64,000 nucleotides of DNA. Source: Carboxylicivirga fragile (GTDB taxonomy: Bacteria > Bacteroidota > Bacteroidia > Bacteroidales > Marinilabiliaceae). Where the stretch lies: contig JAFMVD010000022.1 of the NCBI GenBank assembly GCA_025499625.1, positions 1 to 64,000 of the forward strand. The letters are read 5' to 3'. Positions 1 to 64,000 of the stretch are shown in pieces. How positions within the stretch are numbered: the first letter of the stretch is position 1; each line of letters starts with the position of its first letter. The translations under genes and the position numbers were made by a program. The notes under the pieces are model-generated. The model made no database searches. It was not told the origin of the DNA and worked only from the letters and a program-made list of their open reading frames with translations.

Positions 1-38
1 TCTTGAAAAATACTATTAAAAACAATCCAGGTGTCCCT

Positions 39-58
39 GCCCCGATAGCTATCGGGGC
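39..58. repeat. 20-bp palindrome, CCGATA-type repeat family
   Basis: GCCCCGATAGCTATCGGGGC is a perfect palindrome. The core CCGATA-RY-TATCGG recurs at 5366-5383, 5409-5426 and 49772-49789, always between genes. It lies between two near-copies of the short direct word CCAGGTG. It could be a REP-like element or part of a terminator. Confidence 0.75.
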
Positions 59-83
59 GATTCCAGGTGGCACCACCGAGATG

Positions 84-125
84 AAGGGTTATTTCAAAAG
101 AAATTTTGAGATGACCCTTTTTTTA
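84..125 (+). terminator. Rho-independent terminator of an upstream gene outside the window
   Basis: AAGGGT (84-89) pairs with ACCCTT (113-118). The inner segments TTTCAAAA and TTTTGAGA also pair around a short loop, and a run of T follows directly. It most likely ends a plus-strand gene that lies left of the window. Confidence 0.6.
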
Positions 126-368
126 TACGATATAAAGCAGCTCTTTTTTTGGATCAGGGATCAACACCTAATATAGATGTTTATATAATATTTATTTTGC
201 TTATTTTATTTATCAACAAAAAAACTGCATTCATCAATTAAAATATCACATTCACCAAGGAGCTGTACTTATTTGATTAAAACAACCTGTTACGTTTTAA
301 TAAATACATTATTAACGTTTAAGATTTTAATAATGATTTTACCTTAAAACACTACAAAAATTTAAATT

Positions 369-797
369 ATGAAAAAGTACATTCTATTAACAGCATTGCT
401 CATCAGTGCAACAAATATATTCTCTCAAAAAACTTGGAATAACAAATCAGTATCAACAGAAGTGGTTGTGTACAGCCCGCCACTAATCAACCCAATTGTA
501 ACCATTAAGTTTGACTATGACTACACTCTTCATCCAAATGGATACGAAGAAGTATCCAATGTAAAAAATGTATCACTCATAGGTTTCAACTATGGAAGCA
601 TATTAGCTTCTAATCTAGTTTTTGGCATTGAGAACAATTGCTATATAAACTTTACATTCTCAGGTTATGCTACGGCTGGACAACAATTACAATTCTTCGG
701 ACAACTTATGTACAAGGGCAAACGCGAACCTTCTTCAACAGGAGGTGGCACAGGCGGTGGCGGCTTTGGCGGCGGCGACATTCAAAATCCTAACTAA
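369..797 (+). CDS. Secreted protein of unknown function with a Gly-rich tail
   Basis: I do not recognise this 142-residue protein. Residues 1-19 form a classic signal peptide (basic MKK, hydrophobic core, cut after FSQ), so it is exported. The middle (about 25-115) looks all-beta, with alternating hydrophobic residues and many Tyr/Phe/Asn. The last 25 residues are a low-complexity Gly/Thr tail (GGGTGGGGFGGG) ending in DIQNPN. It has a recognisable terminator after it (822-850) and its own upstream gap, so it is probably monocistronic. The start is the only ATG before the signal peptide. It could be a small surface or periplasmic protein; no enzyme motif is visible. Confidence 0.7.
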   Translation: MKKYILLTALLISATNIFSQKTWNNKSVSTEVVVYSPPLINPIVTIKFDYDYTLHPNGYEEVSNVKNVSLIGFNYGSILASNLVFGIENNCYINFTFSGYATAGQQLQFFGQLMYKGKREPSSTGGGTGGGGFGGGDIQNPN

Positions 798-821
798 TTA
801 TATTAAAAGGTAAAATCATCT

Positions 822-850
822 AAGGCTGTCAACAATTTGACAGCCTTTTT
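822..850 (+). terminator. Rho-independent terminator
   Basis: AAGGCTGTCA (822-831) pairs perfectly with TGACAGCCTT (838-847) around a 6-nt loop, followed by T residues. It ends the gene at 369-797. Confidence 0.85.
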
Positions 851-956
851 GATATATTTCACTTCCCCATTGGTCTCTTAACTTTTACTTAACCCAGATT
901 TCTAAAAATCATATAACACACAAATTTTCCAATGTATAACTGAACCTTATTTTTAA

Positions 957-1069
957 TAAAAGTAAAAAATACCTTTAAAAACTTTTTAAAAGTCATTTTT
1001 ACTTTTATATTTGATTCGTTAATTTTCCAGTTATGATTTACGACCAATACGATAAAAGTAAAAGATACC
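957..1069 (+). promoter_or_regulatory. Candidate operator cluster of the Nudix-type regulator
   Basis: TAAAAGTAAAAAATACC at 957-973 recurs with one mismatch at 1053-1069, inside the first codons of the regulator gene. Between them, ATTTTTACTTTTA (995-1007) is the inverted complement of the 957 site and touches the -7 box at 1006-1013. Three copies of one word around the start of a regulator gene suggest autoregulation and control of the gal genes. The binding role is an inference from position and repetition. Confidence 0.55.
1006..1013 (+). promoter_or_regulatory. Bacteroidota -7 promoter box of the gal gene cluster
   Basis: TATATTTG matches the Bacteroidota TAnnTTTG element. Transcription would begin near 1019, leaving a short leader before the ATG at 1033. 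The box overlaps the inverted half-site at 995-1007. I do not see a convincing TTTG at -33. Confidence 0.55.
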
Positions 1070-1728
1070 TCTCAGTTGACTGTATAATATTTGGCTACGA
1101 ACAAGAACAACTTAAAATACTATTGTTCAAACGAATCATTGAGCCCGCCATAGGCGAATGGTCATTAATAGGCGGCTGGATAAAGGAAGATGAATCGGCC
1201 GAACAATCTGCCCGACGTGTATTACAATTTATCACAGGGCTGAGCGATGTTTACCTGGAGCAAGTTCAAACCTTCTCAAAACCTGATCGTGACCCGGGGG
1301 GAAGCGTGTTAACTGTAGCCTTCAATGCTCTAATTAACATTGAAGAACACAGCAATCAGCTTATCGAAAAATATGGTGCTAAATGGTTTCCTATTTCGGA
1401 GTTACCAAACTTAATTTTCGACCATAACGAGATGTTGGAAATCGCTATAAAAAAACTGCGCTTAAAGGCTACTTACAATTTAATAGGCAGACAATTACTT
1501 CCATCAAAGTTCACAATTACGCAATTACGCAATTTATATAACGACATCTTTCAAAAAAGCTTTGATCCGGGCAACTTTCGAAAGAAAGTACTTTCGTTAA
1601 AAGTGCTTAAACAGCTCGATGAAAAAGACATGTCAGAATCTAAGAAAGGTGCATACTACTTTAAGTTTAAAGATGATTTTGAAAGCAATACAGTTGAGCC
1701 CATTTTTAAAAATACCTTAAAATTATAA
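1033..1728 (+). CDS. Nudix-family transcriptional regulator (NrtR/AraR type), likely controlling galactose use
   Basis: The 231-residue protein has a Nudix fold (about residues 10-140) followed by a winged-helix domain (about 155-220, TQLRNLYNDIF...FRKKVL). The Nudix box is degenerate: in GGWIKEDESAEQSARRVLQF the catalytic REUxEE glutamates are missing. This is typical of NrtR-like regulators that bind an effector without hydrolysing it. In Bacteroides a relative, AraR, senses arabinose. Here the next three genes are galT, galK and galM, so a galactose or related sugar signal is more likely; that is inference. The gap to galT is only 29 bp, suggesting one transcript. Repeated words at 957-1069 are candidate operators. 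Confidence 0.8.
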   Translation: MIYDQYDKSKRYLSVDCIIFGYEQEQLKILLFKRIIEPAIGEWSLIGGWIKEDESAEQSARRVLQFITGLSDVYLEQVQTFSKPDRDPGGSVLTVAFNALINIEEHSNQLIEKYGAKWFPISELPNLIFDHNEMLEIAIKKLRLKATYNLIGRQLLPSKFTITQLRNLYNDIFQKSFDPGNFRKKVLSLKVLKQLDEKDMSESKKGAYYFKFKDDFESNTVEPIFKNTLKL

Positions 1729-1757
1729 CACACTAAGAAATTATAAATCAATTTACA

Positions 1758-2804
1758 ATGGAAACTTTCCAGTTTACAGAACATTCACATCGCAGATACA
1801 ATCCCTTAAATGGAGATTGGGTATTAGTGTCACCCCATCGCACTAAACGCCCATGGCAAGGTAAGGTTGAAAAACCTGCTGCCGATCAACGTCCTCAATA
1901 CGACGAAAAATGTTACTTATGCCCTGGCAACGAGCGCATAGGTGGGCATAGTAATCCTGAATACAAAGATGTGTTTGTTTTTCAGAACGACTTTAGCGCC
2001 TTGGTTCCAGACATACCGCAAGGTAAATTTGAGAAAAAAGACTTGTTCCGTGCTGAAAGCGAAAAAGGTTTTTGCAAGGTTATTTGCTTTTCTCCTCGCC
2101 ACGATCTAACCATTCCTGAAATGAAGGTTGAAAACATTAAAAAAGTAGTTGATCTTTGGACTGAAGAATACAAGGAAATTGGAAAACTGGATTATATCAA
2201 TCATGTTCAGATTTTCGAAAACAAAGGTGACATAATGGGATGTAGTAATCCCCATCCCCACGGTCAGATTTGGGGACAATACTCAGTACCAGTTGAGCCA
2301 GCGAAAGAATCAATAAAACTAAAAGAGTACTTCGATGCCAATGGAAAAACTTTATTGGGCGATTACCTTAAGGAAGAACTAAAAGACAAAGAGCGCATCT
2401 TAGTTGAGAACGATCATTTTGTCGCATTAGTGCCTTTTTGGGCAACATGGCCTTTCGAAACAATGATTGTAAGCAAAAGAGCTGTTTCGAGCTTATCTCA
2501 ACTTAACGAGGATGAAAAGATGGCATTAGCTGATGCTTATAAGAAACTAACCATCATGTATGATAACTTGTTTGAAGTTTCGTTCCCTTATTCAGCTGGT
2601 ATACACCAAGCGCCAACCGATGGCGAAGATCATCCAGAATGGCATCTTCACATGCATTTTTATCCACCGTTATTACGCTCAGCTACTGTTAAGAAATTCA
2701 TGGTGGGCTACGAAATGATGGCCAATGCACAACGTGATATCACTGCAGAACAAGCAGCTGATCGTTTACGTGCCCTACCAACAACTCATTACAAAGCTAA
2801 ATAA
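1758..2804 (+). CDS. galT: Galactose-1-phosphate uridylyltransferase GalT
   Basis: GalT swaps UMP between UDP-glucose and galactose-1-phosphate (cytoplasmic, Leloir pathway). The HPHGQ signature lies at residues 166-170, and His168 should be the nucleophile that carries UMP. Cys52 and Cys55 (CYLC) are the expected zinc ligands, at the same positions as in the E. coli enzyme. The C-terminal half carries the second HIT-like fold with [11 protein letters not shown]. At 348 residues it is full length. It sits 25 bp before galK in the order galT-galK-galM, after the regulator gene. No oddities are seen. Confidence 0.95.
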
Positions 2805-2829
2805 TCAATCATACTAAATTCAACAAGTT

Positions 2830-4107
2830 ATGTCGAAGATTAACGAATTAATTGCAAAAATAAACGGTGGTGATAATACCCCTTTTAAAGAGTTATATGG
2901 AACAGATACAGCGGTATTAAAAGAACAAGCTGATCGTTACATCAAGTATATCAATGAATTTAAGAGCATTTATGGAACAGATGATCTAACACTTTTAAGT
3001 TCACCTGGTCGTACCGAGGTTGGTGGCAACCATACCGATCACCAATTAGGACGCGTATTGGCGGGCGCAGTAAACCTTGATAACATTGCAGTTGCAGCAC
3101 CAAACAACACAAACAAAGTACGAATTACGTCTGTTGGTTTCGATCCTTTCGAAGTTGATCTTGGTGAATTAGAGGTTACTGAATTTAAATTAACTCCTGG
3201 AAACATTGTTAGAACCATTGCTAAAGAGATTAAAGCACTTGGTTTCGAAATTGCTGGTTTTGATGCAGTAATTCATGGCTGTGTACCTGAAGGATCAGGT
3301 CTAAGCTCTTCGGCATCATTTGAAGTATTAATCGGAGCCATCTTTAGTAACTTATTTAACGATGGCAAATTAGATCCAGTTGACAATGCTAAAATTGGTC
3401 AGAAGGCTGAGCATGCATGTAAGAAGTTTTGTGGATTAATGGATCAGACAGCTTGTGCTGTTGGTGGTTTCATTACCATTGACTTTGCTGATAAAGCAAA
3501 CCCTATTGTTAAGGCACTAGATTTTGACTTTGCAAAAACAGGTTACTCTTTAGTTATTACCAACACTGGCGGAAGTCATGGTGGATTAGACGAAGAGTAC
3601 AACTCGCTTCCAGGAGAAATGAAAGCCGTTGCCAAAGAACTCGGACACGAAGTTCTTCGTCCTTTATCAATGGAAGATGTAGTAAAAGGAATACCTACTA
3701 TCCGCGAAAAAGTTGGCGATCGTGCAATCTTGCGTGCGATTCACTTTCAGGGAGATAATGCTCGTGTTGTAGAGCAGGTAGCTGCTTTGGAAGCTAACAA
3801 ATTTCAAGATTTCTTGGGAATGGTAGTCGAGTCGGGTTACAGTTCATACATGTACAACCAAAATATCTTTGTTGGAGGTGAAGCTAAACATCAGAATGTA
3901 GCCCTAGCATTATCAATGAGTGAATTGATATTAAAAGGGAAAGGCGCATGGCGTGTTCATGGTGGCGGATTTGCTGGTACTATACAGGCATTTGTACCAA
4001 ATGATTTATTAGATGAGTACACTTCAACTTTAGAGTCTGTATTTGGTGAAGGTAACTGTCATAAATTGTTTATCCGTTCAAAAGGATCTATTAAATTAGA
4101 GTTGTAA
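2830..4107 (+). CDS. galK: Galactokinase GalK
   Basis: GalK phosphorylates galactose with ATP to give galactose-1-phosphate, the substrate of GalT next door. It is a GHMP-family kinase of 425 residues, slightly longer than the usual 380-400. The galactokinase signature GRTEVGGNHTDH is at about residues 60-71, the ATP-binding loop PEGSGLSSSAS at 153-163, and the catalytic Asp is probably Asp205 in CGLMDQ. The GHMP motif 3 region (HGGGFAGT) is near residue 380. The N-terminus carries about 35 extra residues before the sugar-binding motif. A hairpin follows the stop codon (4117-4146). Confidence 0.95.
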   Translation: MSKINELIAKINGGDNTPFKELYGTDTAVLKEQADRYIKYINEFKSIYGTDDLTLLSSPGRTEVGGNHTDHQLGRVLAGAVNLDNIAVAAPNNTNKVRITSVGFDPFEVDLGELEVTEFKLTPGNIVRTIAKEIKALGFEIAGFDAVIHGCVPEGSGLSSSASFEVLIGAIFSNLFNDGKLDPVDNAKIGQKAEHACKKFCGLMDQTACAVGGFITIDFADKANPIVKALDFDFAKTGYSLVITNTGGSHGGLDEEYNSLPGEMKAVAKELGHEVLRPLSMEDVVKGIPTIREKVGDRAILRAIHFQGDNARVVEQVAALEANKFQDFLGMVVESGYSSYMYNQNIFVGGEAKHQNVALALSMSELILKGKGAWRVHGGGFAGTIQAFVPNDLLDEYTSTLESVFGEGNCHKLFIRSKGSIKLEL

Positions 4108-4116
4108 TAGTGTTAC

Positions 4117-4149
4117 CAGGCACATGAAGTAAGAGGCATGTGCCTGTTT
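4117..4149 (+). terminator. Hairpin between galK and galM (terminator or attenuator)
   Basis: CAGGCACATG (4117-4126) and CATGTGCCTG (4137-4146) form a perfect 10-bp stem with a 10-nt loop, followed by a short TTT. The weak T-run suggests partial termination or mRNA processing. It covers an upstream in-frame ATG at 4138 and so argues for the galM start at 4168. Confidence 0.5.
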
Positions 4150-4167
4150 AAACTTAAAACATTCACG

Positions 4168-5193
4168 ATGACAAAAGCAGCAGACGTTTTCAAATTAAAG
4201 AATAGAAATAATGTTGAAGTAACATTCATTGGTCGCGGTGGGCAAATTACTTCTATTAATGTACCTGATTCGAAAGGCTCTATAGCAGATGTGGTGGTTG
4301 GTTATGAAACCATTGAAGAAGCTTTAGCCGGAGATGGCTATTTTGGTGCCCTTTGCGGAAGATACGCCAATAGAGTGGTAAAAGGCCAATTCGAGATTGA
4401 CGGTGAAAAATACCAGTTGGAATGCAATAACGACCAAAACCACCTACACGGTGGTAGCGACGGTTTTAACAACCGCATTTGGGAAGTTGAAGCCTATGAC
4501 ACGAATAAATTTGCTCAGGCATACAAATTAAGCCTTACAAGCAAAGACGGTGATCAGAAGTATCCTGGTGAACTTAAGGTTGAAGTGATTTATGGTCTTA
4601 CAGAAGAGAATGAATTTGTAATTGAATACATTGCCAACACAACAAAAGCGACCATCATTAACCTAACCAGTCATGCCTATTTTAACTTAAAAGGTGCTGG
4701 TACAGGAACCGTTGAAGGACAAAATCTACAACTAAATGCTTCAAAATTCACTCCAATTTCTGCCGAAATAGGAACAGTAACCGGTGAGATTGCAGAGGTT
4801 AAAGACACTGCAATGGATTTTGTTGAGCCAAAAACCGTAGGCGAAGCATGTGCTGCAGATTGCCCACAGGTAAAAATAGTAGATGGCATTGATCACAACT
4901 TTGTAATTGATGGCTATGATGGTATGTTACGTTTAGCAGCTCGCATGTCGGATCCTGAAAGTGGTCGTGAAATGGAAGTATATACCGATCAGCCAGGTAT
5001 TCAAGTTTATACCGGAAGTCATTTTGATGGTTCAGAAACTGGTAAGTTAGGAGCACCTATTGTAAAGTGGGCTGGTTTAGCTTTGGAAACTCAGATATTC
5101 CCAGATTCGCCAAACAAAGAGCACTTCCCAAATGCTGTTTTAAGACCGGAAGAAACTTACAAACACACCTGCGTGTACAAATTTATTATCTAA
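4168..5193 (+). CDS. galM: Aldose 1-epimerase (galactose mutarotase) GalM
   Basis: GalM interconverts the alpha and beta anomers of galactose so that GalK can use the sugar. Family marks are NHLHGG (His92/His94), SHAYFNL (His169, the likely acid), DHNF near residue 249 and LETQIFPDSPN with Glu307, the likely catalytic base. From the ATG at 4168 it has 341 residues, a normal length. An in-frame ATG at 4138 would add MCLFKLKTF, but it lies inside the hairpin at 4117-4146 and the extension is not typical of the family. I see no lipoprotein or signal sequence, so it is probably cytoplasmic. A good terminator follows at 5220. Confidence 0.93.
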   Translation: MTKAADVFKLKNRNNVEVTFIGRGGQITSINVPDSKGSIADVVVGYETIEEALAGDGYFGALCGRYANRVVKGQFEIDGEKYQLECNNDQNHLHGGSDGFNNRIWEVEAYDTNKFAQAYKLSLTSKDGDQKYPGELKVEVIYGLTEENEFVIEYIANTTKATIINLTSHAYFNLKGAGTGTVEGQNLQLNASKFTPISAEIGTVTGEIAEVKDTAMDFVEPKTVGEACAADCPQVKIVDGIDHNFVIDGYDGMLRLAARMSDPESGREMEVYTDQPGIQVYTGSHFDGSETGKLGAPIVKWAGLALETQIFPDSPNKEHFPNAVLRPEETYKHTCVYKFII

Positions 5194-5219
5194 AGATAGA
5201 TTGTTCATTAGTTTGGTAA

Positions 5220-5251
5220 AGCAGCAGGCAAAATTGTCTGCTGCTTTTTTT
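5220..5251 (+). terminator. Rho-independent terminator of the gal genes
   Basis: AGCAGCAG (5220-5227) pairs with CTGCTGCT (5238-5245), with further inner pairs, followed by TTTTTT. Confidence 0.85.
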
Positions 5252-5365
5252 GCTCCAACGAATTTACGACTGTTAAAGAAATAATTATCTATCTTTGATA
5301 GTAATCCGATTACGAACCAAAACGATTGATAAAAAATCAATCTATGGTTTTATTTCGGCATTAAC

Positions 5366-5383
5366 TCCCGATAATTATCGGGA
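5366..5383. repeat. 18-bp palindrome, CCGATA-type repeat family
   Basis: TCCCGATAATTATCGGGA is a perfect palindrome and a variant of the family also seen at 39-58, 5409-5426 and 49772-49789. It lies in the 302-bp gap between galM and the mechanosensitive channel gene. That gap also holds the gal terminator and a promoter. Confidence 0.75.
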
Positions 5384-5408
5384 TAATTAGCAAAATGCTT
5401 TATCAATC

Positions 5409-5426
5409 ATCCGATAGCTATCGGAT
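5409..5426. repeat. 18-bp palindrome next to the mscS promoter, CCGATA-type family
   Basis: ATCCGATAGCTATCGGAT is a perfect palindrome. It abuts the presumed -33 TTTG at 5427-5430, so this copy could be an operator as well as a repeat. A second copy lies 43 bp upstream (5366-5383). Confidence 0.7.
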
Positions 5427-5459
5427 TTTGAATACAAATGGTATAAGTTTCTATTTTTG
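5427..5459 (+). promoter_or_regulatory. Bacteroidota-type promoter of the MscS-family gene
   Basis: TTTG at 5427-5430 (-33) and TATTTTTG at 5452-5459 (-7, TAnnTTTG) are 21 bp apart, the usual Bacteroidota spacing. Transcription would start near 5465, upstream of the ATG at 5496. This rules out a TTG start at 5457. Confidence 0.65.
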
Positions 5460-5495
5460 CATTTACTAAATTCATTTGATTTAAAATTATATTGT

Positions 5496-7985
5496 ATGCC
5501 ACTAACATATAGGTTCATATTAATACTCGTTTTATTTCTTAACAGCATTGGCAATATATCTTCTCAGAATTTAACATCTGAGACGGATACAGCTCAAACA
5601 AAAAAAATAAAAGCTTTCGCCATCGAAGATTTAGGTTCAGCAAGTGAACGAACGCTTTCTTTTTCTAGAAAACTGCAACAGAATCTCGAATCTGAAAAGG
5701 ATTTCGAACATCTGGACTCATTAGTAAACAGAAGACTGGAACAGGTTAAAGAATATCAGGAAAACATTAAAACGATTGATATTGAAGACATGAATTTCAG
5801 ACAAACGGAGAGTTTACGTCTGAAATTGGTCAATACTAAATCCCAAATTGATGGCACAAGAAAGCGACTTGTAGAAAAATCAACTCAACTTGGTGAGAAA
5901 AAAGAAGAGATAAACTTATACCAGCTTCAATGGCAAAAAACATTGGTACGAGTTAAAGAGAATAAACGTCCAGCTGAGGTGATTGATCGAGTTCAGTCAA
6001 ATCTTAAAAACATAAATGACTTAGACAAAAAACTAACCAATCGTAACAACCTGCTCCTAAGAGGTCAAGACAAGTTAACCGGAGCCTTAATCTATCTTGA
6101 TGAAATAATAACCAACATAGATAAGATACAAGATTCGTTTAAATCAAAAATTTACACCATCGACAGCCCACCTCTTTGGGCGCTTTTCTCAACAAATACC
6201 GATTCAACAAATGTAAAAGAACGAATAACTAACATAGCTGATTCCAGAACACAAGATCTCATAAACACAAAACATGTTTACACTGATCTCTTCATTTCAT
6301 TCATTATCATTGTTGTATTATTATTTGGGTTTACTGTCTACATAAAATACCGTTACGATAAAATTGTTGTAAAAAAAGAAAATGCTCCTATCGATAAAAG
6401 GCTTTACTGTATTTTACACCCAATGCCTTCGATTATTTTATTGAGTGTTTTATTTTTGAACCTATTCTTTAATTCTGTCCCAACTGATGTTCGAGATATT
6501 TACAAAGTGCTTTTAATCGTTCCTCTTCTGGGATTAACATCCAATATTTATACCGAAATCCCCAAACGCTTTTTCTACTTATCGGCACTCGTTTTCTTCC
6601 TTTCTATTTTTAGCGATATTTTTACCGAGTTGATAATATTTAGCCGACTGATAATTCTTTCAAACAGCCTTATAACACTATATATTCTAGGCTCTTTACT
6701 AAATCACTTTAAAAGGAATAAAAAAATCAACAAGGATATTAAATTCCCTTTCAATACGTTTTTCTTACGTATCGGAATTATTACCATCAGCCTTTCAATA
6801 ATTATTAATGCCATAGGTAATTCTTACCTCTCATCTATCTTATTCAGAGGCACAGTTAACCTCATCTTTGGTGGTATTCTTTTATTATCAGCTTCAGAAG
6901 TATTAAAAAGCTATTACGTTTTAATCGTTCGCCACAAAACACTTGGTAAATTAAATACCTTTGAGCATTATCCCGATGAAATATTAAAATGGTTATATAA
7001 ACTAACCAACATTTCCATTATTGCCTATTGGTTACATATGAGTTTAAACTCATTTATGATCTACGATTCATTATATGCCTGGCTCGAGGAATTAATGGTG
7101 AAAGAATTAGCCTTAGGGTCAGTTGCCATTAGCCTGGGCAATGTGTTTGCTTTTTTTATTACTCTAACCATTGCACTATATGTGTCCAAATTCATTCGCT
7201 TCATTCTCAACGACGAAATATTCACTCACTTCGAATTACCCCGAGGTGTTCCAGGAGCCGTATCTATGATTGTTCGTTTGATACTAATTGCCTTTGGTTT
7301 CGTTCTGGCCTTTGGAGCTGCCGAAATAGATATCAGTAATATTACCATCATTTTCGGTGCCTTAGGTGTAGGTATTGGTTTTGGCCTGCAAAACATATTC
7401 AACAATCTGGTATCAGGATTAATCCTTGCTTTCGAGCGGCCTGTTCAGGTGGGCGACATTCTACAGATTAGTAACCTGAATCTGATGGGCGAGGTGAAAG
7501 AAATAGGAATTAGAGCTAGTACGGTGCGGACTTTTGATGGTGCTGAAGTCATTGTGCCCAATGGCAATTTAATCTCCAATGAGATGATTAACTGGACACT
7601 ATCTGATCGAAGAAAACGACAGGAACTATTAATTGGGGTAAGCTATGGAACTGACACAACAAAAGTTCTGCAATTACTCGAAGAAGTAGTAGGTGTGCAA
7701 GAAGGTGTATTAAAAAAACCTGCACCTTTCATTATATTCAAAGGTTTTGGTGATAGCTCGCTTGATTTTCGCGTATTATTTTGGACTGCCTTTGATTATG
7801 GCTTAAGTACCAAAAGTCGTGTGGGAGTTGCTATTGATAAAGCTTTCAAAGAAGCTGGCATAACAATCCCATTCCCGCAGCGCGATCTACACTTTATAAA
7901 TGCGGAGAATGAAAAGAGTGAACCAACATCAGACTTAAGCAACTTAGAATCAAAACAAGGCATGGACGCTGATGCCGATGATTAA
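5496..7985 (+). CDS. Large MscS-family mechanosensitive channel with periplasmic coiled coil
   Basis: The 829-residue protein should be an inner-membrane channel that opens under membrane tension and releases solutes on osmotic downshock. A signal peptide is followed by a long helical, Lys/Glu-rich segment (about residues 25-240) with coiled-coil character. Several membrane helices follow, then the MscS core near residues 600-790. The pore helix is seen in GALGVGIGFGLQNIFNN, followed by FERPVQVGD and VPNGNLISNEMINW of the beta domain. This layout resembles the large MscK/MscM-type channels rather than small MscS. I chose the ATG at 5496 because the promoter lies just upstream. The coding region abuts the thioesterase gene, so the two may be co-transcribed. 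Confidence 0.88.
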   Translation: MPLTYRFILILVLFLNSIGNISSQNLTSETDTAQTKKIKAFAIEDLGSASERTLSFSRKLQQNLESEKDFEHLDSLVNRRLEQVKEYQENIKTIDIEDMNFRQTESLRLKLVNTKSQIDGTRKRLVEKSTQLGEKKEEINLYQLQWQKTLVRVKENKRPAEVIDRVQSNLKNINDLDKKLTNRNNLLLRGQDKLTGALIYLDEIITNIDKIQDSFKSKIYTIDSPPLWALFSTNTDSTNVKERITNIADSRTQDLINTKHVYTDLFISFIIIVVLLFGFTVYIKYRYDKIVVKKENAPIDKRLYCILHPMPSIILLSVLFLNLFFNSVPTDVRDIYKVLLIVPLLGLTSNIYTEIPKRFFYLSALVFFLSIFSDIFTELIIFSRLIILSNSLITLYILGSLLNHFKRNKKINKDIKFPFNTFFLRIGIITISLSIIINAIGNSYLSSILFRGTVNLIFGGILLLSASEVLKSYYVLIVRHKTLGKLNTFEHYPDEILKWLYKLTNISIIAYWLHMSLNSFMIYDSLYAWLEELMVKELALGSVAISLGNVFAFFITLTIALYVSKFIRFILNDEIFTHFELPRGVPGAVSMIVRLILIAFGFVLAFGAAEIDISNITIIFGALGVGIGFGLQNIFNNLVSGLILAFERPVQVGDILQISNLNLMGEVKEIGIRASTVRTFDGAEVIVPNGNLISNEMINWTLSDRRKRQELLIGVSYGTDTTKVLQLLEEVVGVQEGVLKKPAPFIIFKGFGDSSLDFRVLFWTAFDYGLSTKSRVGVAIDKAFKEAGITIPFPQRDLHFINAENEKSEPTSDLSNLESKQGMDADADD

Positions 7986-8001
7986 CAAGCAAAACATTGC
8001 C

Positions 8002-8412
8002 ATGATATACGATTACGAATTAGAATTTAAAGTAAGAGATTACGAATGTGACTTGCAGGGAATCGTTAATAACTCTGTTTACCAAAATTACCTCGAACAT
8101 ACGCGTCACGAATTTCTGGATGAGATAGGTCTTAATTTCAAGGAGCTTTATGACAAAGGAATAGTGGCCGTGGTTGCTCGCGCAGATTTAGCATACAAAA
8201 CACCTCTTCGCAGTAACGATCAGTTTGTTGTACGCACAAGAGTAGAGCACAAAGGCCTTAGATACATTTTCCATCAAGATATCTATCGCCTACCAGATGA
8301 AAAATTGTGCTTAAAAGCTGTCATTACAACTACGAGTATTATTAACGACAAACTGGCCGAATCGCAGGACATAAAAGCTGCTTTTGAGGACGTAATTAGT
8401 AAGAGAGTGTAA
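8002..8412 (+). CDS. 4-hydroxybenzoyl-CoA-thioesterase-family acyl-CoA thioesterase (YbgC/FadM type)
   Basis: This 136-residue single hotdog-fold protein probably hydrolyses short or medium acyl-CoA esters. The signature VRDYECDLQGIVNNSVY near residues 8-24 matches the 4HBT pattern, in which the Asp of D-x-x-G-I/H-V is catalytic; here it reads CDLQGIVNN. The start at 8002 gives the usual MIYDYELEFKVR beginning. An ATG at 7972 would overlap the channel gene by 14 bp and add ten atypical residues. Genes of this type are often near membrane or Tol-Pal genes, but here the neighbour is a mechanosensitive channel, so the substrate is unknown. Confidence 0.85.
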   Translation: MIYDYELEFKVRDYECDLQGIVNNSVYQNYLEHTRHEFLDEIGLNFKELYDKGIVAVVARADLAYKTPLRSNDQFVVRTRVEHKGLRYIFHQDIYRLPDEKLCLKAVITTTSIINDKLAESQDIKAAFEDVISKRV

Positions 8413-8555
8413 GTGTCAATATTTGCAAATAATTATTATTTAAGGCCTTATGCTTTTCAATTTAATAGATATGTGAGATAATTGTGAGGTTTATTTTTTT
8501 GTATTCTTCTCAATTAAAGGTAACATTACAGGCACATTTCCTGTAACATATATAC

Positions 8556-11500
8556 ATGAATAAATCCAAAAGCTTAAGAAGTATACTATTACTATGTTAT
8601 TTTTTAACATTACTTATACCCCAACTGACCATCGGTCAAATAAAAATAAATGAATTTGTCTCATCCAATGTTACTGGCTTAACAGATGAAGATGGTGATT
8701 ATCCGGATTGGATTGAATTATACAATAGCTCTGAACAAACTGTAGACCTTAGTAATTATTTTTTATCGGACGATTTATCCGACACGTTAAAGTGGCCTTT
8801 ACCATCAACAACTCTCGCATCAAAAAAGCACATGCTTATTTTTGCTTCGGGTAAAAATCGTTTCAATATTGTTAATGAATGGAATACCATCATTGATAAA
8901 GGTGATGAATTAAAATATATAATTCCTGATCAAGAGCCAGAAACAACTTGGAAAACTGCAGATTATGACGACAGTCAATGGTTAAATGGTGCTTCGGGCA
9001 TTGGCTATGGAGATGATGATGATGAAACAATTATTGAATCGTGCATAAGCTTTTTCGTTAGAAAACAATTTACCATTACTGATTTTGATAATATTGCTCA
9101 GGCTGTCTTACACCTTGATTATGATGATGGTTTTGTGGCCTACCTCAATGGCGTAGAAATAGCTCGAGATAATCTTGGAACTGCAGGCAGTTTTGTTTCA
9201 TTTGATCAAACGGCTGACAATTGGGAGCATGAGGCACAAATGTACCAAGGCCTTCCTCCCAATCAGTTTGAGGTACACAATTGGGAAAGCATACTAACGG
9301 AAGGTATTAATGTATTAGCCATTCAGATTCATAATTACTCCAATACTTCGTCCGATCTAAGCTGCATTCCATTCTTTAGCCTGGGTTTAAAAAATAGTGA
9401 AGGACATGAGGCCTCAGAGCACATCAATTTACCAACATCATACCTGCATACCAACTTTAAAATAAAAGCTGGAGGAGAATCATTATACCTATTCAAAAAC
9501 AAAGTATTTATTGATTCTATACAAGGAAAAAAGTTATTAGCTGACATATCTCTCGGACGTCAAACAGACGGAGATGAACAATGGAGTTATTTCGACACAC
9601 CTACTCCGGGAGCTGCTAACATAGGAAACTCATCAAACGAACTGACAACAGATTCAGTACAGTTTTCAATACCTGGAGGAAATCATCAGGGGCAGTTAAG
9701 CCTAGTCTTATCGAACCCAAATAAAGGTGACAGTAAAATCTATTACAGTACCGATGGTTCAATACCTGATAAAACAAGTTACCTATTCAGTGATGAAATA
9801 AAGATTAACACCGACACAGTTATTCGTGCAAGAATTATGGATGATGGGGTATTAGCAGGTCCGGTATTAACACAAACATATATTCTAAACAAACAACATA
9901 CACTTCCTATTATCAGTCTTTCAACTGATCCCAATAATTTATGGGATTATCAAACAGGCATTTATGTGAAAGGACCAAATGCAAGTCCGGACAATCCATT
10001 TTGGGGAGCAAATTTTTGGCAAGATTGGGAGAAACCTGCTCATTTCGAGTACTACGATAAAGATGGCACTAAACAAATTGATCAGGGTGCAGGGGTTAAA
10101 ATTTATGGCGCTTGGTCGAGAGCTCATCCTTTAAAATCAATGGCACTCTTCGCCCGTAAAGAATACGGAGATGGTTCATTTAATTATAAGTTCTTTCAAA
10201 ACAGAGATAACGACAAGTTTGAAGCACTTGTTATTCGTAATTCGGGTAACGATTTTTACAGCACTCACCTCAGAGATGGGTTAGTGGCCTCAATTATGGA
10301 GCCCCTTGATATAGAAAATCAAGGTTTCCAACCTACAGCCATTTATCTCAATGGGGAATATTGGGGAATTTTAAATTTGCGTGAAAAAATAAATGAGCAC
10401 TTTATTTCCGATCACACATCTATACGTAACGACAGTGTAAACATTCTTGAATTAGGTGGTGAAATTGTGAATGGTAATGATAAGGCCTATCAAGAACTTT
10501 TAGATTTTATCAGTAAAAATAGTTTAACGATAGAGGAAAACTACGAAAAAGTGGCTGAGTACATCGATGTTGATAATTACATCGATTATTTACTAGCTCA
10601 AACATTTATTGATAATAGAGATTGGCCAGGCAATAATATCAAATTCTGGAACACGACTAGTTCTAAAAGCCGATACAGATGGATCATGTACGATACGGAT
10701 TTTGGCTTCGGTTTATACGATACAAATAATTACCAATACAACTCATTGGCTGATGCACTTGCTAGCAATGGTCCAAATTGGCCAAATCCACCCTGGTCGA
10801 CCAAACTATTCAGAGCCCTAAAAGCCAATAATAAATTTAAGGCCAAGATGGCGCAGCGGGCGAATGATTATCTGGAGCACTACTGGAAACCATCAATGAT
10901 GAATGAAAAAATTGATTCGCTCAAAAACATCTATTCCGAGGAAATGAAAGCGCACTGTGACAGGTGGGATTTGGATTACACACATTGGAGTAACGAAGTG
11001 GCACGCCTAAAGACATTTTCTAATTATCGTCCTCGGCATTTTGAACAGCATGTAAAAGATATACTTGGATTCGACGATGAACACTATTTAAGTGTAGATG
11101 TTTCATCAAGCGAAGGTGGCCATATAATTATCAATGATATAACAATTAATGACTACCCTCATTCTGCTTCCTTCTATAGCAATCATTTAACAAGAATACA
11201 TGCAGTGCCTAGGCCTGGATATCGTTTTGTCAAATGGGAAGGTGATTTATCATATAGCAAAGCCGAATGGGATTTTTACCTGAATACACAACGATCGCAA
11301 ACAGCCGTATTTGAAGCCGCATCCGAAGATGATGTTTCCATTGTTATTAATGAAGTATTCTACAAGTCGTCTGAAACCATTAAACCAGGAGACTGGATAG
11401 AATTATGCAATGAAGGTAAGACATCGGTAAATCTAAAAGATTGGGTATTTAGCGATACACAAGAGGATTCAGCATTTGTTATTCCCCATGACATATTATT

Positions 11501-12107
11501 GGCGCCCAAAGCCTATTTTGTAGTATGTAAAGACAAAGTCAAGTTTAAAACAACCTACCCCATGGTGAATAATGTTGTAGGTGATTTTGAATTTGGTCTG
11601 AGCAGTTCGGGTGATTATCTGCGTCTGTATAATTCCGATGGTGATTTGGTAGATGCCGTTGATTACTATCCTAACGGAGATTGGCCTGACGAAGCCAATG
11701 GACAGGGAGCGTCCATCGAACTACTCAGCCCTTCAGAAAAAAATGAATTGGGCGAAAACTGGGAGGCTTCACAAGATGGTGGAACGCCAGGAGACCCTAA
11801 CAGAGCATATGATGATGTAGGTATTTTTAATCCAACAACTCAATTAAATGCTGACTTACAATGCCTGCCAAACCCGGTGCATAATTCAGCAACTATTCAG
11901 TTTACTGCGGAACAAACAGAAGAATACCAGCTTGAATTACTAAATATTGACGGAACAAAAATCGAAACTATCAGACATGAAGTATTTCATGCCGATCAAC
12001 ATACAATTATGTGGACAGGTGCTTCCAATCTAAACAATGGCATCTATCTTCTGCGCTTGAGCAGTATACAAGGACAAGAGTGTATTAAGATTATCATCAT
12101 TAACTAA
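8556..12107 (+). CDS. CotH-kinase-family secreted protein with lamin-tail domains and T9SS sorting tail
   Basis: The 1183-residue surface protein starts with a signal peptide (cut near IGQ). It contains, in order: a lamin-tail domain (about 28-120, INEFVSS...WIELYN), a galactose-binding-like segment (about 125-270), a chitobiase-type C-terminal fold (STDGSIPDKTSY, about 400), a CotH kinase domain (about 449-760, with MYDTDFGFG near 711), an InlB-like beta repeat (about 855-900), a second lamin-tail domain from about 926, and a type A T9SS sorting domain (about 1100-1183). CotH proteins are atypical kinases that phosphorylate spore-coat proteins in Bacillus. With the VTC and DUF4956 genes downstream it probably belongs to a conserved but poorly understood cell-surface system. 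A 7-bp inverted repeat (TTACAGG/CCTGTAA, 8526-8546) precedes the start. Confidence 0.88.
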   Translation: MNKSKSLRSILLLCYFLTLLIPQLTIGQIKINEFVSSNVTGLTDEDGDYPDWIELYNSSEQTVDLSNYFLSDDLSDTLKWPLPSTTLASKKHMLIFASGKNRFNIVNEWNTIIDKGDELKYIIPDQEPETTWKTADYDDSQWLNGASGIGYGDDDDETIIESCISFFVRKQFTITDFDNIAQAVLHLDYDDGFVAYLNGVEIARDNLGTAGSFVSFDQTADNWEHEAQMYQGLPPNQFEVHNWESILTEGINVLAIQIHNYSNTSSDLSCIPFFSLGLKNSEGHEASEHINLPTSYLHTNFKIKAGGESLYLFKNKVFIDSIQGKKLLADISLGRQTDGDEQWSYFDTPTPGAANIGNSSNELTTDSVQFSIPGGNHQGQLSLVLSNPNKGDSKIYYSTDGSIPDKTSYLFSDEIKINTDTVIRARIMDDGVLAGPVLTQTYILNKQHTLPIISLSTDPNNLWDYQTGIYVKGPNASPDNPFWGANFWQDWEKPAHFEYYDKDGTKQIDQGAGVKIYGAWSRAHPLKSMALFARKEYGDGSFNYKFFQNRDNDKFEALVIRNSGNDFYSTHLRDGLVASIMEPLDIENQGFQPTAIYLNGEYWGILNLREKINEHFISDHTSIRNDSVNILELGGEIVNGNDKAYQELLDFISKNSLTIEENYEKVAEYIDVDNYIDYLLAQTFIDNRDWPGNNIKFWNTTSSKSRYRWIMYDTDFGFGLYDTNNYQYNSLADALASNGPNWPNPPWSTKLFRALKANNKFKAKMAQRANDYLEHYWKPSMMNEKIDSLKNIYSEEMKAHCDRWDLDYTHWSNEVARLKTFSNYRPRHFEQHVKDILGFDDEHYLSVDVSSSEGGHIIINDITINDYPHSASFYSNHLTRIHAVPRPGYRFVKWEGDLSYSKAEWDFYLNTQRSQTAVFEAASEDDVSIVINEVFYKSSETIKPGDWIELCNEGKTSVNLKDWVFSDTQEDSAFVIPHDILLAPKAYFVVCKDKVKFKTTYPMVNNVVGDFEFGLSSSGDYLRLYNSDGDLVDAVDYYPNGDWPDEANGQGASIELLSPSEKNELGENWEASQDGGTPGDPNRAYDDVGIFNPTTQLNADLQCLPNPVHNSATIQFTAEQTEEYQLELLNIDGTKIETIRHEVFHADQHTIMWTGASNLNNGIYLLRLSSIQGQECIKIIIIN

Positions 12108-12118
12108 GCAACAAAAAA

Positions 12119-12538
12119 ATGGCAATACCTAAACACAAACGATATCTCAACCTATTAATAATATTCATCACCCTGTTTGTTTCTTCTTGCGAGAAAGGAC
12201 CCGGTGAAGGAGGATCTGCTAAAATAGGAGGCAAAGTAATTATTGAAGATTACAATTTCGATTTCACCATTTTACGCGACACCTATCCGGCTCAGGACTA
12301 TGACGTATACATCATCTATGGCGATGAGCCTTATTATGGCGATAAAGTGGCAACAAGCTACGATGGCTATTTCGAATTCTCATATTTACGCGAAGGAAGC
12401 TATACTATCTTTGCCTATTCAAAGGATAAAAGTTTCGATTACAATACAACATCAGAGCTGGTTGCAATAAAAAGAGAAGTAACAATATCATCGAAAAAAC
12501 AAGAAGTTATTGTTGATGACATTGTGGTTATTAAGTAA
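12119..12538 (+). CDS. Small lipoprotein of unknown function
   Basis: The 139-residue protein has a lipoprotein signal (hydrophobic stretch ending FVSSCEKG, lipidated Cys about residue 24). A compact all-beta domain follows. Its sequence (AKIGGKVIIEDYN...YDGYFEFSYLREGSYTIFAYSKD) resembles a carboxypeptidase-regulatory-like or transthyretin-type beta sandwich, where G-x-F-x-F and a YTI(F/Y)A strand are common. That resemblance is my reading of the pattern. It starts 11 bp after the CotH gene and ends 5 bp before the DUF2490 gene, so it is clearly in the operon. It is probably anchored in the outer membrane as a partner of the CotH protein. Confidence 0.72.
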   Translation: MAIPKHKRYLNLLIIFITLFVSSCEKGPGEGGSAKIGGKVIIEDYNFDFTILRDTYPAQDYDVYIIYGDEPYYGDKVATSYDGYFEFSYLREGSYTIFAYSKDKSFDYNTTSELVAIKREVTISSKKQEVIVDDIVVIK

Positions 12539-12543
12539 GAATC

Positions 12544-13251
12544 ATGGTGAAAAAACTGTTTCTTACAATATTAACCCTGTTCCTCTTGTATCATAGTACA
12601 AAAGCTCAATATGAGGATTTTGAAACTTGGTACAATCTGACAATTAAAGGTGAAATCAATAAAAAATGGACTTATAGTCTGGAGCCTGAACTTCGTTTTT
12701 TTGAGAATGCTGGTCAGTTGAGTAATTGGCAAACCGAATTTAGCTTGTCGTATGATTTGCCCAAGAAGTTTGATGTGGGAGGCATATACCGTTATGCAGT
12801 AAATTATGAAAAGCAAAATTATAATAGGCGCATTCATCGATTTGCCATTTTTGTAAAGTACCAGCTTAAAACAGGTCATTTTAAATGGCGTTATCGTGGG
12901 CAATTGCAAAATGAATGGGTAAATTATAACACATCGGCTGATGGCCAGATTAATTACATGGGGCATCGTCATAAATTTGCGCTTAAATACGATGATAAGG
13001 ATTGGTATTTTGAACCATCAATGGGAATTGAATATTATTTCAGCCTGATGCCGGCAAAAGATGTTGGAGAATGGAAACAGCGCTATTATGTTACCGTAGA
13101 GAAAAAGATTAACAAACGAACAAGTGCCAAAGTATCGTATCGCCGCCAAAGTGACTTTAATGTGGCAGAACCTGATTTAGTTAATGTATTATTTGTAGGA
13201 ATTGAGTACAAACCGAAATTCCTGAAGCACAAAAAGAAAAATAAAAAATAG
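12544..13251 (+). CDS. DUF2490-family outer-membrane beta-barrel protein
   Basis: The 235-residue protein has a signal peptide (residues 1-22, ending STKAQ). A series of amphipathic beta strands rich in Tyr/Trp/Arg follows (EDFETWYNLTIKGEINKKWTYSLEPELRFF cut into separate strands), typical of DUF2490. The family is predicted to be a small outer-membrane barrel; its function is not known. The C-terminus is very basic (HKKKNKK), which is unusual for a barrel end and may face the periplasm. Gaps of 5 and 12 bp to its neighbours place it in the CotH-VTC-DUF4956 operon. Confidence 0.82.
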   Translation: MVKKLFLTILTLFLLYHSTKAQYEDFETWYNLTIKGEINKKWTYSLEPELRFFENAGQLSNWQTEFSLSYDLPKKFDVGGIYRYAVNYEKQNYNRRIHRFAIFVKYQLKTGHFKWRYRGQLQNEWVNYNTSADGQINYMGHRHKFALKYDDKDWYFEPSMGIEYYFSLMPAKDVGEWKQRYYVTVEKKINKRTSAKVSYRRQSDFNVAEPDLVNVLFVGIEYKPKFLKHKKKNKK

Positions 13252-13263
13252 AACAAAATAAAT

Positions 13264-14040
13264 ATGACAGAAGCATTATCATTAGAAAAAATGGACATCG
13301 TAACTGTACTTAAACGGTTTTCACCCATTTCCTTGGATGATATGAACGGCGTAAGTTTAATGAATCGGATTGACACGAAATTCATTGCTCCTGCTGGTCT
13401 GTTGCCTGTTATATTGGAACAAATGTCGACGCATTATAAAATTCTTGAGATTGAAAGCGACAGATTATTCGAATACAAAACGGAATACTACGACACCAAG
13501 GAATTTGGCATGTACGAGGCACATCAAAATGGTAAACTGAATCGATTTAAAGTTCGAAAAAGAGAATACGTAGCCTCAGGTCAACACTTTCTTGAAGTGA
13601 AGTTTAAAAACAATAAACGTCGTACAATCAAGAAACGCATTGAGAAAGAAGAAGCAAACTCAATCAACGAAATGGAGATGAGCTTCATTGAAGAAAATAG
13701 TCCCTATAAAACAGATGAACTGGAACTGAAGCTCTCAAACCAATTCAATCGCGTAACACTCGTTGGTGAAACAGAACGTTTAACCATTGATTTTAAGCTA
13801 TCGTTTTTTGATAACACCGGAAACAAAGTGAATTACCCCGAGGCAGTCATTATTGAATTAAAACAAGAACACTTTTCGGCATCCTCATTTGGCATGCAAA
13901 TACTCCGGAAGCATAAAATACAGCCCGAATCGTGCAGCAAATATTGCCTTGGTGCAGCGTCGTTGAATTCGCACATAAAATCGAATCGCCTCAAAAAGAA
14001 ATTTGGGATGATTCAAAAATTTAAACAATTAAATAAATAG
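13264..14040 (+). CDS. VTC-domain protein (polyphosphate-polymerase-like)
   Basis: The 258-residue cytoplasmic protein matches the VTC domain, a tunnel-shaped CYTH-like fold that in yeast Vtc4 makes polyphosphate from ATP. The early motif MNRIDTKFI (about residues 35-43), the strand YKTEYYDT, the basic run RFKVRKREY and LEVKFKNNKRRTIKKR fit the charged tunnel. Bacterial copies typically sit beside DUF4956 and CotH genes, as here. Whether bacterial members make polyphosphate or another polymer has not been settled to my knowledge. The gene is 10 bp before DUF4956. The family assignment is confident, the activity is not. Confidence 0.85.
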   Translation: MTEALSLEKMDIVTVLKRFSPISLDDMNGVSLMNRIDTKFIAPAGLLPVILEQMSTHYKILEIESDRLFEYKTEYYDTKEFGMYEAHQNGKLNRFKVRKREYVASGQHFLEVKFKNNKRRTIKKRIEKEEANSINEMEMSFIEENSPYKTDELELKLSNQFNRVTLVGETERLTIDFKLSFFDNTGNKVNYPEAVIIELKQEHFSASSFGMQILRKHKIQPESCSKYCLGAASLNSHIKSNRLKKKFGMIQKFKQLNK

Positions 14041-14050
14041 TAATTCATAT

Positions 14051-14704
14051 ATGGATATTTATCTACTAAACACCAGTTTAGTCAACTGGACAGATCTACT
14101 TCAATTATTCCTTCGATTTTCATTTAACCTATTTGTAACACTTGTTTTGGTTCGATTACTTTATTACCAAACAGCCAAACGCAAGGACTATTTATTCACC
14201 TTCATCCTTATAAGTACAATCGTTTTTTTACTTTGTTTCTTGCTCGAAAGTGTTAAACTACAATTGGGATTTGCCCTTGGCCTATTCGCCATCTTCGGTA
14301 TTATTCGTTACCGTACAACTCAAATTCCTATTAAGGAAATGACCTACCTTTTTATTACAATTGGTATTTCGGTAATTAATGCATTAAGTAGTAATCATGT
14401 TAGCTATGCTGAAATAGCTTTAACAAACTTCTTTGTTATAGCGATAACCTTTGCACTTGAACGTGTTTGGTTGCTCGAACACGAATCAAGCAAATTGGTT
14501 ATCTACGAGAGAATTGAACTGATTAAGCTGGGAAAGAAACACGAATTGCTCGACGACCTGCGCGAACGCACTGGCCTACCTATTCATCGATACGAACTAG
14601 GCAAGATGAACTTTTTGAGAGACACAGCCCAGGTTATCGTTTATTACTACACCGACGAAATGTATAACGTTGAATCATCGGACATGAGTGATGATGATGA
14701 CTAG
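14051..14704 (+). CDS. DUF4956 integral membrane protein
   Basis: The 217-residue protein has about four to five membrane helices in its first 140 residues, including the family hallmark GLFAIFGIIRYRT (about 78-90), and a cytoplasmic C-terminal part ending in an acidic tail (SSDMSDDDD). DUF4956 proteins occur next to VTC-domain proteins in many bacteria. By analogy with yeast Vtc1 and Vtc4, a membrane subunit that works with the VTC catalytic domain is a reasonable inference. It is the last gene of the operon that starts at 8556 and is followed by an inverted repeat at 14722. Confidence 0.82.
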   Translation: MDIYLLNTSLVNWTDLLQLFLRFSFNLFVTLVLVRLLYYQTAKRKDYLFTFILISTIVFLLCFLLESVKLQLGFALGLFAIFGIIRYRTTQIPIKEMTYLFITIGISVINALSSNHVSYAEIALTNFFVIAITFALERVWLLEHESSKLVIYERIELIKLGKKHELLDDLRERTGLPIHRYELGKMNFLRDTAQVIVYYYTDEMYNVESSDMSDDDD

Positions 14705-14721
14705 ATAGTTTCGATTATTAT

Positions 14722-14763
14722 GGAACGATTCTTTAATTACAGTTTAAAATAAAGAACCGTTCC
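14722..14763. terminator. Bidirectional terminator-like inverted repeat between convergent operons
   Basis: GGAACGATTCTTTA and TAAAGAACCGTTCC form a 14-bp stem with one mismatch. It lies between the plus-strand VTC operon and the minus-strand ORP-like operon. A related arm (GGAACGGTTCT/AGAACCGTTCC) recurs at 51616-51658, so it is also a repeat-family member. Confidence 0.65.
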
Positions 14764-14770
14764 GTAAATA

Positions 14771-15598
14771 TTACTTTGCTAAAGCAAGACAATCAATTAC
14801 TTTAATTGACAGCTCTTCAAAAGCCTGATGTGTTTTTTTATTTGTAGAATGATAAACACTCAAACCTTTATCACTCATCTCTTCAATATCCATTACCAAT
14901 GGAATTTGTCCGAGAAGAGGCACTCCAAATTCTTTGGCTAACTCTTGTCCTCCCCCTTCTCCAAAGATGAAATACTTTTCATCTGGATGTTTAGCAGGTG
15001 TAAACCACGACATGTTTTCGATAATGCCAAGTATGGGTATCTGAATGCTTGAATGATCAAACATGGCCAGTGCTTTACGGCCATCAGCTACAGCCAATTG
15101 CTGAGGTGTGATTACCACTAAAGCCTGAGCTTGCTTAATATCCTGTGATAGCGTAATACAAATATCACCTGTCCCTGGTGGCATATCAATTACAAGTGTA
15201 TCTAATTCGCCCCAAAGAGTATCGCTAATAATCTTCTTTAAGGTATTTGATGCCATTGGTCCGCGCCAAATCATTGCATCTTCTTTATTGGTCAACAAGC
15301 CAATGGACATAATCTTAACCCCATATTTTTCTATAGGTTTAATGTAATTCTTACCATTTTCTTGAATAATTTCCGGCTTTTGATCAGCAATACCAAACTG
15401 AATAGGGCTTGATGGCCCATATATATCGGCATCCAAAAGACCTGTTCTTAAACCTTCGCGCGACAAACTTACTGCAAGATTAGCCGCAATAGTTGATTTT
15501 CCCACTCCTCCTTTACCAGATGCCACCAGAATAATATTCTTGACATTAGGTAAAAACTTTTCTTCTTTTATTGGAGTAACCATTTTAAAATCTGACAT
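14771..15598 (-). CDS. Mrp/NBP35-type P-loop ATPase (MRP-ORP-like Fe-S/metal carrier)
   Basis: The 275-residue protein carries the deviant Walker A ASGKGGVGKST near residues 26-36, a switch motif LLDADIYGPS and the DMPPGTGD motif of Mrp proteins. Mrp ATPases bind and transfer Fe-S clusters. The usual C-terminal CxxC is not obvious here. In Desulfovibrio a close relative (MRP-ORP) is encoded with the orange protein and two ferredoxin-containing MinD ATPases, exactly the neighbours seen here. I chose the ATG at 15598 over a GTG at 15604. The gene overlaps the preceding one by 14 bp, implying coupling. It is the last gene of the operon. Confidence 0.88.
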   Translation of the reverse strand: MSDFKMVTPIKEEKFLPNVKNIILVASGKGGVGKSTIAANLAVSLSREGLRTGLLDADIYGPSSPIQFGIADQKPEIIQENGKNYIKPIEKYGVKIMSIGLLTNKEDAMIWRGPMASNTLKKIISDTLWGELDTLVIDMPPGTGDICITLSQDIKQAQALVVITPQQLAVADGRKALAMFDHSSIQIPILGIIENMSWFTPAKHPDEKYFIFGEGGGQELAKEFGVPLLGQIPLVMDIEEMSDKGLSVYHSTNKKTHQAFEELSIKVIDCLALAK

Positions 15599-16502
15599 AC
15601 TCACTTTCTTGTTTATTTAGTTTGAATACTTTATCTGTATTTATCAGAGCTTTCCATATCGATCGAATTATTTCAGCTTCACTTGATTTCGGGGCATATT
15701 CAATGATGTTCTTCTGTTCAATCATTGCATGCCTGAAAAGCATGCTAAATGGCACTTCGCCAAGTACTGGAATGGCTAATTTCTCTAATTCATCTTTGAT
15801 TACTAATTCCAATTCCTGATGAATGCCAGCTTTATTGATAATGGCCGATACAGACACTTTAAAATTCTTTATCAAATTGATTAAACGACTGGCATCGTGC
15901 CACCCACTTTGACTTGGCTCGATAACTAAAAGCACTTGTTTTGCACCTGTTATCGAAGCAATCACAGGGCATCCTATTCCGGGTGGTCCGTCACTGATGA
16001 TATATTGAGCTGAAGTTTCAATGGCTTTTTCCTTTGCTTTCTTGCGGATAAAAGAAACTAATTTGCCTGAATTTTCTTCTCCAACACCCATCTGCGCATG
16101 AATAAAAGGACCAAATCGAGTTTCGGATTCAAACCATGTATTACCACTATTTTTGGTACTTACTATTGCTTGCTGAGGGCAAATACGCTCACAAAGACGA
16201 CACCCTTCACACGCAAAAGGATCAATCGCAAGCCGACCATCTTTATTTTCGATAATCGCATTAAAACGACATTGTGTTACACATTGGCCACACTGGATGC
16301 AATTAGTTGATTCAATAGTACATTTCCATCCACTAATAAAAGCATCTTGTTGCTTTACTTCAGGCTGCATAATTAAAAACAAATCGGCAGCATCTACATC
16401 GCTATCGCAAATCACGACAGATTCAGCCAACGAGGAAAATGCAGCTGTAATAGTGGTTTTACCCGTTCCTCCTTTCCCGCTTAATATGGTTATCTCATGC
16501 AT
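15585..16502 (-). CDS. Ferredoxin-containing MinD-superfamily ATPase (ORP-cluster type, second copy)
   Basis: The 305-residue protein is a MinD/ParA-type ATPase with Walker A LSGKGGTGKTT near residues 7-17 and two 4Fe-4S motifs inserted at about residues 65-115 (CIQCGQCVTQC and CEGCRLCERIC). The signature DGPPGIGCPV follows the insert. This architecture is found in anaerobes, always in pairs, with NifX-like and Mrp proteins. Desulfovibrio DVU2103/DVU2104 are the best-known examples and belong to the orange-protein complex. It overlaps its two neighbours by 8 and 14 bp, so production is probably coupled. A role in ATP-dependent cluster assembly or transfer is inferred. Confidence 0.88.
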   Translation of the reverse strand: MHEITILSGKGGTGKTTITAAFSSLAESVVICDSDVDAADLFLIMQPEVKQQDAFISGWKCTIESTNCIQCGQCVTQCRFNAIIENKDGRLAIDPFACEGCRLCERICPQQAIVSTKNSGNTWFESETRFGPFIHAQMGVGEENSGKLVSFIRKKAKEKAIETSAQYIISDGPPGIGCPVIASITGAKQVLLVIEPSQSGWHDASRLINLIKNFKVSVSAIINKAGIHQELELVIKDELEKLAIPVLGEVPFSMLFRHAMIEQKNIIEYAPKSSEAEIIRSIWKALINTDKVFKLNKQESEYVRF

Positions 16503-17373
16503 ATATCTGCACTTTACTATTAATCTGTGTTAGTATTTGTTCATATACTTTTTGTATATCTTCAGAAATATTCTGTAGTATTTTTCCTTGCGCATACAGG
16601 TAGGCATAATTCGTTGAGAAAGGAATTTTACCAATTACCTCAATATTACTTTTCAGAAGGTATTCCTCCATCTCAGGAAACTGATCATCTGCTTTGTTTA
16701 TTACTACACCAAAAGGTTGTTTTATCTCGTGAAGCAACTCTATCATAAGTTTTAGATCATGTAAGCCAAAAGGACTTGGCTCTGTAACCAAAATTGTATA
16801 GTCTGTTTGACTAAGCGTGGCAACAACCGGGCAACTGGTTCCTGGAGGAGCATCCAATAACTGAATATCAGCTTTTAACAACGAACTGTTCACAAGGTCT
16901 TTTATAACCATTGTTTGCATAGGTGAACCAATTACCAGGCGCCCCTCCAACAATGGAGGTTGACAACTGTTGTTAAATGGCTGAATTTCACCAATTAAAT
17001 GTGCTTTTTCCTCAATGGCATTTTCAGGACAAATATATGCGCAAGCACCGCATGAATGACACAATGCTGGGTTTACATCAGCATAATGTTTAGAAGCAAT
17101 AATGACGATGGCATTAAACTCGCAATATTCAACACATTTCCTACAATAAGTACACTTAACGTGATCAATTGTAGGGATTAGCTGATTAACATCAATTACT
17201 TCTTGTACTTGATAGTTTGGAAAGAATATAGCATCGTTTGGCTCCTCAACATCACAATCTACCAATTGCACTGATTGAGTAATGTTTTCTTTTATAAAAT
17301 GAAACAAATTAACCGAAACAGTGGTCTTGCCTGTTCCTCCTTTACCACTTGCAATTGCTATTTTTATTGACAT
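16495..17373 (-). CDS. Ferredoxin-containing MinD-superfamily ATPase (ORP-cluster type, first copy)
   Basis: The 292-residue paralogue of the next gene has Walker A ASGKGGTGKTT near residues 7-17, two 4Fe-4S motifs (CTYCRKCVEYC and CHSCGACAYIC, about residues 63-108) and DAPPGTSCPV. The two copies have the same domain order but differ along their length, so they probably form a heterodimer; that is an inference from paired occurrence in other genomes. I chose the ATG at 17373 over a TTG one codon upstream. It overlaps the following gene by 8 bp and lies 97 bp after the DUF4405 gene. Confidence 0.88.
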   Translation of the reverse strand: MSIKIAIASGKGGTGKTTVSVNLFHFIKENITQSVQLVDCDVEEPNDAIFFPNYQVQEVIDVNQLIPTIDHVKCTYCRKCVEYCEFNAIVIIASKHYADVNPALCHSCGACAYICPENAIEEKAHLIGEIQPFNNSCQPPLLEGRLVIGSPMQTMVIKDLVNSSLLKADIQLLDAPPGTSCPVVATLSQTDYTILVTEPSPFGLHDLKLMIELLHEIKQPFGVVINKADDQFPEMEEYLLKSNIEVIGKIPFSTNYAYLYAQGKILQNISEDIQKVYEQILTQINSKVQIYA

Positions 17374-17470
17374 CAAACTAAATTAATTGCCTGAGCATTA
17401 TGATTAATGAAATTAACAATACTTCAACAATGACATTTTAACAAGCGTTAAGCATAATCGCATTAAAGTA

Positions 17471-18196
17471 TTAATTGTGATACGCTTCAATCACCTTATC
17501 AACATCCGACATATGAAAACCATATTGCTTTCGTAACCGGCCCAATTTTGCTGCATGGTCAATTCCATCCGGAAGCTCAAGCTCTTTTTTGAAGAAACTC
17601 AGTGGTACATTATAGGTTTCAGCTACTTCTTGTAAAGTCATTCTACCATTAATCTCATGAGATTGATAGCGATGATCGGAATCTTTGTGCGAAGCATGTT
17701 TGGTAACTTGAGAAGTATTTACGTTTACGACATCACTTACAACTATGGTTTCGTTAGTTGCTTCATGTGTTTTTACAGCGGTTTCACTATTGACCTTTAA
17801 ATGCTGACTATGTTTAAATTCACTTCCAAGTGTAGGGCTTACAAAAAAGGGGAATGAAATGAAAAGTGCTGATAGAGTTATAAATAGAGCCGTATAAACA
17901 ATTTTAATCGATGATGATTTTATCAATCGCTTTGTAACATTCGTGACAAAGGACCAATGTAATGCGATATGAAACACTAATAAAGCTATCAACACCATAC
18001 TTATAATGAAATGTATCTGCCCCCATTGATGACGATCCATATTAAGCCAAAGCATGTTATGGTTTGAACCGAACTCAGCCCATTTGCTTCGGCCAGGTGG
18101 AAGTGTGTACTTGATTAATATGCCTATCCCGGTAATGGCACATAGGCACAAAAGCAGGAGGGCATCAATAAAGTAATTGATGGTTGATTTCTTCAT
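17471..18196 (-). CDS. DUF4405 membrane protein with a C-terminal helical module
   Basis: The 241-residue protein has three likely membrane helices (about 9-30, 53-80 and 95-117). Conserved histidines in HQWGQIHF and VFHIALHW could bind haem, as in cytochrome-b-like families; this is inference. A polar, His/Ser/Thr-rich linker (about 120-175) is followed by a compact helical module (MTLQEVAETYNVPLSFF...KLGRLRKQYGF). That module occurs at the end of several redox membrane proteins in anaerobes. Its position in the ORP-like operon suggests a link between the membrane redox pool and the soluble ATPases. A hairpin lies upstream at 18216-18248. Confidence 0.75.
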   Translation of the reverse strand: MKKSTINYFIDALLLLCLCAITGIGILIKYTLPPGRSKWAEFGSNHNMLWLNMDRHQWGQIHFIISMVLIALLVFHIALHWSFVTNVTKRLIKSSSIKIVYTALFITLSALFISFPFFVSPTLGSEFKHSQHLKVNSETAVKTHEATNETIVVSDVVNVNTSQVTKHASHKDSDHRYQSHEINGRMTLQEVAETYNVPLSFFKKELELPDGIDHAAKLGRLRKQYGFHMSDVDKVIEAYHN

Positions 18197-18215
18197 GATC
18201 TGAATGTTTTAATTT

Positions 18216-18248
18216 AAAAGCAGGCAATGAAAATCATCACCTGCTTTT
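18216..18248 (-). terminator. Hairpin inside the ORP-like operon (partial terminator/attenuator)
   Basis: AAAAGCAGG (18216-18224) and CCTGCTTTT (18240-18248) form a 9-bp stem with a 15-nt loop. Read on the minus strand it ends in TTTT. It could lower expression of DUF4405, the two MinD ATPases and Mrp relative to the small proteins upstream. Confidence 0.5.
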
Positions 18249-18282
18249 CACTCATCTTTGGTGTTTTAAATCTGCGAAACCA

Positions 18283-18471
18283 TTACAAGTCTCCAGATCT
18301 AAATCTAAAACGAGAGCCAGCATTGTTGCCAACTCCTCTTCGTCCTCGTCCCATGCCTCTTTCCATTCCAGGTTGATCAGCATTTTTTTTGTCGTTTGAA
18401 CGACATTTTCCCTTACTTCGTCCGGTATCAGGACCTTGCCCTGATGGACCGGTTCCATCAAATCGTGGCAT
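18283..18471 (-). CDS. DUF5320-type small Gly/Arg-rich protein
   Basis: The 62-residue protein begins MPRFDGTGPSGQGPDTGR, the typical start of DUF5320 proteins (MPRxDxTGPxGxGPxTGR). It continues with Met/Gly/Arg-rich low complexity (GMERGMGRGRRG). These proteins are nearly always coded beside NifX-like and DUF134 genes in anaerobes; their function is unknown. An alternative frame over the same DNA (18252-18461) has no such match and is not real. The gene starts 9 bp after the NifX-like gene ends. Confidence 0.8.
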   Translation of the reverse strand: MPRFDGTGPSGQGPDTGRSKGKCRSNDKKNADQPGMERGMGRGRRGVGNNAGSRFRFRSGDL

Positions 18472-18480
18472 AATTTTTAA

Positions 18481-18798
18481 TTATTTAGAAATCTTGGCAA
18501 TGATCGACTCAATGGTACTGTCACTTTCATCAAGCATCACCATTTGAATTTCAAATTTATTTAATAGTTGTTTTGCTTTTGGTCCAAAATCGCCGGAGAT
18601 AACACGCTTAACTCCTAATTCAATCATTTTCTCTGCCGATTTGGTTCCCGCACCTCCTTGGACATTTACAATATCATTAGAAACAAACTTGCTTGTTTTA
18701 TCTTGGGTATTGTAGACACAAAAATAAGCGGCACGTCCGAAACGAAGATCGAATTTGTCCGTTAACTTATCTCCTGCTGATGTAATTACTATTTCCAT
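18481..18798 (-). CDS. NifX/NifB-type dinitrogenase-cofactor-domain protein (orange-protein-like)
   Basis: The 105-residue single-domain protein has the RNase-H-like fold of the Nif FeMo-cofactor family. Marks are FDLRFGRAAYFCVYN near residues 16-30, GGAGTKSAEKMIELGVKRV near 48-66 and SGDFGPKA. Orange protein (ORP) of Desulfovibrio belongs to this family and holds a Mo-Cu-S cluster; other members carry FeMo-co precursors. No nif genes are present, so an ORP-like role is more likely than nitrogen fixation. I chose the ATG at 18798 over a TTG at 18837, because MEIVITSAGDKL is the usual start and the longer form would overlap the upstream gene. Confidence 0.85.
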   Translation of the reverse strand: MEIVITSAGDKLTDKFDLRFGRAAYFCVYNTQDKTSKFVSNDIVNVQGGAGTKSAEKMIELGVKRVISGDFGPKAKQLLNKFEIQMVMLDESDSTIESIIAKISK

Positions 18799-18814
18799 TT
18801 TAATTTTCTTGAAT

Positions 18815-19216
18815 TTATTTTTCCTGTATTCGTTCAATCACTTCTGATTGACAGATAGGGCATGCATTTTCGGTACTATTAGGGAGGTTAAAACGTGCAT
18901 GACATTTATTACACACGAACCAATCATTATCGAGGTGAGCATTTCCATAGACAGCTTTTATTTCGCTTGTTTCAACCAATGCTTTTGCAATTTTGCGTCG
19001 AGCACTTTCATATATACGAGCAAAAGTAGCACGTGACACACCCATTAATTTACTGGCTTCAGCATGATTCATTAAATCATAATCAGCCAGCTTTATAGCT
19101 TCGTACTCTTCGTAATTAAGATCAATTGCAGTTTTATTCTCAACATGGCCGTAAGGTTTAAAACCTTTAAAGCCGGGAGGAGCTACAATTCTTCTTAAAC
19201 GTCTTCTTCTTGGCAT
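18815..19216 (-). CDS. DUF134 (UPF0251) DNA-binding regulator with a rubredoxin-like zinc ribbon
   Basis: The 133-residue protein begins MPRRRRLRRI, then has the DUF134 helix-turn-helix (about 30-85), including YEAIKLADYDLMNHAEASKLMGVSRATFARI, which resembles sigma-70 region 4. The C-terminus (about 100-133) carries CNKC...CPIC, a four-cysteine zinc or iron ribbon. The family is uncharacterised but always near NifX-like and ferredoxin-MinD genes. As the first gene of the operon, directly under two identical palindromes, it is probably the autoregulator. The Cys ribbon could sense iron or oxidation; that is inference. The leader is only about 13 nt long. Confidence 0.85.
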   Translation of the reverse strand: MPRRRRLRRIVAPPGFKGFKPYGHVENKTAIDLNYEEYEAIKLADYDLMNHAEASKLMGVSRATFARIYESARRKIAKALVETSEIKAVYGNAHLDNDWFVCNKCHARFNLPNSTENACPICQSEVIERIQEK

Positions 19217-19234
19217 ATCTTAATAATTATTGTT

Positions 19235-19290
19235 CAAATATAGTGAGAATATTCTCATTAATCGCAACTTAAATGAGAATATTCTCATTT
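19235..19290 (-). promoter_or_regulatory. Promoter with twin palindromic operators for the ORP-like operon
   Basis: Two copies of TGAGAATATTCTCA lie at 19244-19257 and 19274-19287, centres exactly 30 bp apart; the distal one extends to a perfect 20-bp palindrome (19271-19290). On the minus strand the -7 box TATATTTG (19235-19242) directly follows the proximal copy, and a TTG at 19265-19267 between the copies sits at about -33. A protein bound here would block the promoter. The DUF134 protein coded just downstream is the obvious candidate; a Fur- or Rrf2-like factor from elsewhere is possible. Confidence 0.75.
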
Positions 19291-19556
19291 AATAATACTA
19301 GGTAATAACATAACTGACTGAATAAGTGCGCAAACATCACTTCTTAATACTTCCATTAAGCACATTAACAATCAAAGAGAAGGGAATGTGAATTCTATTA
19401 AAGAAATCAATCTTACATACTAGCATGAAAACAAAAAGCCTTCATTGAAAGCTTAATCATACTTTTTTTCAAAAAATCTATTTTATTTTTATGGAATAAT
19501 TACAAACGTTGCATCTTACCTGTAAACGATTTTGTAATAAGCCTAAACCGGACTCA
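19291..19556. other. Intergenic region upstream of the giant A2M-like gene
   Basis: Together with the operator region this is a 340-bp gap between divergent genes. It is AT-rich. A weak AAGC...GCTT hairpin followed by a T-run lies at about 19436-19476. No clear -7 box for the plus-strand gene is visible; TATTTTTATGG near 19484-19494 is only a partial match. Confidence 0.4.
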
Positions 19557-22500
19557 ATGAATTTAATATCTCGACTAGTATATCTTACGATCATTCTTTT
19601 TGCATTTCAAGCCAATTCACAAGCTCAAGAACTAATTAACAGTCGCCGAACAAGCCATCACAGATACATTTACTCCATTAATCAGGAGCAAGCTAAAGAA
19701 ATTCACACTAAAGGACTTGAAAGCGTTAACCAATCTTACTTTCATAATCTTGTTGATAGTATTACTCTTGATTCTGCCTTTGTTAAGAAACTACCTCAAG
19801 GCGATTATCTATCTGTTTGGGCCGATGATAGCAACCTACATTATCAGTTCAGATCGTATAGCGACATCGATCTCATCCTACATAATAACTATGCCGATTT
19901 ATCTTTTAGTCTTCGTAATAAAGAAGGCGAACTTATTACGAATGCGGATGTTCGTTTTCAAAATCGACGAATCTCATTTGATAAAAAGACACAATGTTAC
20001 TTTCTACCTAAAAAACAAATTAAAGGATTGATTGAAGTCGAACATCAGGGCTTTACTTCTTTTTTCTACATCGACAATATAGCTGGGAAAGTAAGTCTTA
20101 CAAGAAAAATACTTTACTCCTTTCCACTTAAATACATTACCGTACCAGTTAAGTTGATTTTATTGTTGCCATATGATATATATCGTAGTATTCGATACCA
20201 TGGTATATACGGACTTCCCTACTATATCTCGAAACCATTTAAAGACATTTACCATTCAATAGATAATGGATATCCCCAAGGTTTTGTGGATAAGTTGGCT
20301 AATCGATTCGACAGAGAACGCAAGTGGGATTACGGCTATACCGTTTATAGCAAACCAAAATATCGCCCAAGTGACAGTGTGAAAGTGAAAACCTATATCG
20401 CGAACAAAAAAGGGAAACCATATAATAAGCCATTAAACGTATACTATCACGACAAAACCTATAAACTCCTTGGCCAAGCCATTCATTCTAACAAAGGTAA
20501 TTACCATTATTCTTTTGCGATACATGATTCGCTTAATTTAAAATTAGATACTCGTGTACAAATCTATTTTGGGCCAAATCCATGGACGCACCTTTCCAGC
20601 TCATCATTCTACTATGAGGATTATGAATTAAAAGGCATTAAATACAGTTTTCGATGTGAAGGAAATGATCATTTCCCCGGGGATACCATACAACTATTTG
20701 CAAAAGGCGAAGACATGAACGGCTATGTTATTCCTGATGGGAAAGTACAGATTATTGTAAAGCCAGGCAATCAACAGAGCCAATATCAAAAACGATTAAC
20801 GCATCTACCAGACACGGCATGGAATAAAACCATTTCGCTTGAAGGTAAAGGCGAAACCACCATTAATATTCCTGATACAATATTCAAGGCAATTAACTCT
20901 AATTATAACATTGAAGCCATTTTTACTAATGCCTCAAATGAAAGAACAGTGAAACGAGCTAGTTTCAACTATTGGTACAAAAAGGAAGAACTTCGCACTC
21001 AGAAACTAAGCGATTCAATAAAAATAGAATACCTCAACCTGAATCAATCTCAAAGTCGAAGCGCCTATATCGAACAGAAAGACATTAATAACAATGTACT
21101 TAAGGCACATTGGGTTGAATTGCCATACCAACAAAAAATACATGCTCGAATTAGTCACTACACCATTACTTCGCAGGATTTGCAACAGGATTTCTACTTG
21201 AAAGATCACCTGCCTAACTTGGGTTTTAACATCAACAGAAATCACGAAACAATTGAAATCACTTCGATTAACCCTGATCAGATTCCATTTAAATATCACC
21301 TTTACAAAAAGAGTCGTAAACTGGCAAGACAACAATCGACTAATCTAGATACCACAATAACGGCAAAGAATAAGGCGAACTATTTTTTATCGGTTCAATA
21401 CGAATGGGCAGGAGAATCACACTCCCTAAACTATACTATTCCCCTCCTCACGAAACAACTAAACCTTGAAGTGGAGCAAGTCAATCGTATTTACCCTGGC
21501 CAAAGTGTTGAATTTAAAATTAAAGCAACTGACTACAAAGGACAAGCTGTTAGCAATGTTGACCTAACAGCGATGGGACTTACCAAGAAATTTAAATACA
21601 CGCCTCCATCAGTTCCTAACTTCGAAAAGAAAAAGAAGGAAAGAGCAATGCGAAACGACTATGTCAATAATGGCAATGCTTTATTTGGTGAATTAGGAAG
21701 CGACTCCTTGGATTACGACATTTGGAACAGCATTATGCAACTCGACACCATTGAGTTCTTTAAGTTTAGTCATCCTAAAAACGGACTATATCAAACGCAA
21801 TGGAAAGCAAATAACGAACAAACACAACTAGCTCCATTCGTTTTCAAAAAAGGCGTATTACAACAAGCCCACATCATTTGGATAGACAATAGCATTGTTT
21901 ATGCTTCTATTAGTAACAATAATCCACCATATAGCTTTAAATGTCAGGAAGGCTACCACAGCATCAGTATCAGAACAAAGGAATACGACATTGTACTTGA
22001 CTCGATACTTGTTAAGGCAAACAAAAAGAACATTGTTTCAATTGACATTGAACACAATGTAAAAGCCAAGATCAAATACATGAAAAATGAGTTTTCATCC
22101 AACGAAAAACGCTTGTTACGAACGGCCTTTGTGCGTTTTAATCCCAAAGGTAGGCACCTGAGTTACACGCGCCAGTTCGACCAATACAACATTCTTAACT
22201 CAAACGGCAACTATGGCTACAGGGGATACATTACAGCCGGCCCATTTCATCAGTTGGGTAATCTAAACTACACCAGCGATCGTACCTGGACTTTCTCTTA
22301 CGAACCTTATTATATGTACAGCATCAATGGTGATGCCCTTAAGATGAAAACGGATGAAGCCATTGTCAACATAACGAATAAATTATTGATCAATGATGCA
22401 AGCCTACCCCAACTCACAGATGAAACATGGACGCAACAAAAAATAAATGAATTAATAACACAAAGAAAAAATAAGTCAATCGCACAGAGTGTTTATTTCA

Positions 22501-25463
22501 GCAACCCATGGTCGACAAGCAAGGGGAATACAAGTCTAAGATTGGATTATAAACAACAGAAAAGAGAAGACATTTTACTCTATACTTTGCTTTTCAACGA
22601 TGCATCAGAATCAGTACGTATTTACAATAATAATCAATCCATTTTCCATGACTTAGAACAAGGCAACTACCGTCTTATGATGGTGTATAGCAACCACCAC
22701 TGTTATGAAGTAAAGAATATTGAACTAAAAAAAGGTGGCCGCCATTTTCTACAGGTAAGGGAACCTAAATTCTTATCGACCAACATCGATTTGAAATACC
22801 TTACTCAGCTCATCTCGCAAAAAAGAATTATTGCTAAAAAAGGTCATAACACCGAACACAAAATCAAAAAAAGCATAATTAATAACCTAAGTCAAAATAC
22901 ACGGTTTGAGCAAGAAATAAGTGGCTACATATATGATGATGCAGACGGCCTGCCAATACCCGGTGCAAACGTTTTTCTAAAAGGAACAAGTCATGGCACT
23001 ATAAGCAATATAGATGGCTATTACAAACTCAAGGTACCAGCAGGTACTCCTGAAATATGTTTCAGTTTTATTGGATATAAGTCTATCAATATGAATGTCG
23101 GCATGGGCAATCACAGCGACATTAGACTTAATGCTGATGAATGCAACGTAGATGAAGTGGTGGTTGTTGGCTATGGCACCTCGAAGAAGTACTCGCTTAC
23201 AGGCAGTGTAACTACAGTTCAAAGTGCGTTACAAGGACAAGTAGCGGGTATCAGTATAGTCAATTCAATGGGAGCACCTGGAGCTTCTCATCAAGTAAGA
23301 ATTCGCGGATTATCAAGTATTGAAGCAGATAAACAACCATTATACATTATTGATGGCGTTCCCTACCAAGGTGATTTGAAAGATATAGATGCTAACAGCA
23401 TTGCTGAGGTTCAAATTCTAAAAGAAACATCGGCGGCCGCCTTGTACGGAGCCAGAGCAGCCAATGGTGCTGTTATACTTACTTTAAAAGACAATACCGT
23501 TATCCCATTTAAGCGCGTAACCATTGAAAAAAGCATACCTCTTCTGTTGCCAACAAATAATAAAGGTTTACGAACAAACTTTAAAGACGAGGCTTATTGG
23601 CAACCGGCTTTATTAAGCGATAAAAATGGAGAAGCAAGTTTTAAGGTTACTTTCCCCGATGATATTACTTCTTGGGATACACACTTATTAGCAATGTCGC
23701 CAAATGGCTTAAGTGCCAAATGGTCTGGTAATATTAAAGCTTTCTTACCTCTATCAGCGAATCTCGTTGTACCACGTTTTGCTGTCGAGGGAGATAGCAT
23801 AAACATTATTGGCAAAACCATTAACTATCTGGGTGATTCTATAAAAACTAAACATCGTTTTTACCAAGAAGATAGCTTGATGTCAGAAACAAAAAGATGG
23901 ACGAAACAATTGGCTATCGATACGATGTCAGTATCAATCCCTAAGGTAGATACGCTCAGCCTGAAATATGAATTAAGCACGGAAACATTTAAGGACGGTG
24001 AAAATCGCGACATCCCAATTATTCCTATTGGATCAATCGATAATATTGGTGAGTTTACAGTATTACAATCCGATACTAGCATCACTTGGAATGTTAACAA
24101 TGGCCTTGATGCCGAACTTTACATCGAATCAAACCCTTTAAATATTCTGTATCGTGAAACTAAGCGGCTACGTCATTATGCTTATTTATGTAACGAGCAG
24201 AAGGCATCAAAACTAATTGGTTTATTAGCTGAAAAACAAATATGTGATGCTCTGGATAAGAAGTTCAAGTATGAGAAGGATATTAAATCTCTTATAAAGA
24301 AACTTAACAAAAGTAAGAATTCTGAAGACCTTTGGGGATGGTGGTCAGGCAATACAACTTCTTACTGGGTGAGCCACCATGTTATTAAAGCCTTGTCACT
24401 GGCTAAAGTTCAGGGCTATGATATTACAATGGACGAACAAACATTAGCTCGACATTTAGTTAGTCGATTGCAATCGACCTATTCATTACACAATAAAGTG
24501 GAATTACTAAACACTCTTATTCAGGTAGATTCAATAAGCAATTACACTTCGCACACAGATGACTTAGTTCAAAAATGCCACACATTTAATGATTCAATAC
24601 TGGTTTATTCCTTACGTCAGAAAATGGGTTATAAGGATGATATCACAGCTCTGGTTAATAAACACAAAACTACTTTGTACGGAAGTGTTTATTGGGGTAA
24701 TAAAGGCTACTGGCTTTTTTCGAACGACTTGATGCAGACCCTACAAATGTACCAACTTATAAAGCAGAGTGGCAGATACAGAGACATGCTTCCGAAGATT
24801 AGAAACTGGTTCTTTGAGCAAAGGGATAATTCGGGTTGGATTAATACGTATCAAGCTTCAAATATTATTAGAGGCTTACTACCAGAATTAATTAGTTTGA
24901 AAGATAAAAGTGAAAATAATAGCATCACCGTTTCTTGGGATGGAGGAAGTGAGAACATACAGGAGTTGCCATTTCAAAAGTCCATTGCAAATAGTGATTA
25001 TATTACCATTACTAAAAAAGGAAAACAAACAGTCTTTGCAGGCTATCATCAAAAAGTATTTAATCCCAAGCCTGAGCCTAAAACCGATTACTTTGTTCTT
25101 AACACCGCTTGGCAGCATAACAGTGAAAGTGTAAAACAATTAGAAGCAGGCAAGAAGTATCAACTAGAGGTAAGTATTGAGGTTAAAAACAAAAGCGATT
25201 ACTTAATGCTAGAAATTCCGATCCCTGCAGGCTGTTCATATGCTAACAAAAAAAGCCATGCTCATAATGAAGCTCATCGGGAGTATTACAAGGAAAAGGT
25301 AAATATCTATTTCCGATCGTTGGAGCCAGGTACTTATATTAAAACCATTGAATTAGTGCCTCGCTTTAATGGTAAGTTTAATATTAATCCGGCTAAAATA
25401 GAGCAAATGTATTTCCCTGTATTTTATGGAAGAAATGGAATGAAACAAGTAGTGGTTGAGTGA
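19557..25463 (+). CDS. Giant alpha-2-macroglobulin-like protein with embedded CarboxypepD_reg and TonB-plug domains
   Basis: From the ATG at 19557 the protein has 1968 residues, beginning with a signal peptide (cut near NSQAQ). The first 1100 residues are many beta domains of macroglobulin (MG) type. At about 1117-1190 comes a CarboxypepD_reg-like domain (GYIYDDADGLPIPGANVFLKG). At about 1200-1315 comes a complete TonB-receptor plug (VVVVGYGTSKK...ADKQPLYIIDGVPY...LYGARAANGAVILTL). No 22-strand barrel follows. Instead the A2M core continues (YWQPAL, about 1345). Cys1545-Asn-Glu-Gln matches the CxEQ thioester motif, and an alpha-toroid-like region follows (about 1560-1800). A2M proteins trap proteases covalently. 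Insertion of a SusC-style module into an A2M chain suggests interaction with envelope partners; that is inference. Confidence 0.85.
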   Translation: MNLISRLVYLTIILFAFQANSQAQELINSRRTSHHRYIYSINQEQAKEIHTKGLESVNQSYFHNLVDSITLDSAFVKKLPQGDYLSVWADDSNLHYQFRSYSDIDLILHNNYADLSFSLRNKEGELITNADVRFQNRRISFDKKTQCYFLPKKQIKGLIEVEHQGFTSFFYIDNIAGKVSLTRKILYSFPLKYITVPVKLILLLPYDIYRSIRYHGIYGLPYYISKPFKDIYHSIDNGYPQGFVDKLANRFDRERKWDYGYTVYSKPKYRPSDSVKVKTYIANKKGKPYNKPLNVYYHDKTYKLLGQAIHSNKGNYHYSFAIHDSLNLKLDTRVQIYFGPNPWTHLSSSSFYYEDYELKGIKYSFRCEGNDHFPGDTIQLFAKGEDMNGYVIPDGKVQIIVKPGNQQSQYQKRLTHLPDTAWNKTISLEGKGETTINIPDTIFKAINSNYNIEAIFTNASNERTVKRASFNYWYKKEELRTQKLSDSIKIEYLNLNQSQSRSAYIEQKDINNNVLKAHWVELPYQQKIHARISHYTITSQDLQQDFYLKDHLPNLGFNINRNHETIEITSINPDQIPFKYHLYKKSRKLARQQSTNLDTTITAKNKANYFLSVQYEWAGESHSLNYTIPLLTKQLNLEVEQVNRIYPGQSVEFKIKATDYKGQAVSNVDLTAMGLTKKFKYTPPSVPNFEKKKKERAMRNDYVNNGNALFGELGSDSLDYDIWNSIMQLDTIEFFKFSHPKNGLYQTQWKANNEQTQLAPFVFKKGVLQQAHIIWIDNSIVYASISNNNPPYSFKCQEGYHSISIRTKEYDIVLDSILVKANKKNIVSIDIEHNVKAKIKYMKNEFSSNEKRLLRTAFVRFNPKGRHLSYTRQFDQYNILNSNGNYGYRGYITAGPFHQLGNLNYTSDRTWTFSYEPYYMYSINGDALKMKTDEAIVNITNKLLINDASLPQLTDETWTQQKINELITQRKNKSIAQSVYFSNPWSTSKGNTSLRLDYKQQKREDILLYTLLFNDASESVRIYNNNQSIFHDLEQGNYRLMMVYSNHHCYEVKNIELKKGGRHFLQVREPKFLSTNIDLKYLTQLISQKRIIAKKGHNTEHKIKKSIINNLSQNTRFEQEISGYIYDDADGLPIPGANVFLKGTSHGTISNIDGYYKLKVPAGTPEICFSFIGYKSINMNVGMGNHSDIRLNADECNVDEVVVVGYGTSKKYSLTGSVTTVQSALQGQVAGISIVNSMGAPGASHQVRIRGLSSIEADKQPLYIIDGVPYQGDLKDIDANSIAEVQILKETSAAALYGARAANGAVILTLKDNTVIPFKRVTIEKSIPLLLPTNNKGLRTNFKDEAYWQPALLSDKNGEASFKVTFPDDITSWDTHLLAMSPNGLSAKWSGNIKAFLPLSANLVVPRFAVEGDSINIIGKTINYLGDSIKTKHRFYQEDSLMSETKRWTKQLAIDTMSVSIPKVDTLSLKYELSTETFKDGENRDIPIIPIGSIDNIGEFTVLQSDTSITWNVNNGLDAELYIESNPLNILYRETKRLRHYAYLCNEQKASKLIGLLAEKQICDALDKKFKYEKDIKSLIKKLNKSKNSEDLWGWWSGNTTSYWVSHHVIKALSLAKVQGYDITMDEQTLARHLVSRLQSTYSLHNKVELLNTLIQVDSISNYTSHTDDLVQKCHTFNDSILVYSLRQKMGYKDDITALVNKHKTTLYGSVYWGNKGYWLFSNDLMQTLQMYQLIKQSGRYRDMLPKIRNWFFEQRDNSGWINTYQASNIIRGLLPELISLKDKSENNSITVSWDGGSENIQELPFQKSIANSDYITITKKGKQTVFAGYHQKVFNPKPEPKTDYFVLNTAWQHNSESVKQLEAGKKYQLEVSIEVKNKSDYLMLEIPIPAGCSYANKKSHAHNEAHREYYKEKVNIYFRSLEPGTYIKTIELVPRFNGKFNINPAKIEQMYFPVFYGRNGMKQVVVE

Positions 25464-25470
25464 GTAATCT

Positions 25471-25542
25471 AGGAGCGGCTCTTTTACCCCTAAATCCCCT
25501 AAAAGGGACTATAGCCTCCCTTTTAGGGGAGGTTGGAGGGGT
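25471..25542. repeat. Composite repeat: AGGAGCGGCTCTT word plus nested CCCCTAAA inverted repeat
   Basis: AGGAGCGGCTCTT (25471-25483) repeats the arm of the inverted repeat at 55087-55132. It is followed by a long inverted repeat (25486-25542): ACCCCTAAATCCCCTAAAAG on the left, and TCCCTTTTAGGGGA followed by GGAGGGGT on the right. The CCCCTAAA part recurs at 30268-30297 and 37427-37504. It lies between convergent genes and may act as a terminator for both. Confidence 0.7.
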
Positions 25543-25584
25543 AAGGCCAATCATCAGAGTTCTCTTTTCTTAAGATTCAACTCT

Positions 25585-26646
25585 CTACTCCTCTATCCGA
25601 ATATCGTCATTAGCTGTGTTATAAACTGCTGCTTCGTCGAAGGAAGTCATACGGTTAATCATGGCTACGGCACCTTGCATTACTGAATAAGCTACGGCGG
25701 CACCTGTTCCTTCTCCCAGGCGGAACCCCAGATCTAAGATAGGCTCACCTTGCATGTGGCTAACCATTTTTTGATGCCCTTGCTCCTTTGATTGATGTGA
25801 GAAGAATGCGTAATCCACCACCTTTGGGTTAATGGCATGGGCAGCCAATAGAGCGGAAGTGGTAATAAAGCCATCCGTGATGATCGCCATGCGACGCGAT
25901 GCGGCCTCTAACATTCCGCCTGCAATCGTTGCAATTTCGAAACCGCCAAAACGTGCCAGGTTTTCAATGGCATTGTCAGAAACCCCGTGTTTAGAGATGG
26001 CTTGCTCTAACACATCGGCTTTGTGGTTCACACCATCGGGACTTAAGCCCGAACCAGGTCCCACGCAGGTGCGAATATCCATACCCGTATAAACGGACAA
26101 TAAAGCCGAAGCGGGTGATGTGTTACCAATTCCCATTTCTCCAAAACCAACTACGTTTGTTCCTTCGATATGAAGTTTAGCCACAATATCGCGTCCGTTC
26201 TGAATGGCTTGTTGGCATTCATCCATTGTCATGGCTGGCTCGCGCAGGAAATTGCGTGAGCCTTTACGCACCTTGGCATCGATCAACTTAGGGTGTGCTT
26301 TGAAATCGAACTTAACGCCAGCATCTACTACTCTTAGATCAAAACCATAAACTTGCGAAAATAAGCCTATTCCCCCTCCTCCATCCAGGAAATTTAAACA
26401 TTGCTGCCAGGTTATTTCTATGGGACAAGGACTCACACCTTCTTCACAGATATCATGATCAGAAGCAACAGTCAACATGACTGGTTTTAATAACTGTGGT
26501 TCAAGCGTACCTTGTATCAACCCAAGTTGCAAAGCAATCTCCTCCATTTGCCCCAAGGAACCAATTGGTTTTGCTTTCTGATCAATTTTATTTTGTATAT
26601 CTTCCTTTAGTTCTAAATGTAAATCAGGGATGATCAACTTGTCCAT
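25585..26646 (-). CDS. cobT: Nicotinate-nucleotide-dimethylbenzimidazole phosphoribosyltransferase CobT
   Basis: CobT activates the lower-ligand base (dimethylbenzimidazole or a related base) as its alpha-riboside phosphate for cobalamin assembly. The 353-residue protein shows GEMGIGNTSPASA near residue 170, GPGSGLSPDGV near 200 and the catalytic Glu312 in RLGEGTGAA, matching Glu317 of the Salmonella enzyme. It is the last gene of the minus-strand order cobQ-cobD-cbiB-cobT, with an 18-bp gap to cbiB. cobU and cobS, which complete nucleotide-loop assembly, are not in this window. Confidence 0.93.
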   Translation of the reverse strand: MDKLIIPDLHLELKEDIQNKIDQKAKPIGSLGQMEEIALQLGLIQGTLEPQLLKPVMLTVASDHDICEEGVSPCPIEITWQQCLNFLDGGGGIGLFSQVYGFDLRVVDAGVKFDFKAHPKLIDAKVRKGSRNFLREPAMTMDECQQAIQNGRDIVAKLHIEGTNVVGFGEMGIGNTSPASALLSVYTGMDIRTCVGPGSGLSPDGVNHKADVLEQAISKHGVSDNAIENLARFGGFEIATIAGGMLEAASRRMAIITDGFITTSALLAAHAINPKVVDYAFFSHQSKEQGHQKMVSHMQGEPILDLGFRLGEGTGAAVAYSVMQGAVAMINRMTSFDEAAVYNTANDDIRIEE

Positions 26647-26664
26647 TTTTATCGAAGGTTATTT

Positions 26665-27603
26665 TTAATAATACAATGCATACTTCAAGGCCAAAGCCAG
26701 TACTATAGCAACAAAACATACGGCATGATTTACGCGAGCACTTACGCTATAATCCTGCATCGTAATGGCACGATTATTTATACCAATATGTGGTTTATCC
26801 ACTCTTTTACCATGGTAAATATTTGAACCACCAAATTGCACACTTAAGATGCCAGCCAAGGCCGATTCAGGATAACCAGCATTAGGGCTGCTGTGTTTGT
26901 TACCAAACTTTAGCATAAACCGAAAAGCTCGTAACGAGCCAGTCACCATCACCATCAACAAACCAGTAAGGCGAGCTGGGATATAATTAGCCACATCATC
27001 GAGGCGTGCCGCAAAACGCCCATAATACAGGTAACGCTCACTCTTGTAGCCTATCATCGAATCCAGAGTATTTACCATTTTATAGGCCATCATGGCGGGT
27101 ATGCCTCCAATGGCAAACCAAAACACAGGTGCCACAACACCATCACTTAGGTTCTCGGCCATGGTTTCCAACACCGCTGTTCGTATCTGTTGAGCGCTCA
27201 ACTGCGATGTATCGCGGCCTACAATGCGAGACAGTTGCTTACGTCCTGCTTCCAAGCCCTCTTCTTCCAACTTCTCAAACACCATTTGTCCCTCTTTGAT
27301 CAAGGTACGATTTGCCAATCCATAAAAAAAGAATAGCCCAATGAAGAGGTAGGATAATAGCTCATCGACTAGTGAGAGCAAATATTGGGCTGTCATAAAA
27401 AAGACTAGTACAGCTGTCACCAATATTACAGTGACTAAGAGCCCTTTTAGAAAACGCTTTCCCCCTTTGTTGAATCGTTTTTCGAACCAAGAAATACTTC
27501 GTCCGAAATAAACAATGGGATGGGGCAAATAAGGCGGATCTCCAAGTATTAAATCGAGAACATACGCTACAAAAACAACGAGTAATTCAATTTGAAAAGT
27601 CAT
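26665..27603 (-). CDS. cbiB: Adenosylcobinamide-phosphate synthase CbiB
   Basis: This inner-membrane enzyme attaches (R)-1-amino-2-propanol phosphate to adenosylcobyric acid. The 312-residue protein begins with a hydrophobic helix, then the family mark LDLILGDPPYLPHPIVYFGR near residues 17-36, several more helices, and NLSDGVVAPVFWF near 153-165. I chose the ATG at 27603. A TTG two codons upstream would lie inside the stop region of cobD. The start overlaps the cobD stop by 1 bp (TAATG), so the two are translationally coupled. Confidence 0.92.
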   Translation of the reverse strand: MTFQIELLVVFVAYVLDLILGDPPYLPHPIVYFGRSISWFEKRFNKGGKRFLKGLLVTVILVTAVLVFFMTAQYLLSLVDELLSYLFIGLFFFYGLANRTLIKEGQMVFEKLEEEGLEAGRKQLSRIVGRDTSQLSAQQIRTAVLETMAENLSDGVVAPVFWFAIGGIPAMMAYKMVNTLDSMIGYKSERYLYYGRFAARLDDVANYIPARLTGLLMVMVTGSLRAFRFMLKFGNKHSSPNAGYPESALAGILSVQFGGSNIYHGKRVDKPHIGINNRAITMQDYSVSARVNHAVCFVAIVLALALKYALYY

Positions 27604-28643
27604 TAGCAAGAAACGGCTTGTAGTTTTTTCACGCTCATCTTAAGCGCATCAATCAATAAAGTATTACGTTTAGTGCCGAGCGAAGCAACACGAATATGGT
27701 TCTTACTCAAAGTTCGGAAGTTTGCTGCATCACGAATTAGCAGATGGTACTTCTCTAACAAATGTGCCTTTAAGACACTTGATTCTATTGGTGTTTTCAC
27801 CAAGAAATAACCAGTATGCGAAGGTGTTACTTCAAAACCCAATGCCTTTAATTCGTTGGCTAAGGCCCTTGCCTCGGAATGATACTGCAAACGCAGTGTG
27901 TCGGTAATTCGTGGATTTGAAATGGTGTACTTACCCGCTGCCACCGCCAAAGCATTCACACTCCAGGGCGATTTAATGGCTGACAAGCGCTTATACAATT
28001 GGGTACTGCATAGTAGGTATCCCAATCGCAAGCCAGGCAAGCAACTGTTCTTGGTCATTGATTTTAAGATCACCAGATTATCCATGAGTTGCAAGGAAGA
28101 TATCAATGACTCATCCTCCAGGCAAAAATCCATGTAAGCTTCGTCGATCACGAAAAGCGTTTGAGGGTTATTCTTAATCAACTTTCTTAAGGGCTCTGCT
28201 TTTATCAATTGTCCTGATGGATTGTTAGGATTGCACAACCAAAAGATATCACTCTCAGTATTTAAACCGGCATTGATGAAATTCTCGCCGCAAAAACTAA
28301 TGCTGTGATTATTTATTTCGCAAGCGTGCTCGTATTCCGAAAAAGTTGGCGAAATAATACGGCTCTTTTTCCCAGCATATAATTGGGCCAACAGAAAGAT
28401 GGACTCAATGGTTCCGTTACAAACCAATACTTGATTACTATGCAAACCATAGCTCTCGGCAATGAGGCCGGCCAACGATTCGGCTTTTACTTCAGGGTAA
28501 TGACCAATAGTGTTTAACTGTTCTTGCAAAACACTTAATAATTGAGGATCGGGTCCTAAATTCCAGGTATTTGTACTGAAGTCGGCTATTACCTCCTGCT
28601 CAAACTGGTAGCCATCATCGCCATGTTCAAAACGGTTTATCAT
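27603..28643 (-). CDS. cobD: Threonine-phosphate decarboxylase-like class I/II aminotransferase CobD
   Basis: CobD is a PLP enzyme that decarboxylates threonine phosphate to aminopropanol phosphate, the substrate of CbiB next door. The 346-residue fold-type I protein has NPNNPSGQ near residue 137, the PLP-lysine region LKSMTKNSCLPGLRLGYLL near 195-213 and a C-terminal Arg motif NHIRVASLG. Histidinol-phosphate aminotransferases are close relatives, so the cobalamin setting decides the name. The start overlaps the cobQ stop by 4 bp (ATGA). Confidence 0.88.
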   Translation of the reverse strand: MINRFEHGDDGYQFEQEVIADFSTNTWNLGPDPQLLSVLQEQLNTIGHYPEVKAESLAGLIAESYGLHSNQVLVCNGTIESIFLLAQLYAGKKSRIISPTFSEYEHACEINNHSISFCGENFINAGLNTESDIFWLCNPNNPSGQLIKAEPLRKLIKNNPQTLFVIDEAYMDFCLEDESLISSLQLMDNLVILKSMTKNSCLPGLRLGYLLCSTQLYKRLSAIKSPWSVNALAVAAGKYTISNPRITDTLRLQYHSEARALANELKALGFEVTPSHTGYFLVKTPIESSVLKAHLLEKYHLLIRDAANFRTLSKNHIRVASLGTKRNTLLIDALKMSVKKLQAVSC

Positions 28644-30121
28644 TTCTTCTCCTCCCCATGCATAGTACGATACATGTAATCTATATCGAGGTTAGCCCGA
28701 AGATGATCAGCCAATTTATCGTATTCTTTATCTTTAAACTCTTTGTAAGACATGCCACTCTCTGTCGCATTGGCATAAGGTTCGAGCAGTTGATTAATCA
28801 CTACCTGGTTATCTAGTATGCCGTGCATATAAGAGCCCCAGCAACGTTCGCTCTTGTAAACACCTTCTTGCGATCCATCATCGAGTGTTAATAAGAAAGG
28901 AGCTTCATCGAGTACCTTAGTCTGCCCCATGTGAATTTCGTAGCCCTCGCACCAATCTTGTTTATCCAGAAACTGAAAACGTGTTTGAACGGTTTGCTTC
29001 TCGTCAGTAATGGTGGTTTCGACTGGCAAAAGATCCAGTCCATTGAGTTGCTTAATGCTTCCTTCAATGCCTTCGGGATCGTTAATGCTTTTGCCCAGCA
29101 TCTGATAACCTCCGCAGATACCAATCACTGTTTTACCATTGGCATGCATGCTTTTTATTAGCTTGTCCAGACCTTTTGTTTGCAGTCCTTTCAGGTCTTT
29201 CAATGTGCTTTTTGAACCGGGAAGGATAACGATGTCGGCTTTCTGAATTTCAGACGACTGATCGGAATAAAACAAGTTTACTCTGCCATCGTGTTGAAGC
29301 GCATCAAAATCGGTGAAATTCGACATCTGATTAAGTAGAACAACTGCCACATTCACCTTACCGGCCATGGCAGTTCGTTTCTTTTGCTCCAGCACCACTG
29401 AGTCTTCTTCTTCTACATATATATCGCGAAAGTAAGGAACAACCCCTACCACGGGAACACCCGTTAAATCTTCAATTATCTTTCTGCCATCATCAAACAA
29501 GGTAATATCCCCTCTGAACTTATTTATGATGATGCCTTTAATGTGTTTACGTTCTTCCTCGTCGAGCAGCATGATGGAACCGTACACACTGCCAATAACA
29601 CCGCCCCTGTCGATATCCGACACCAAATACACATCGGCTCCGGTACGTATGGCCATGCGCATATTTACGATATCACGCTTCTTTAGGTTTAACTCCGATA
29701 TTGAACCCGCACCTTCTAACACAATGGGCGAAAAGCGTTGACTTAAACGCTCAAAAGCAGCATAGGCCGCATCGAACAAGACATTGCTATCTTCGGAACG
29801 AAAATATTCGTAAGCCGAACGATTACCGATTGGTTTACCATTCAAAACTACTTGCGAAACCATTTCGCCAGTTGGCTTTAGTAAAACCGGATTCATGTCG
29901 GAATGACAAGGAATTCCACACGCTTCGGCCTGTGTGGCTTGTGCCCGGCCTATCTCCAAACCCTCGGGTGTAGCGTAACTATTAAGCGACATATTCTGCG
30001 CTTTATAGGGAGCTGGCGAGTAGCCATCTTGCTTGAGAATACGGCAGATACCGGCATTTATAACACTTTTACCTGCATCGGAGCAGGTTCCAACAATCAT
30101 GATGGGTTTAAGCTGTTTCAT
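28640..30121 (-). CDS. cobQ: Cobyric acid synthase CobQ/CbiP
   Basis: The enzyme amidates four side chains of adenosylcobyrinate diamide, using glutamine and ATP. From the ATG at 30121 it has 493 residues. The N-terminal half is a dethiobiotin-synthetase-like ATPase (MIVGTCSDAGKSVI near residue 8). The C-terminal half is a class I glutaminase with the nucleophile Cys in VIGICGGYQMLG and the His in GSYMHGIL. A TTG-type or upstream start at 30154 would lie upstream of the predicted transcription start and is rejected. It is the first gene of the operon. The short leader leaves no room for a cobalamin riboswitch. Confidence 0.94.
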   Translation of the reverse strand: MKQLKPIMIVGTCSDAGKSVINAGICRILKQDGYSPAPYKAQNMSLNSYATPEGLEIGRAQATQAEACGIPCHSDMNPVLLKPTGEMVSQVVLNGKPIGNRSAYEYFRSEDSNVLFDAAYAAFERLSQRFSPIVLEGAGSISELNLKKRDIVNMRMAIRTGADVYLVSDIDRGGVIGSVYGSIMLLDEEERKHIKGIIINKFRGDITLFDDGRKIIEDLTGVPVVGVVPYFRDIYVEEEDSVVLEQKKRTAMAGKVNVAVVLLNQMSNFTDFDALQHDGRVNLFYSDQSSEIQKADIVILPGSKSTLKDLKGLQTKGLDKLIKSMHANGKTVIGICGGYQMLGKSINDPEGIEGSIKQLNGLDLLPVETTITDEKQTVQTRFQFLDKQDWCEGYEIHMGQTKVLDEAPFLLTLDDGSQEGVYKSERCWGSYMHGILDNQVVINQLLEPYANATESGMSYKEFKDKEYDKLADHLRANLDIDYMYRTMHGEEKK

Positions 30122-30141
30122 GGTCGACACAAAAATTTGCG

Positions 30142-30149
30142 CAAAGATA
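30142..30149 (-). promoter_or_regulatory. Bacteroidota -7 box of the cob operon
   Basis: Read on the minus strand this is TATCTTTG (TAnnTTTG). The start of transcription would be near 30135, about 15 nt before the cobQ ATG. A TTTG at 30175-30178 is a possible but rather distant -33 element. Confidence 0.5.
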
Positions 30150-30267
30150 TACAAATAGCGTCTTGTTAAAGCTTCAAATCACTTTTTTCAACATTTGTAT
30201 TTAACGTGAATCAGAAATAGCTTAACTAAACACGGAGACACGGAGATGTAGAGAAATACCTAGCCAT

Positions 30268-30297
30268 ACCCCTCTTATCCCCTAAAGGGGAGGTTCC
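30268..30297. repeat. CCCCTAAA-type inverted repeat in the cobQ-DUF3667 gap
   Basis: ACCCCT, then TCCCCTAAAGGGGA with a perfect inner palindrome, then GGTTCCC. It is a shortened copy of the repeats at 25486-25542 and 37427-37504. The 314-bp gap between the divergent genes (30122-30435) also holds a tandem ACACGGAG word near 30229-30245 and promoters at both ends, and no gene. Confidence 0.65.
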
Positions 30298-30392
30298 CAA
30301 TTGTTTATAAATAAAAGGGATAATTAACTAAATGACATTGCCTCCAAAGCTCTCTTTAAAAAGAGACTTAGTTACATATTCTTAAAAAATTT

Positions 30393-30400
30393 TATCTTTG
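30393..30400 (+). promoter_or_regulatory. Bacteroidota -7 box of the DUF3667 gene
   Basis: TATCTTTG matches TAnnTTTG, 36 bp upstream of the ATG at 30436. No clear -33 TTTG is seen. Confidence 0.5.
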
Positions 30401-30435
30401 GCTACATTAATCCCTATGAGTAAAAATCACACCTA

Positions 30436-31464
30436 ATGGAACAAGACAAGCATAGCCCTGATCAAAATACAGAAGAGAAACAATCAACAACAATCGTCTG
30501 TAAAAACTGTGAAACGATTTTTGACGGTACGTATTGCCCACAATGCGGGCAGCATATAAAAGAGCTCGAACGTCCAATTCGTTTTATGTTTGTCGATTTC
30601 ATGGGAACGGTGGTATCCTTTGATACACGACTAATAAAAACCTTAGTTGCCATTCTTTTTAAACCGGGCAAACTAACACAAGATTTTCTGGATGGAAAAA
30701 GAGCGCGTTACATGCCTCCTTTTCGATTTTACGTGTTCATTAGTTTTGTGATGTTTCTTCTTGTTTCAACCATTACGAACAGTTCGATCAAAGAAAATAA
30801 TTTTACAGTATTTGGCGATGACAACGACAATGCCATGGTTAAAATTGACCGAGACTCTGCCCAAGTCATTAAGGATTCTGTAATGAATGTTGTTGATCAT
30901 GAATTAAAGAATAACCTTGATTCAGCAGAGTATGCCACCTATAAGAAGAATAGCATGACTGTGGATTCGATTCCAGATAAAATGGATGATTTCATGCAAG
31001 GTATTGAGGATGCTGTTGAAGGTGATGATGACTCGAAGTATGCAGCCACCACCAAATTAATAAAAGAGCACCCCGAGTTATATATGAATAAACTCTTTCA
31101 ATTCACCTCGTGGTCTTTATTTCTGTTTATGCCCCTCTTTGCCTTCTTTCTGTGGATATCATTCTTGCGCAGCAAAAAGCTTTACATTGGACATTTGATA
31201 TTTGGTTTAAATATTCACTCTTACATATTTACTATTACATCATTGGTTATAGCTGTTGCACTTATTTTTCCAAATCACGACACTACGTGGATGGGCTATT
31301 TATTCTGGACTTTACCAATCTACCAGGTGATAGGTGCTCGCCGCCTCTACAAACGCAAGTGGGTTTCTACCTTCTTTAAAATGACACTCGTTTGGTTTAT
31401 GTATGGTTTTGTTTGGCTAATTGGTTTAGTAACACTTCTTGTATTTTCTTTTATTGGGATGTAA
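30436..31464 (+). CDS. DUF3667 membrane protein with N-terminal zinc ribbon
   Basis: The 342-residue protein has a zinc ribbon (CKNCETIFDGTYCPQCGQ, about residues 22-39) followed by the family core ERPIRFMFVDF...LFKPGKLTQDFLDGKRARYMPPFRFYVF. Then come a membrane helix (about 96-112), a polar domain (about 115-220) and three or four further helices. The family is widespread in Bacteroidota and has no assigned role. The polar middle, rich in Asp/Lys, is probably periplasmic if the first helix crosses the membrane outward. It is not in a tight operon; the next gene begins 63 bp later. Confidence 0.85.
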   Translation: MEQDKHSPDQNTEEKQSTTIVCKNCETIFDGTYCPQCGQHIKELERPIRFMFVDFMGTVVSFDTRLIKTLVAILFKPGKLTQDFLDGKRARYMPPFRFYVFISFVMFLLVSTITNSSIKENNFTVFGDDNDNAMVKIDRDSAQVIKDSVMNVVDHELKNNLDSAEYATYKKNSMTVDSIPDKMDDFMQGIEDAVEGDDDSKYAATTKLIKEHPELYMNKLFQFTSWSLFLFMPLFAFFLWISFLRSKKLYIGHLIFGLNIHSYIFTITSLVIAVALIFPNHDTTWMGYLFWTLPIYQVIGARRLYKRKWVSTFFKMTLVWFMYGFVWLIGLVTLLVFSFIGM

Positions 31465-31527
31465 CATATTTAAGTGAATTAGTCTTAAATCGCCATCGAA
31501 CAAAGAACTTCAGTTTAACGAATACTA

Positions 31528-32409
31528 ATGAAAAGAATTCTAATAGTATTAGTTCTATTAATATGCACAATTGCACACACATCAAAAGCCTGTGATTGTG
31601 GATACTTAGGCAGCTTTGTTTATTCAAGTCAAGCAGCTGACATAGTCGTATATGGAAAGATTATTGAATATGACTCAATGGTTACTCGTAGTTTACATGA
31701 GAATCCATATTCAATGAAATTCTTAATCATTGAAAAGCTACGAGGTATTGAAGAACATGATACAATTATAGTTTGGGGCGATAATGGGTTTGAATGCAGG
31801 CCATATATTGAGCATTTTAAACCAAATACAGAATGGATTTTAGCGTTGAATAGACTTGACTATACAGGGCGTAATAATTATGAAATATCTATATGCGGGG
31901 AATTCTATGTTCCTGTAAAGGAAAGAAAAGTACAGGGCCAAATATTTGGATGGTACGATAAGAATGAATCAAAAACATACAACTACGAATTCATAAAGAA
32001 TCTCATACAAAATCCTTTACACTATCCCCTTCAAAGACCCTCGAAAAGATTAAAAGAAAGTAGAAGTAAAATTGGACTTGAATACATGACGTATTGTGAT
32101 TTTCTGCCCGAAAGTTCTCTTGATATCTACACTATAAATAAAATTATTAACGAGGAGCTTGTACTACCTCTAGATTTTATGAGTATAGGTGATTCATATC
32201 TGATAAACGCAAGGGTCATTATTGATATTAATGGAGAATTCTATTTCAATGGCACCTATGCTAATTACTATAAACCATCGATAGAACACACAATGATCGA
32301 GAATCAATTAGATAAGATACTAAGAAATATAGGCAAGTGGAAATATGGCTTGGAAGCAGGAAAACCTGTTACAGCGGAGCTAATAATCCCCATACTATTG
32401 AAAAAATAA
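31528..32409 (+). CDS. Secreted protein with an NTR/TIMP-like N-terminal Cys domain
   Basis: The 293-residue protein has a signal peptide (residues 1-20, ending TSKA) followed at once by CDCG. A mature N-terminus of Cys-x-Cys, then SSQAADIVVYGKIIEYD, further Cys residues near 91 and 122, and an all-beta pattern up to about residue 130 resemble the netrin/TIMP-like fold, in which the N-terminal Cys-x-Cys is diagnostic. The remaining part (about 150-293) I do not recognise; it holds a segment like a TonB-type C-terminal energy-transfer fold (ARVIIDINGEFYFNGTY...AGKPVTAELIIPI). The gene has no close partner. Function unknown; the NTR comparison is by pattern only. Confidence 0.6.
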   Translation: MKRILIVLVLLICTIAHTSKACDCGYLGSFVYSSQAADIVVYGKIIEYDSMVTRSLHENPYSMKFLIIEKLRGIEEHDTIIVWGDNGFECRPYIEHFKPNTEWILALNRLDYTGRNNYEISICGEFYVPVKERKVQGQIFGWYDKNESKTYNYEFIKNLIQNPLHYPLQRPSKRLKESRSKIGLEYMTYCDFLPESSLDIYTINKIINEELVLPLDFMSIGDSYLINARVIIDINGEFYFNGTYANYYKPSIEHTMIENQLDKILRNIGKWKYGLEAGKPVTAELIIPILLKK

Positions 32410-32618
32410 AACATAATATATTTCAAGATATATTAACGCATCACAACTCAAACTATCGCTAGAATCTAGCAAACTAAAGTTTAAGAGAATGCTTCCTAAT
32501 TTAATTTTAGCATTTGCCTATATTCTTAATATTCTTCACCTTTAAGCTTCAATTTACAAACAAACGCATTTTTTCCTCTCTTAAATAAAAAAAGAATAGT
32601 TCATCTAAATACATAAAC

Positions 32619-35600
32619 ATGCACACAACAAAAAACAAAGCATGGATTGTAGCAAGTATCTTAAGCATAGCCCTTATGTCGTTCAGCTTGCCATCTAATG
32701 CTCAGAGAAATAAAAAGAAAGCTTCTTCGGATACAGAAAGCTTTGAGCTTTCGAGTAAAATGTTGAATATGTATAAATTCAGGAGTATTGGGCCTGCTGC
32801 ATATTCCGGCCGCATTTCTGATCTTGCTGTTAATCCCGAAAACACCTCTGAATATTATGTTGGCGTTGCTTCTGGTGGTCTTTGGAAAACAACAAATCAT
32901 GGAACTACTTTTGAACCTATTTTTGATGACCAACCCGTATTTTCAATTGGTTGTTTAGCAATGGATCCGAATAATTCGAATGTGGTTTGGGTAGGTACAG
33001 GTGAAAATAATTCTCAACGCAATCTTGCCTATGGCGATGGTGTGTATAAAACTACAGATGGTGGTAAATCATTTACTAACATGGGATTAAAAACCAGTTC
33101 GCAAATTGGTAAAATTATGATTGACCCTAGAAACAGCAACGTTGTATACGTAGCTTCTCAAGGGCAAGCATGGGGCCCTGGTGGTGAACGGGGATTATAT
33201 AAAACGATTGACGGTGGTCTTACATGGAATCGTATTCTTGAAATTGGAGAATATACCGGTGTATCAGATCTGGAAATGGATCCAACAAACCCCGATATAT
33301 TATATGCTGCTTCTCATCAACGCGAGCGTCGGGTTTATTCAAAAATTGATGGTGGACCCGAATCAGCAATCTACAAATCAGTTGATGCAGGCGCTACATG
33401 GAAAAAGCTTAAAAAAGGACTTCCAGGCGGTGATGTTGGTCGAATTGGATTAGCGCTTTCTCCAGTAAATACTAACATTATTTATGCCGTTATAGAATTA
33501 CCTGGTAACAAAGGTGGTGTTTATCGTTCGTGCGACATGGGAGAAAGCTGGGAGAAACGCAGCGACAAAGTGTCTGGCAGTCCACAATATTACAATGAGT
33601 TATATGCAGCTCCCTACGATGCTGATATGATAATACTAATGGATACACGTGCAGCTCGCTCTGTTGATGGCGGACTTACATGGGAGAACATTGAAGGACG
33701 AAATAAACATGTGGACAACCACGCCATTTGGATGAATCCTGATGATCCAAATCACTATATTATGGGTTGCGACGGAGGACTATATGAAACTTATGATGCT
33801 GCTCTTACATGGCAATTTGCTAGTAATCTGCCAATAACTCAATACTATCACGCCAGAACTGATAATGACTATCCTTTTTACAATGTTTATGGTGGGGCTC
33901 AAGATAATGGTTCATGGTTCGGCCCATCTCAAACACATCGTCGAAACATTGTAAATGGTGATTGGACTTATACTATCGGAGGCGATGGTTACTTGTCAAT
34001 TCCTGATCCTAACAATCCTGATATTCAATATTGCGAATCGCAGTATTGTGGTATTAGACGATATGATAGAACAACAGGTAATAGCATTTCAATCAAACCT
34101 CAACCTACCATTGATGAGGAATACAACTGGAACTGGAACACACCATACTTACTAAGTGCGTTTAATTCAAAAACACTATACATCGGTGGTAATTATGTGC
34201 TAAAAAGTACCGATATGGGTGGTACCTGGAAGAAAATATCAGGGGACTTAACAAGGCAAATTGATCAAAACACCCTACCAATGATGGGTAAAATTTGGCC
34301 TCCTGAAGCGGTTGCAAAAAACATGTCAACATCTAAGTTTGGAAATATATTCGCATTATCCGAATCGCCACTAAAACAGGGTATGTTGTATGTTGGTACC
34401 GATGATGGATTAATCTGGATTACTGAGGATGACGGTACAAATTGGACCAAATATGATAAGTTCACAGGTGTTCCTGAGATGACCTTTGTGAATTACATAA
34501 CTCCTTCGATGCATGATGAAAATGTGGTTTATGCCTGTTTCGATGGCCGTAAAAACAGCAGTGACTTTAAACCTTACTTATTAAAAAGTACGGACAAAGG
34601 TAAATCATGGACATCAATTGCATCTAATCTTCCGTCGGGTACAGTGTATTGTATTCAGGAAGATCATGTAAACCATAATTTATTATTTATTGGAACAGAA
34701 TGGGGCGTATGGACAAGTATTGATGGTGGTGAAAAATGGGTGCAAATAAAAAATGGTATTCCACCGATTCAGGTAAAAGAACTAACGATTCAGAAAAGAG
34801 AAAACGATTTAGTTGTAGCAACTTTTGGACGTGGGTTTTATGTTTTGGATAATTATTCTGCACTACGGTCTTTAAGCGAAGAAGTTAACAACAAAGAGGC
34901 GCACCTGTTTGAAATTAACGATGCCTTACTTTATTTTCCATCAAGTAATTTAAATAACCAAGGTGATGTGCATTATAGGGTTCCTTATCCTGATCCTTCG
35001 GCCACCTTTGAGTATTATATTAAAAATGGATACAAAAGCCTAAAAGATAAACGAAAAGAGGCTCAGAAAGCAGCTGAAAAATCGGGAGGCACATTTAAAT
35101 ATGCTTCTGAGGAAGATTTATTAGCAGAAAGCCAAGAAGCAAAACCAGAATTAATTTTCACTATTTATGACGCAAATGGTAACATTATGCGAAAATTAAC
35201 GACCGGACTAAAAAAAGGATATGCCAGCATTACTTGGGATTTTGCGTACTTAACAAGACGTGGGCCTAAAGTTCCTCCTGGGGAATACAAAGTGGCTATT
35301 GATAAAAACATTGCAGGAACATTTACGCGCTTAGTCGAACCAAAACCATTCAATGTGATTTCTATTCCTAACGCATTGGGTATGGCTAACTATGATGCTA
35401 ATTTTGCTTTCTTAAAAGATGTAAGTGATTTAAATGCTCAAGTCACTTCTGCAAGAGGTAAAATTAAGGATATGAATACTCGATTGAAGAGTATGGAAAC
35501 AATACTAGCCAATACAGCTGTTGAAGCAAGTGTTTTAACAAATAGAATTGATGCTTTGCAAGAAGAAATTAATGCTGTATCGAAAGTTATTATTGGTGGA

Positions 35601-35840
35601 TTTGGAGCCAAAAATACGGTAGCTAGTCGAATTCGTTTTGCGCTATACACTACCTCATATGCGCAAGTTGATGTTACGGGCGCTCAAAAAGAACAGTATG
35701 AAATAGCACTAAAATCATACACTGAAAAAGAACAGGAATTAAATACTTTATTCAAAACAAAGCTCCCTGCTTTAGAAAAAGAATTTGAAGAAGCTGGTGG
35801 CATTTTATATAACAATCCAACTTCAAGAAGACGTTGGTAA
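32619..35840 (+). CDS. Sortilin/VPS10-type BNR-repeat secreted protein
   Basis: The 1073-residue protein has a signal peptide (cut near SNAQ) and a long series of BNR/Asp-box repeats (S-x-D-x-G-x-T/S-W, for example TTDGGKSF, TIDGGLTW, SVDAGATW, STDMGGTW, SIDGGEKW), which build one or two beta propellers (about residues 50-740). A C-terminal part (about 740-930) includes a FlgD-like/Ig-like fold (FTIYDANGNIMRKLTTGL...WDFAY). A coiled-coil stretch (about 940-1060) ends in RRRW. Such proteins are common in Bacteroidota; they are often annotated as glycosyl hydrolases, but no catalytic motif is visible. It ends at a strong terminator (35864-35895). Confidence 0.8.
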   Translation: MHTTKNKAWIVASILSIALMSFSLPSNAQRNKKKASSDTESFELSSKMLNMYKFRSIGPAAYSGRISDLAVNPENTSEYYVGVASGGLWKTTNHGTTFEPIFDDQPVFSIGCLAMDPNNSNVVWVGTGENNSQRNLAYGDGVYKTTDGGKSFTNMGLKTSSQIGKIMIDPRNSNVVYVASQGQAWGPGGERGLYKTIDGGLTWNRILEIGEYTGVSDLEMDPTNPDILYAASHQRERRVYSKIDGGPESAIYKSVDAGATWKKLKKGLPGGDVGRIGLALSPVNTNIIYAVIELPGNKGGVYRSCDMGESWEKRSDKVSGSPQYYNELYAAPYDADMIILMDTRAARSVDGGLTWENIEGRNKHVDNHAIWMNPDDPNHYIMGCDGGLYETYDAALTWQFASNLPITQYYHARTDNDYPFYNVYGGAQDNGSWFGPSQTHRRNIVNGDWTYTIGGDGYLSIPDPNNPDIQYCESQYCGIRRYDRTTGNSISIKPQPTIDEEYNWNWNTPYLLSAFNSKTLYIGGNYVLKSTDMGGTWKKISGDLTRQIDQNTLPMMGKIWPPEAVAKNMSTSKFGNIFALSESPLKQGMLYVGTDDGLIWITEDDGTNWTKYDKFTGVPEMTFVNYITPSMHDENVVYACFDGRKNSSDFKPYLLKSTDKGKSWTSIASNLPSGTVYCIQEDHVNHNLLFIGTEWGVWTSIDGGEKWVQIKNGIPPIQVKELTIQKRENDLVVATFGRGFYVLDNYSALRSLSEEVNNKEAHLFEINDALLYFPSSNLNNQGDVHYRVPYPDPSATFEYYIKNGYKSLKDKRKEAQKAAEKSGGTFKYASEEDLLAESQEAKPELIFTIYDANGNIMRKLTTGLKKGYASITWDFAYLTRRGPKVPPGEYKVAIDKNIAGTFTRLVEPKPFNVISIPNALGMANYDANFAFLKDVSDLNAQVTSARGKIKDMNTRLKSMETILANTAVEASVLTNRIDALQEEINAVSKVIIGGFGAKNTVASRIRFALYTTSYAQVDVTGAQKEQYEIALKSYTEKEQELNTLFKTKLPALEKEFEEAGGILYNNPTSRRRW

Positions 35841-35863
35841 GACGAATAGATTTACATATTAAG

Positions 35864-35895
35864 AAAGGTAGTCCGTAATTGGACTACCTTTTTTA
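35864..35895 (+). terminator. Rho-independent terminator
   Basis: AAAGGTAGTCC pairs perfectly with GGACTACCTTT around a 6-nt loop and is followed by a T-run. It ends the BNR-repeat gene. Confidence 0.88.
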
Positions 35896-35936
35896 TTTGT
35901 CCACTCACATTTCCAATTACTAGAAGATAGTTTACG

Positions 35937-35944
35937 TATATTTG
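35937..35944 (+). promoter_or_regulatory. Bacteroidota -7 box of rlmF
   Basis: TATATTTG matches TAnnTTTG, 37 bp upstream of the ATG at 35982. Confidence 0.5.
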
Positions 35945-35981
35945 CTCTCTTATCAATTACATTCATCAACACAGGTCCACA

Positions 35982-36950
35982 ATGGCTCAAAAAAAGAGAG
36001 TACATCCGAAAGTAAAAGCAAGCTTACATCCACGAAATAAACACCGTGAGCGTTACAATTTTAAAGAACTGATAGAAGCTTGTCCTGACTTAGCACCTTT
36101 TGTTTCGCTAAATCAATTTAAGGATGAATCCATTAACTTCTCTGACCCTAAAGCCGTTTTAATGCTAAATAAAGCCATCTTAAAACAAAGCTACGGAGTG
36201 GATCATTGGTCAATCCCAGATGGCTTCCTTTGCCCACCAGTACCTGGCCGAGCAGATTACATTCACAACATTGCCGATGTATTGGCCAGTCAAAATAGGG
36301 AAGTCATTCCATTGGGTAAGAATGTAAAATGTCTGGATGTGGGTGTGGGAGCCAATTGTATTTATCCCATAATTGGCACTAGAGAATATGGCTGGTCTTT
36401 TGTAGGATCCGATACCGAAGAAGCTGCCATTAATTCTGCCAGCGCAATTGTTGATAACAACGGCACCTTAAAAGACAAGATCGAACTTCGCTTACAAGCC
36501 AATACATACGATACTTTTAGAGGAGTGATTAAAGACAACGAGCGTTACGATGTTAGTGTCTGCAATCCTCCATTCCATGCCTCACTTAAGGAAGCTGAGA
36601 AGGCATCGCAAAGTAAAGTGAATAGTTTAAATAAGACCGAAGTCAAGGAAGTCGTTTTAAACTTTGGCGGAAACGGAAAAGAACTGTACTGCAATGGTGG
36701 CGAAGAACGTTTTGTAACTAATATGATTAAACAGAGTTCGGAATTCAGCGAAGCCTGCCTTTGGTTTACTACTTTGGTTTCGAAAGAAGGCAACCTAAGA
36801 ACTTTCCGAAAAGCCCTTAAAGCGGTGGGCGCTGTGGAAGTAAAAGCCATTAAAATGAGTCAGGGAACAAAGATCAGTCGAATACTTGCATGGACTTTTC
36901 AAACCATTGACCAGCAACGAGACTGGGCGAAGAAGCATTGGGGTGAATAA
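35982..36950 (+). CDS. rlmF: 23S rRNA (adenine-1618-N6)-methyltransferase RlmF
   Basis: RlmF methylates N6 of A1618 in 23S rRNA using S-adenosylmethionine. The 322-residue protein begins HPKVKASLHPRNKHRERYNF, typical of the family. It has the SAM-binding segment LDVGVGANCIYPIIG near residues 119-133 and the N6-methylase catalytic motif NPPFHAS near 198-204. The basic N-terminus suits rRNA binding. It stands alone, with its own promoter and no partner gene. Confidence 0.93.
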   Translation: MAQKKRVHPKVKASLHPRNKHRERYNFKELIEACPDLAPFVSLNQFKDESINFSDPKAVLMLNKAILKQSYGVDHWSIPDGFLCPPVPGRADYIHNIADVLASQNREVIPLGKNVKCLDVGVGANCIYPIIGTREYGWSFVGSDTEEAAINSASAIVDNNGTLKDKIELRLQANTYDTFRGVIKDNERYDVSVCNPPFHASLKEAEKASQSKVNSLNKTEVKEVVLNFGGNGKELYCNGGEERFVTNMIKQSSEFSEACLWFTTLVSKEGNLRTFRKALKAVGAVEVKAIKMSQGTKISRILAWTFQTIDQQRDWAKKHWGE

Positions 36951-37086
36951 ATATTGTGCATATTCAGACATATCGAAAAAGAAAAAGGCTATGATGGATG
37001 ATTCCAAGGTCTTAAAATTTCCAGGTCTTGAAATAAAAGATAACACACGAAGATGACCAGATTGGCGAGTTCCAAAATTTTTACAG

Positions 37087-37278
37087 ATGAAAAAATTTAG
37101 AAACAGACTAATGATTTTTGCTTGCATTGTAATAGTTGGCCAATGTATGGTTGTTGACTATTCAGATTTAAGCTGGACAGAAAATGCAGGAAGTTATTTA
37201 GGTATCGTTTCAATGCTTTTGTTGATAGTGAGTATGGTATTGTCGAACCAACATGAAAAGAAAAATACGCATAAGTAG
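37087..37278 (+). CDS. Small two-helix membrane protein of unknown function
   Basis: The 63-residue protein has a basic start (MKKFRNR) and two hydrophobic segments (about 8-24 and 39-56), with a short polar loop between them (DYSDLSWTENAG) and a charged tail (NQHEKKNTHK). This arrangement looks like a genuine small membrane protein rather than a chance frame, and a purine-rich run precedes the start. A small hairpin (CTTCATTCGTAATGAAG, about 37287-37303) follows the stop. Function unknown. Confidence 0.6.
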   Translation: MKKFRNRLMIFACIVIVGQCMVVDYSDLSWTENAGSYLGIVSMLLLIVSMVLSNQHEKKNTHK

Positions 37279-37360
37279 TAACAAACTTCATTCGTAATGA
37301 AGCGAAGTTGTCAATTTCGTTTAAGAGCTTTCAGACTATTTTGTTCAATCAAACAAATGT

Positions 37361-37568
37361 GGCTGTCTCAAAAGTCAAAAAAGAATCTTTGAAACTTATC
37401 AATTGTTACTAACTTCAATATTTGTTACCCCTAATTGGCTTTGCCGATCTTCGATTCCCCTGAAGGGGACTTAAGCCTCCACTTTAGGGGAGGTTAGGAG
37501 GGGTAGAAATAACGGTTAAGTTTTAATCTAATAGTTGTCTGGATTTTAAATTCTCTTTTGAGACAGCC
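37361..37568. mobile_element. MITE-like nested inverted-repeat element
   Basis: GGCTGTCTCAAAAG (37361-37374) and CTTTTGAGACAGCC (37555-37568) are perfect 14-bp terminal inverted repeats bounding 208 bp without a gene. Inside lies a CCCCTAAA-type inverted repeat (37427-37504: ACCCCTAA, TCCCCTGAAGGGGA, TTTAGGGGAGGTTAGGAGGGGT). The ends resemble those of insertion sequences, so a non-autonomous miniature element is plausible. I see no clear target duplication. A large two-gene terminator is the alternative. The 328-bp gap 37279-37606 holds nothing else. Confidence 0.55.
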
Positions 37569-37606
37569 TCATTGATTTTAAAAACATTTCAATACTCAAA
37601 CTATCA

Positions 37607-38689
37607 CTATTGTACAAGTTGGCAATCGTGTTTTGGATCGACGGCACAAAGGTAATATTCGCGGAAACCTAAGATTGCTTCACGTAGTTGGTCGATGCCA
37701 ATCATAATATCTCCTTCAGAGTAATAATCACGAGAGTACATAACCATTTCAGTCCCTGGTTTAAATTTCACGATTGACATACCTGGAGCTTCGATTACGG
37801 CGCCGTTCACAATACCTGTCATGGTCCATGTAGCCATGTAAATGTCATCAACCAGCGTTTCGTCCTCTACAACAGTATATAAGTCGGTCGATCCGGCAAA
37901 TAAACGAGCCAGAAATTCAGCCATAGTGTCGGGTGAATAGATATCAACAATAGGATCGTGGTATTCATAATCATCAGCCAGATAAGGGATGACGCTTGGC
38001 CAATTTTCCGCATCGAGTTGAACCAATAGTCGACCAACATCGAGTTGATGATTTAAGTTCCGGCTTTTCAAATGCATTTGATTGTTTGAATCACTCGAAG
38101 GTGGAGGAAGTGAACAAGGATAGTCAGGAACAACAGAACACTTGTATTGCTCTCTAAAGAAATACATTAACTGATCGAGACCGGGAATATTCGGATCTGG
38201 ACTAGCAATTGTAGCCATTATATCGCCTTCTGAATAATAGTCGCGTTGGTAGTATACGTTTATTGAGTATGGTTCAAATTTAAAAATAGAGATGCCCTTG
38301 GCCTCGTAATAAATGCCGTTAAACGTACCTTTCATAACCCATGTGGCTGAATAGACATCGTCAATAAGGGTTTCTTCTTCCACTATTGTTTCAAGATCAG
38401 GAGATGAATTTTCGATAAGTTGATAAAGGAAACCTGTCATGTGCTCCTTTCCATAGATATCAACAACGGGATCGTGATATTCAATATCGTCTGTGTAGTA
38501 TGGAAGGATTTCATCTATTCCACCTCCTGTCACTTCCAATAAGGCACGCCCCACTTTTATTCGCTCTTTTTTGAGTTTATCTTTCAGAGCTTTTGAGCCA
38601 CCTCTTTTATCTAGGTATTCACACGATTGGGCTGCCAGAATAATTATCATTCCAGCAAGCATTGCTAATGCTTTGATATTTTTTCTCAT
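37607..38689 (-). CDS. Lipoprotein with two tandem SnoaL/NTF2-like domains
   Basis: The 360-residue protein has a lipoprotein signal (IIILAAQSC, Cys about residue 23), then two homologous domains of about 120-130 residues (about 45-170 and 215-345). Both contain YY/YLADD(I/Y)EYHDP(V/I)VDIY, VE(D/E)ETL(I/V)DD(V/I)Y-ATW and RDYYSEGDIM. The fold resembles SnoaL/NTF2-like domains, which can be enzymes or binding modules; I cannot assign an activity. The linker (about 175-213) is rich in Pro/Ser with a Cys pair. The strong internal similarity points to a duplication inside the gene. Probably envelope-anchored. Confidence 0.75.
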   Translation of the reverse strand: MRKNIKALAMLAGMIIILAAQSCEYLDKRGGSKALKDKLKKERIKVGRALLEVTGGGIDEILPYYTDDIEYHDPVVDIYGKEHMTGFLYQLIENSSPDLETIVEEETLIDDVYSATWVMKGTFNGIYYEAKGISIFKFEPYSINVYYQRDYYSEGDIMATIASPDPNIPGLDQLMYFFREQYKCSVVPDYPCSLPPPSSDSNNQMHLKSRNLNHQLDVGRLLVQLDAENWPSVIPYLADDYEYHDPIVDIYSPDTMAEFLARLFAGSTDLYTVVEDETLVDDIYMATWTMTGIVNGAVIEAPGMSIVKFKPGTEMVMYSRDYYSEGDIMIGIDQLREAILGFREYYLCAVDPKHDCQLVQ

Positions 38690-38986
38690 ATGCTTAAACT
38701 TTAAATGAATAACAAATGATAAAATTGAAGATTAATGCTTTTTGTAATTTAATCTAATTATAATCAAATGTAAAGTCTTGGCATATTAAGAATAACGCTT
38801 AATATTTTTCTGGGTAGAAATCATGCATATCATTATCGATACACATAAGGTGTTTACCAGCTAGCTTAACATTACTAATTAACAACTTGATAAAAGTATG
38901 GTCAGCGCCCTTTATATATACTTCGTATGTAGATATTATTGCTATAAAGAAAATCAAAATCCAGGATTGTGTCATGCATTGAACCC
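38690..38986. other. AT-rich intergenic region
   Basis: About 300 bp between two minus-strand genes. It should contain the promoter of the SnoaL-like gene, but I see no clear TAnnTTTG box on that strand. No repeat, hairpin or gene is recognised. Confidence 0.4.
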
Positions 38987-39655
38987 TTACACCAAAGCAC
39001 CAAGTGTTTCCGGATCGTCACTCAGATACACTTGCTGATCGTCGCGCGAACTCATGTAAAGAACACGGCCATAATAATCGGGTAAATCAAGTTGACTCGC
39101 ATCCGTCCATTTACCGGTACCTAATACAGCTATCTTCTCTCCTTTTTCAAGTATGCCCTCCCTGTAGCGAATGGTTTTGTTTAAGCCCAAAAAGTTTTCA
39201 CTTTCCAAACCATGTCTGTTCAGGTAGGCCTCTAATTTTTCACTTGCATCATTTAAAAAACCGGAACGGTACTTGCGATCTTCCACTACATGGCTTTTCA
39301 CTTTTGTACTGTGAACAAAAGCTGCTTCGTTTCCTTCGCGAATGACAAATTTGTTGGCCACCACCTCATCAACAATGGTTTTCCAATGCGAACTCTTGCC
39401 CGACGACACTTGCTGCTCAACACGAATATGATAATACGCACATTCTCTACCCGACAAGGGCGCTTTAAGTGCTTCTTCAACAAACTCAACCTTACCAACT
39501 AACTTGGCAAGTTCTCCATCTTTAAATGATGAAATACGCTTAAGTGGTGCTTTCTTTAATTTTCTTTTTATTATGGCTTTCTTATTATAAAAAACAGAGA
39601 CCAAAACAATCAGCACAAATACAGCAACAAATATTACGGGGATAAATTCTTTCAT
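38987..39655 (-). CDS. GIDE-like-domain membrane protein
   Basis: From the ATG at 39655 the protein has 222 residues. An N-terminal membrane anchor (about residues 4-25) is followed by a basic stretch. A cytoplasmic beta-rich domain then follows, containing GKVEFVEEALKAPLSGRECAYYHIRVEQQ (shown in part: PLSGRECAYYHI near 63-74) and RYREGILEKGEKIAVLGTG. This pattern resembles the GIDE domain of the mitochondrial ubiquitin ligase MAPL/MULAN, where the domain sits between two membrane helices and a RING finger. No RING finger and no second helix are seen here. It is divergent from the B12 riboswitch operon. Bacterial GIDE proteins have no settled role. Confidence 0.6.
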   Translation of the reverse strand: MKEFIPVIFVAVFVLIVLVSVFYNKKAIIKRKLKKAPLKRISSFKDGELAKLVGKVEFVEEALKAPLSGRECAYYHIRVEQQVSSGKSSHWKTIVDEVVANKFVIREGNEAAFVHSTKVKSHVVEDRKYRSGFLNDASEKLEAYLNRHGLESENFLGLNKTIRYREGILEKGEKIAVLGTGKWTDASQLDLPDYYGRVLYMSSRDDQQVYLSDDPETLGALV

Positions 39656-39773
39656 TTCAAATGTTGGTTGTTTAAAAGTTAATTGAGAATGAAAATATAA
39701 AACATTAATCAATAGGCAAAAAAAATAGGATACTACTCTCCTGTGGTGTCCTTCGTGATGTAAGTTTTTTTAA

Positions 39774-39781
39774 TAACTTTG
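39774..39781 (+). promoter_or_regulatory. Bacteroidota -7 box of the btu operon
   Basis: TAACTTTG (TAnnTTTG) lies just before the riboswitch, placing the transcript start near 39787. Confidence 0.55.
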
Positions 39782-39783
39782 CA

Positions 39784-39982
39784 AGCGATTACGGTAAACC
39801 TGATGCATCATATCAGGTTGCAAGGGAATCAGGTGAAAGTCCTGAACAGTACCCGCTGCTGTGTACCCGGTTCGATGTTATTATCGAATCATTTCAGAAA
39901 AGCACCACTGTTCGCTCAAGGCGAATGGGAAGGTTCTGGAGAAGGGAAAGTCAGAAGACCTGCCATAGTCAACAGTAATGTA
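39784..39982 (+). ncRNA. Cobalamin (AdoCbl-type) riboswitch
   Basis: The B12-box core is present: AAGGGAATCAGGTGAAAGTC followed by CTGAACAGTACCCGCTGCTG (39820-39862 region), a later GGGAAGG and GTCAGAAGACCTGCC near 39950-39964. ATTAC (39787-39791) can pair with GTAAT (39975-39979) as P1. The order and spacing fit the classic cobalamin aptamer. It precedes btuC-btuD-btuF, so bound cobalamin should reduce B12 import. An apparent frame across it (39779-40057) is not a gene. The region after the aptamer up to 40087 probably holds the expression platform. Confidence 0.93.
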
Positions 39983-40087
39983 GCTTTCGGGAGTAAAAGC
40001 AAAAGACAGACAAGCCATTTCACATATCTTATCTCTCTTCTTTCTCCCCTCCATTAGCTACCTTAATTATTAAATATGAAAGCTTGA

Positions 40088-41098
40088 ATGATAAGCGCGG
40101 CTAAATATAAATGGATTGTAATAGCAACACTTGTGGCGTTGGTACTACTATCTTGCATTGCCTTGCTTTTGGGGCCTACTAATCTTGACTTTGCGGCTCT
40201 GTATGATAGTCTATCAGGAGATTCTGCCAACAGTCAAAGCAATGGTATTTGGCAGGTGATTACACAGATTCGCTTGCCACGTGTTGTTATGGCCATTCTT
40301 GCAGGCACAGCCTTATCGGCCTCGGGAAGTGCGTTTCAATCCATATTCCGAAACCCTATGTCCGACCCTTATGTACTGGGTATTTCATCAGGCGCTTCAG
40401 TCGGTGCCACCATAGCCATCGTACTTGGGATTCAGGGAGGATTATTGGGCATTCCTATCTTCGCATTTTTAGGCGCTTGTTCAGCTTTGATTGTGGTGTA
40501 CTGGTTAGCTTTTAGCTTGAAACAATCTGAGCAAAATACGCTTCTATTGGCAGGTATTGCCATGAGTTTAATGTTGGGAGCCATCGTTTCCCTCTTATTG
40601 GTTATTCATCGCGACCAAATGGAGAGTATTATCTTCTGGACACTTGGTGGCTTTAATGCCATTAGTTGGCAGCAGATATGGATTGTAACTCCCGTTGTTA
40701 TTTTCTCACTAATCATGCTCTTCAAATACGCCAAAGATCTTAATCTGCTGGCCATGGGTAACGAAACAGCCCATTCGCTCGGTATCAATGTAAAAAAGAA
40801 AGTGGCGGTAATTCTATTAATATCTGCACTTTCGGTATCCATAGTGGTGGCCTATAGCGGTGTTATCGGCTTTGTTGGTTTAATTGTGCCGCACATGGTA
40901 CGCTTCACCGTTGGTGCCGATAATCGAAAACTTCTACCATTGGCTGCTTTATGGGGTGGAATCTTTCTTATTATAGCCGACACGCTTGCCCGAACAGTTG
41001 TGCAGCCAGGCGAATTACCCGTAGGTAGCATCACCGCTTTGTTTGGAGCTCCCTATTTCTTTTTCATTTTAATCAAAAGAAGCAAGAGCCATGTTTAA
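40088..41098 (+). CDS. btuC: Cobalamin ABC transporter permease BtuC (FecCD family)
   Basis: The 336-residue inner-membrane permease has about nine to ten helices and the FecCD-family marks RLPRVVMAILAGTALSASG near residues 60-78, FRNPMSDPYVLGISSGA and GVIGFVGLIVPHMVRF near 258-273. It passes vitamin B12 from BtuF through the inner membrane, powered by the ATPase of the next gene, which it overlaps by 8 bp. The riboswitch upstream gives the substrate; without it, an iron-siderophore permease would be equally likely. Confidence 0.88.
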   Translation: MISAAKYKWIVIATLVALVLLSCIALLLGPTNLDFAALYDSLSGDSANSQSNGIWQVITQIRLPRVVMAILAGTALSASGSAFQSIFRNPMSDPYVLGISSGASVGATIAIVLGIQGGLLGIPIFAFLGACSALIVVYWLAFSLKQSEQNTLLLAGIAMSLMLGAIVSLLLVIHRDQMESIIFWTLGGFNAISWQQIWIVTPVVIFSLIMLFKYAKDLNLLAMGNETAHSLGINVKKKVAVILLISALSVSIVVAYSGVIGFVGLIVPHMVRFTVGADNRKLLPLAALWGGIFLIIADTLARTVVQPGELPVGSITALFGAPYFFFILIKRSKSHV

Positions 41099-41879
41099 AG
41101 TGAAAACAGAATTATTAGAACGAGATATCGTCATGGCCTTTGAGGACTTGAGCTTTAAAGCAGGCTCTAAGGCCATCTTAAATACCGTTTCGCATGAATT
41201 AAAAAAAGGCCGCTTCTATAGCATTGCCGGCTGCAATGGCTCAGGCAAAACAACTTTGTTGCAAACCTTACTTCAGATTAAAAAGGCAAGTTCTGGTCAT
41301 ATTCATGTGCCAGATTACTATCCCAACAAAGCTCATTATTTAAGTTATGTACCTCAAAACACACAACTCGAATTCGATTTCTCTGTTGAGGAAGCTGTTA
41401 TGATGGGACGATACCCTTATTATTCAGGCATTACAGGTCCGAACAGCGAAGACAAACAAAAAGTATTGGACGCTATGGAAATGACTGACATGATAAACTT
41501 CCGAAAGCGCTCAGTAACCACATTAAGCGGTGGCGAGAAACAAAGAACCATCATAGCCCGGGCACTGGCACAGGATACGCCAGTCATGTTCTTAGACGAA
41601 CCTGTTTCGCAGTTGGATGTCTTTCACCAAATTGAAGTACTTAAATTATTGCGGCAAATTGCCGATCAGGAAAATAAAACCATAATAACCGTGCTTCACG
41701 ACCTCAATCAGGTAGCCGAATTCACCGATGAAGTAATGGTGATGGATAAAGGTCGCATTGTTGCCTATGGCGAACCTATTGAAGTGCTAAACCCCGAATT
41801 GCTGAAATCGGTTTTTAAAGTAGACTCGGAATGGATCTGCGCCAAGGACACAAAACCACACCTCATATTTCACTACTAA
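41091..41879 (+). CDS. btuD: Cobalamin ABC transporter ATPase BtuD
   Basis: The 262-residue ABC ATPase has Walker A GCNGSGKTTL near residues 44-53, the signature LSGGEKQR near 144-151, Walker B VMFLDEP near 163-170 and a switch His in VLHDLNQVAEF. FecE/BtuD-type proteins have the same PYY/MMGRYPY pattern in front of the signature. It pairs with BtuC, whose gene overlaps it by 8 bp. The ATG at 41091 is the only one that preserves the first strand (VMAFEDLSF). Confidence 0.88.
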   Translation: MFKVKTELLERDIVMAFEDLSFKAGSKAILNTVSHELKKGRFYSIAGCNGSGKTTLLQTLLQIKKASSGHIHVPDYYPNKAHYLSYVPQNTQLEFDFSVEEAVMMGRYPYYSGITGPNSEDKQKVLDAMEMTDMINFRKRSVTTLSGGEKQRTIIARALAQDTPVMFLDEPVSQLDVFHQIEVLKLLRQIADQENKTIITVLHDLNQVAEFTDEVMVMDKGRIVAYGEPIEVLNPELLKSVFKVDSEWICAKDTKPHLIFHY

Positions 41880-41928
41880 AATAAGGCTCTAAAAATTAAA
41901 TACGAGTGAGCATTAACACTGATATACC

Positions 41929-42822
41929 ATGAAACTACAACACCTACTTATACTGATATTATCCGTTTTTACACTTGCCTGTTCGAACACAAAAAACAAG
42001 GAACAGAAAAGCATTCAATTTACCGATTCAAGAGGTAATAAATTAAAGCTCAAATCAGTTCCTCAACGCATTATATCATGTTCACCAGCCATTACAGAAG
42101 TAATGTTTGCTTTAAATGAACAGCACAAATTAGTGGGACGAACCAATTTCTGCAATTACCCCCAAGAAGCACTCGATATAAAAGCCATTGGTGGTTTAAT
42201 GGACCCATCTCTGGAAATTATGCTGCAACTAAAGCCCGATCTGGTTATGGCTTCGACTCACTTCAAAAAAGAAGCCGCTAATCGCATCGAAGAACTAGGA
42301 ATGCCATTTGCCTGGTTAATGAGTCAGGAATCGGTTGCCGGGGCAGGTGATTTGATTATTAACATTGGCACCTTAATTGGTGAAAAAGAAAAAGCAGATT
42401 CACTCTGGAACTTGATGCAAAACAGCATGCAAGCTACCATGAATCAAGTTCCAAAAAACGTAAAAAAACCAAGTGTATATTACGCCGTTGGATTTGGAAA
42501 AGGAGGTGATTACACTGCAGGAAGTGATACTTTTATTTCGGAGTTAATCACTATGGCAGGAGGCAATAACATCGCTAGTGATATTACCGGCTGGGCCTAT
42601 AATCTTGAAGCTTTGATTCAAAAAGACCCAGACATCATTCTTATTCAACACAGCATGAAAGAGGCTTTTTGCCAGCACGAACACTACAATCAACTTAGAG
42701 CTGTTAAGAACAATAAAGTTTTTGCCGTCGATCACCATTTGGTGCAGCTCAATGGGCCTCGTATACATATCGCTTTGAAAACTTTTGCTGAGATATTTTA
42801 CCCAGAGCTTAATCATTTATAA
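41929..42822 (+). CDS. btuF: Cobalamin-binding periplasmic lipoprotein BtuF
   Basis: The 297-residue protein has a lipoprotein signal (LSVFTLAC, Cys18), so it is membrane-anchored on the periplasmic side rather than free. The TroA-like binding fold shows PQRIISCSPAITEVMFALN near residues 44-62, the hinge-region helix, and NGPRIHIALKTFAEIFYP at the end. It hands B12 to BtuCD. The gap to btuD is 49 bp. No outer-membrane BtuB receptor lies here; import across the outer membrane must use a receptor coded elsewhere. Confidence 0.85.
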   Translation: MKLQHLLILILSVFTLACSNTKNKEQKSIQFTDSRGNKLKLKSVPQRIISCSPAITEVMFALNEQHKLVGRTNFCNYPQEALDIKAIGGLMDPSLEIMLQLKPDLVMASTHFKKEAANRIEELGMPFAWLMSQESVAGAGDLIINIGTLIGEKEKADSLWNLMQNSMQATMNQVPKNVKKPSVYYAVGFGKGGDYTAGSDTFISELITMAGGNNIASDITGWAYNLEALIQKDPDIILIQHSMKEAFCQHEHYNQLRAVKNNKVFAVDHHLVQLNGPRIHIALKTFAEIFYPELNHL

Positions 42823-43051
42823 TACTTCGCTTGTTATAAATACTCAGGACGTATTGGAGCTAAAAAACAATATAAAAACCTATAAAACAAAACCTTGTTT
42901 ACCAACACAAACGGTGCCTGTTTATCTTATTTGCATTTTGAACTACATGGTTTTTTGTTTGCTAGGTTGGAAATAAGTAAATTTCAGACTGTATATAGAT
43001 ATGTATTCTGATTATAAAGAAAATAATATTATAGAAGCCAAAACTTGAATT

Positions 43052-44128
43052 ATGAAAACATTATTACTTGCTGTATTGGTGGTCTCTTCTACCTTAACTT
43101 ATGGACAGATCGATACCACACGAAAAGGCTATGAATGGCCATATAGCATGCCAATTTTTGGTAAAAAGGCTGCTGAACGAGGATATAAGATACAGCTCCC
43201 TTATGGTTTGAATATTAACTACGTTTACAATCGAATGGATTTGGAAATTTCATCTTTTGGAATGACTATAGGAGATGACCCAAACTCAAACATCAACCAA
43301 TTAATAAATGAACATGTCACTACCGAAACATTAAACTTTACCAATACCATTGCCAAAACAAATGGCATGAACCTTAGAGCAGATGTTTGGGTATTTCCTT
43401 TTCTGAATTTCTACGGCCTTTATTCGAATAGCTCAGGCTCTACACATGTATCGCTACAACCACAATGGTTCGATGATGATGGCAACCTGGTATTATCATT
43501 ACCTCAAATAACAAGTGATGTTCATTTTTCGGCCAATACCTATGGACTTGGAACAACTGTAGTTGGTAAGATATACGACGATTATTTCTTTTCGGTTGAT
43601 GCTAATTTTACCTGGTCGCATTCTGAGCTTTTGGATAAACCCGCCAAATTTGGTGTTGTTTCAGCAAGGGTTGGAGATCGTGTTAAACTTGGAAAAAATT
43701 CTATGCTTGCCCTCTATGTTGGAGGAATGTATCGAGGTTTTTTAGATAACGATGGTAACTTTGGTGCCATTGGAATTCAGCAAGCTTTGCCCGAAATTGG
43801 CAGCCGTCTTTTCCCTGAAATTGACCGCCGCATAGAAGCAAACAACGATGCCATAGCAGAACTTGACCCTGATAACATATGGGATCAAATAGAAATAGCG
43901 AAATTAGAGAGAAAAAACGAAATACTGGGTGAAATCAACACAGCCTTTGAAGGCCTTGTTTCATCGGATGTTAATTATGGCATTAAAAAGGATATTATTA
44001 ACCACTGGAGCGTTCAGTTTGGTTTCAACCTTGAAATAAATGAAAGCCTTACAGCACGTGGGGAATTTGGGAAAGGCCACGGTAACGATTTTGTACTAAT
44101 GGGTATTCAATACCGTTTTGGATTATAA
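43052..44128 (+). CDS. Probable outer-membrane beta-barrel protein of unknown function
   Basis: I do not recognise the family. The 358-residue protein has a signal peptide (residues 1-19, ending TYGQ), alternating beta-strand patterns through most of its length, and the ending VLMGIQYRFGL. A C-terminal amphipathic strand with an aromatic near the end is usual for outer-membrane barrels. A helical, charged insertion (about 245-300: RRIEANNDAIAELDPDN and ELEIAKLERKNEI-like region) interrupts the strands and could form an extracellular or periplasmic plug. The gene follows btuF after 229 bp without a visible operon link. A transporter or a porin-like protein is possible. Confidence 0.6.
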   Translation: MKTLLLAVLVVSSTLTYGQIDTTRKGYEWPYSMPIFGKKAAERGYKIQLPYGLNINYVYNRMDLEISSFGMTIGDDPNSNINQLINEHVTTETLNFTNTIAKTNGMNLRADVWVFPFLNFYGLYSNSSGSTHVSLQPQWFDDDGNLVLSLPQITSDVHFSANTYGLGTTVVGKIYDDYFFSVDANFTWSHSELLDKPAKFGVVSARVGDRVKLGKNSMLALYVGGMYRGFLDNDGNFGAIGIQQALPEIGSRLFPEIDRRIEANNDAIAELDPDNIWDQIEIAKLERKNEILGEINTAFEGLVSSDVNYGIKKDIINHWSVQFGFNLEINESLTARGEFGKGHGNDFVLMGIQYRFGL

Positions 44129-44180
44129 TTCCATATTTCGGTGAGAAAAAAATGATCATATAACTTAAAAAGAAAATATC

Positions 44181-44282
44181 ATGGGAAAAGGTCAAGACGC
44201 TAAGAAAAATGTAAAAAAGGAAGCGGCGAAAACGCCTAAAGAAAAAAGAGCAGAAAAGCGTGCAAAAAAAGCTGCCAAATAG
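44181..44282 (+). CDS. Very small Lys/Ala-rich basic protein (33 residues)
   Basis: MGKGQDAKKNVKKEAAKTPK is the beginning; the protein ends KRAKKAAK. Nearly half of the residues are Lys or Arg and none is aromatic. I recall similar short MGKGQDxKKxxKKE proteins in other Bacteroidota, so it is probably conserved; that is memory rather than a search. A purine-rich run (AAAAAGAAAATATC) precedes the ATG and a strong terminator follows at 44311. It could be a nucleic-acid-binding or ribosome-associated protein. Function unknown. Confidence 0.6.
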   Translation: MGKGQDAKKNVKKEAAKTPKEKRAEKRAKKAAK

Positions 44283-44310
44283 CTTTTAAACAGCTGGAAT
44301 ATATTACTAA

Positions 44311-44350
44311 GGTGTATCTCTTCAGAACTAGAGAGGTACACCTTTTTGTT
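44311..44350 (+). terminator. Rho-independent terminator
   Basis: GGTGTATCTCT pairs with AGAGGTACACC (one mismatch) around a 9-nt loop, followed by TTTTTG. It ends the small basic-protein gene. Confidence 0.8.
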
Positions 44351-44453
44351 TTTCTTTGCACTCTTTAACACAGCCGTTTTAAATTCTGGCACAGCGATTG
44401 CAACTTCACTTGCGTAGATTTTTTTTCATAGATTTTGGGTTTAGGTTATAAAG

Positions 44454-44486
44454 AGGCCTCTGTTAACGAACAGAAGGCCTTTTTTG
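44454..44486 (+). terminator. Terminator-like hairpin upstream of the DUF3109 gene
   Basis: AGGCCTCTGTT (44454-44464) pairs with AACAGAAGGCCT (44469-44480), with one bulged A, and TTTTT follows. It lies just upstream of the -7 box of the next gene. Confidence 0.6.
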
Positions 44487-44514
44487 TATTTATATGTATG
44501 CTCGTTATTTATTT

Positions 44515-44522
44515 TATCTTTG
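44515..44522 (+). promoter_or_regulatory. Bacteroidota -7 box of the DUF3109 gene
   Basis: TATCTTTG (TAnnTTTG), 28 bp upstream of the ATG at 44550. It rules out an upstream start at 44484. Confidence 0.55.
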
Positions 44523-44549
44523 CAACTTCAAAATTTAGCAGGTATAGAG

Positions 44550-45131
44550 ATGATTCAGATAGATGATAAAATAGTTAGTACAGATATTTTCTCGAAACGT
44601 TTTGTTTGCAACCTTGCAGTTTGCAAAGGCGACTGTTGTGTAGAAGGTGAATCGGGCGCACCTCTTGAAGATGATGAAACAAAAATCATTGAAGACATCT
44701 ATCCCATCGTAAAACCCTACCTAACAGATCAGGCAATTGCTGAAATAGAAAAACAAGGCACCTGGGTTATCGACTCTGATGGTGATAAGGTAACACCAAT
44801 TATTAATGGCAAAGAGTGTGTGTATACTTATTTCGATGAAGATGGAATCTGTAAATGTGCCATTGATAAAGCTCATCAAGAAGGTAAAGTTGATTTCAAG
44901 AAACCAATTTCCTGCCATTTGTACCCTATTCGAATTACACAATATCCCGATTTTGAAGCCTTAAATTATCACACCTGGCCTATTTGCCACCCGGCACGTG
45001 AACTAGGTGGAAAGTTAGGCGTTCCGGTTTACAAGTTCTTGAAGGAACCCATTGTCAGAAAGTATGGCCAGGCCTTCTTCGACGAAATGATCGACGTTGA
45101 AAAAACATTAATCGATCAAGGCATATTATAG
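44550..45131 (+). CDS. DUF3109 cysteine-rich protein
   Basis: The 193-residue protein is rich in conserved cysteines (CNLAVCKGDCC near residues 17-27, ECVY, GICKCA, SCHLYPIR and ICHPA). This pattern matches DUF3109 and the wider YkgJ-type group, which is thought to bind zinc or an Fe-S cluster; no function is proven. The protein is soluble with no signal sequence. The start is the ATG at 44550, directly preceding IQIDDKIVST. It is convergent with the thioredoxin gene, which ends 30 bp downstream. Confidence 0.85.
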   Translation: MIQIDDKIVSTDIFSKRFVCNLAVCKGDCCVEGESGAPLEDDETKIIEDIYPIVKPYLTDQAIAEIEKQGTWVIDSDGDKVTPIINGKECVYTYFDEDGICKCAIDKAHQEGKVDFKKPISCHLYPIRITQYPDFEALNYHTWPICHPARELGGKLGVPVYKFLKEPIVRKYGQAFFDEMIDVEKTLIDQGIL

Positions 45132-45161
45132 ATTCATAATTTTCCACATCAAGAAACTATG

Positions 45162-45578
45162 CTAATAAGGCAATGCTTTTTCCAGTTCAGCTTGCAATTC
45201 TAGTGCCTTATGGTAGCCTACTAATTTTGCCAACATCTTACCATCTGAACCTATAACTAACAGGGTTGGATAAGCCGATATATTGAACTTTTCATCTAGC
45301 TCCAATCCAGCTTCCGCTTCCATATTAATAGCTAGTGTGATAAACTGCTCATTTAAAGTACGAACAATCTTTTCATCCACCATTGTCTTCTTATCCATTT
45401 TCTTGCAGTAATAACACCAATCGGTATACGTTTTAATAAAGATGGGCTTGTTTTGTTTCGCAGCCAACTCCAAAGCTTCATCATATGTGCCTTTAAAATA
45501 TTTTACTTCATCCTGAGCCTTCACTACTATGGCAAGAAACATTAATCCTATACCGAGTATCATTTTTTTTGCTTTCAT
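45162..45578 (-). CDS. Secreted thioredoxin-fold protein
   Basis: The 138-residue protein has a signal peptide (cut near VKAQ), so it acts in the periplasm. It is a thioredoxin_7/DUF255-like fold with the active site WCYYC (about residues 51-55), the central IKTYTDW and the cis-Pro segment ISAYPTLLVI. The CYYC pair is more like protein-disulfide or cytochrome-c reductants than standard CGPC thioredoxin. Electron donor and targets are not visible from the neighbours. Confidence 0.85.
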   Translation of the reverse strand: MKAKKMILGIGLMFLAIVVKAQDEVKYFKGTYDEALELAAKQNKPIFIKTYTDWCYYCKKMDKKTMVDEKIVRTLNEQFITLAINMEAEAGLELDEKFNISAYPTLLVIGSDGKMLAKLVGYHKALELQAELEKALPY

Positions 45579-45937
45579 AATTACATGTTTTCCCGGTTGG
45601 ACGTACCTTTTAAAATATCCTTACAAAACCAATAACACCCACTTAATCTACCTATCAAAATAACTAGATATAAACACTTCGTTTTTCTTCTATTAAAATA
45701 GCTTTTTATCACAAAAATCTATTGACAAAACATTAACGTACACATAACTTTGTTAAAAAAATAGGAATATCATTATTCCAGCAATCTAAATTACCAAATC
45801 ACTAACTTCTATATATTAATGATTTAAACTACATAAATCATGCCTGATAAAAAAACACTAAATAAATTGAGATTTTATAATAAAAATCTTGATCACTAAT
45901 AAAATTCTAAAAATCATTATTAAAACAACTTCATATC
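45579..45937. other. Intergenic region between divergent genes, with a plus-strand promoter
   Basis: The stretch is 359 bp and very AT-rich. On the plus strand TTGAC (45722-45726) and TAACTTTG (45745-45752) are 18 bp apart and make a good Bacteroidota promoter. This would give a long leader (about 180 nt) before the ATG at 45938. No stable hairpin or coding frame is recognised in the leader. Confidence 0.5.
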
Positions 45938-46390
45938 ATGAATAAATACAGCTTTCTATTAGTTCTATTGTTCACTTTCTTTAAACTTCAAGCCCAGGAA
46001 AAAAGTGAAGAAATAATCATTAGTTCTGGTAATTCCATTGTTTCAAGCGACATCAGTATTAATTGGATTGTTGGAGAAAATTTAATTGATTACGACGTAC
46101 TATTTGAACAACTCTCATTTCAGGATTCCATTAATCATTCCTACCAACCTTACTATTCAGCCTACCCTACAATTACTCCAGACTTTGTACAAATTAAATC
46201 TAAAACAGAGTTTGACAATGATGTTCTTATTCAAATATACAACACCTCAAACAAGAGAGTATTATCTCAAAAATGGTCAAATAACCCCATGCAAATCAAC
46301 CTTAGCAAGCTCCCGGCTAGCATGTACATTATTCATTTAATCGATACCGATCAACAAACAATTGCCACATTCAAAGTCATCAAAAAGTAA
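45938..46390 (+). CDS. Small secreted protein with a T9SS-like C-terminal fold
   Basis: The 150-residue protein has a signal peptide (residues 1-19, ending LQAQ) and a short domain of unknown type (about 20-80). The C-terminal domain (about 80-150) has the pattern VLIQIYNTSNKRVLSQKW...LSKLPASMYIIHLID...TFKVIKK, matching type A T9SS sorting domains (xIYN-x-x-G-x-x, L-x-x-G-x-Y, KxxK end). It is probably exported through the type IX system and anchored at the surface. It is 18 bp before the next gene, which is also a surface protein. Confidence 0.7.
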   Translation: MNKYSFLLVLLFTFFKLQAQEKSEEIIISSGNSIVSSDISINWIVGENLIDYDVLFEQLSFQDSINHSYQPYYSAYPTITPDFVQIKSKTEFDNDVLIQIYNTSNKRVLSQKWSNNPMQINLSKLPASMYIIHLIDTDQQTIATFKVIKK

Positions 46391-46408
46391 CCACTCAAAC
46401 TGTACAAT

Positions 46409-48007
46409 ATGAAACGTTTTTTACTTCTCGGTGGTGTATTACTATGCGCCAGTTTAATGATTATTCAAGCTCAGGTTCCACAAGCACTAAAGTACAAAGC
46501 CATAGCAAAAGGTAAATGGGGTATTCCATTGTCGTCGCGTAACGTAAGCTTAAGATTTACAATTATGCAAGATGACATAGGTGTATATCAAGAGAATCAT
46601 CAAATAACAACTAATAGATATGGCTTAATGGATGTTAACATCGGAGAGGGAAATTCCATTTACGGTATATTCGACGGAATTGACTGGGGTGCCGGTGCCT
46701 ATTCTTTAAAGGTCGAGATTGACCCAAAAGGCGGTTCAAACTATAAATTACAAGGAGGCGATAGACTACTTTCAGTACCATATGCTCTCTATGCGGGCAA
46801 AGTATCCAATCATAACGATTTAGATTCTGATCCTCACAATGAGCAAATTAATGACATGTATTTATCCGGAACAACACTATATACTTTTGAAGGGGATGAA
46901 ACCATCATAACAGACTTATCTAGTTTGCAAGATGGTGTTGAAGATGCTGATGCCAATCCTGAGAATGAAATTCAAGTATTAAGTCTTGAAAACAACATCC
47001 TTTCACTCTCAACAAATGGTGCTCCAATAGAAATAGACTTAAGCACATACATCGATAATACAGATGCTCAACAACTATCACTGCAGGAAAATACGCTTTC
47101 GCTTGATAATGGTGGCAGCGTTGAATTGCCTGTAGGTACAACTAATGCCGAAGGCAATTTCTATTTTGGGGATAAAGATCAGGATGGTTTTGGTGACAAT
47201 TTTAATTTAATATACCTACCAGATGGAGTAAATATACCTGCAGGATTTATAACTCAAAGTGGCGACTGTAATGACAGCAATAATTTAATTAACCCAGAAG
47301 CTCAAGAAATTGCAGGCGATGGACTCGATAACGATTGCGATGGTCTAATTGATGAAGACGATAATAGCAACAACATAGACAATGACGGAGATGGTTTTAC
47401 AATCAGTGATGGCGATTGCAATGATAGTGATGCTTCGATATATCCGGGAGCCCCAGAGCTATGCGATGAATTAGAGGATCGAAATTGTGATGGTATGCTA
47501 ATTGCTTGCGAAGGGCATTTAATTATAACGGAAGTAATGAGTAATCCGTCAGCAGTAAGCGATACTTATGGTGAATGGTTTGAAATATACAATCCTGGTG
47601 AAAAAGCTATTAACTTAAATGGATTACAACTAACAGACAATTCTTCAAATTCACATACAATAACAGAAGATCTTATAATTTATCCGCAACAAAGTTTTGT
47701 ATTGGGCCGAAATGCAGATATAAATATAAATGGTGGAATTCATTGTGATTACCAATATGCAGGCTTTACTTTGACCAACAGTGCTGACGAAATCATTTTA
47801 TCCTTCCCTGTTTTGGGAGAAGTGGCGCGTTTAGAATACAGTTCTGCATTTCCTTTGTCGGCAGGAGATTCCTTCCAACTTGATCCCTCACAATACAATA
47901 ATTCAAACCCTTATGATCCTATAAACTGGTGTATTTCTGTAAACGACATAGGCCTAGGTGACACAGGAACACCTGGCCAAACTAATACAAACTGCGAAAG
48001 TGATTAA
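46409..48007 (+). CDS. Secreted MopE-repeat and lamin-tail-domain protein
   Basis: The 532-residue protein has a signal peptide (cut near IQAQ), followed by the N-terminal domain common in Bacteroidota surface proteins (VPQALKYKAIAKGKWGIPL...VSLRFTIM, with LLSVPYALYAGKV near 125). Then come Asp/Asn-rich calcium-type repeats of the MopE kind (SGDCNDSNNLINPEAQEI, GDGLDNDCDGLIDED, GDGDCNDSDASIYPGAPE, about 285-370). The end (about 372-525) is a lamin-tail domain (LIITEVMSNPSAV...GEWFEIYNPG). It lacks a clear T9SS tail. It probably forms part of the cell surface with its neighbour; the LTD resembles the domains of the CotH protein at 8556. Confidence 0.75.
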   Translation: MKRFLLLGGVLLCASLMIIQAQVPQALKYKAIAKGKWGIPLSSRNVSLRFTIMQDDIGVYQENHQITTNRYGLMDVNIGEGNSIYGIFDGIDWGAGAYSLKVEIDPKGGSNYKLQGGDRLLSVPYALYAGKVSNHNDLDSDPHNEQINDMYLSGTTLYTFEGDETIITDLSSLQDGVEDADANPENEIQVLSLENNILSLSTNGAPIEIDLSTYIDNTDAQQLSLQENTLSLDNGGSVELPVGTTNAEGNFYFGDKDQDGFGDNFNLIYLPDGVNIPAGFITQSGDCNDSNNLINPEAQEIAGDGLDNDCDGLIDEDDNSNNIDNDGDGFTISDGDCNDSDASIYPGAPELCDELEDRNCDGMLIACEGHLIITEVMSNPSAVSDTYGEWFEIYNPGEKAINLNGLQLTDNSSNSHTITEDLIIYPQQSFVLGRNADININGGIHCDYQYAGFTLTNSADEIILSFPVLGEVARLEYSSAFPLSAGDSFQLDPSQYNNSNPYDPINWCISVNDIGLGDTGTPGQTNTNCESD

Positions 48008-48091
48008 GTAAATTTATCACCTTGATAATTAATGGTTCGTTATTTTTTACCCAGTGATAACAACTAACTATTAACTCGAAAATACACTAAA

Positions 48092-48130
48092 GCGGTCTTC
48101 CTTGAGAATAGCTCAAAGAGGACCGTTTTG
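48092..48130 (+). terminator. Rho-independent terminator
   Basis: CGGTCTTCCTTGAG pairs with CTCAAAGAGGACCG (one wobble, one mismatch) around AATAG, followed by TTTTG. It ends the MopE/LTD gene. Confidence 0.75.
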
Positions 48131-48499
48131 TATTGATGCTATAGATGTCAAATCAACGATGCGAATTAAAAAACCATCAAGCTATTAGCATTAAGAAATA
48201 CAAACATGCTAAAAAACATGTTGGTTTTTTAACAAAAATCGTGTATTTGTTATTATTTTTACACCGTTGATTTAAATATTGTTATTCTTAAAACTTTGAG
48301 TTGGCAATGAGCTGGATATACAAACTACTGAACGATAGACTTGAGCGCATCGAAATTACCGATGCTGCAGCTATTATGTAGTTATTATATTGTCCACATT
48401 TACATCACTTATTTAAATGATACATCCCTTGTGTCAATTTCAGCTGTACTGTTGGACATCATCCGGTTTTAACATTGCTAAAGTCCAAAACATACAGAT
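48131..48499. other. Long leader region upstream of the lysine-fermentation genes
   Basis: The whole gap before kat is 492 bp. It holds a short hairpin (AACATG/CATGTT, about 48203-48222) followed by TTTTTT, and a possible 24-codon frame at 48307-48381 (MSWIYKLLNDRLERIEITDA and four more residues). I see no clear TAnnTTTG. A TTTG at 48246-48249 is the only -33-like word. A leader-peptide or riboregulator is possible but not shown. Confidence 0.4.
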
Positions 48500-49747
48500 A
48501 TGGAAGCTAAAAAATTACAATTAGACAATTCTTTAAACGAACTTAAAAAAGGAAAATCACTTATTCCTGGTGGCGTTCTTGGTATTCGTCGCCCTTACAA
48601 TTTTGTTGAAGGTGAATTTCCTGTTTATTTTGATCAAGGAAAAGGTGGTCGTGTAACCGATATCGACGGTAACGAGTACATAGATTATTTGTGTGCCTAT
48701 GGTCCAATGATTCTTGGTAATCGTGAAGAAGAAATTGACAACGCTGTTATAAATCAAATTCAGAATAAAGGATTTTGTTTTTCGCTTACTCAGTCATATC
48801 AAAACCAGCTAGCCGAAAAAATGAATGAGCTTATCCCTTGCGCTGAGATGAGTTTGTTTGTATGTACTGGATCTGATGCCACATCTACTGCTATCCGACT
48901 GGCTCGTTCATATACTGGAAAAACAAAAGTAATGCGCTGTGGTTACCACGGCTGGCATGACTGGTGTGTGGAGGTAAAAGGTGGTGTACCTGAAAAATTA
49001 TACGAAGATGTATTTGAGTTTCAATACAACAACCTTGAGTCGCTTGAAACATTACTAAAAGAACATGGCGATGATACAGGAGCCGTTATCATTACTCCTC
49101 TTGGTCATCCTTTAGCTGCACCTATTACGGAGCCAAACAAAGGTTTCTTAGAAGGTGTTAAAGCCCTTTGTGAGAAATATAAGGTTGTTTTAATCTTTGA
49201 TGAGATTCGTACTGGATTTCGTGTTTCTTTGGGTGGAGCACAAAAACATTATGGGGTAACTCCTGATTTGGCTGTATTTGGTAAAGCTATGGCCAATGGG
49301 TATCCTATTGGTGCTGTAACTGGTAAAGCCGAAATCATGAAAGAAGGCGAATCTAACGTATTTATTTCCTCAACTTTCTTTCCTAATAGTTTGAGTTACG
49401 TAGCTGCCCTTAAAACCATAGAAGTATTAGAGCGCGACAAAGTACTTGATAAAATTTGGGAGCGTGGCGAATCTTTTAATAATCGCATTGCTGATTTGCT
49501 AGAAAAATATGACATAGGTGCCAGAATCAGTGGTATTCCACCAATGATGTTCATCACCTTCGATAGAAGTTCTGATGGTACACACAAAGCTAAGCGTAAC
49601 GACTTCTACACGCAGTTAATCCGACGTAAAGTATTCTTACAGCCATATCATCATGGATACATCTGCTATCGTCACACGGAGAAAGATCTGGATTACACAG
49701 TTAATGCAATTGAAGAAGCTTTACAGTATATAAAAGATAAGTATTAA
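48500..49747 (+). CDS. kat: 3-aminobutyryl-CoA aminotransferase Kat (class III aminotransferase)
   Basis: The 415-residue PLP enzyme is related to glutamate-1-semialdehyde aminomutase, with the PLP-lysine Lys262 in VFGKAMANGYP and the cofactor Asp in IFDEIRTGF. In Cloacimonas acidaminovorans a class III aminotransferase in the same lysine cluster was shown to act only on CoA esters, turning 3-aminobutyryl-CoA into acetoacetyl-CoA with 2-oxoglutarate. The position here, with no kal gene, makes this the best call. Haem-type GSA aminomutase is the alternative, but no haem genes are near. A terminator-like hairpin (49753-49802) follows, so kat may be expressed partly on its own. Confidence 0.82.
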   Translation: MEAKKLQLDNSLNELKKGKSLIPGGVLGIRRPYNFVEGEFPVYFDQGKGGRVTDIDGNEYIDYLCAYGPMILGNREEEIDNAVINQIQNKGFCFSLTQSYQNQLAEKMNELIPCAEMSLFVCTGSDATSTAIRLARSYTGKTKVMRCGYHGWHDWCVEVKGGVPEKLYEDVFEFQYNNLESLETLLKEHGDDTGAVIITPLGHPLAAPITEPNKGFLEGVKALCEKYKVVLIFDEIRTGFRVSLGGAQKHYGVTPDLAVFGKAMANGYPIGAVTGKAEIMKEGESNVFISSTFFPNSLSYVAALKTIEVLERDKVLDKIWERGESFNNRIADLLEKYDIGARISGIPPMMFITFDRSSDGTHKAKRNDFYTQLIRRKVFLQPYHHGYICYRHTEKDLDYTVNAIEEALQYIKDKY

Positions 49748-49752
49748 TATTT

Positions 49753-49802
49753 AAAAGCTAATAGCTATCAACCCCGATAACTATCGGGGCTATTAGCTTT
49801 TT
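49753..49802 (+). terminator. Compound palindrome after kat (terminator-like, CCGATA-type core)
   Basis: An outer perfect 13-bp inverted repeat, AAAAGCTAATAGC and GCTATTAGCTTTT, encloses CCCCGATAACTATCGGGG (49772-49789). It ends in a T-run, so it can terminate transcription in the forward direction. It combines two repeat families found elsewhere in the window (AGCTAATAGC and CCGATA-RY-TATCGG). Confidence 0.7.
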
Positions 49803-49816
49803 ATAATATTCCACAC

Positions 49817-50800
49817 ATGAGTGATAAACAACTAAAAAAGGGTATTGGTGAATTGTTCACTTCACCAAATGCTGATGATATGAGAGCCTTTCTGAAGGAC
49901 AAGAGCAAGCAAATGAAAAACAAGCTTAGTTCTGTATCGGAAGCAATTGATCAATTTGTAAAAGATGGAGATTACCTCGCAATAGGTGGATTTGGTGGCG
50001 TTCGTATACCAACAGCTCTTATACATGAAATTATTCGTAAAGAAATTAAAAACCTTGGTTTTGCTGGTCACGTATCGACACACGATTGTCAGTTATTAAG
50101 TGCTGGTAAATCATTCAACCGCTGCGATGCGGCATATATTGTTGGCCTCGAAGCAAGAGGTTTATCGAAAAACTCGAGACGTATGTTTGAGTCGGGTAAT
50201 GTAAAAGTTACTGAGTGGACAAACGGTGCCTTATCATGGCGATTCAAAGCTGCAGCTATGGGTTTACCTTATTTACCATCACGCACCATGCTTGGTACCG
50301 ATACTTTTAAGCGATCAGCTGCAATTGAGGTTGAATGCCCATTCACGCAACAAAAAATGGCTGCTTTGCCCGCTTTATATCCAGATGTAGCAATGATACA
50401 TGTGCACCGTGCCGATGTACATGGCAACTGCCAGATCGATGGTATTTTAGTGGCTGACGATGACATAGCAAAAGCTTCGAAACGTGTTATCATCACAACT
50501 GAAAAGATTATCTCGAATGAAGAAATCAGACGTGAGCCATCTAAAACAGTAATTCCATATTGGTGTGTTGATGCGGTAATTGAAATGCCTTATGGTTCCT
50601 ACCCAGGTAATATGCCAGGTGAATATTTCTCAGATGAAGAACATTTAGCCGATTGGCTGAAGGCTGAAAAAGATGAAATGCAGTTGGAGGAATTTATCGG
50701 ACATCACATTTTGTCGTCGAAGGACTTCTACGAATATCTGGAGAAAAATGGCGGCATGAATAAGATGCGAAAACTAATGCAAGCTGAACATTTGTATTAA
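49817..50800 (+). CDS. gctA: Glutaconate-type CoA-transferase subunit A
   Basis: The 327-residue protein is the alpha-type subunit of a class I CoA-transferase, with GDYLAIGGFGGVRIPTALIHE near residues 52-72 and HVHRADVHGNCQ near 195-206. The closest types are glutaconate CoA-transferase subunits. In this setting the enzyme probably transfers CoA to the acetoacetate released by Kce, from an acyl-CoA, so that acetoacetyl-CoA can be cleaved by AtoB. Other bacteria use AtoDA-type butyryl-CoA:acetoacetate transferase at this step. The gene symbol denotes family, not proven substrate. The 20-bp gap to gctB supports a heteromer. Confidence 0.82.
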   Translation: MSDKQLKKGIGELFTSPNADDMRAFLKDKSKQMKNKLSSVSEAIDQFVKDGDYLAIGGFGGVRIPTALIHEIIRKEIKNLGFAGHVSTHDCQLLSAGKSFNRCDAAYIVGLEARGLSKNSRRMFESGNVKVTEWTNGALSWRFKAAAMGLPYLPSRTMLGTDTFKRSAAIEVECPFTQQKMAALPALYPDVAMIHVHRADVHGNCQIDGILVADDDIAKASKRVIITTEKIISNEEIRREPSKTVIPYWCVDAVIEMPYGSYPGNMPGEYFSDEEHLADWLKAEKDEMQLEEFIGHHILSSKDFYEYLEKNGGMNKMRKLMQAEHLY

Positions 50801-50820
50801 TCTTTTAAAACCAAGACAAC

Positions 50821-51597
50821 ATGGAAAATACATATAATCCAATGGAGTTGATGATTACGATTGCTGCACGTAACTTAGAAGACGGCGCAATGGTAGTGGT
50901 CGGAACAGGTGTTCCGGTAGCAGCAGCGATGTTGGCACAAATGACACAGTCACCAAATTTGACCATCCTTTTTGAAGCAGGTGGTATCGCACCACTTTTA
51001 CCTACCATGCCAATCTCAGTAGGTGACTCACGAACCACACATAAAGGTCTGAAAGCAACATCCATGGCTGAAATTATGGAATTGTGTCAGGCTGGAATCG
51101 TGGATTACTGCTTTTTAGGTGGTGCTCAAATCGATAAATATGGTAATCTTAACTCTACCCTAATTGGCGATAACTATGAAAAACCTAAAACACGTTTCCC
51201 TGGAAGTGGTGGTGCTAACGACTTAGCCTCACTTTGTTGGAAAACAATGGTTGTAACGCCTCAAAACAAAAAACGCTTTGCCAATAAGGTTGATTTTGTA
51301 ACTACACCAGGCTTTATTGAAGGCGGCACTTCACGTGTTGATGCAGGACTACCTGCTAACACTGGTCCTTACAAAGTAATTACCGACATAGGTGTTTATG
51401 GCTATCATCCTGATTCTAAAGCCATGATGCTTTTATCCTTACATCCAGGTAAAACCATTGATGATGTGAAAGCAAATGCAGAGTTCGAAGTGATCATTCC
51501 TGATAATTACGAAACAACTGTTGAGCCAAGCGAATTGGAATTAAAGCTTTTAAGAGAAAAGGTAGATCCATCGGGTGTAATAATTGGCCGAGGGTAA
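50821..51597 (+). CDS. gctB: Glutaconate-type CoA-transferase subunit B
   Basis: The 258-residue partner subunit carries the catalytic glutamate, probably Glu52 in TILFEAGGIAP, corresponding to Glu54 of the Acidaminococcus enzyme that forms the glutamyl-CoA intermediate. Other family marks are GGAQIDKYGNLNSTLIG near 98-114 and PGSGGANDLA near 125-134. With subunit A it should activate acetoacetate in the lysine pathway. An inverted repeat (51616-51658) separates it from kce. Confidence 0.82.
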   Translation: MENTYNPMELMITIAARNLEDGAMVVVGTGVPVAAAMLAQMTQSPNLTILFEAGGIAPLLPTMPISVGDSRTTHKGLKATSMAEIMELCQAGIVDYCFLGGAQIDKYGNLNSTLIGDNYEKPKTRFPGSGGANDLASLCWKTMVVTPQNKKRFANKVDFVTTPGFIEGGTSRVDAGLPANTGPYKVITDIGVYGYHPDSKAMMLLSLHPGKTIDDVKANAEFEVIIPDNYETTVEPSELELKLLREKVDPSGVIIGRG

Positions 51598-51615
51598 TAA
51601 ACTAAATGAAACTAG

Positions 51616-51658
51616 GGAACGGTTCTCTAATCAAAAATAGTGTTGAAAGAACCGTTCC
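51616..51658. repeat. Inverted repeat GGAACGGTTCT/AGAACCGTTCC between gctB and kce
   Basis: The 11-bp arms (51616-51626 and 51648-51658) are perfect. The sequence resembles the repeat at 14722-14763. The second arm is not followed by a T-run, so mRNA processing or stabilisation is more likely than termination. It lies across a TTG start upstream of kce and argues for the kce ATG at 51685. Confidence 0.65.
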
Positions 51659-51684
51659 GTAATAAAATAAAAAAATCTACTATA

Positions 51685-52509
51685 ATGAAAAAAATGATAA
51701 TCACCTGTGCAGTATGTGGAGCAGAAACCACTCGCGAGCACAATCCAAACTTACCATTAACTCCCCTTGAAATTGCGGATGCAACTTTTGATGCCTACAA
51801 AGCAGGTGCATCCATTGTTCATCTTCACGTGCGTGACGAAAATGGCGGTCCAACTCAAGATCCTGAAGTTTTTAAAGAGGCCATTAAATTGATTCGTGAG
51901 CGTTGCGACATAGTTGTTGAAATTACGACTGGTGGTGCTGTGGGTATGAGCGATGATGAGCGTGTTGCTGTTATCGAAGCCATCCAACCAGAAATGGCAT
52001 CTTTAGATTGCGGTACCGTTAATTTTGGTGATGAGTACATTGTTAATACACTTCCTACAATGCGTCGTTTCGCCAAAGAAATGATTAAGTATAATGTACG
52101 ACCTACATTAGAGTGTTTCGATATTTCTCACGTTGTGGCTGCTGACACTTTAATTAAAGAAGGACTTCTTAAGCCTCCTTACCATTATGGTTTTGTAATG
52201 AACGTCCCAGGGGCCATTCCTTACGACATAGAGTTACTAAACTTATTAGTTAGCCGAATTCCTGAAGGTGCTAACTGGACAGTTATGGGCGTTGGTCGTG
52301 CTTGTGTACCAGCTCATTATGGGGCTTATGCACTTGGCAATGGCTTTATCCGTGTTGGCTTTGAGGATAATGTTTATTACGAGAAAGGCGTATTGGCAGA
52401 AAGCAATGCACAACTTGTTGAACGCACAGCCAAATTATCAAAAGATGCAGGTTACGAAATCGCAACGCCTGCTGATGTGAGAGAGATGTTGCAATTGAAG
52501 GGAATGTAA
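51685..52509 (+). CDS. kce: 3-keto-5-aminohexanoate cleavage enzyme Kce
   Basis: Kce uses acetyl-CoA to split 3-keto-5-aminohexanoate into 3-aminobutyryl-CoA and acetoacetate by a Zn-dependent Claisen-type reaction. The 274-residue BKACE-family (DUF849) protein has the zinc ligands His46 and His48 in VHLHVRDENGG, at the same positions as in the characterised Cloacimonas enzyme, and a likely third ligand Glu227 in VGFEDN. ITTGG and PTLECFDISH are also typical. I chose the ATG at 51685 because the TTG upstream at 51640 lies within the inverted repeat. It is followed by kdd. Confidence 0.93.
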   Translation: MKKMIITCAVCGAETTREHNPNLPLTPLEIADATFDAYKAGASIVHLHVRDENGGPTQDPEVFKEAIKLIRERCDIVVEITTGGAVGMSDDERVAVIEAIQPEMASLDCGTVNFGDEYIVNTLPTMRRFAKEMIKYNVRPTLECFDISHVVAADTLIKEGLLKPPYHYGFVMNVPGAIPYDIELLNLLVSRIPEGANWTVMGVGRACVPAHYGAYALGNGFIRVGFEDNVYYEKGVLAESNAQLVERTAKLSKDAGYEIATPADVREMLQLKGM

Positions 52510-52510
52510 A

Positions 52511-52610
52511 AAGCCTATAGCCTATAGCTACTAGCTTATAGCTCTTTATTATCTATAAAAAATAAAGAATGCATTAAGCTAGTGGCCAGCAGCTAGTAGC
52601 TAATAGCTTT
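52511..52610. repeat. Tandem AGCTA-type repeat and inverted repeat between kce and kdd
   Basis: The gap is filled with copies of AGCTA, such as AGCTACTAGCT (52526-52536) and its complement AGCTAGTAGCT (52591-52601), and CTTTATT/AATAAAG around the centre (52544-52567). Related words recur at 49753, 53741-53772 and 59893-59928. The whole gap can fold into one long hairpin. Confidence 0.7.
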
Positions 52611-52618
52611 GAAATAAA

Positions 52619-53659
52619 ATGAAAACAGGAAATAAATACGGAATACATCGCGTTATTGAGCCACAAGGAGTTCTACCACAACCGGCTACAAAAGTTGATA
52701 ATAATATGAGTCAGCTTTTCGATAACGAGATTTTGATTGACGTTGATGTACTAAATATTGACTCAGCCAGTTTCACGCAAATAAAAGAACAAGCCAAAGG
52801 CAATACCGAAGAAATCAAATGCATTATTTTGGATATTGTTACTAAGCAGGGAAAAATGAAAAACCCTGTTACAGGATCTGGAGGTATGTTGATCGGATCA
52901 ATTGCCAAAATTGGTTCAGCTTTGCAGGGTAGTATCGACCTAAAAGAAGGAGATCGTATTGCAACTTTGGTTTCTTTATCGTTAACACCTTTGTTCATCG
53001 AAGAGATAATTGATATTAAACCAGAGATAGATCAGGTTAAGATCAAAGGGAAAGCTATTCTTTTCGAAAGTGGCATCTATGCCAAACTTCCGGCTGATTT
53101 ATCCGAAACATTATCATTGGCCGTGCTAGATGTGTGCGGTGCACCAGCTCAAACAGAGCGTTTGGTTAAGAAAGGTGACACCGTAGTAGTATTAGGTGCA
53201 GGTGGAAAATCAGGTATTTTGTGTTGTGCAGTAGCGAAGACTATTGTTGGCGATGATGGGCTTGTAATTGGTGCTGATTATTCCGATGAAAATATCGAAC
53301 GTTTAATTCAGGTTGGAGTCTGTGATAAAGCTATAAAGCTAAATGCTACAGATGCGCTTGATTGTTATGAAACGATTGAAGCTATCACAAAAGGTGAGCT
53401 TGCTGATGTGGTTATCAACAACGTTAATATTCCAAATACCGAAATGGGAACCATCCTGATGTGTAAGGACAGAGGTACCGTTTACTTTTTCAGTATGGCA
53501 ACTTCGTTCACAAAAGCTGCTTTGGGTGCTGAAGGTGTTGGCAAAGATGTGGATATGTTAATAGGTAACGGATATGCAATTGGGCATGCCGACATGGCTA
53601 TTGATATTCTTCGCAAGGATGAAAAGATTAGAAAACTATACGAAGAGTTGTATACCTAA
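52619..53659 (+). CDS. kdd: L-erythro-3,5-diaminohexanoate dehydrogenase Kdd
   Basis: Kdd oxidatively deaminates 3,5-diaminohexanoate with NAD(P)+, producing 3-keto-5-aminohexanoate and NH4+. The 346-residue protein has a GroES-like N-terminal region (about 1-165) and a Rossmann fold with VVLGAGGKSGIL, where Gly193-Ala-Gly-Gly-Lys-Ser-Gly199 is the dinucleotide loop. It is in the usual place between kce and kamA. Length and start agree with family members as I remember them. No oddities except the repeats in both flanks. Confidence 0.93.
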   Translation: MKTGNKYGIHRVIEPQGVLPQPATKVDNNMSQLFDNEILIDVDVLNIDSASFTQIKEQAKGNTEEIKCIILDIVTKQGKMKNPVTGSGGMLIGSIAKIGSALQGSIDLKEGDRIATLVSLSLTPLFIEEIIDIKPEIDQVKIKGKAILFESGIYAKLPADLSETLSLAVLDVCGAPAQTERLVKKGDTVVVLGAGGKSGILCCAVAKTIVGDDGLVIGADYSDENIERLIQVGVCDKAIKLNATDALDCYETIEAITKGELADVVINNVNIPNTEMGTILMCKDRGTVYFFSMATSFTKAALGAEGVGKDVDMLIGNGYAIGHADMAIDILRKDEKIRKLYEELYT

Positions 53660-53663
53660 TTAG

Positions 53664-53772
53664 TCCGAAGTCCGATGCTTGAAAGCAGAAGGGAGAAGTC
53701 CGAAGAAATAATAAACAGATTTTTAAAAGCGCCGTGTCCATAGCTATTAGCTAGAAGCTGGCAGCTAGTTGC
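53664..53772. repeat. Repeat-filled gap between kdd and kamA (CCGAAGTCCG and AGCTATTAGC words)
   Basis: TCCGAAGTCCGATGC at 53664 is followed by GAAGTCCGAAG near 53695. CGAAGTCCGATG (53666-53677) is an exact inverted match of 59972-59983 in the kamE-atoB gap. The downstream part (about 53741-53772) contains AGCTATTAGCTAG and GCAGCTAGTTGC. This is one of several repeat insertions in the lysine gene set. Confidence 0.7.
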
Positions 53773-53788
53773 TTTAAAATTAAAACAA

Positions 53789-55072
53789 ATGAAAATAAAA
53801 TTCTCAAAAGTCGATTATAAAAGCATTCCATTATTCAAGGATGTGAGCGTGGATGATTGGAATAACTGGAAATGGCAAATGCGTAATGCCATTCGCGACA
53901 TTCCAACATTAGAAAAAGTTCTTGAATTAAGCGAAGAGGAACGTGAGCACCTTTCTCAAACATTGGGTAAGTTTAAAATGGCTATCACGCCTTATTATGC
54001 TGCACTTATGGATAAGGAAGATCGTGAATGTCCAGTTCGTAAATTAGCCGTTCCAATCTTAAACGAATTACATATTGATGAATCGGACTTAAGTGATCCT
54101 TTGCATGAAGATGTTGATTCGCCAGTACCTGGATTAACACATCGTTATCCGGATCGTGCTCTTTTGCTTGTAACACACGAATGCTCGATGTATTGTCGTC
54201 ATTGTACGCGTCGTCGTATAGTTGGCGAAACTGATGAAGAGATGGGGAAAGGCAATCTTGAGAAAGCCTTTGAATACATTGCCAACACGCCCGAAATTAG
54301 GGATGTGGTTATTTCAGGTGGTGATCCACTAATACTAAGTAATAACCGTATCGATTACATTTTGACTGAGCTTCGTAAAATTGAGCATGTTGAAGTTATT
54401 CGTATCGGAAGCCGTATGCCTGTTGTATTGCCTCAACGCATAACCGACGAACTATGCAACATCATTAAAAAGCATCATCCGGTATATGTAAATACGCACT
54501 TCAATCATCCAAAAGAGATAACCGATGACGCGCGTGAAGCTTGTGAAAAGCTTGCTAACTGTGGTGTTCAATTGGGTAACCAATCTGTGCTTCTAAAAGG
54601 GGTCAACGATTGTTCAAATATCATGAAATCACTAATGCACAACCTACTGCGAATTCGTGTTAAGCCTTATTACATTTATCAGTGTGATTTGTCGGAAGGT
54701 ATTTCTCATTTCAGAACAACTATATCAAAAGGAATTGAGATTATAGAAAATCTGCGTGGACATACTTCTGGTATGGCAGTACCTACTTTTGTGGTTGATG
54801 CACCAGGTGGTGGTGGCAAAATTCCGGTTATGCCTGACTACTTGATTTCACAAACTGAAAAACGTGTTGTATTGCGTAACTACGAAGGTATGATTACCAG
54901 TTACACGCAGCCTTCGGATTACCAAGGGCATAAAATGAAAGATTGTGATTTCTGTAATGATGAATCATTAGTAGCTAAAGATGGTGTAGCTAAGTTGCTA
55001 AACGAAGGTGGTACAATTCGTCCGCAGTCAATGCGACGCGAGATTCGTACCAATGGTAACGGCAAGCATTAA
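53789..55072 (+). CDS. kamA: Lysine 2,3-aminomutase KamA (radical SAM, PLP)
   Basis: KamA converts L-lysine to L-beta-lysine, the first step of the pathway. The radical-SAM motif CSMYCRHC is at Cys132, Cys136 and Cys139, and the PLP-lysine is probably Lys344 in [13 protein letters not shown]. The 427-residue length and the C-terminal cysteine segment (DCDFCNDES) fit lysine 2,3-aminomutase rather than the shorter EpmB, which modifies EF-P. The gene lies between kdd and kamB, which supports a catabolic role. Confidence 0.95.
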
Positions 55073-55086
55073 TAAACAAACTCTTA

Positions 55087-55132
55087 AGGAGCGGCTCTCT
55101 CTATAAAATTATTAAAATAAAGAGCCGCTCCT
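55087..55132. repeat. Perfect inverted repeat between kamA and kamB
   Basis: AGGAGCGGCTCT (55087-55098) and AGAGCCGCTCCT (55121-55132) are perfect 12-bp arms around a 22-nt AT-rich loop. The left arm is repeated at 25471-25482. No T-run follows, so it is not a typical terminator. Confidence 0.75.
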
Positions 55133-55149
55133 ACATTTACTTTAAAACA

Positions 55150-56016
55150 TTGCAGATAAAACCTTGGACATATCATTTTATAGGTGCCACTACTTTCATA
55201 CTTGGAAGTAAAAAAAATGCTGGCAAAACAACTTTTATGAATGTGGCTTTAAACCAGATTCGTAAAGTTGAAGCACCTGCATTTGCAACCATTGGTGTTG
55301 ATGGAGAAGGCAATGATTTAATTGATGGCAGAGCCAAACCTCTAATAACAACACTTCCGGGCGATTATCTGGTAACCACTCGTCCTTTATTGGATAAAAG
55401 CAATGGTCTTTTTGAACTTTTAAAAGTATTCCCATACAAAACTGTTCTTGGCCAATTAGTGGTAGCAAAAACACTTCGCGGCGGAACCATCGAATTGGTT
55501 GGCCCCGAAAACAATGCTCAGTTATCCGATATAATTGACTTTTTAAAGAATGAAATCAAGTGCCAAACAATAGTGATAGATGGAGCAGCAAACCGTCTCA
55601 CTCCTGTTAGTGCCATATCAGAAGCGGGCTTCTTTTACGTGCAATACGTCGATAAAAGAAACATGAATAAAGCACTTGAAAATCTAAAATTGCTATGCTT
55701 ATCTGCATCGTTTCCTATTTACGACAAATCGCAAAAGGAAACACCATATAAAATTGATGGGGCACTTACAGCTAATAAAATATCCACCATACCTGACAAA
55801 ACTAAAACCATTTCTATAAACAACCTTACATCAGTCTTTCTACCCTTCAAACAACTAAAAGCGTTAAGTCAGAAACATAATATTTTGGCAGAAAACAACT
55901 GCAAACTCAACGCCTTTGTTCTTGTAACGAAAGATGTTGAAAAACTAACTTTTAGAAAACTGTATGAGCAGTGCAATCTAAACATCGAATTAATTGACAA
56001 TCCTTATGGGCATTAA
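55150..56016 (+). CDS. kamB: Lysine 5,6-aminomutase reactivase subunit KamB
   Basis: KamB works with the ATPase KamC to keep lysine 5,6-aminomutase active. The 288-residue protein begins with a P-loop, GSKKNAGKTT (residues 19-28), and does not match a common NTPase family. It uses TTG as its apparent start (55150): no in-frame ATG lies between the preceding stop and the P-loop, and the next Met is inside the P-loop domain. The start is about 18 bp after the inverted repeat. The gene overlaps kamC by 11 bp. Confidence 0.85.
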   Translation: MQIKPWTYHFIGATTFILGSKKNAGKTTFMNVALNQIRKVEAPAFATIGVDGEGNDLIDGRAKPLITTLPGDYLVTTRPLLDKSNGLFELLKVFPYKTVLGQLVVAKTLRGGTIELVGPENNAQLSDIIDFLKNEIKCQTIVIDGAANRLTPVSAISEAGFFYVQYVDKRNMNKALENLKLLCLSASFPIYDKSQKETPYKIDGALTANKISTIPDKTKTISINNLTSVFLPFKQLKALSQKHNILAENNCKLNAFVLVTKDVEKLTFRKLYEQCNLNIELIDNPYGH

Positions 56017-57601
56017 TAAAGTCATAGAATTTACCGAGTTCAATTGGTTTTACGAGAAGTACAAACCACTGACTCCTTATGGCATTGATGCAAAAATAAA
56101 GTGTCGATTCATTACTAATGCCAACGAACTTAATAAAATACATGCCATCGGTGAGACGGTATTAAGTTTTATTGAGGAAGACAATAATGCTGTCCTAAAA
56201 ATAGAGCATCATTTAAGCAGAATAGATCGTTTAAATGATTTGGATAAAGAGGTATTCGATGCAGCTGATTTATTCCTAATAAAAAAATTACTTATCCATT
56301 TTAAGGCAGTCGCTTCCATTATGCCAAACATTTGGAAAACGATTTTTAATTCAGAATTTAATTCACAAAAGCTACTTACTGAATTAATGCCTGATAATGA
56401 TGATTCGGAAGCTTTTCACCTCTCATCATCGTTTAGTGATGAGCTTCTAGAAGTCCGTAATAGAATTTCTCAAACCGATGAGCTTCTCAATAAAATAAAA
56501 AAAGAAACACTCAGTGATATAAAAGATAAATTCGAGCTTGATTTTGAAAGCAGGGAATTCATTCTGGTCGATCAAAATAAATCAGAAAAACTAGACTCTG
56601 CACTTCTTTACATTGAACTATATGATGCCAACCTTTTAAAAGTAAAAGCACTTTTCCCAAAATCATACACAATTGCCCAAATGGAAAAGAAAGCTCTATT
56701 ACAACAAGAAGCGGAAGCAGAAGTTAAGGTACTAAAGCGACTAAGTGCTAGTGTTTCTAAAGAGAGAGAACAACTAAAACAATATATAGAAGTAATTGAA
56801 AACATTGACTCGCATTTGGCTAAAGCGCGTGTTTCGAATTTATTCAATCTAATAAAACCAGAAATAGATGACTGCGATGGACTTCAAATCGATGAAGGAA
56901 GATTTCTTTCATTGGAAGCCAGGCAAAATAGAAACGGAGCCAAATACACGCCACTTAGCGCTACTTTCGATACTAACACCTCACTCTTATCCGGATCAAA
57001 TATGGGAGGAAAGACTGTGCTTTTTAAAACCATTGGATTTCTACAACTGCTTACCCAATTAGGTTTTAGAGTGCCCGCATTAAAGTTCAAAACCAAACTA
57101 TATGATTCCATTCATATACTTAGCACCTATGAAAATAAAGAAGTTGAAGGTTTGAGTTCATTCGGACAAGAAGTATTTAGCTTATCATCAGCGCTTGAAA
57201 ACGAAAATAAAACCACCTTAATTCTGGCTGACGAATTAGCCAAAACAACTAATGCTACTGAGGCAAAAGCCATTTTATATGGTGTGTTAAAATGGGTAGC
57301 CTCGCATACTAACTATACCGGATTTTTCTCTACACATTTCATCAAACTACCAATAATAGAAGGCGTTGGTAAATATAGAATGAAAGGTTTGAACCGAAAG
57401 GAATTTGAAAAACATTACCTCCACAATCAGGAGGAAACCATTGAAGATAGAATTAAACTCATCAACTCATTTATGCAATTTGAAGTGGAGATTGACAAGC
57501 AAGAAAGCTATAAGCAAGATGCCTTGAGTATTGCCAGTTTGCTGGGTTTAAATAAAGATATTATTAAAAATGCAAATGATTATTTAGGGAAGACAATATG
57601 A
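56006..57601 (+). CDS. kamC: Lysine 5,6-aminomutase reactivase ATPase KamC (MutS-like)
   Basis: The 531-residue protein has the MutS C-terminal ATPase fold: Walker A SGSNMGGKT (about residues 329-337), Walker B LILADELAKTT and a later TGFFSTHF. The middle (about 130-290) is helical and coiled-coil-like, as in MutS clamp or lever regions. It lacks the mismatch-binding domain and is not a DNA repair protein. I take the ATG at 56006; a TTG at 55994 would only add TIL. The kamD start overlaps its stop by 4 bp (ATGA), so translation is coupled. Confidence 0.87.
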   Translation: MGINKVIEFTEFNWFYEKYKPLTPYGIDAKIKCRFITNANELNKIHAIGETVLSFIEEDNNAVLKIEHHLSRIDRLNDLDKEVFDAADLFLIKKLLIHFKAVASIMPNIWKTIFNSEFNSQKLLTELMPDNDDSEAFHLSSSFSDELLEVRNRISQTDELLNKIKKETLSDIKDKFELDFESREFILVDQNKSEKLDSALLYIELYDANLLKVKALFPKSYTIAQMEKKALLQQEAEAEVKVLKRLSASVSKEREQLKQYIEVIENIDSHLAKARVSNLFNLIKPEIDDCDGLQIDEGRFLSLEARQNRNGAKYTPLSATFDTNTSLLSGSNMGGKTVLFKTIGFLQLLTQLGFRVPALKFKTKLYDSIHILSTYENKEVEGLSSFGQEVFSLSSALENENKTTLILADELAKTTNATEAKAILYGVLKWVASHTNYTGFFSTHFIKLPIIEGVGKYRMKGLNRKEFEKHYLHNQEETIEDRIKLINSFMQFEVEIDKQESYKQDALSIASLLGLNKDIIKNANDYLGKTI

Positions 57602-59157
57602 TGGATTCGAAACTAAATCTTGATAAAAGCAAAATTAAGAAAGCCAGGCAGCTATCGAAAGAAATTGCCGGCCCTGTGAATGAGTATATTTCGCAACATA
57701 CAACGGTTGCCATTGAACGTGCAACGCTTCGTCTGCTTGGTGCTGATGGTGTTAGCAAAGATGAAGTACCTGTGCCTAATATGGTGATAAACAGTTTAGG
57801 TGACAAAATACAATATGGTGCGGCTAAATACTATATCAATGCGCTCATTCGTAAAAATGTATCGCCACAAGAGCTAAATGAACTAATAGCTGATGGACTG
57901 GACATTTCGAGCATCGATTTTACTGATCAGAAGCTTATTGATCAAAAAGCCGAAGAGCTCGTTGAAGGAGCTGCCAAACGTATTAAAGAAAATGTAGCTT
58001 ACCGCTCGGGCAAGATTGACCAATACAAGGAAAAGGAAAACAGTCCTTTACTTTACCTCATCGTTGCCACAGGTAATATTTTTGAAGATGTAAAGCAAGC
58101 GCAAGCTGCCGCTAAGCAGGGAGCTGATATTATAGCCGTAATTCGCACTACTGGTCAGAGCTTACTGGATTTTGTTCCTTATGGCGCAACAACCGAAGGT
58201 TTTGGTGGAACTTATGCAACGCAAGAGAACTTCAAAATAATGCGTAAAGCTTTGGATGAAGTTGGCGAAGAAACTGGTAAGTACATCCGTTTGGTTAATT
58301 ATTGCTCTGGCCTTTGTATGCCGGAGATTGCCGCCATGGGTGCACTTGAGCGTTTGGATATGATGCTGAATGACTCGATGTACGGTGTGCTTTTTCGCGA
58401 CATTAACATGTATCGTACCTTTGTCGATCAGAAGTTTTCGCGCATGATTAATGCCTTTGCCGATATCACGATTAACTCAGGCGAAGATAACTACCTAACT
58501 ACATCTGATGCCTACGAAAAAGCATATACGGTAACTGCATCGCAGTTCATCAACGAGCAATTTGCCTACGATTCAGGATTACCTGCAAAATTAATGGGAT
58601 TGGGTCATGCCTTTGAGATCAATCCACAAATGGAAAATGGTTTCTTATACGAAATGGCACAGGCTCAAATGGCGCGCGAAATATTCCCCGAAGCGCCATT
58701 GAAATATATGCCGCCAACCAAGTACATGACAGGCGATATTTTTAAAGGCTTTATTATGAATGCCATGTTTAATTTCATAGCCAAATCTACCAACCAAGGT
58801 ATATTGTTATTGGGTATGCTTACCGAAGCTATTCACACGCCATTTATGCAGGATCGCTTCCTGGCTGTTGAGAATGCTCGCTATATCCTCAATAGTACAA
58901 AAGATTTTTCCAACGATATAGAGTTCAAGAAAGATGGCATAATGCAAACCCGTGCTCAGGATGTGTTGGATCAAACCATCGAGTTTCTTGAAAACATCAA
59001 CCAGCAAGGACTATTTGATTCTATCGAAAATAAAATGTTTGCTGAAGTAAGTCGACCAAAACACGGCGGTAAAGGTTTTGATGGTGTAACAGAAAAAGCC
59101 AAGGATTATTTCAATCCTGTGTATAAGTATTTAGAAAACGAATTAGGATTAAAATAA
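57598..59157 (+). CDS. kamD: Lysine 5,6-aminomutase alpha subunit KamD
   Basis: KamD and KamE form the adenosylcobalamin- and PLP-dependent enzyme that turns L-beta-lysine into 3,5-diaminohexanoate. The 519-residue alpha subunit contains the TIM-barrel region, with DFVPYGATTEGFGGTYATQ near residues 196-214, LVNYCSGLCMPEIAAMGALE near 238-257 and MYRTFVDQKFSR. The first two codons are both ATG (57598 and 57601); either may be used. KamE starts one base after the stop. No unusual residues noticed. Confidence 0.95.
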   Translation: MMDSKLNLDKSKIKKARQLSKEIAGPVNEYISQHTTVAIERATLRLLGADGVSKDEVPVPNMVINSLGDKIQYGAAKYYINALIRKNVSPQELNELIADGLDISSIDFTDQKLIDQKAEELVEGAAKRIKENVAYRSGKIDQYKEKENSPLLYLIVATGNIFEDVKQAQAAAKQGADIIAVIRTTGQSLLDFVPYGATTEGFGGTYATQENFKIMRKALDEVGEETGKYIRLVNYCSGLCMPEIAAMGALERLDMMLNDSMYGVLFRDINMYRTFVDQKFSRMINAFADITINSGEDNYLTTSDAYEKAYTVTASQFINEQFAYDSGLPAKLMGLGHAFEINPQMENGFLYEMAQAQMAREIFPEAPLKYMPPTKYMTGDIFKGFIMNAMFNFIAKSTNQGILLLGMLTEAIHTPFMQDRFLAVENARYILNSTKDFSNDIEFKKDGIMQTRAQDVLDQTIEFLENINQQGLFDSIENKMFAEVSRPKHGGKGFDGVTEKAKDYFNPVYKYLENELGLK

Positions 59158-59158
59158 A

Positions 59159-59908
59159 ATGGAGGGACAAAATATGATGATTCGCCCATATGGAGATACG
59201 ATGAACGATGGAGCTATTCAGCTGTCGTTTACCTTGCCTGTGCCTCACTCAGCTAAAGCCGATGAAGCAGCTCGTCAGTATGCAAAGAAACTAGGTTTCA
59301 ATGAGGTGGAAGTAGTACACTCCAACCCTCTTTCCGATAAGTTTACCTTCTTTGTTATTTACGGTAAAACCACCCAGCAGCTCGATTACGACAAAGTGGA
59401 AGTGGAAGCCATTGAAAAGACAATGGACTATTACGAAGTAAATAATTACATTGAAGAAAACATTAAACGTAAAATTGTGGTAGTCGGTGCCTGCACCGGA
59501 ACCGATGCACATACAGTTGGAATTGATGCCATCATGAACATGAAAGGTTTTGACCAGCATTATGGGCTTGAGCGATATCCGATGATTGAAGCCATTAATA
59601 TGGGCGCGCAAATTACCAATGAGGAACTCATTGAAAGAGCAGTGGAGCTTAATGCAGATGCCATTTTAGTATCGCAGGTTGTGACGCAAAAAGAAGTTCA
59701 TATTCAAAACATGACTGACTTGATTGAACTGATGGAAGCCGAAGGTGTTCGATCAAAAATGCTTGTTGTAGCCGGAGGTCCCCGTATTAGTAACAAATTA
59801 GCCTTGGAATTGGGATACGATGCCGGATTTGGAAGAGGTACTTTTCCTGAAAATGTGGCTTCTTTTGTAGTAGAGAAAATGGTGGAGAAAAAAGCTGTTA
59901 GCTCCTAG
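59159..59908 (+). CDS. kamE: Lysine 5,6-aminomutase beta subunit KamE (B12-binding)
   Basis: The 249-residue beta subunit carries a Rossmann-like cobalamin domain with the base-off motif DxHxxG at Asp116-Ala-His118-Thr-Val-Gly121, so His118 should coordinate cobalt. The N-terminal part (RPYGDTMNDGAIQLSFTLP) matches the beta subunit's PLP-linked domain. A second ATG at 59174 has GGAGGG upstream at 59160-59165, so the shorter form is possible. The last five codons (AVSS and stop) lie inside an AGCTA-type repeat (59893-59928), which implies that the repeat has shaped the C-terminus. Confidence 0.95.
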   Translation: MEGQNMMIRPYGDTMNDGAIQLSFTLPVPHSAKADEAARQYAKKLGFNEVEVVHSNPLSDKFTFFVIYGKTTQQLDYDKVEVEAIEKTMDYYEVNNYIEENIKRKIVVVGACTGTDAHTVGIDAIMNMKGFDQHYGLERYPMIEAINMGAQITNEELIERAVELNADAILVSQVVTQKEVHIQNMTDLIELMEAEGVRSKMLVVAGGPRISNKLALELGYDAGFGRGTFPENVASFVVEKMVEKKAVSS

Positions 59909-59988
59909 CTAATGGCTGTTAGCTATTCACAAATGGTGAAAATAATTATTGAACAATCTTCGGACTCCGAACATCGGACTTCGTACTA
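59893..59988. repeat. Repeat-filled gap between kamE and atoB
   Basis: AGCTGTTAGCTCCTAGCTAA and GGCTGTTAGCTATT (59893-59928) belong to the AGCTA family and run across the end of kamE. CTTCGGACTCCGA and CATCGGACTTCG (about 59958-59986) belong to the CCGAAG family; CATCGGACTTCG at 59972-59983 is an exact inverted match of 53666-53677. Confidence 0.7.
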
Positions 59989-60000
59989 AAAATAAATATA

Positions 60001-61182
60001 ATGAAAGAAATTTATATCATTGACGCAGCACGAACTGCAATAGGTAATTTTGGTGGGGCACTTGCTTCAGTTTCTCCGGCAAAAATGGGAGCTACCGTTG
60101 TAAAAGCTCTTTTGGAAAGAAATAAATTAAATGGCTTTGAAGTAGACGAAGTGCTAATGGGATCAGTACTACAAGCTGGTCATGGTCAGAATGTGGCGCG
60201 CCAGATTGCTATGGAAGCAGGTATCCCTAAAGAGAAGTCGGCAATGACCATTAACATGGTTTGCGGTTCCGGTTTACGTACCATTGCAATGGCAGCACAA
60301 ACTATCCTAGCAGGTGATGCTGAACTAATTATTGCTGGAGGTTCTGAGAACATGTCGCAAGCTCCTTACATCTTACCAAAAGCCAGAACTGGATACAGAA
60401 TGGGTGACGGTGCACTTATTGACACAATGATAGCGGATGGTTTGACAGACGTTTTCAACAATTACCACATGGGTAATACAGCTGAAAACTTAGCTGATAA
60501 ATACAACTTGACCAGAGAGGAACAGGATGCTTTTGCTGCTCAATCGCAAAATAAAGCAGAACAAGCTATTAATAACAATCGCTTTGCTGATGAAATCGTT
60601 CCTGTAGAAATTCCTCAGCGCAAAAAAGATCCGATCATCTTTAAGCAAGATGAGTTTGTTCGTTTTGGTGTAACAGCTGATTCTTTGGCGAAACTTCGTC
60701 CTGCCTTTAAAAAAGATGGAACAGTAACAGCTGCTAATGCATCTGGTATTAATGATGGAGCCGCTGCAATTATCGTTGCCAGCAAAGAGGCTTGTGAAAA
60801 GTACAATTTAACGCCTATGGCTAAGATTGTATCATACGCATGGCATGGAACCGATCCGGCAATTATGGGAATTGGTCCGGTCGAGGCCGTTAAGAAAGCT
60901 TTGGATAAAGCAAGTTGGTCGCTTGATGATGTTCAGTTAATCGAAGCAAATGAGGCTTTTGCTGCGCAATCCTTATCAGTTATGAAAGAGTTAAACATGA
61001 ACCCTGATATTACCAATGTAAACGGGGGAGCCATTGCTTTAGGTCACCCAATTGGAGCAAGTGGTACTCGCGTACTTACTACCTTGGTTCATGAAATGAA
61101 AAAACGCGAGGCAACAAAAGGACTAGCTACTCTATGCATAGGAGGCGGTATGGGAATTGCCATGTGTGTTGAAGCGGTCTAA
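60001..61182 (+). CDS. atoB: Acetyl-CoA C-acetyltransferase (thiolase) AtoB
   Basis: The 393-residue degradative thiolase cleaves acetoacetyl-CoA into two acetyl-CoA, the last step of the kat-variant pathway. It has the acylated Cys88 in NMVCGSGLRT, His349 in GHPIGASGTR and the second catalytic Cys379 in LCIGGGMG. It follows kamE after a repeat-filled 92-bp gap. A terminator at 61221 ends the gene set. The same thiolase could also run in reverse for butyrate synthesis, but no other butyrate genes are visible. Confidence 0.93.
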   Translation: MKEIYIIDAARTAIGNFGGALASVSPAKMGATVVKALLERNKLNGFEVDEVLMGSVLQAGHGQNVARQIAMEAGIPKEKSAMTINMVCGSGLRTIAMAAQTILAGDAELIIAGGSENMSQAPYILPKARTGYRMGDGALIDTMIADGLTDVFNNYHMGNTAENLADKYNLTREEQDAFAAQSQNKAEQAINNNRFADEIVPVEIPQRKKDPIIFKQDEFVRFGVTADSLAKLRPAFKKDGTVTAANASGINDGAAAIIVASKEACEKYNLTPMAKIVSYAWHGTDPAIMGIGPVEAVKKALDKASWSLDDVQLIEANEAFAAQSLSVMKELNMNPDITNVNGGAIALGHPIGASGTRVLTTLVHEMKKREATKGLATLCIGGGMGIAMCVEAV

Positions 61183-61220
61183 AAATATTGTCCTATTTAT
61201 TTAAACCTTTAGTCTATCTG

Positions 61221-61250
61221 AAGAGCCTGCCAACTTGGTGGGCTCTTTAT
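61221..61250 (+). terminator. Rho-independent terminator of the lysine gene set
   Basis: AAGAGCC (61221-61227) pairs with GGCTCTT (61241-61247), with inner pairs TGCCAA/TTGGTG, followed by a T-rich TTTATTT. Confidence 0.8.
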
Positions 61251-61331
61251 TTATACGCTCATTAATAATTCATTTTGCAATTTCATTATCTCTTGCCTAT
61301 TTTGATATGCTTTTAACTTTATACAAAATCG

Positions 61332-62450
61332 ATGGCAGAACCGTTTAAAAATTTGTACTCAAAACAATTCTTCGATGTTTTTACCGAAGCATTAGATGAT
61401 GTGTTAGATGATTTTAATAAAGAGCAATTTCTTAACAAAATTATTACATCAGAATGGGACGACCTTGAGTTAAAACAACGCATGTACCATATTTCGGAGG
61501 TATTGGCTACTTATTTGACAAGGGATTATCCTAAGAGTGTAGATCAACTGTTACAAATAATAGCATCTCTAAAGACTAATAAGGTTGAGGCTAAGGTAAA
61601 ATATCCCGACCTGGTTTTTATGCTTATCCCTAACTACATCGAGAATTACGGTTTACATGATTTTACTACCTCCGTTGAAGCTTTTCAAAAAATAACACCC
61701 TTTACCACTTGCGAATTTGCAGTACGTCCATTTATTATCAAGTATGGTGATAAAATGCTAATGGAGATGCTCAGATGGGCTAAGCATGAGAATCACCACG
61801 TCAGGCGGCTTGCTTCAGAAGGATGCAGATCGCGACTGCCCTGGGGGATGGCTCTTCGTGATTTGAAAAGAGATCCGAATCCTATCTTATCTATTTTAGA
61901 GAATCTTAAAAATGATTCTTCGGAATATGTTCGTAAAAGTGTGGCCAATAACCTGAATGATATTTCGAAAGATAATCCGCAGGTAACCATCGATATTGTT
62001 AAAAAATGGAAGGGGCAAACAAAAGAAACAGATTGGATAGTTAAACATGCTAGTCGCACGCTTCTTAAAGCCGGCAACCAGGAATTGATGCAATTATTTG
62101 GTTTCGGTGCTATCGATGATATTGAGATTAGGAATTTCCAGGTACTAAGGCATGAGGTGCGTGTTGGCGATGCCTTGGGATTTAGTTTTGAAATACACAA
62201 TCAATCTACTAAAAGTGAATTAATTCGTTTGGAGTACGCTATTTATTATTTGAAGAAAAACGGAACTCATACCAAGAAAGTATTTAAAATAAGTGAAAAG
62301 GAATATGCACCTAATTCGATTACTAATATTACCCGACGACAATCATTTAAGATAGTGTCGACACGGAAATATCATATGGGTGATCACTTAATCAGCCTAA
62401 TAATAAATGGCGTTGAGGTTGATGAGGGAGCTTTTGAGCTAAAGGCGTAA
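61332..62450 (+). CDS. alkC: AlkC-type alkylpurine DNA glycosylase
   Basis: AlkC excises 3-methyladenine and 3-methylcytosine from DNA without base flipping. The 372-residue protein has HEAT-like helical repeats (about residues 20-250), with HHVRRLASEGCRSRLPW and SEYVRKSVANNLNDIS matching the family's DNA-binding repeat helices. A C-terminal all-beta domain (about 255-372: EIRNFQVLRHEVRVGDALGF...) looks Ig-like, as described for AlkC but absent from AlkD. It is an isolated gene between two terminators. The family is confident; the exact substrate range is from the literature on relatives. Confidence 0.85.
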   Translation: MAEPFKNLYSKQFFDVFTEALDDVLDDFNKEQFLNKIITSEWDDLELKQRMYHISEVLATYLTRDYPKSVDQLLQIIASLKTNKVEAKVKYPDLVFMLIPNYIENYGLHDFTTSVEAFQKITPFTTCEFAVRPFIIKYGDKMLMEMLRWAKHENHHVRRLASEGCRSRLPWGMALRDLKRDPNPILSILENLKNDSSEYVRKSVANNLNDISKDNPQVTIDIVKKWKGQTKETDWIVKHASRTLLKAGNQELMQLFGFGAIDDIEIRNFQVLRHEVRVGDALGFSFEIHNQSTKSELIRLEYAIYYLKKNGTHTKKVFKISEKEYAPNSITNITRRQSFKIVSTRKYHMGDHLISLIINGVEVDEGAFELKA

Positions 62451-62457
62451 TAAAAAA

Positions 62458-62488
62458 CGGCAGCCTGAATTAGCTGCCGCTTTATATC
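62458..62488. terminator. Bidirectional terminator between alkC and gpmI
   Basis: CGGCAGC (62458-62464) pairs with GCTGCCG (62473-62479) between converging genes. A-runs and T-rich flanks on both sides allow use in both directions. Confidence 0.75.
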
Positions 62489-62502
62489 ATATGTATTTCT
62501 GA

Positions 62503-64000
62503 TTAGCTCAATTTAATCAACGATTTACCAGTCATTGATTCTGGCTGATCCACACCCATTAATTCAAGAATGGATGGTGCAACATCTGCTAACACACCAT
62601 TAACCGTTTTACCATTTTGCTCGGTAATCCACACAAAAGGTACCGGATTTAATGAGTGAGCTGTATTTGCAGAACCATCAGCATTAACTGCATTATCAGC
62701 ATTACCGTGATCGGCAATAATGATTGCTTCGTATCCATTCTCCTTGGCTGCTTCAACAACTCCTTCAACACAATCATCAACAGCCTTAACAGCTTTCTGA
62801 ATGGCATCATACACACCTGTATGCCCTACCATATCACCATTGGCAAAATTCAGACAAATGAAGTCGTATTTCTTATCGTTTAATTCAGCTACCACTTTAT
62901 CTTTTACTTCGAAAGCACTCATCTCAGGTTGCAAATCATATGTTGCTACCTTAGGCGAATTAACCAAGATACGGTCTTCTCCTGGAAATACTTCCTCGCG
63001 ACCACCCGAGAAAAAGAATGTAACGTGAGCATACTTTTCAGTTTCGGCAATACGCAACTGCTTCAATCCAGCATTTGATACAACCTCACCAATTGTTTGT
63101 TTTACGTTCTCTTTATCAAACAGAATATGCAATCCTTCAAATTTAGCATCGTACGGAGTCATTGTACAATAATGCAAAGGAATGGTTTTCATGCCATGCT
63201 CTGGCAGATCCTTCTGTGTTAAAGCAATGGTTAATTCTTTTGCACGGTCGTTACGGAAGTTGAAGAATACAACCACATCACCCTCAGCTATTTTACCATC
63301 AACCGAAGAATTAACAATAGGTTTGATAAACTCATCGGTTACCTCAGCATCATACGAAGCCTGGATAGAAGCTAATAAATCTTCTGATTTAGTTCCAATT
63401 CCATCAACCATAACATCGTATGCCTCTTTAACGCGTTCCCAACGATTATCGCGATCCATAGCATAATAGCGACCTGTTACGGTTGCTACACTACCAGTTG
63501 ACTTATCCATATGCTCCAATAGCTCAGTCATGAAACCTTTACCACTACGTGGGTCAGTATCTCGGCCATCCATAAATGCATGAACAAAGACATCATTTAG
63601 ACCATATTTATTAGCAACATCCAATAAAGTATGAATATGCGCCTGACTACTGTGAACACCACCTTTACTCATTAAACCAAGAAGGTGAACTTTTTTACCG
63701 TTCTCTTTGGCATAAGCATAAGCTTCAGATAAAGCTTTATTGTCGGCTATGCTACCATCGGCGCAGGCACGATTAATCTTTACTAAATCTTGATATACCA
63801 CACGACCTGCTCCGATATTCAAGTGACCAACCTCAGAGTTACCCATTTGTCCATCAGGCAACCCAACGTTTTCTCCTGAGGCTTCTAATTGTGAATATGG
63901 GTACTTTGCTAAAAGTGAATCCCAATAAGGTGTTTCAACTTGTGAAATAACATCTGATTTAGACTTATCTCCAAATCCCCAACCGTCTAAAATGACAAGA
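62503..64000 (-). CDS. gpmI: 2,3-bisphosphoglycerate-independent phosphoglycerate mutase GpmI (5' end outside the window)
   Basis: GpmI interconverts 3- and 2-phosphoglycerate using two metal ions. The reading frame is open to the right edge. Its first visible residues are [16 protein letters not shown], containing the metal-binding DGWG, so only a short N-terminal part (perhaps five to ten residues) is missing. The phosphoserine is in [15 protein letters not shown]. Further marks are [37 protein letters not shown] and [15 protein letters not shown] at 63861 is not a start; it encodes Leu in [13 protein letters not shown]. Confidence 0.95.

Follow-up and report, generated by a model that had tools for sequence, protein, structure and literature searches.

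An ORP-like operon in Carboxylicivirga fragile and its candidate autoregulation by a DUF134 protein through promoter palindromes

Introduction

The orange-protein (ORP) complex of Desulfovibrio vulgaris and D. gigas contains Orp3, Orp4, Orp5, Orp8 and Orp9, and its genes are arranged in divergent sigma-54 operons with DVU2106 and IHF (PMC6345978, PMC3897727). A septum-related role was proposed for the complex (PMC6345978, PMC3897727, PMC4672049). The window analysed in this study was a stretch of 64,000 nt from Carboxylicivirga fragile contig JAFMVD010000022.1, and the operon of interest occupied positions 14771..19216 on its minus strand. This operon has in common with the Desulfovibrio complex an NifX-like ORP-type protein, two ferredoxin-MinD ATPases and an Mrp domain, all encoded by clustered genes. 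It differs in that the Mrp and NifX domains are unfused, whereas Desulfovibrio has a two-domain MrpORP; in the addition of DUF134, DUF5320 and DUF4405 proteins; and in forming a single operon with a promoter palindrome in place of the divergent arrangement just described.

The Nitro_FeMo-Co domain of the NifX-like protein is shared with the NifX and NifB proteins of nitrogenase. The same domain family includes the NifX-fold proteins MTH1175, TM1290, TM1816 and PH0822 (PDB 1eo1, 1rdu, 1o13/1t3v and 2yx6), which were deposited as hypothetical or conserved proteins. To our knowledge, the function of ORP/NifX-like proteins outside nitrogenase, and the signal to which they respond, are open questions. 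The DUF134 family (PF02001) is also named UPF0251/COG1342. No function or operator of this family was found in the literature searched; the search by short name also caught longer DUF names, and the extracts of PMC10434189 and PMC8346489 contained either such longer names or no DUF134. The analysis presented here indicates that the C. fragile locus is probably an ORP-like metal-sulfide/Fe-S operon that is autoregulated by its first gene, DUF134, through palindromes in the promoter.

Results and Discussion

The seven genes listed in the first-pass annotation of the window were all present on the minus strand, with Pfam matches above the curated cut-offs. The first gene (18815..19216) encodes the DUF134 protein, with a helix-turn-helix and a C-terminal Cys4 ribbon (PF02001, 75.8 bits, cut-off 27). 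It is followed by the NifX-like, ORP-like protein NifX-1 (18481..18798, with the ATG at 18798; PF02579 Nitro_FeMo-Co, 51.6 bits, cut-off 26.3), by a small Gly/Arg-rich DUF5320 protein (18283..18471; PF17253, 43.6 bits, cut-off 27) and by an accessory DUF4405 membrane protein (17471..18196; PF14358, 53.0 bits, cut-off 26.7), the similarity of which to cytochrome b561 was below the cut-off. The two Orp3/Orp4-like ferredoxin-MinD ATPases, MinDA (16495..17373; CbiA and Fer4, with invariant Cys and P-loop residues) and MinDB (15585..16502; CbiA/ParA and Fer4, with invariant Cys residues), each combine a CbiA/ParA domain with two Fer4 stretches, all above the Pfam cut-offs. The last gene (14771..15604) encodes an Mrp/NBP35-type Fe-S carrier ATPase without a fused NifX domain (PF10609 ParA/Mrp, 288.7 bits, cut-off 27.1). 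The first four junctions had gaps of 16, 9, 86 and 97 nt, and MinDA overlapped MinDB as MinDB did Mrp, which fits the expectation for a single transcript. The operon is flanked by genes for an A2M/TonB-plug protein, a DUF4956 protein and VTC.

The first-pass annotation had also proposed a partly gene-for-gene likeness to the Desulfovibrio ORP complex. This held for the ORP-like NifX protein, which corresponds to the single-domain, Orp8-like ORP, and for the two conserved MinD-type ATPases, each of which has a pair of [4Fe-4S] ferredoxin motifs. The two-domain MrpORP, the sigma-54 control and the divergent operons of Desulfovibrio had no counterpart here. The window Mrp covered only positions 3-248 of the 365 in the MrpORP model, and the domain resembling the MrpORP C-terminus was found as a separate NifX gene on contig C52. 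No evident candidate for Orp5, a small [2Fe-2S] protein, was present among the seven operon genes. The first-pass annotation had seen no sigma-54 activator. A search of the 293 nt upstream for a -24/-12 element on the operon strand likewise gave no match, and sigma-54 control was rejected on this basis. The locus is thus ORP-like and not an ORP complex by membership. A full ORP complex in the Desulfovibrio sense, with a Mo-Cu cluster, MrpORP and a septum-related role, would be favoured by the motifs D-x-RFGRAA and GPKA common to NifX-1 and D. gigas ORP, by the two ATPases and Mrp in the operon, and by the NifX gene on C52 that resembles the MrpORP C-terminus. Nevertheless, it is unlikely in view of the split MrpORP, the lack of a sigma-54 match upstream and of an evident Orp5 candidate in the operon, and the fact that MTH1175 was about as near to NifX-1 as ORP (34% versus 35% identity).

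The identity of NifX-1 to D. gigas ORP was measured over 78 positions, and the ORP structure (2wfb; E 7e-11 in a profile search) was one of its three PDB matches, the others being 1eo1 and 1rdu; NifX-2 was near 1o13, 1t3v and 2yx6. Of 28 aligned members of the NifX-1 family, 27 matched the MrpORP model, two matched the nifX model (best E 0.0013) and one matched nifB. The window NifX-1 itself had no match to the nifX (TIGR02663) or nifB (TIGR01290) models, and no nifH above the cut-off was detected in the genome by profile search. A nitrogenase NifX/NifB reading was rejected on these grounds. The ORP-like assignment made at first pass was therefore upheld by profiles rather than by a tree, and the grouping with nitrogenase proteins that would have spoken against it was not seen.

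Conservation of the neighbourhood was assessed in 65 of 80 named loci, those whose sequence continues for 5 kb or more on the downstream side of DUF134. The 80 loci had been collected by peptide patterns, one of which admits no residue other than Thr or Ala at position 66; fractions free of this bias come from the Pfam-selected sample of the order (95 proteins, identical ones removed). NifX was found in 63 of the 65 loci, and MinDA and MinDB in 57 each; this recurrence indicates that the gene order is not due to chance, and the unconserved neighbours that would have contradicted the annotation were not observed. DUF5320, which is short and scores weakly, was present in 33/65 loci. Neither Mrp (11/65) nor DUF4405 (9/65) belongs to the core. 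The membrane link earlier suggested for DUF4405 is therefore not general, and its role as a core membrane anchor was rejected as a general feature. With regard to the restriction of the ORP complex to anaerobes, it was noted that the operon was also present in Maribacter, and DUF134-NifX in Lutibacter.

Two perfect palindromes of sequence TGAGAATATTCTCA were located upstream of DUF134, a proximal one at 19244..19257 and a distal one at 19274..19287, 30 bp away, which forms the core of a 24-bp palindrome. No further exact copy occurs in the 5.6-Mb genome. Promoters of Bacteroidota have a -7 box of consensus TAnnTTTG at a characteristic spacing from a -33 element. Such a box (TATATTTG, 19235..19242, minus strand) was found 1 nt from the proximal palindrome, and a TTG at 19265..19267 (minus strand), 22 nt from the box, is a possible -33 element, as judged from sequence only. 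A scan with the sigma-70 consensus promoter gave fewer matches than were obtained in shuffled sequences. The two palindromes had been absent from the first-pass annotation.

The same palindrome was present upstream of the gene in most relatives, and it recurred at this promoter position in dozens of related species. In 88 of 137 promoters, precisely one nucleotide separated the -7 box from the operator, and in 103 the box lay anywhere downstream (shuffled mean 3.8, maximum 10); it was absent downstream in 34, and the count at unrelated sites was none of 20. DUF134 thus has a conserved candidate operator in its own promoter, overlapping the core promoter, as would be expected of an autoregulatory one-component repressor. 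The suggestion that DUF134 takes the place of the sigma-54 activator as regulator looks correct, now with a candidate operator. We propose that DUF134, probably as a dimer, binds the 14-bp palindromes by a helix-turn-helix resembling sigma-70 region 4. The proximal operator would fill the space between the -33 and -7 elements, so that bound DUF134 should block RNA polymerase. Operators in this position fit activation and repression alike, and the 22-nt spacer is somewhat long compared with the consensus as generally known; DUF134 might therefore act as a MerR-like activator from the spacer. This appears improbable, as an operator lying in register within the spacer is more simply read as a site of occlusion, and the Roseburia palindrome shares positions with a -35-like TTGACA box (by eye).

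Fusions of DUF134 with a NifX domain were found in 7 of 183 proteins, distributed over three phyla; most DUF134 proteins are unfused. Because of these fusions, the signal under the repressor model would probably be how far a metal-sulfide cluster is loaded, conveyed by the NifX-like protein, by the Cys4 ribbon or by both. The four Cys residues of the ribbon, C102, C105, C119 and C122, were invariant in 58 aligned sequences, in agreement with the ribbon noted at first pass. Upon derepression, NifX-1 would be produced as a cluster scaffold or store, the two ferredoxin-MinD ATPases would carry out ATP-driven cluster or electron handling, and Mrp would act as an Fe-S carrier.

The relationship between regulator and operator was quantified for 175 DUF134 genes, after two rows had been dropped where the nearby site belonged to a divergent partner. 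Matches below the cut-off had been left out, as had three interrupted by internal stops and one cut by a contig edge, and the weak match L221 gave no row. Palindromes matching the class of the protein were present upstream of 155 of the 175 genes, compared with a mean of 1.5/181 in Markov-shuffled upstream regions. The operator type followed residue 66 of the protein, which lies in the recognition helix (SRATFARIY, with Ala66, in the window protein) and which would fall near R588 of sigma-70. The types were TGAGAATATTCTCA for Ala66, TGAACATATGTTCA for Thr/Ser66 and TGAGCATATGCTTA for Gly66, and class arms with at most one mismatch were found upstream of 85/90, 65/79 and 5/6 genes, respectively, leaving five Ala66 and 14 Thr/Ser66 genes without them. 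No Thr/Ser66 gene had Ala- or Gly-class arms. Seven Ala66 genes also carried Thr-class arms within 200 nt, and the site of the Ala66 gene L066 (TGAACATATGCTCA) was ambiguous, being nearer to the Thr type. No other single column told the two main operator types apart as well as residue 66 (132/133 correct), and L149 and L073, two Ala66 proteins outside the main clade, had the Ala-type operator although their columns 88-90 were not clade-like. This residue therefore probably decides which palindrome is read.

We also considered whether the palindromes might be bound by a regulator unrelated to DUF134, such as one of the ArsR/SmtB or Fur type, DUF134 itself having another role such as RNA or protein binding. 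TGAACATATGTTCA resembles ArsR-family operators and the TGAGAAT arms a Fur half-site, and on an E. coli plasmid DUF134 has an ArsR gene close by. Furthermore, independent switches of helix and operator numbered only one pair on well supported branches and three on the whole tree; residue-66 covariation was rejected as a phylogenetically corrected test, since a sign test cannot reach significance with so few. Against these points, the operator class tracks residue 66, and in four of six divergent DUF134 pairs each gene had its own operator class within one intergenic region. In addition, 15 of 17 TGAACATATGTTCA-bearing genomes had a DUF134 match, compared with 82 in the whole set of 149 (Fisher p 0.004). 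The window protein also resembles sigma-70 region 4 over residues 33-76 (Pfam, 16.7 bits, below the cut-off), and relatives, including the Roseburia DUF134, match above it; in DUF134 this helix-turn-helix belongs to a small regulator whose candidate operators are palindromes. An unrelated regulator is accordingly very improbable, and DUF134 is retained as the candidate repressor.

Exact scans of 149 genomes placed 11 of 18 TGAGAATATTCTCA sites at nine DUF134 genes, four of five TGAGCATATGCTTA sites at Gly66 DUF134 genes, and 17 of 21 TGAACATATGTTCA sites at DUF134, NifX-like, DUF5320-like or OsmC genes, the DUF5320-like genes being in other genomes. The remaining exact sites, outside DUF134, DUF5320-like, NifX and OsmC genes, look like chance occurrences. 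Across 395 genomes of the phylum, by contrast, only one of 13 sites beyond the Carboxylicivirga genome was at a DUF134 gene. The sites of OsmC, a metallo-hydrolase (L164) and L180 lacked a -7 box in the usual register.

An OsmC gene in the same genome as the operon carries the other operator, which would suit a main role of these genes in sulfane-sulfur or CoA-persulfide handling rather than in a defined cofactor complex. Similarly, genes for disulfide-reductase/rhodanese (15), thioesterase-like proteins (20, named by eye) and ARMT1-like phosphatases (25) were found downstream in the 65 loci, and on an E. coli plasmid DUF134-NifX has a reductase/rhodanese and a 4HBT gene in its vicinity. These partners are variable, however, and absent from the window operon, and the CoA-persulfide role is one of related proteins. 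We consider sulfur handling as the main role rather doubtful, and favour the ORP-like metal-sulfide/Fe-S operon.

The candidate operator and its regulator offer a direct handle on what ORP/NifX-like proteins do and what they respond to, and the DUF134 promoter would serve as a reporter for the inducing metal or sulfur signal. Where a genome has the matching DUF134, members of the regulon can be picked out by their operator even if they are unannotated, and the uncharacterised DUF134 family gains a testable DNA-binding function. More tentatively, DUF134 could be a widespread family of one-component repressors with CATATG- or AATATT-centred palindromes, a one-residue switch and a fused or adjacent NifX/ORP-fold protein as metal-sulfide cluster sensor; the regulon so formed, responsive to the cluster, would extend over Bacteroidota, Clostridia, spirochaetes and enterobacterial plasmids. 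Of five non-Bacteroidota loci, two had a perfect CATATG palindrome at least 12 bp long, and the others were judged by eye.

The operon and its neighbourhood

The seven genes described in the first-pass annotation (DUF134, NifX-1, DUF5320, DUF4405, the ferredoxin-MinD ATPases MinDA and MinDB, and Mrp) were recovered on the minus strand at 14771..19216, each assignment exceeding the Pfam cut-off. The host genome comprises 5.6 Mb in 140 contigs, the window being C55:1-64000. Named genomes were scanned with the DUF134 alignment, and the best 80 of 580 confirmed stretches were retained as named loci. These were mainly from Bacteroidales, with others from Maribacter, Lutibacter, Cytophagales, Chlorobiota, Melioribacteraceae and Ignavibacteria. 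Among them, identity to the window DUF134 protein was highest for Marinilabiliaceae bacterium A049 (75%) and for two Carboxylicivirga records (75% and 73%).

Neighbours were counted in the 65 named loci with at least 5 kb downstream. NifX-1 was present in 63, MinDA in 57, MinDB in 57 and DUF5320 in 33, with Mrp in 11 and DUF4405 in 9; both ATPases were missing from six loci. A second NifX (NifX-2; 36 loci), an ARMT1-like phosphatase (25) and a pyridine-nucleotide-disulfide-reductase/rhodanese protein (15) were each named from Pfam on one representative, and a thioesterase-like protein (20) by eye. On these counts, the core of the operon is DUF134, NifX-1 and the two ATPases.

Flavobacteriia such as Maribacter and Lutibacter are usually considered aerobic. 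The occurrence of the operon in Maribacter (L094, L095, L099, L105), and of its first genes in Lutibacter (L101), would clash with the label 'anaerobe-specific' given to the orange protein complex.

Candidate operators upstream of DUF134 genes

Two perfect TGAGAATATTCTCA palindromes, 30 bp apart, lie upstream of the window DUF134 gene and are the sole exact copies in the genome. Only four of the 18 TGANNATATNNTCA sites in this genome were perfect palindromes, two TGAGAATATTCTCA and two TGAACATATGTTCA. A shuffle test on the window was weak (at least two sites in 9 of 100 shuffles with two mismatches allowed), and the case for TGAGAATATTCTCA therefore rests on genomes and relatives. The same palindrome was found at most DUF134 genes of the 80 named loci, where its first base lies roughly 33 to 107 nt upstream of the ATG.

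A second DUF134-NifX pair was located on another contig of the same genome (G000:C52:65768-66783; L009:3769-4784), with a small Cys-rich protein encoded between the two genes and a NifX resembling the C-terminal domain of MrpORP, the fused Mrp and ORP-type protein. Its DUF134 gene carries a TGAACATATGTTCA palindrome in place of TGAGAATATTCTCA. The other exact TGAACATATGTTCA in this genome (G000:C47:67171-67184; L043:1501-1514) is upstream of an OsmC gene, with 48 bp between its end and the start codon; this gene may be a second member of the regulon controlled by the C52 DUF134.

To avoid bias, a sample was drawn from the order, in which 82 of 149 genomes had a DUF134 match at E 0.001; nearly all matches above cut-off were fetched. 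After removal of identical proteins, 183 DUF134 rows remained (95 order, 82 named, 6 others), and two rows were dropped in which the site close by is that of a divergent partner. A candidate operator was scored as matching its class, defined by recognition-helix residue 66, with at most one mismatch across both 5-nt arms. Such operators were upstream of 155 of the 175 order and named genes (Ala66 85/90, Thr/Ser66 65/79, Gly66 5/6; order sample alone 13/18, 58/71 and 5/6), compared with a mean of only 1.5 of 181 for Markov-shuffled upstream regions. Ala- or Gly-class arms were upstream of none of the 79 Thr/Ser66 genes; seven Ala66 genes also had Thr-class arms within 200 nt.

Residue 66 was the best single column for operator type (mutual information 0.88; 132/133 correct among callable operators), with agreement in 85/86 Ala66, 47/47 Thr/Ser66 and 5/5 Gly66 rows with a callable operator. 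The Fisher p value of 2e-35 overstates the case, because most Ala66 proteins share one clade of 83. Two Ala66 proteins outside this clade, L149 and L073, yet have an Ala-type operator (one mismatch off in L073); they are unlike the clade at columns 88, 89 and 90 and share some of its other residues. Independent residue-operator pairs numbered one on well supported branches and three when the whole tree was used. None ran against the rule, and a sign test on so few cannot reach significance. Back-to-back DUF134 genes occurred in six loci. In four, one intergenic region carries GAACATATGTTC at the Thr66 gene and TGAGAATATTCTCA at the Ala66 gene; in the other two the partner has the helix SRSGVARIY and a degenerate site.

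Genome-wide scans

Across the 149 order genomes, TGAGAATATTCTCA gave 18 sites against 2 for a reversed-pattern control: 11 at nine DUF134 genes, six inside reading frames and one before a metallo-beta-lactamase-fold gene, a kind present in some operons. For TGAACATATGTTCA, 19 of 21 sites (control 1) were examined; ten were at DUF134 genes, five before DUF5320-like genes (three by phmmer, two by eye), one before OsmC, one before a gene judged NifX-like by eye and followed by DUF134, and two were unrelated. Four of the five TGAGCATATGCTTA sites (control 0) were at Gly66 DUF134 genes and one was in a reading frame. In 395 phylum genomes, TGAGAATATTCTCA gave 13 sites outside the host genome (control 2), one at a DUF134-NifX pair, nine inside reading frames, one directly before an esterase-like gene and two without a gene call. 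From these scans, the candidate operator is informative only in genomes with a matching DUF134.

At L168, L173, L175, L176 and L180, TGAACATATGTTCA precedes DUF5320-like genes without an adjoining DUF134; genes for a small Cys-rich protein or for a MinD-ferredoxin ATPase accompany some of them.

Promoter geometry and a possible mechanism

The Bacteroidota -7 box, TAnnTTTG, lay exactly 1 nt after the gene-proximal operator in 88 of 137 promoters. It was found anywhere downstream in 103 (shuffled mean 3.8, maximum 10, in 200 mononucleotide shuffles) and was missing in 34. The box was absent at all 20 sites outside the DUF134 system and, in its usual register, at the OsmC, metallo-hydrolase (L164) and L180 sites; it was present at four system sites without a DUF134 promoter of their own (L168, L170, L175, L176) and, by eye, on the other strand at L173. 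The candidate operator thus often occupies the stretch that separates the -33 from the -7 element, an arrangement that favours repression by occlusion of the promoter. With TTG at 19265-19267 taken as the -33 element, the window spacer would be 22 nt.

In the simplest model, DUF134 would be an autorepressor, with relief of repression putatively coupled to a metal-sulfide cluster via the NifX-like protein or the Cys4 ribbon; the C..C..C..C pattern was matched by 172 of 183 DUF134 rows. DUF134-NifX fusions argue for NifX as the probable sensor. A NifX domain was carried by 7 of the 183 proteins, including those of Roseburia, Treponema and Phocaeicola, and was confirmed by Pfam in 3/3 scanned. 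A possible link to sulfane sulfur is suggested by the repeated presence of reductase-rhodanese, thioesterase-like and OsmC genes.

In the literature searched, which excluded subscription journals, titles and abstracts contained no work on the function of DUF134, UPF0251 or COG1342, the TGAACATATGTTCA string was absent, and the GAGAATATTCTC string occurred in a chondrocyte context only. Within that literature, DUF134 function and operator are not in print.

Comparison with the orange protein

The operon had been matched to the Desulfovibrio orange-protein (ORP) complex. That system comprises Orp3 and Orp4, each of which has two ferredoxin motifs, together with Orp5, Orp8 and Orp9/MrpORP, encoded in two divergent sigma-54 operons (PMC6345978, PMC3897727). 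The same kinds of parts are present in the window operon, but the Mrp-ORP fusion and the mode of control differ, and the match held for the parts only. D. gigas ORP and NifX-1 were 35% identical over 78 aligned positions, with D-x-RFGRAA and GPKA common to both; NifX-1 was about as near to MTH1175 (34% over 89) and TM1290 (31% over 77). The NifX-1 family profile matched 1rdu, 1eo1 and 2wfb. Among 28 family members scanned, 27 matched the MrpORP model, two nifX and one nifB, and the one nifX/nifB match shown did not approach the equivalog cut-off. NifX-2 and C52 NifX matched the MrpORP C-terminal domain (16/16, best E 1.5e-37), and no nifH above cut-off was found in the host genome.

DUF134 in other phyla

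DUF134 was also found on 167 plasmid records, from Clostridia, a spirochaete and enterobacteria (111 from Klebsiella or Citrobacter), of which six were fetched. Roseburia had TTATTGACATATGTCAATAA overlapping a -35-like box and a Citrobacter plasmid had TGGCATATGCCA; Treponema, an E. coli plasmid and Acetoanaerobium had, by eye, imperfect repeats only. Enterobacterial DUF134 proteins have Ala66 but Asn67, and the three Bacteroidota operators were absent at their genes in the fetched plasmid records. Support for the one-residue rule thus does not extend to enterobacteria.

E. coli plasmid p1585m1_C (L227) carries DUF134-NifX-thioesterase-Dps at 5001-10131, followed by genes for an ArsR protein and a disulfide-reductase/rhodanese protein. 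In the window, an imperfect inverted repeat seen by eye at 14724-14766, between the mrp end and a convergent DUF4956 gene, is perhaps a shared terminator; it was absent from the terminator-scan output. In the product of a large divergent gene at 19509-25463, alpha-2-macroglobulin domains are joined to a carboxypeptidase-regulatory-like domain and a plug domain of the TonB-receptor type.
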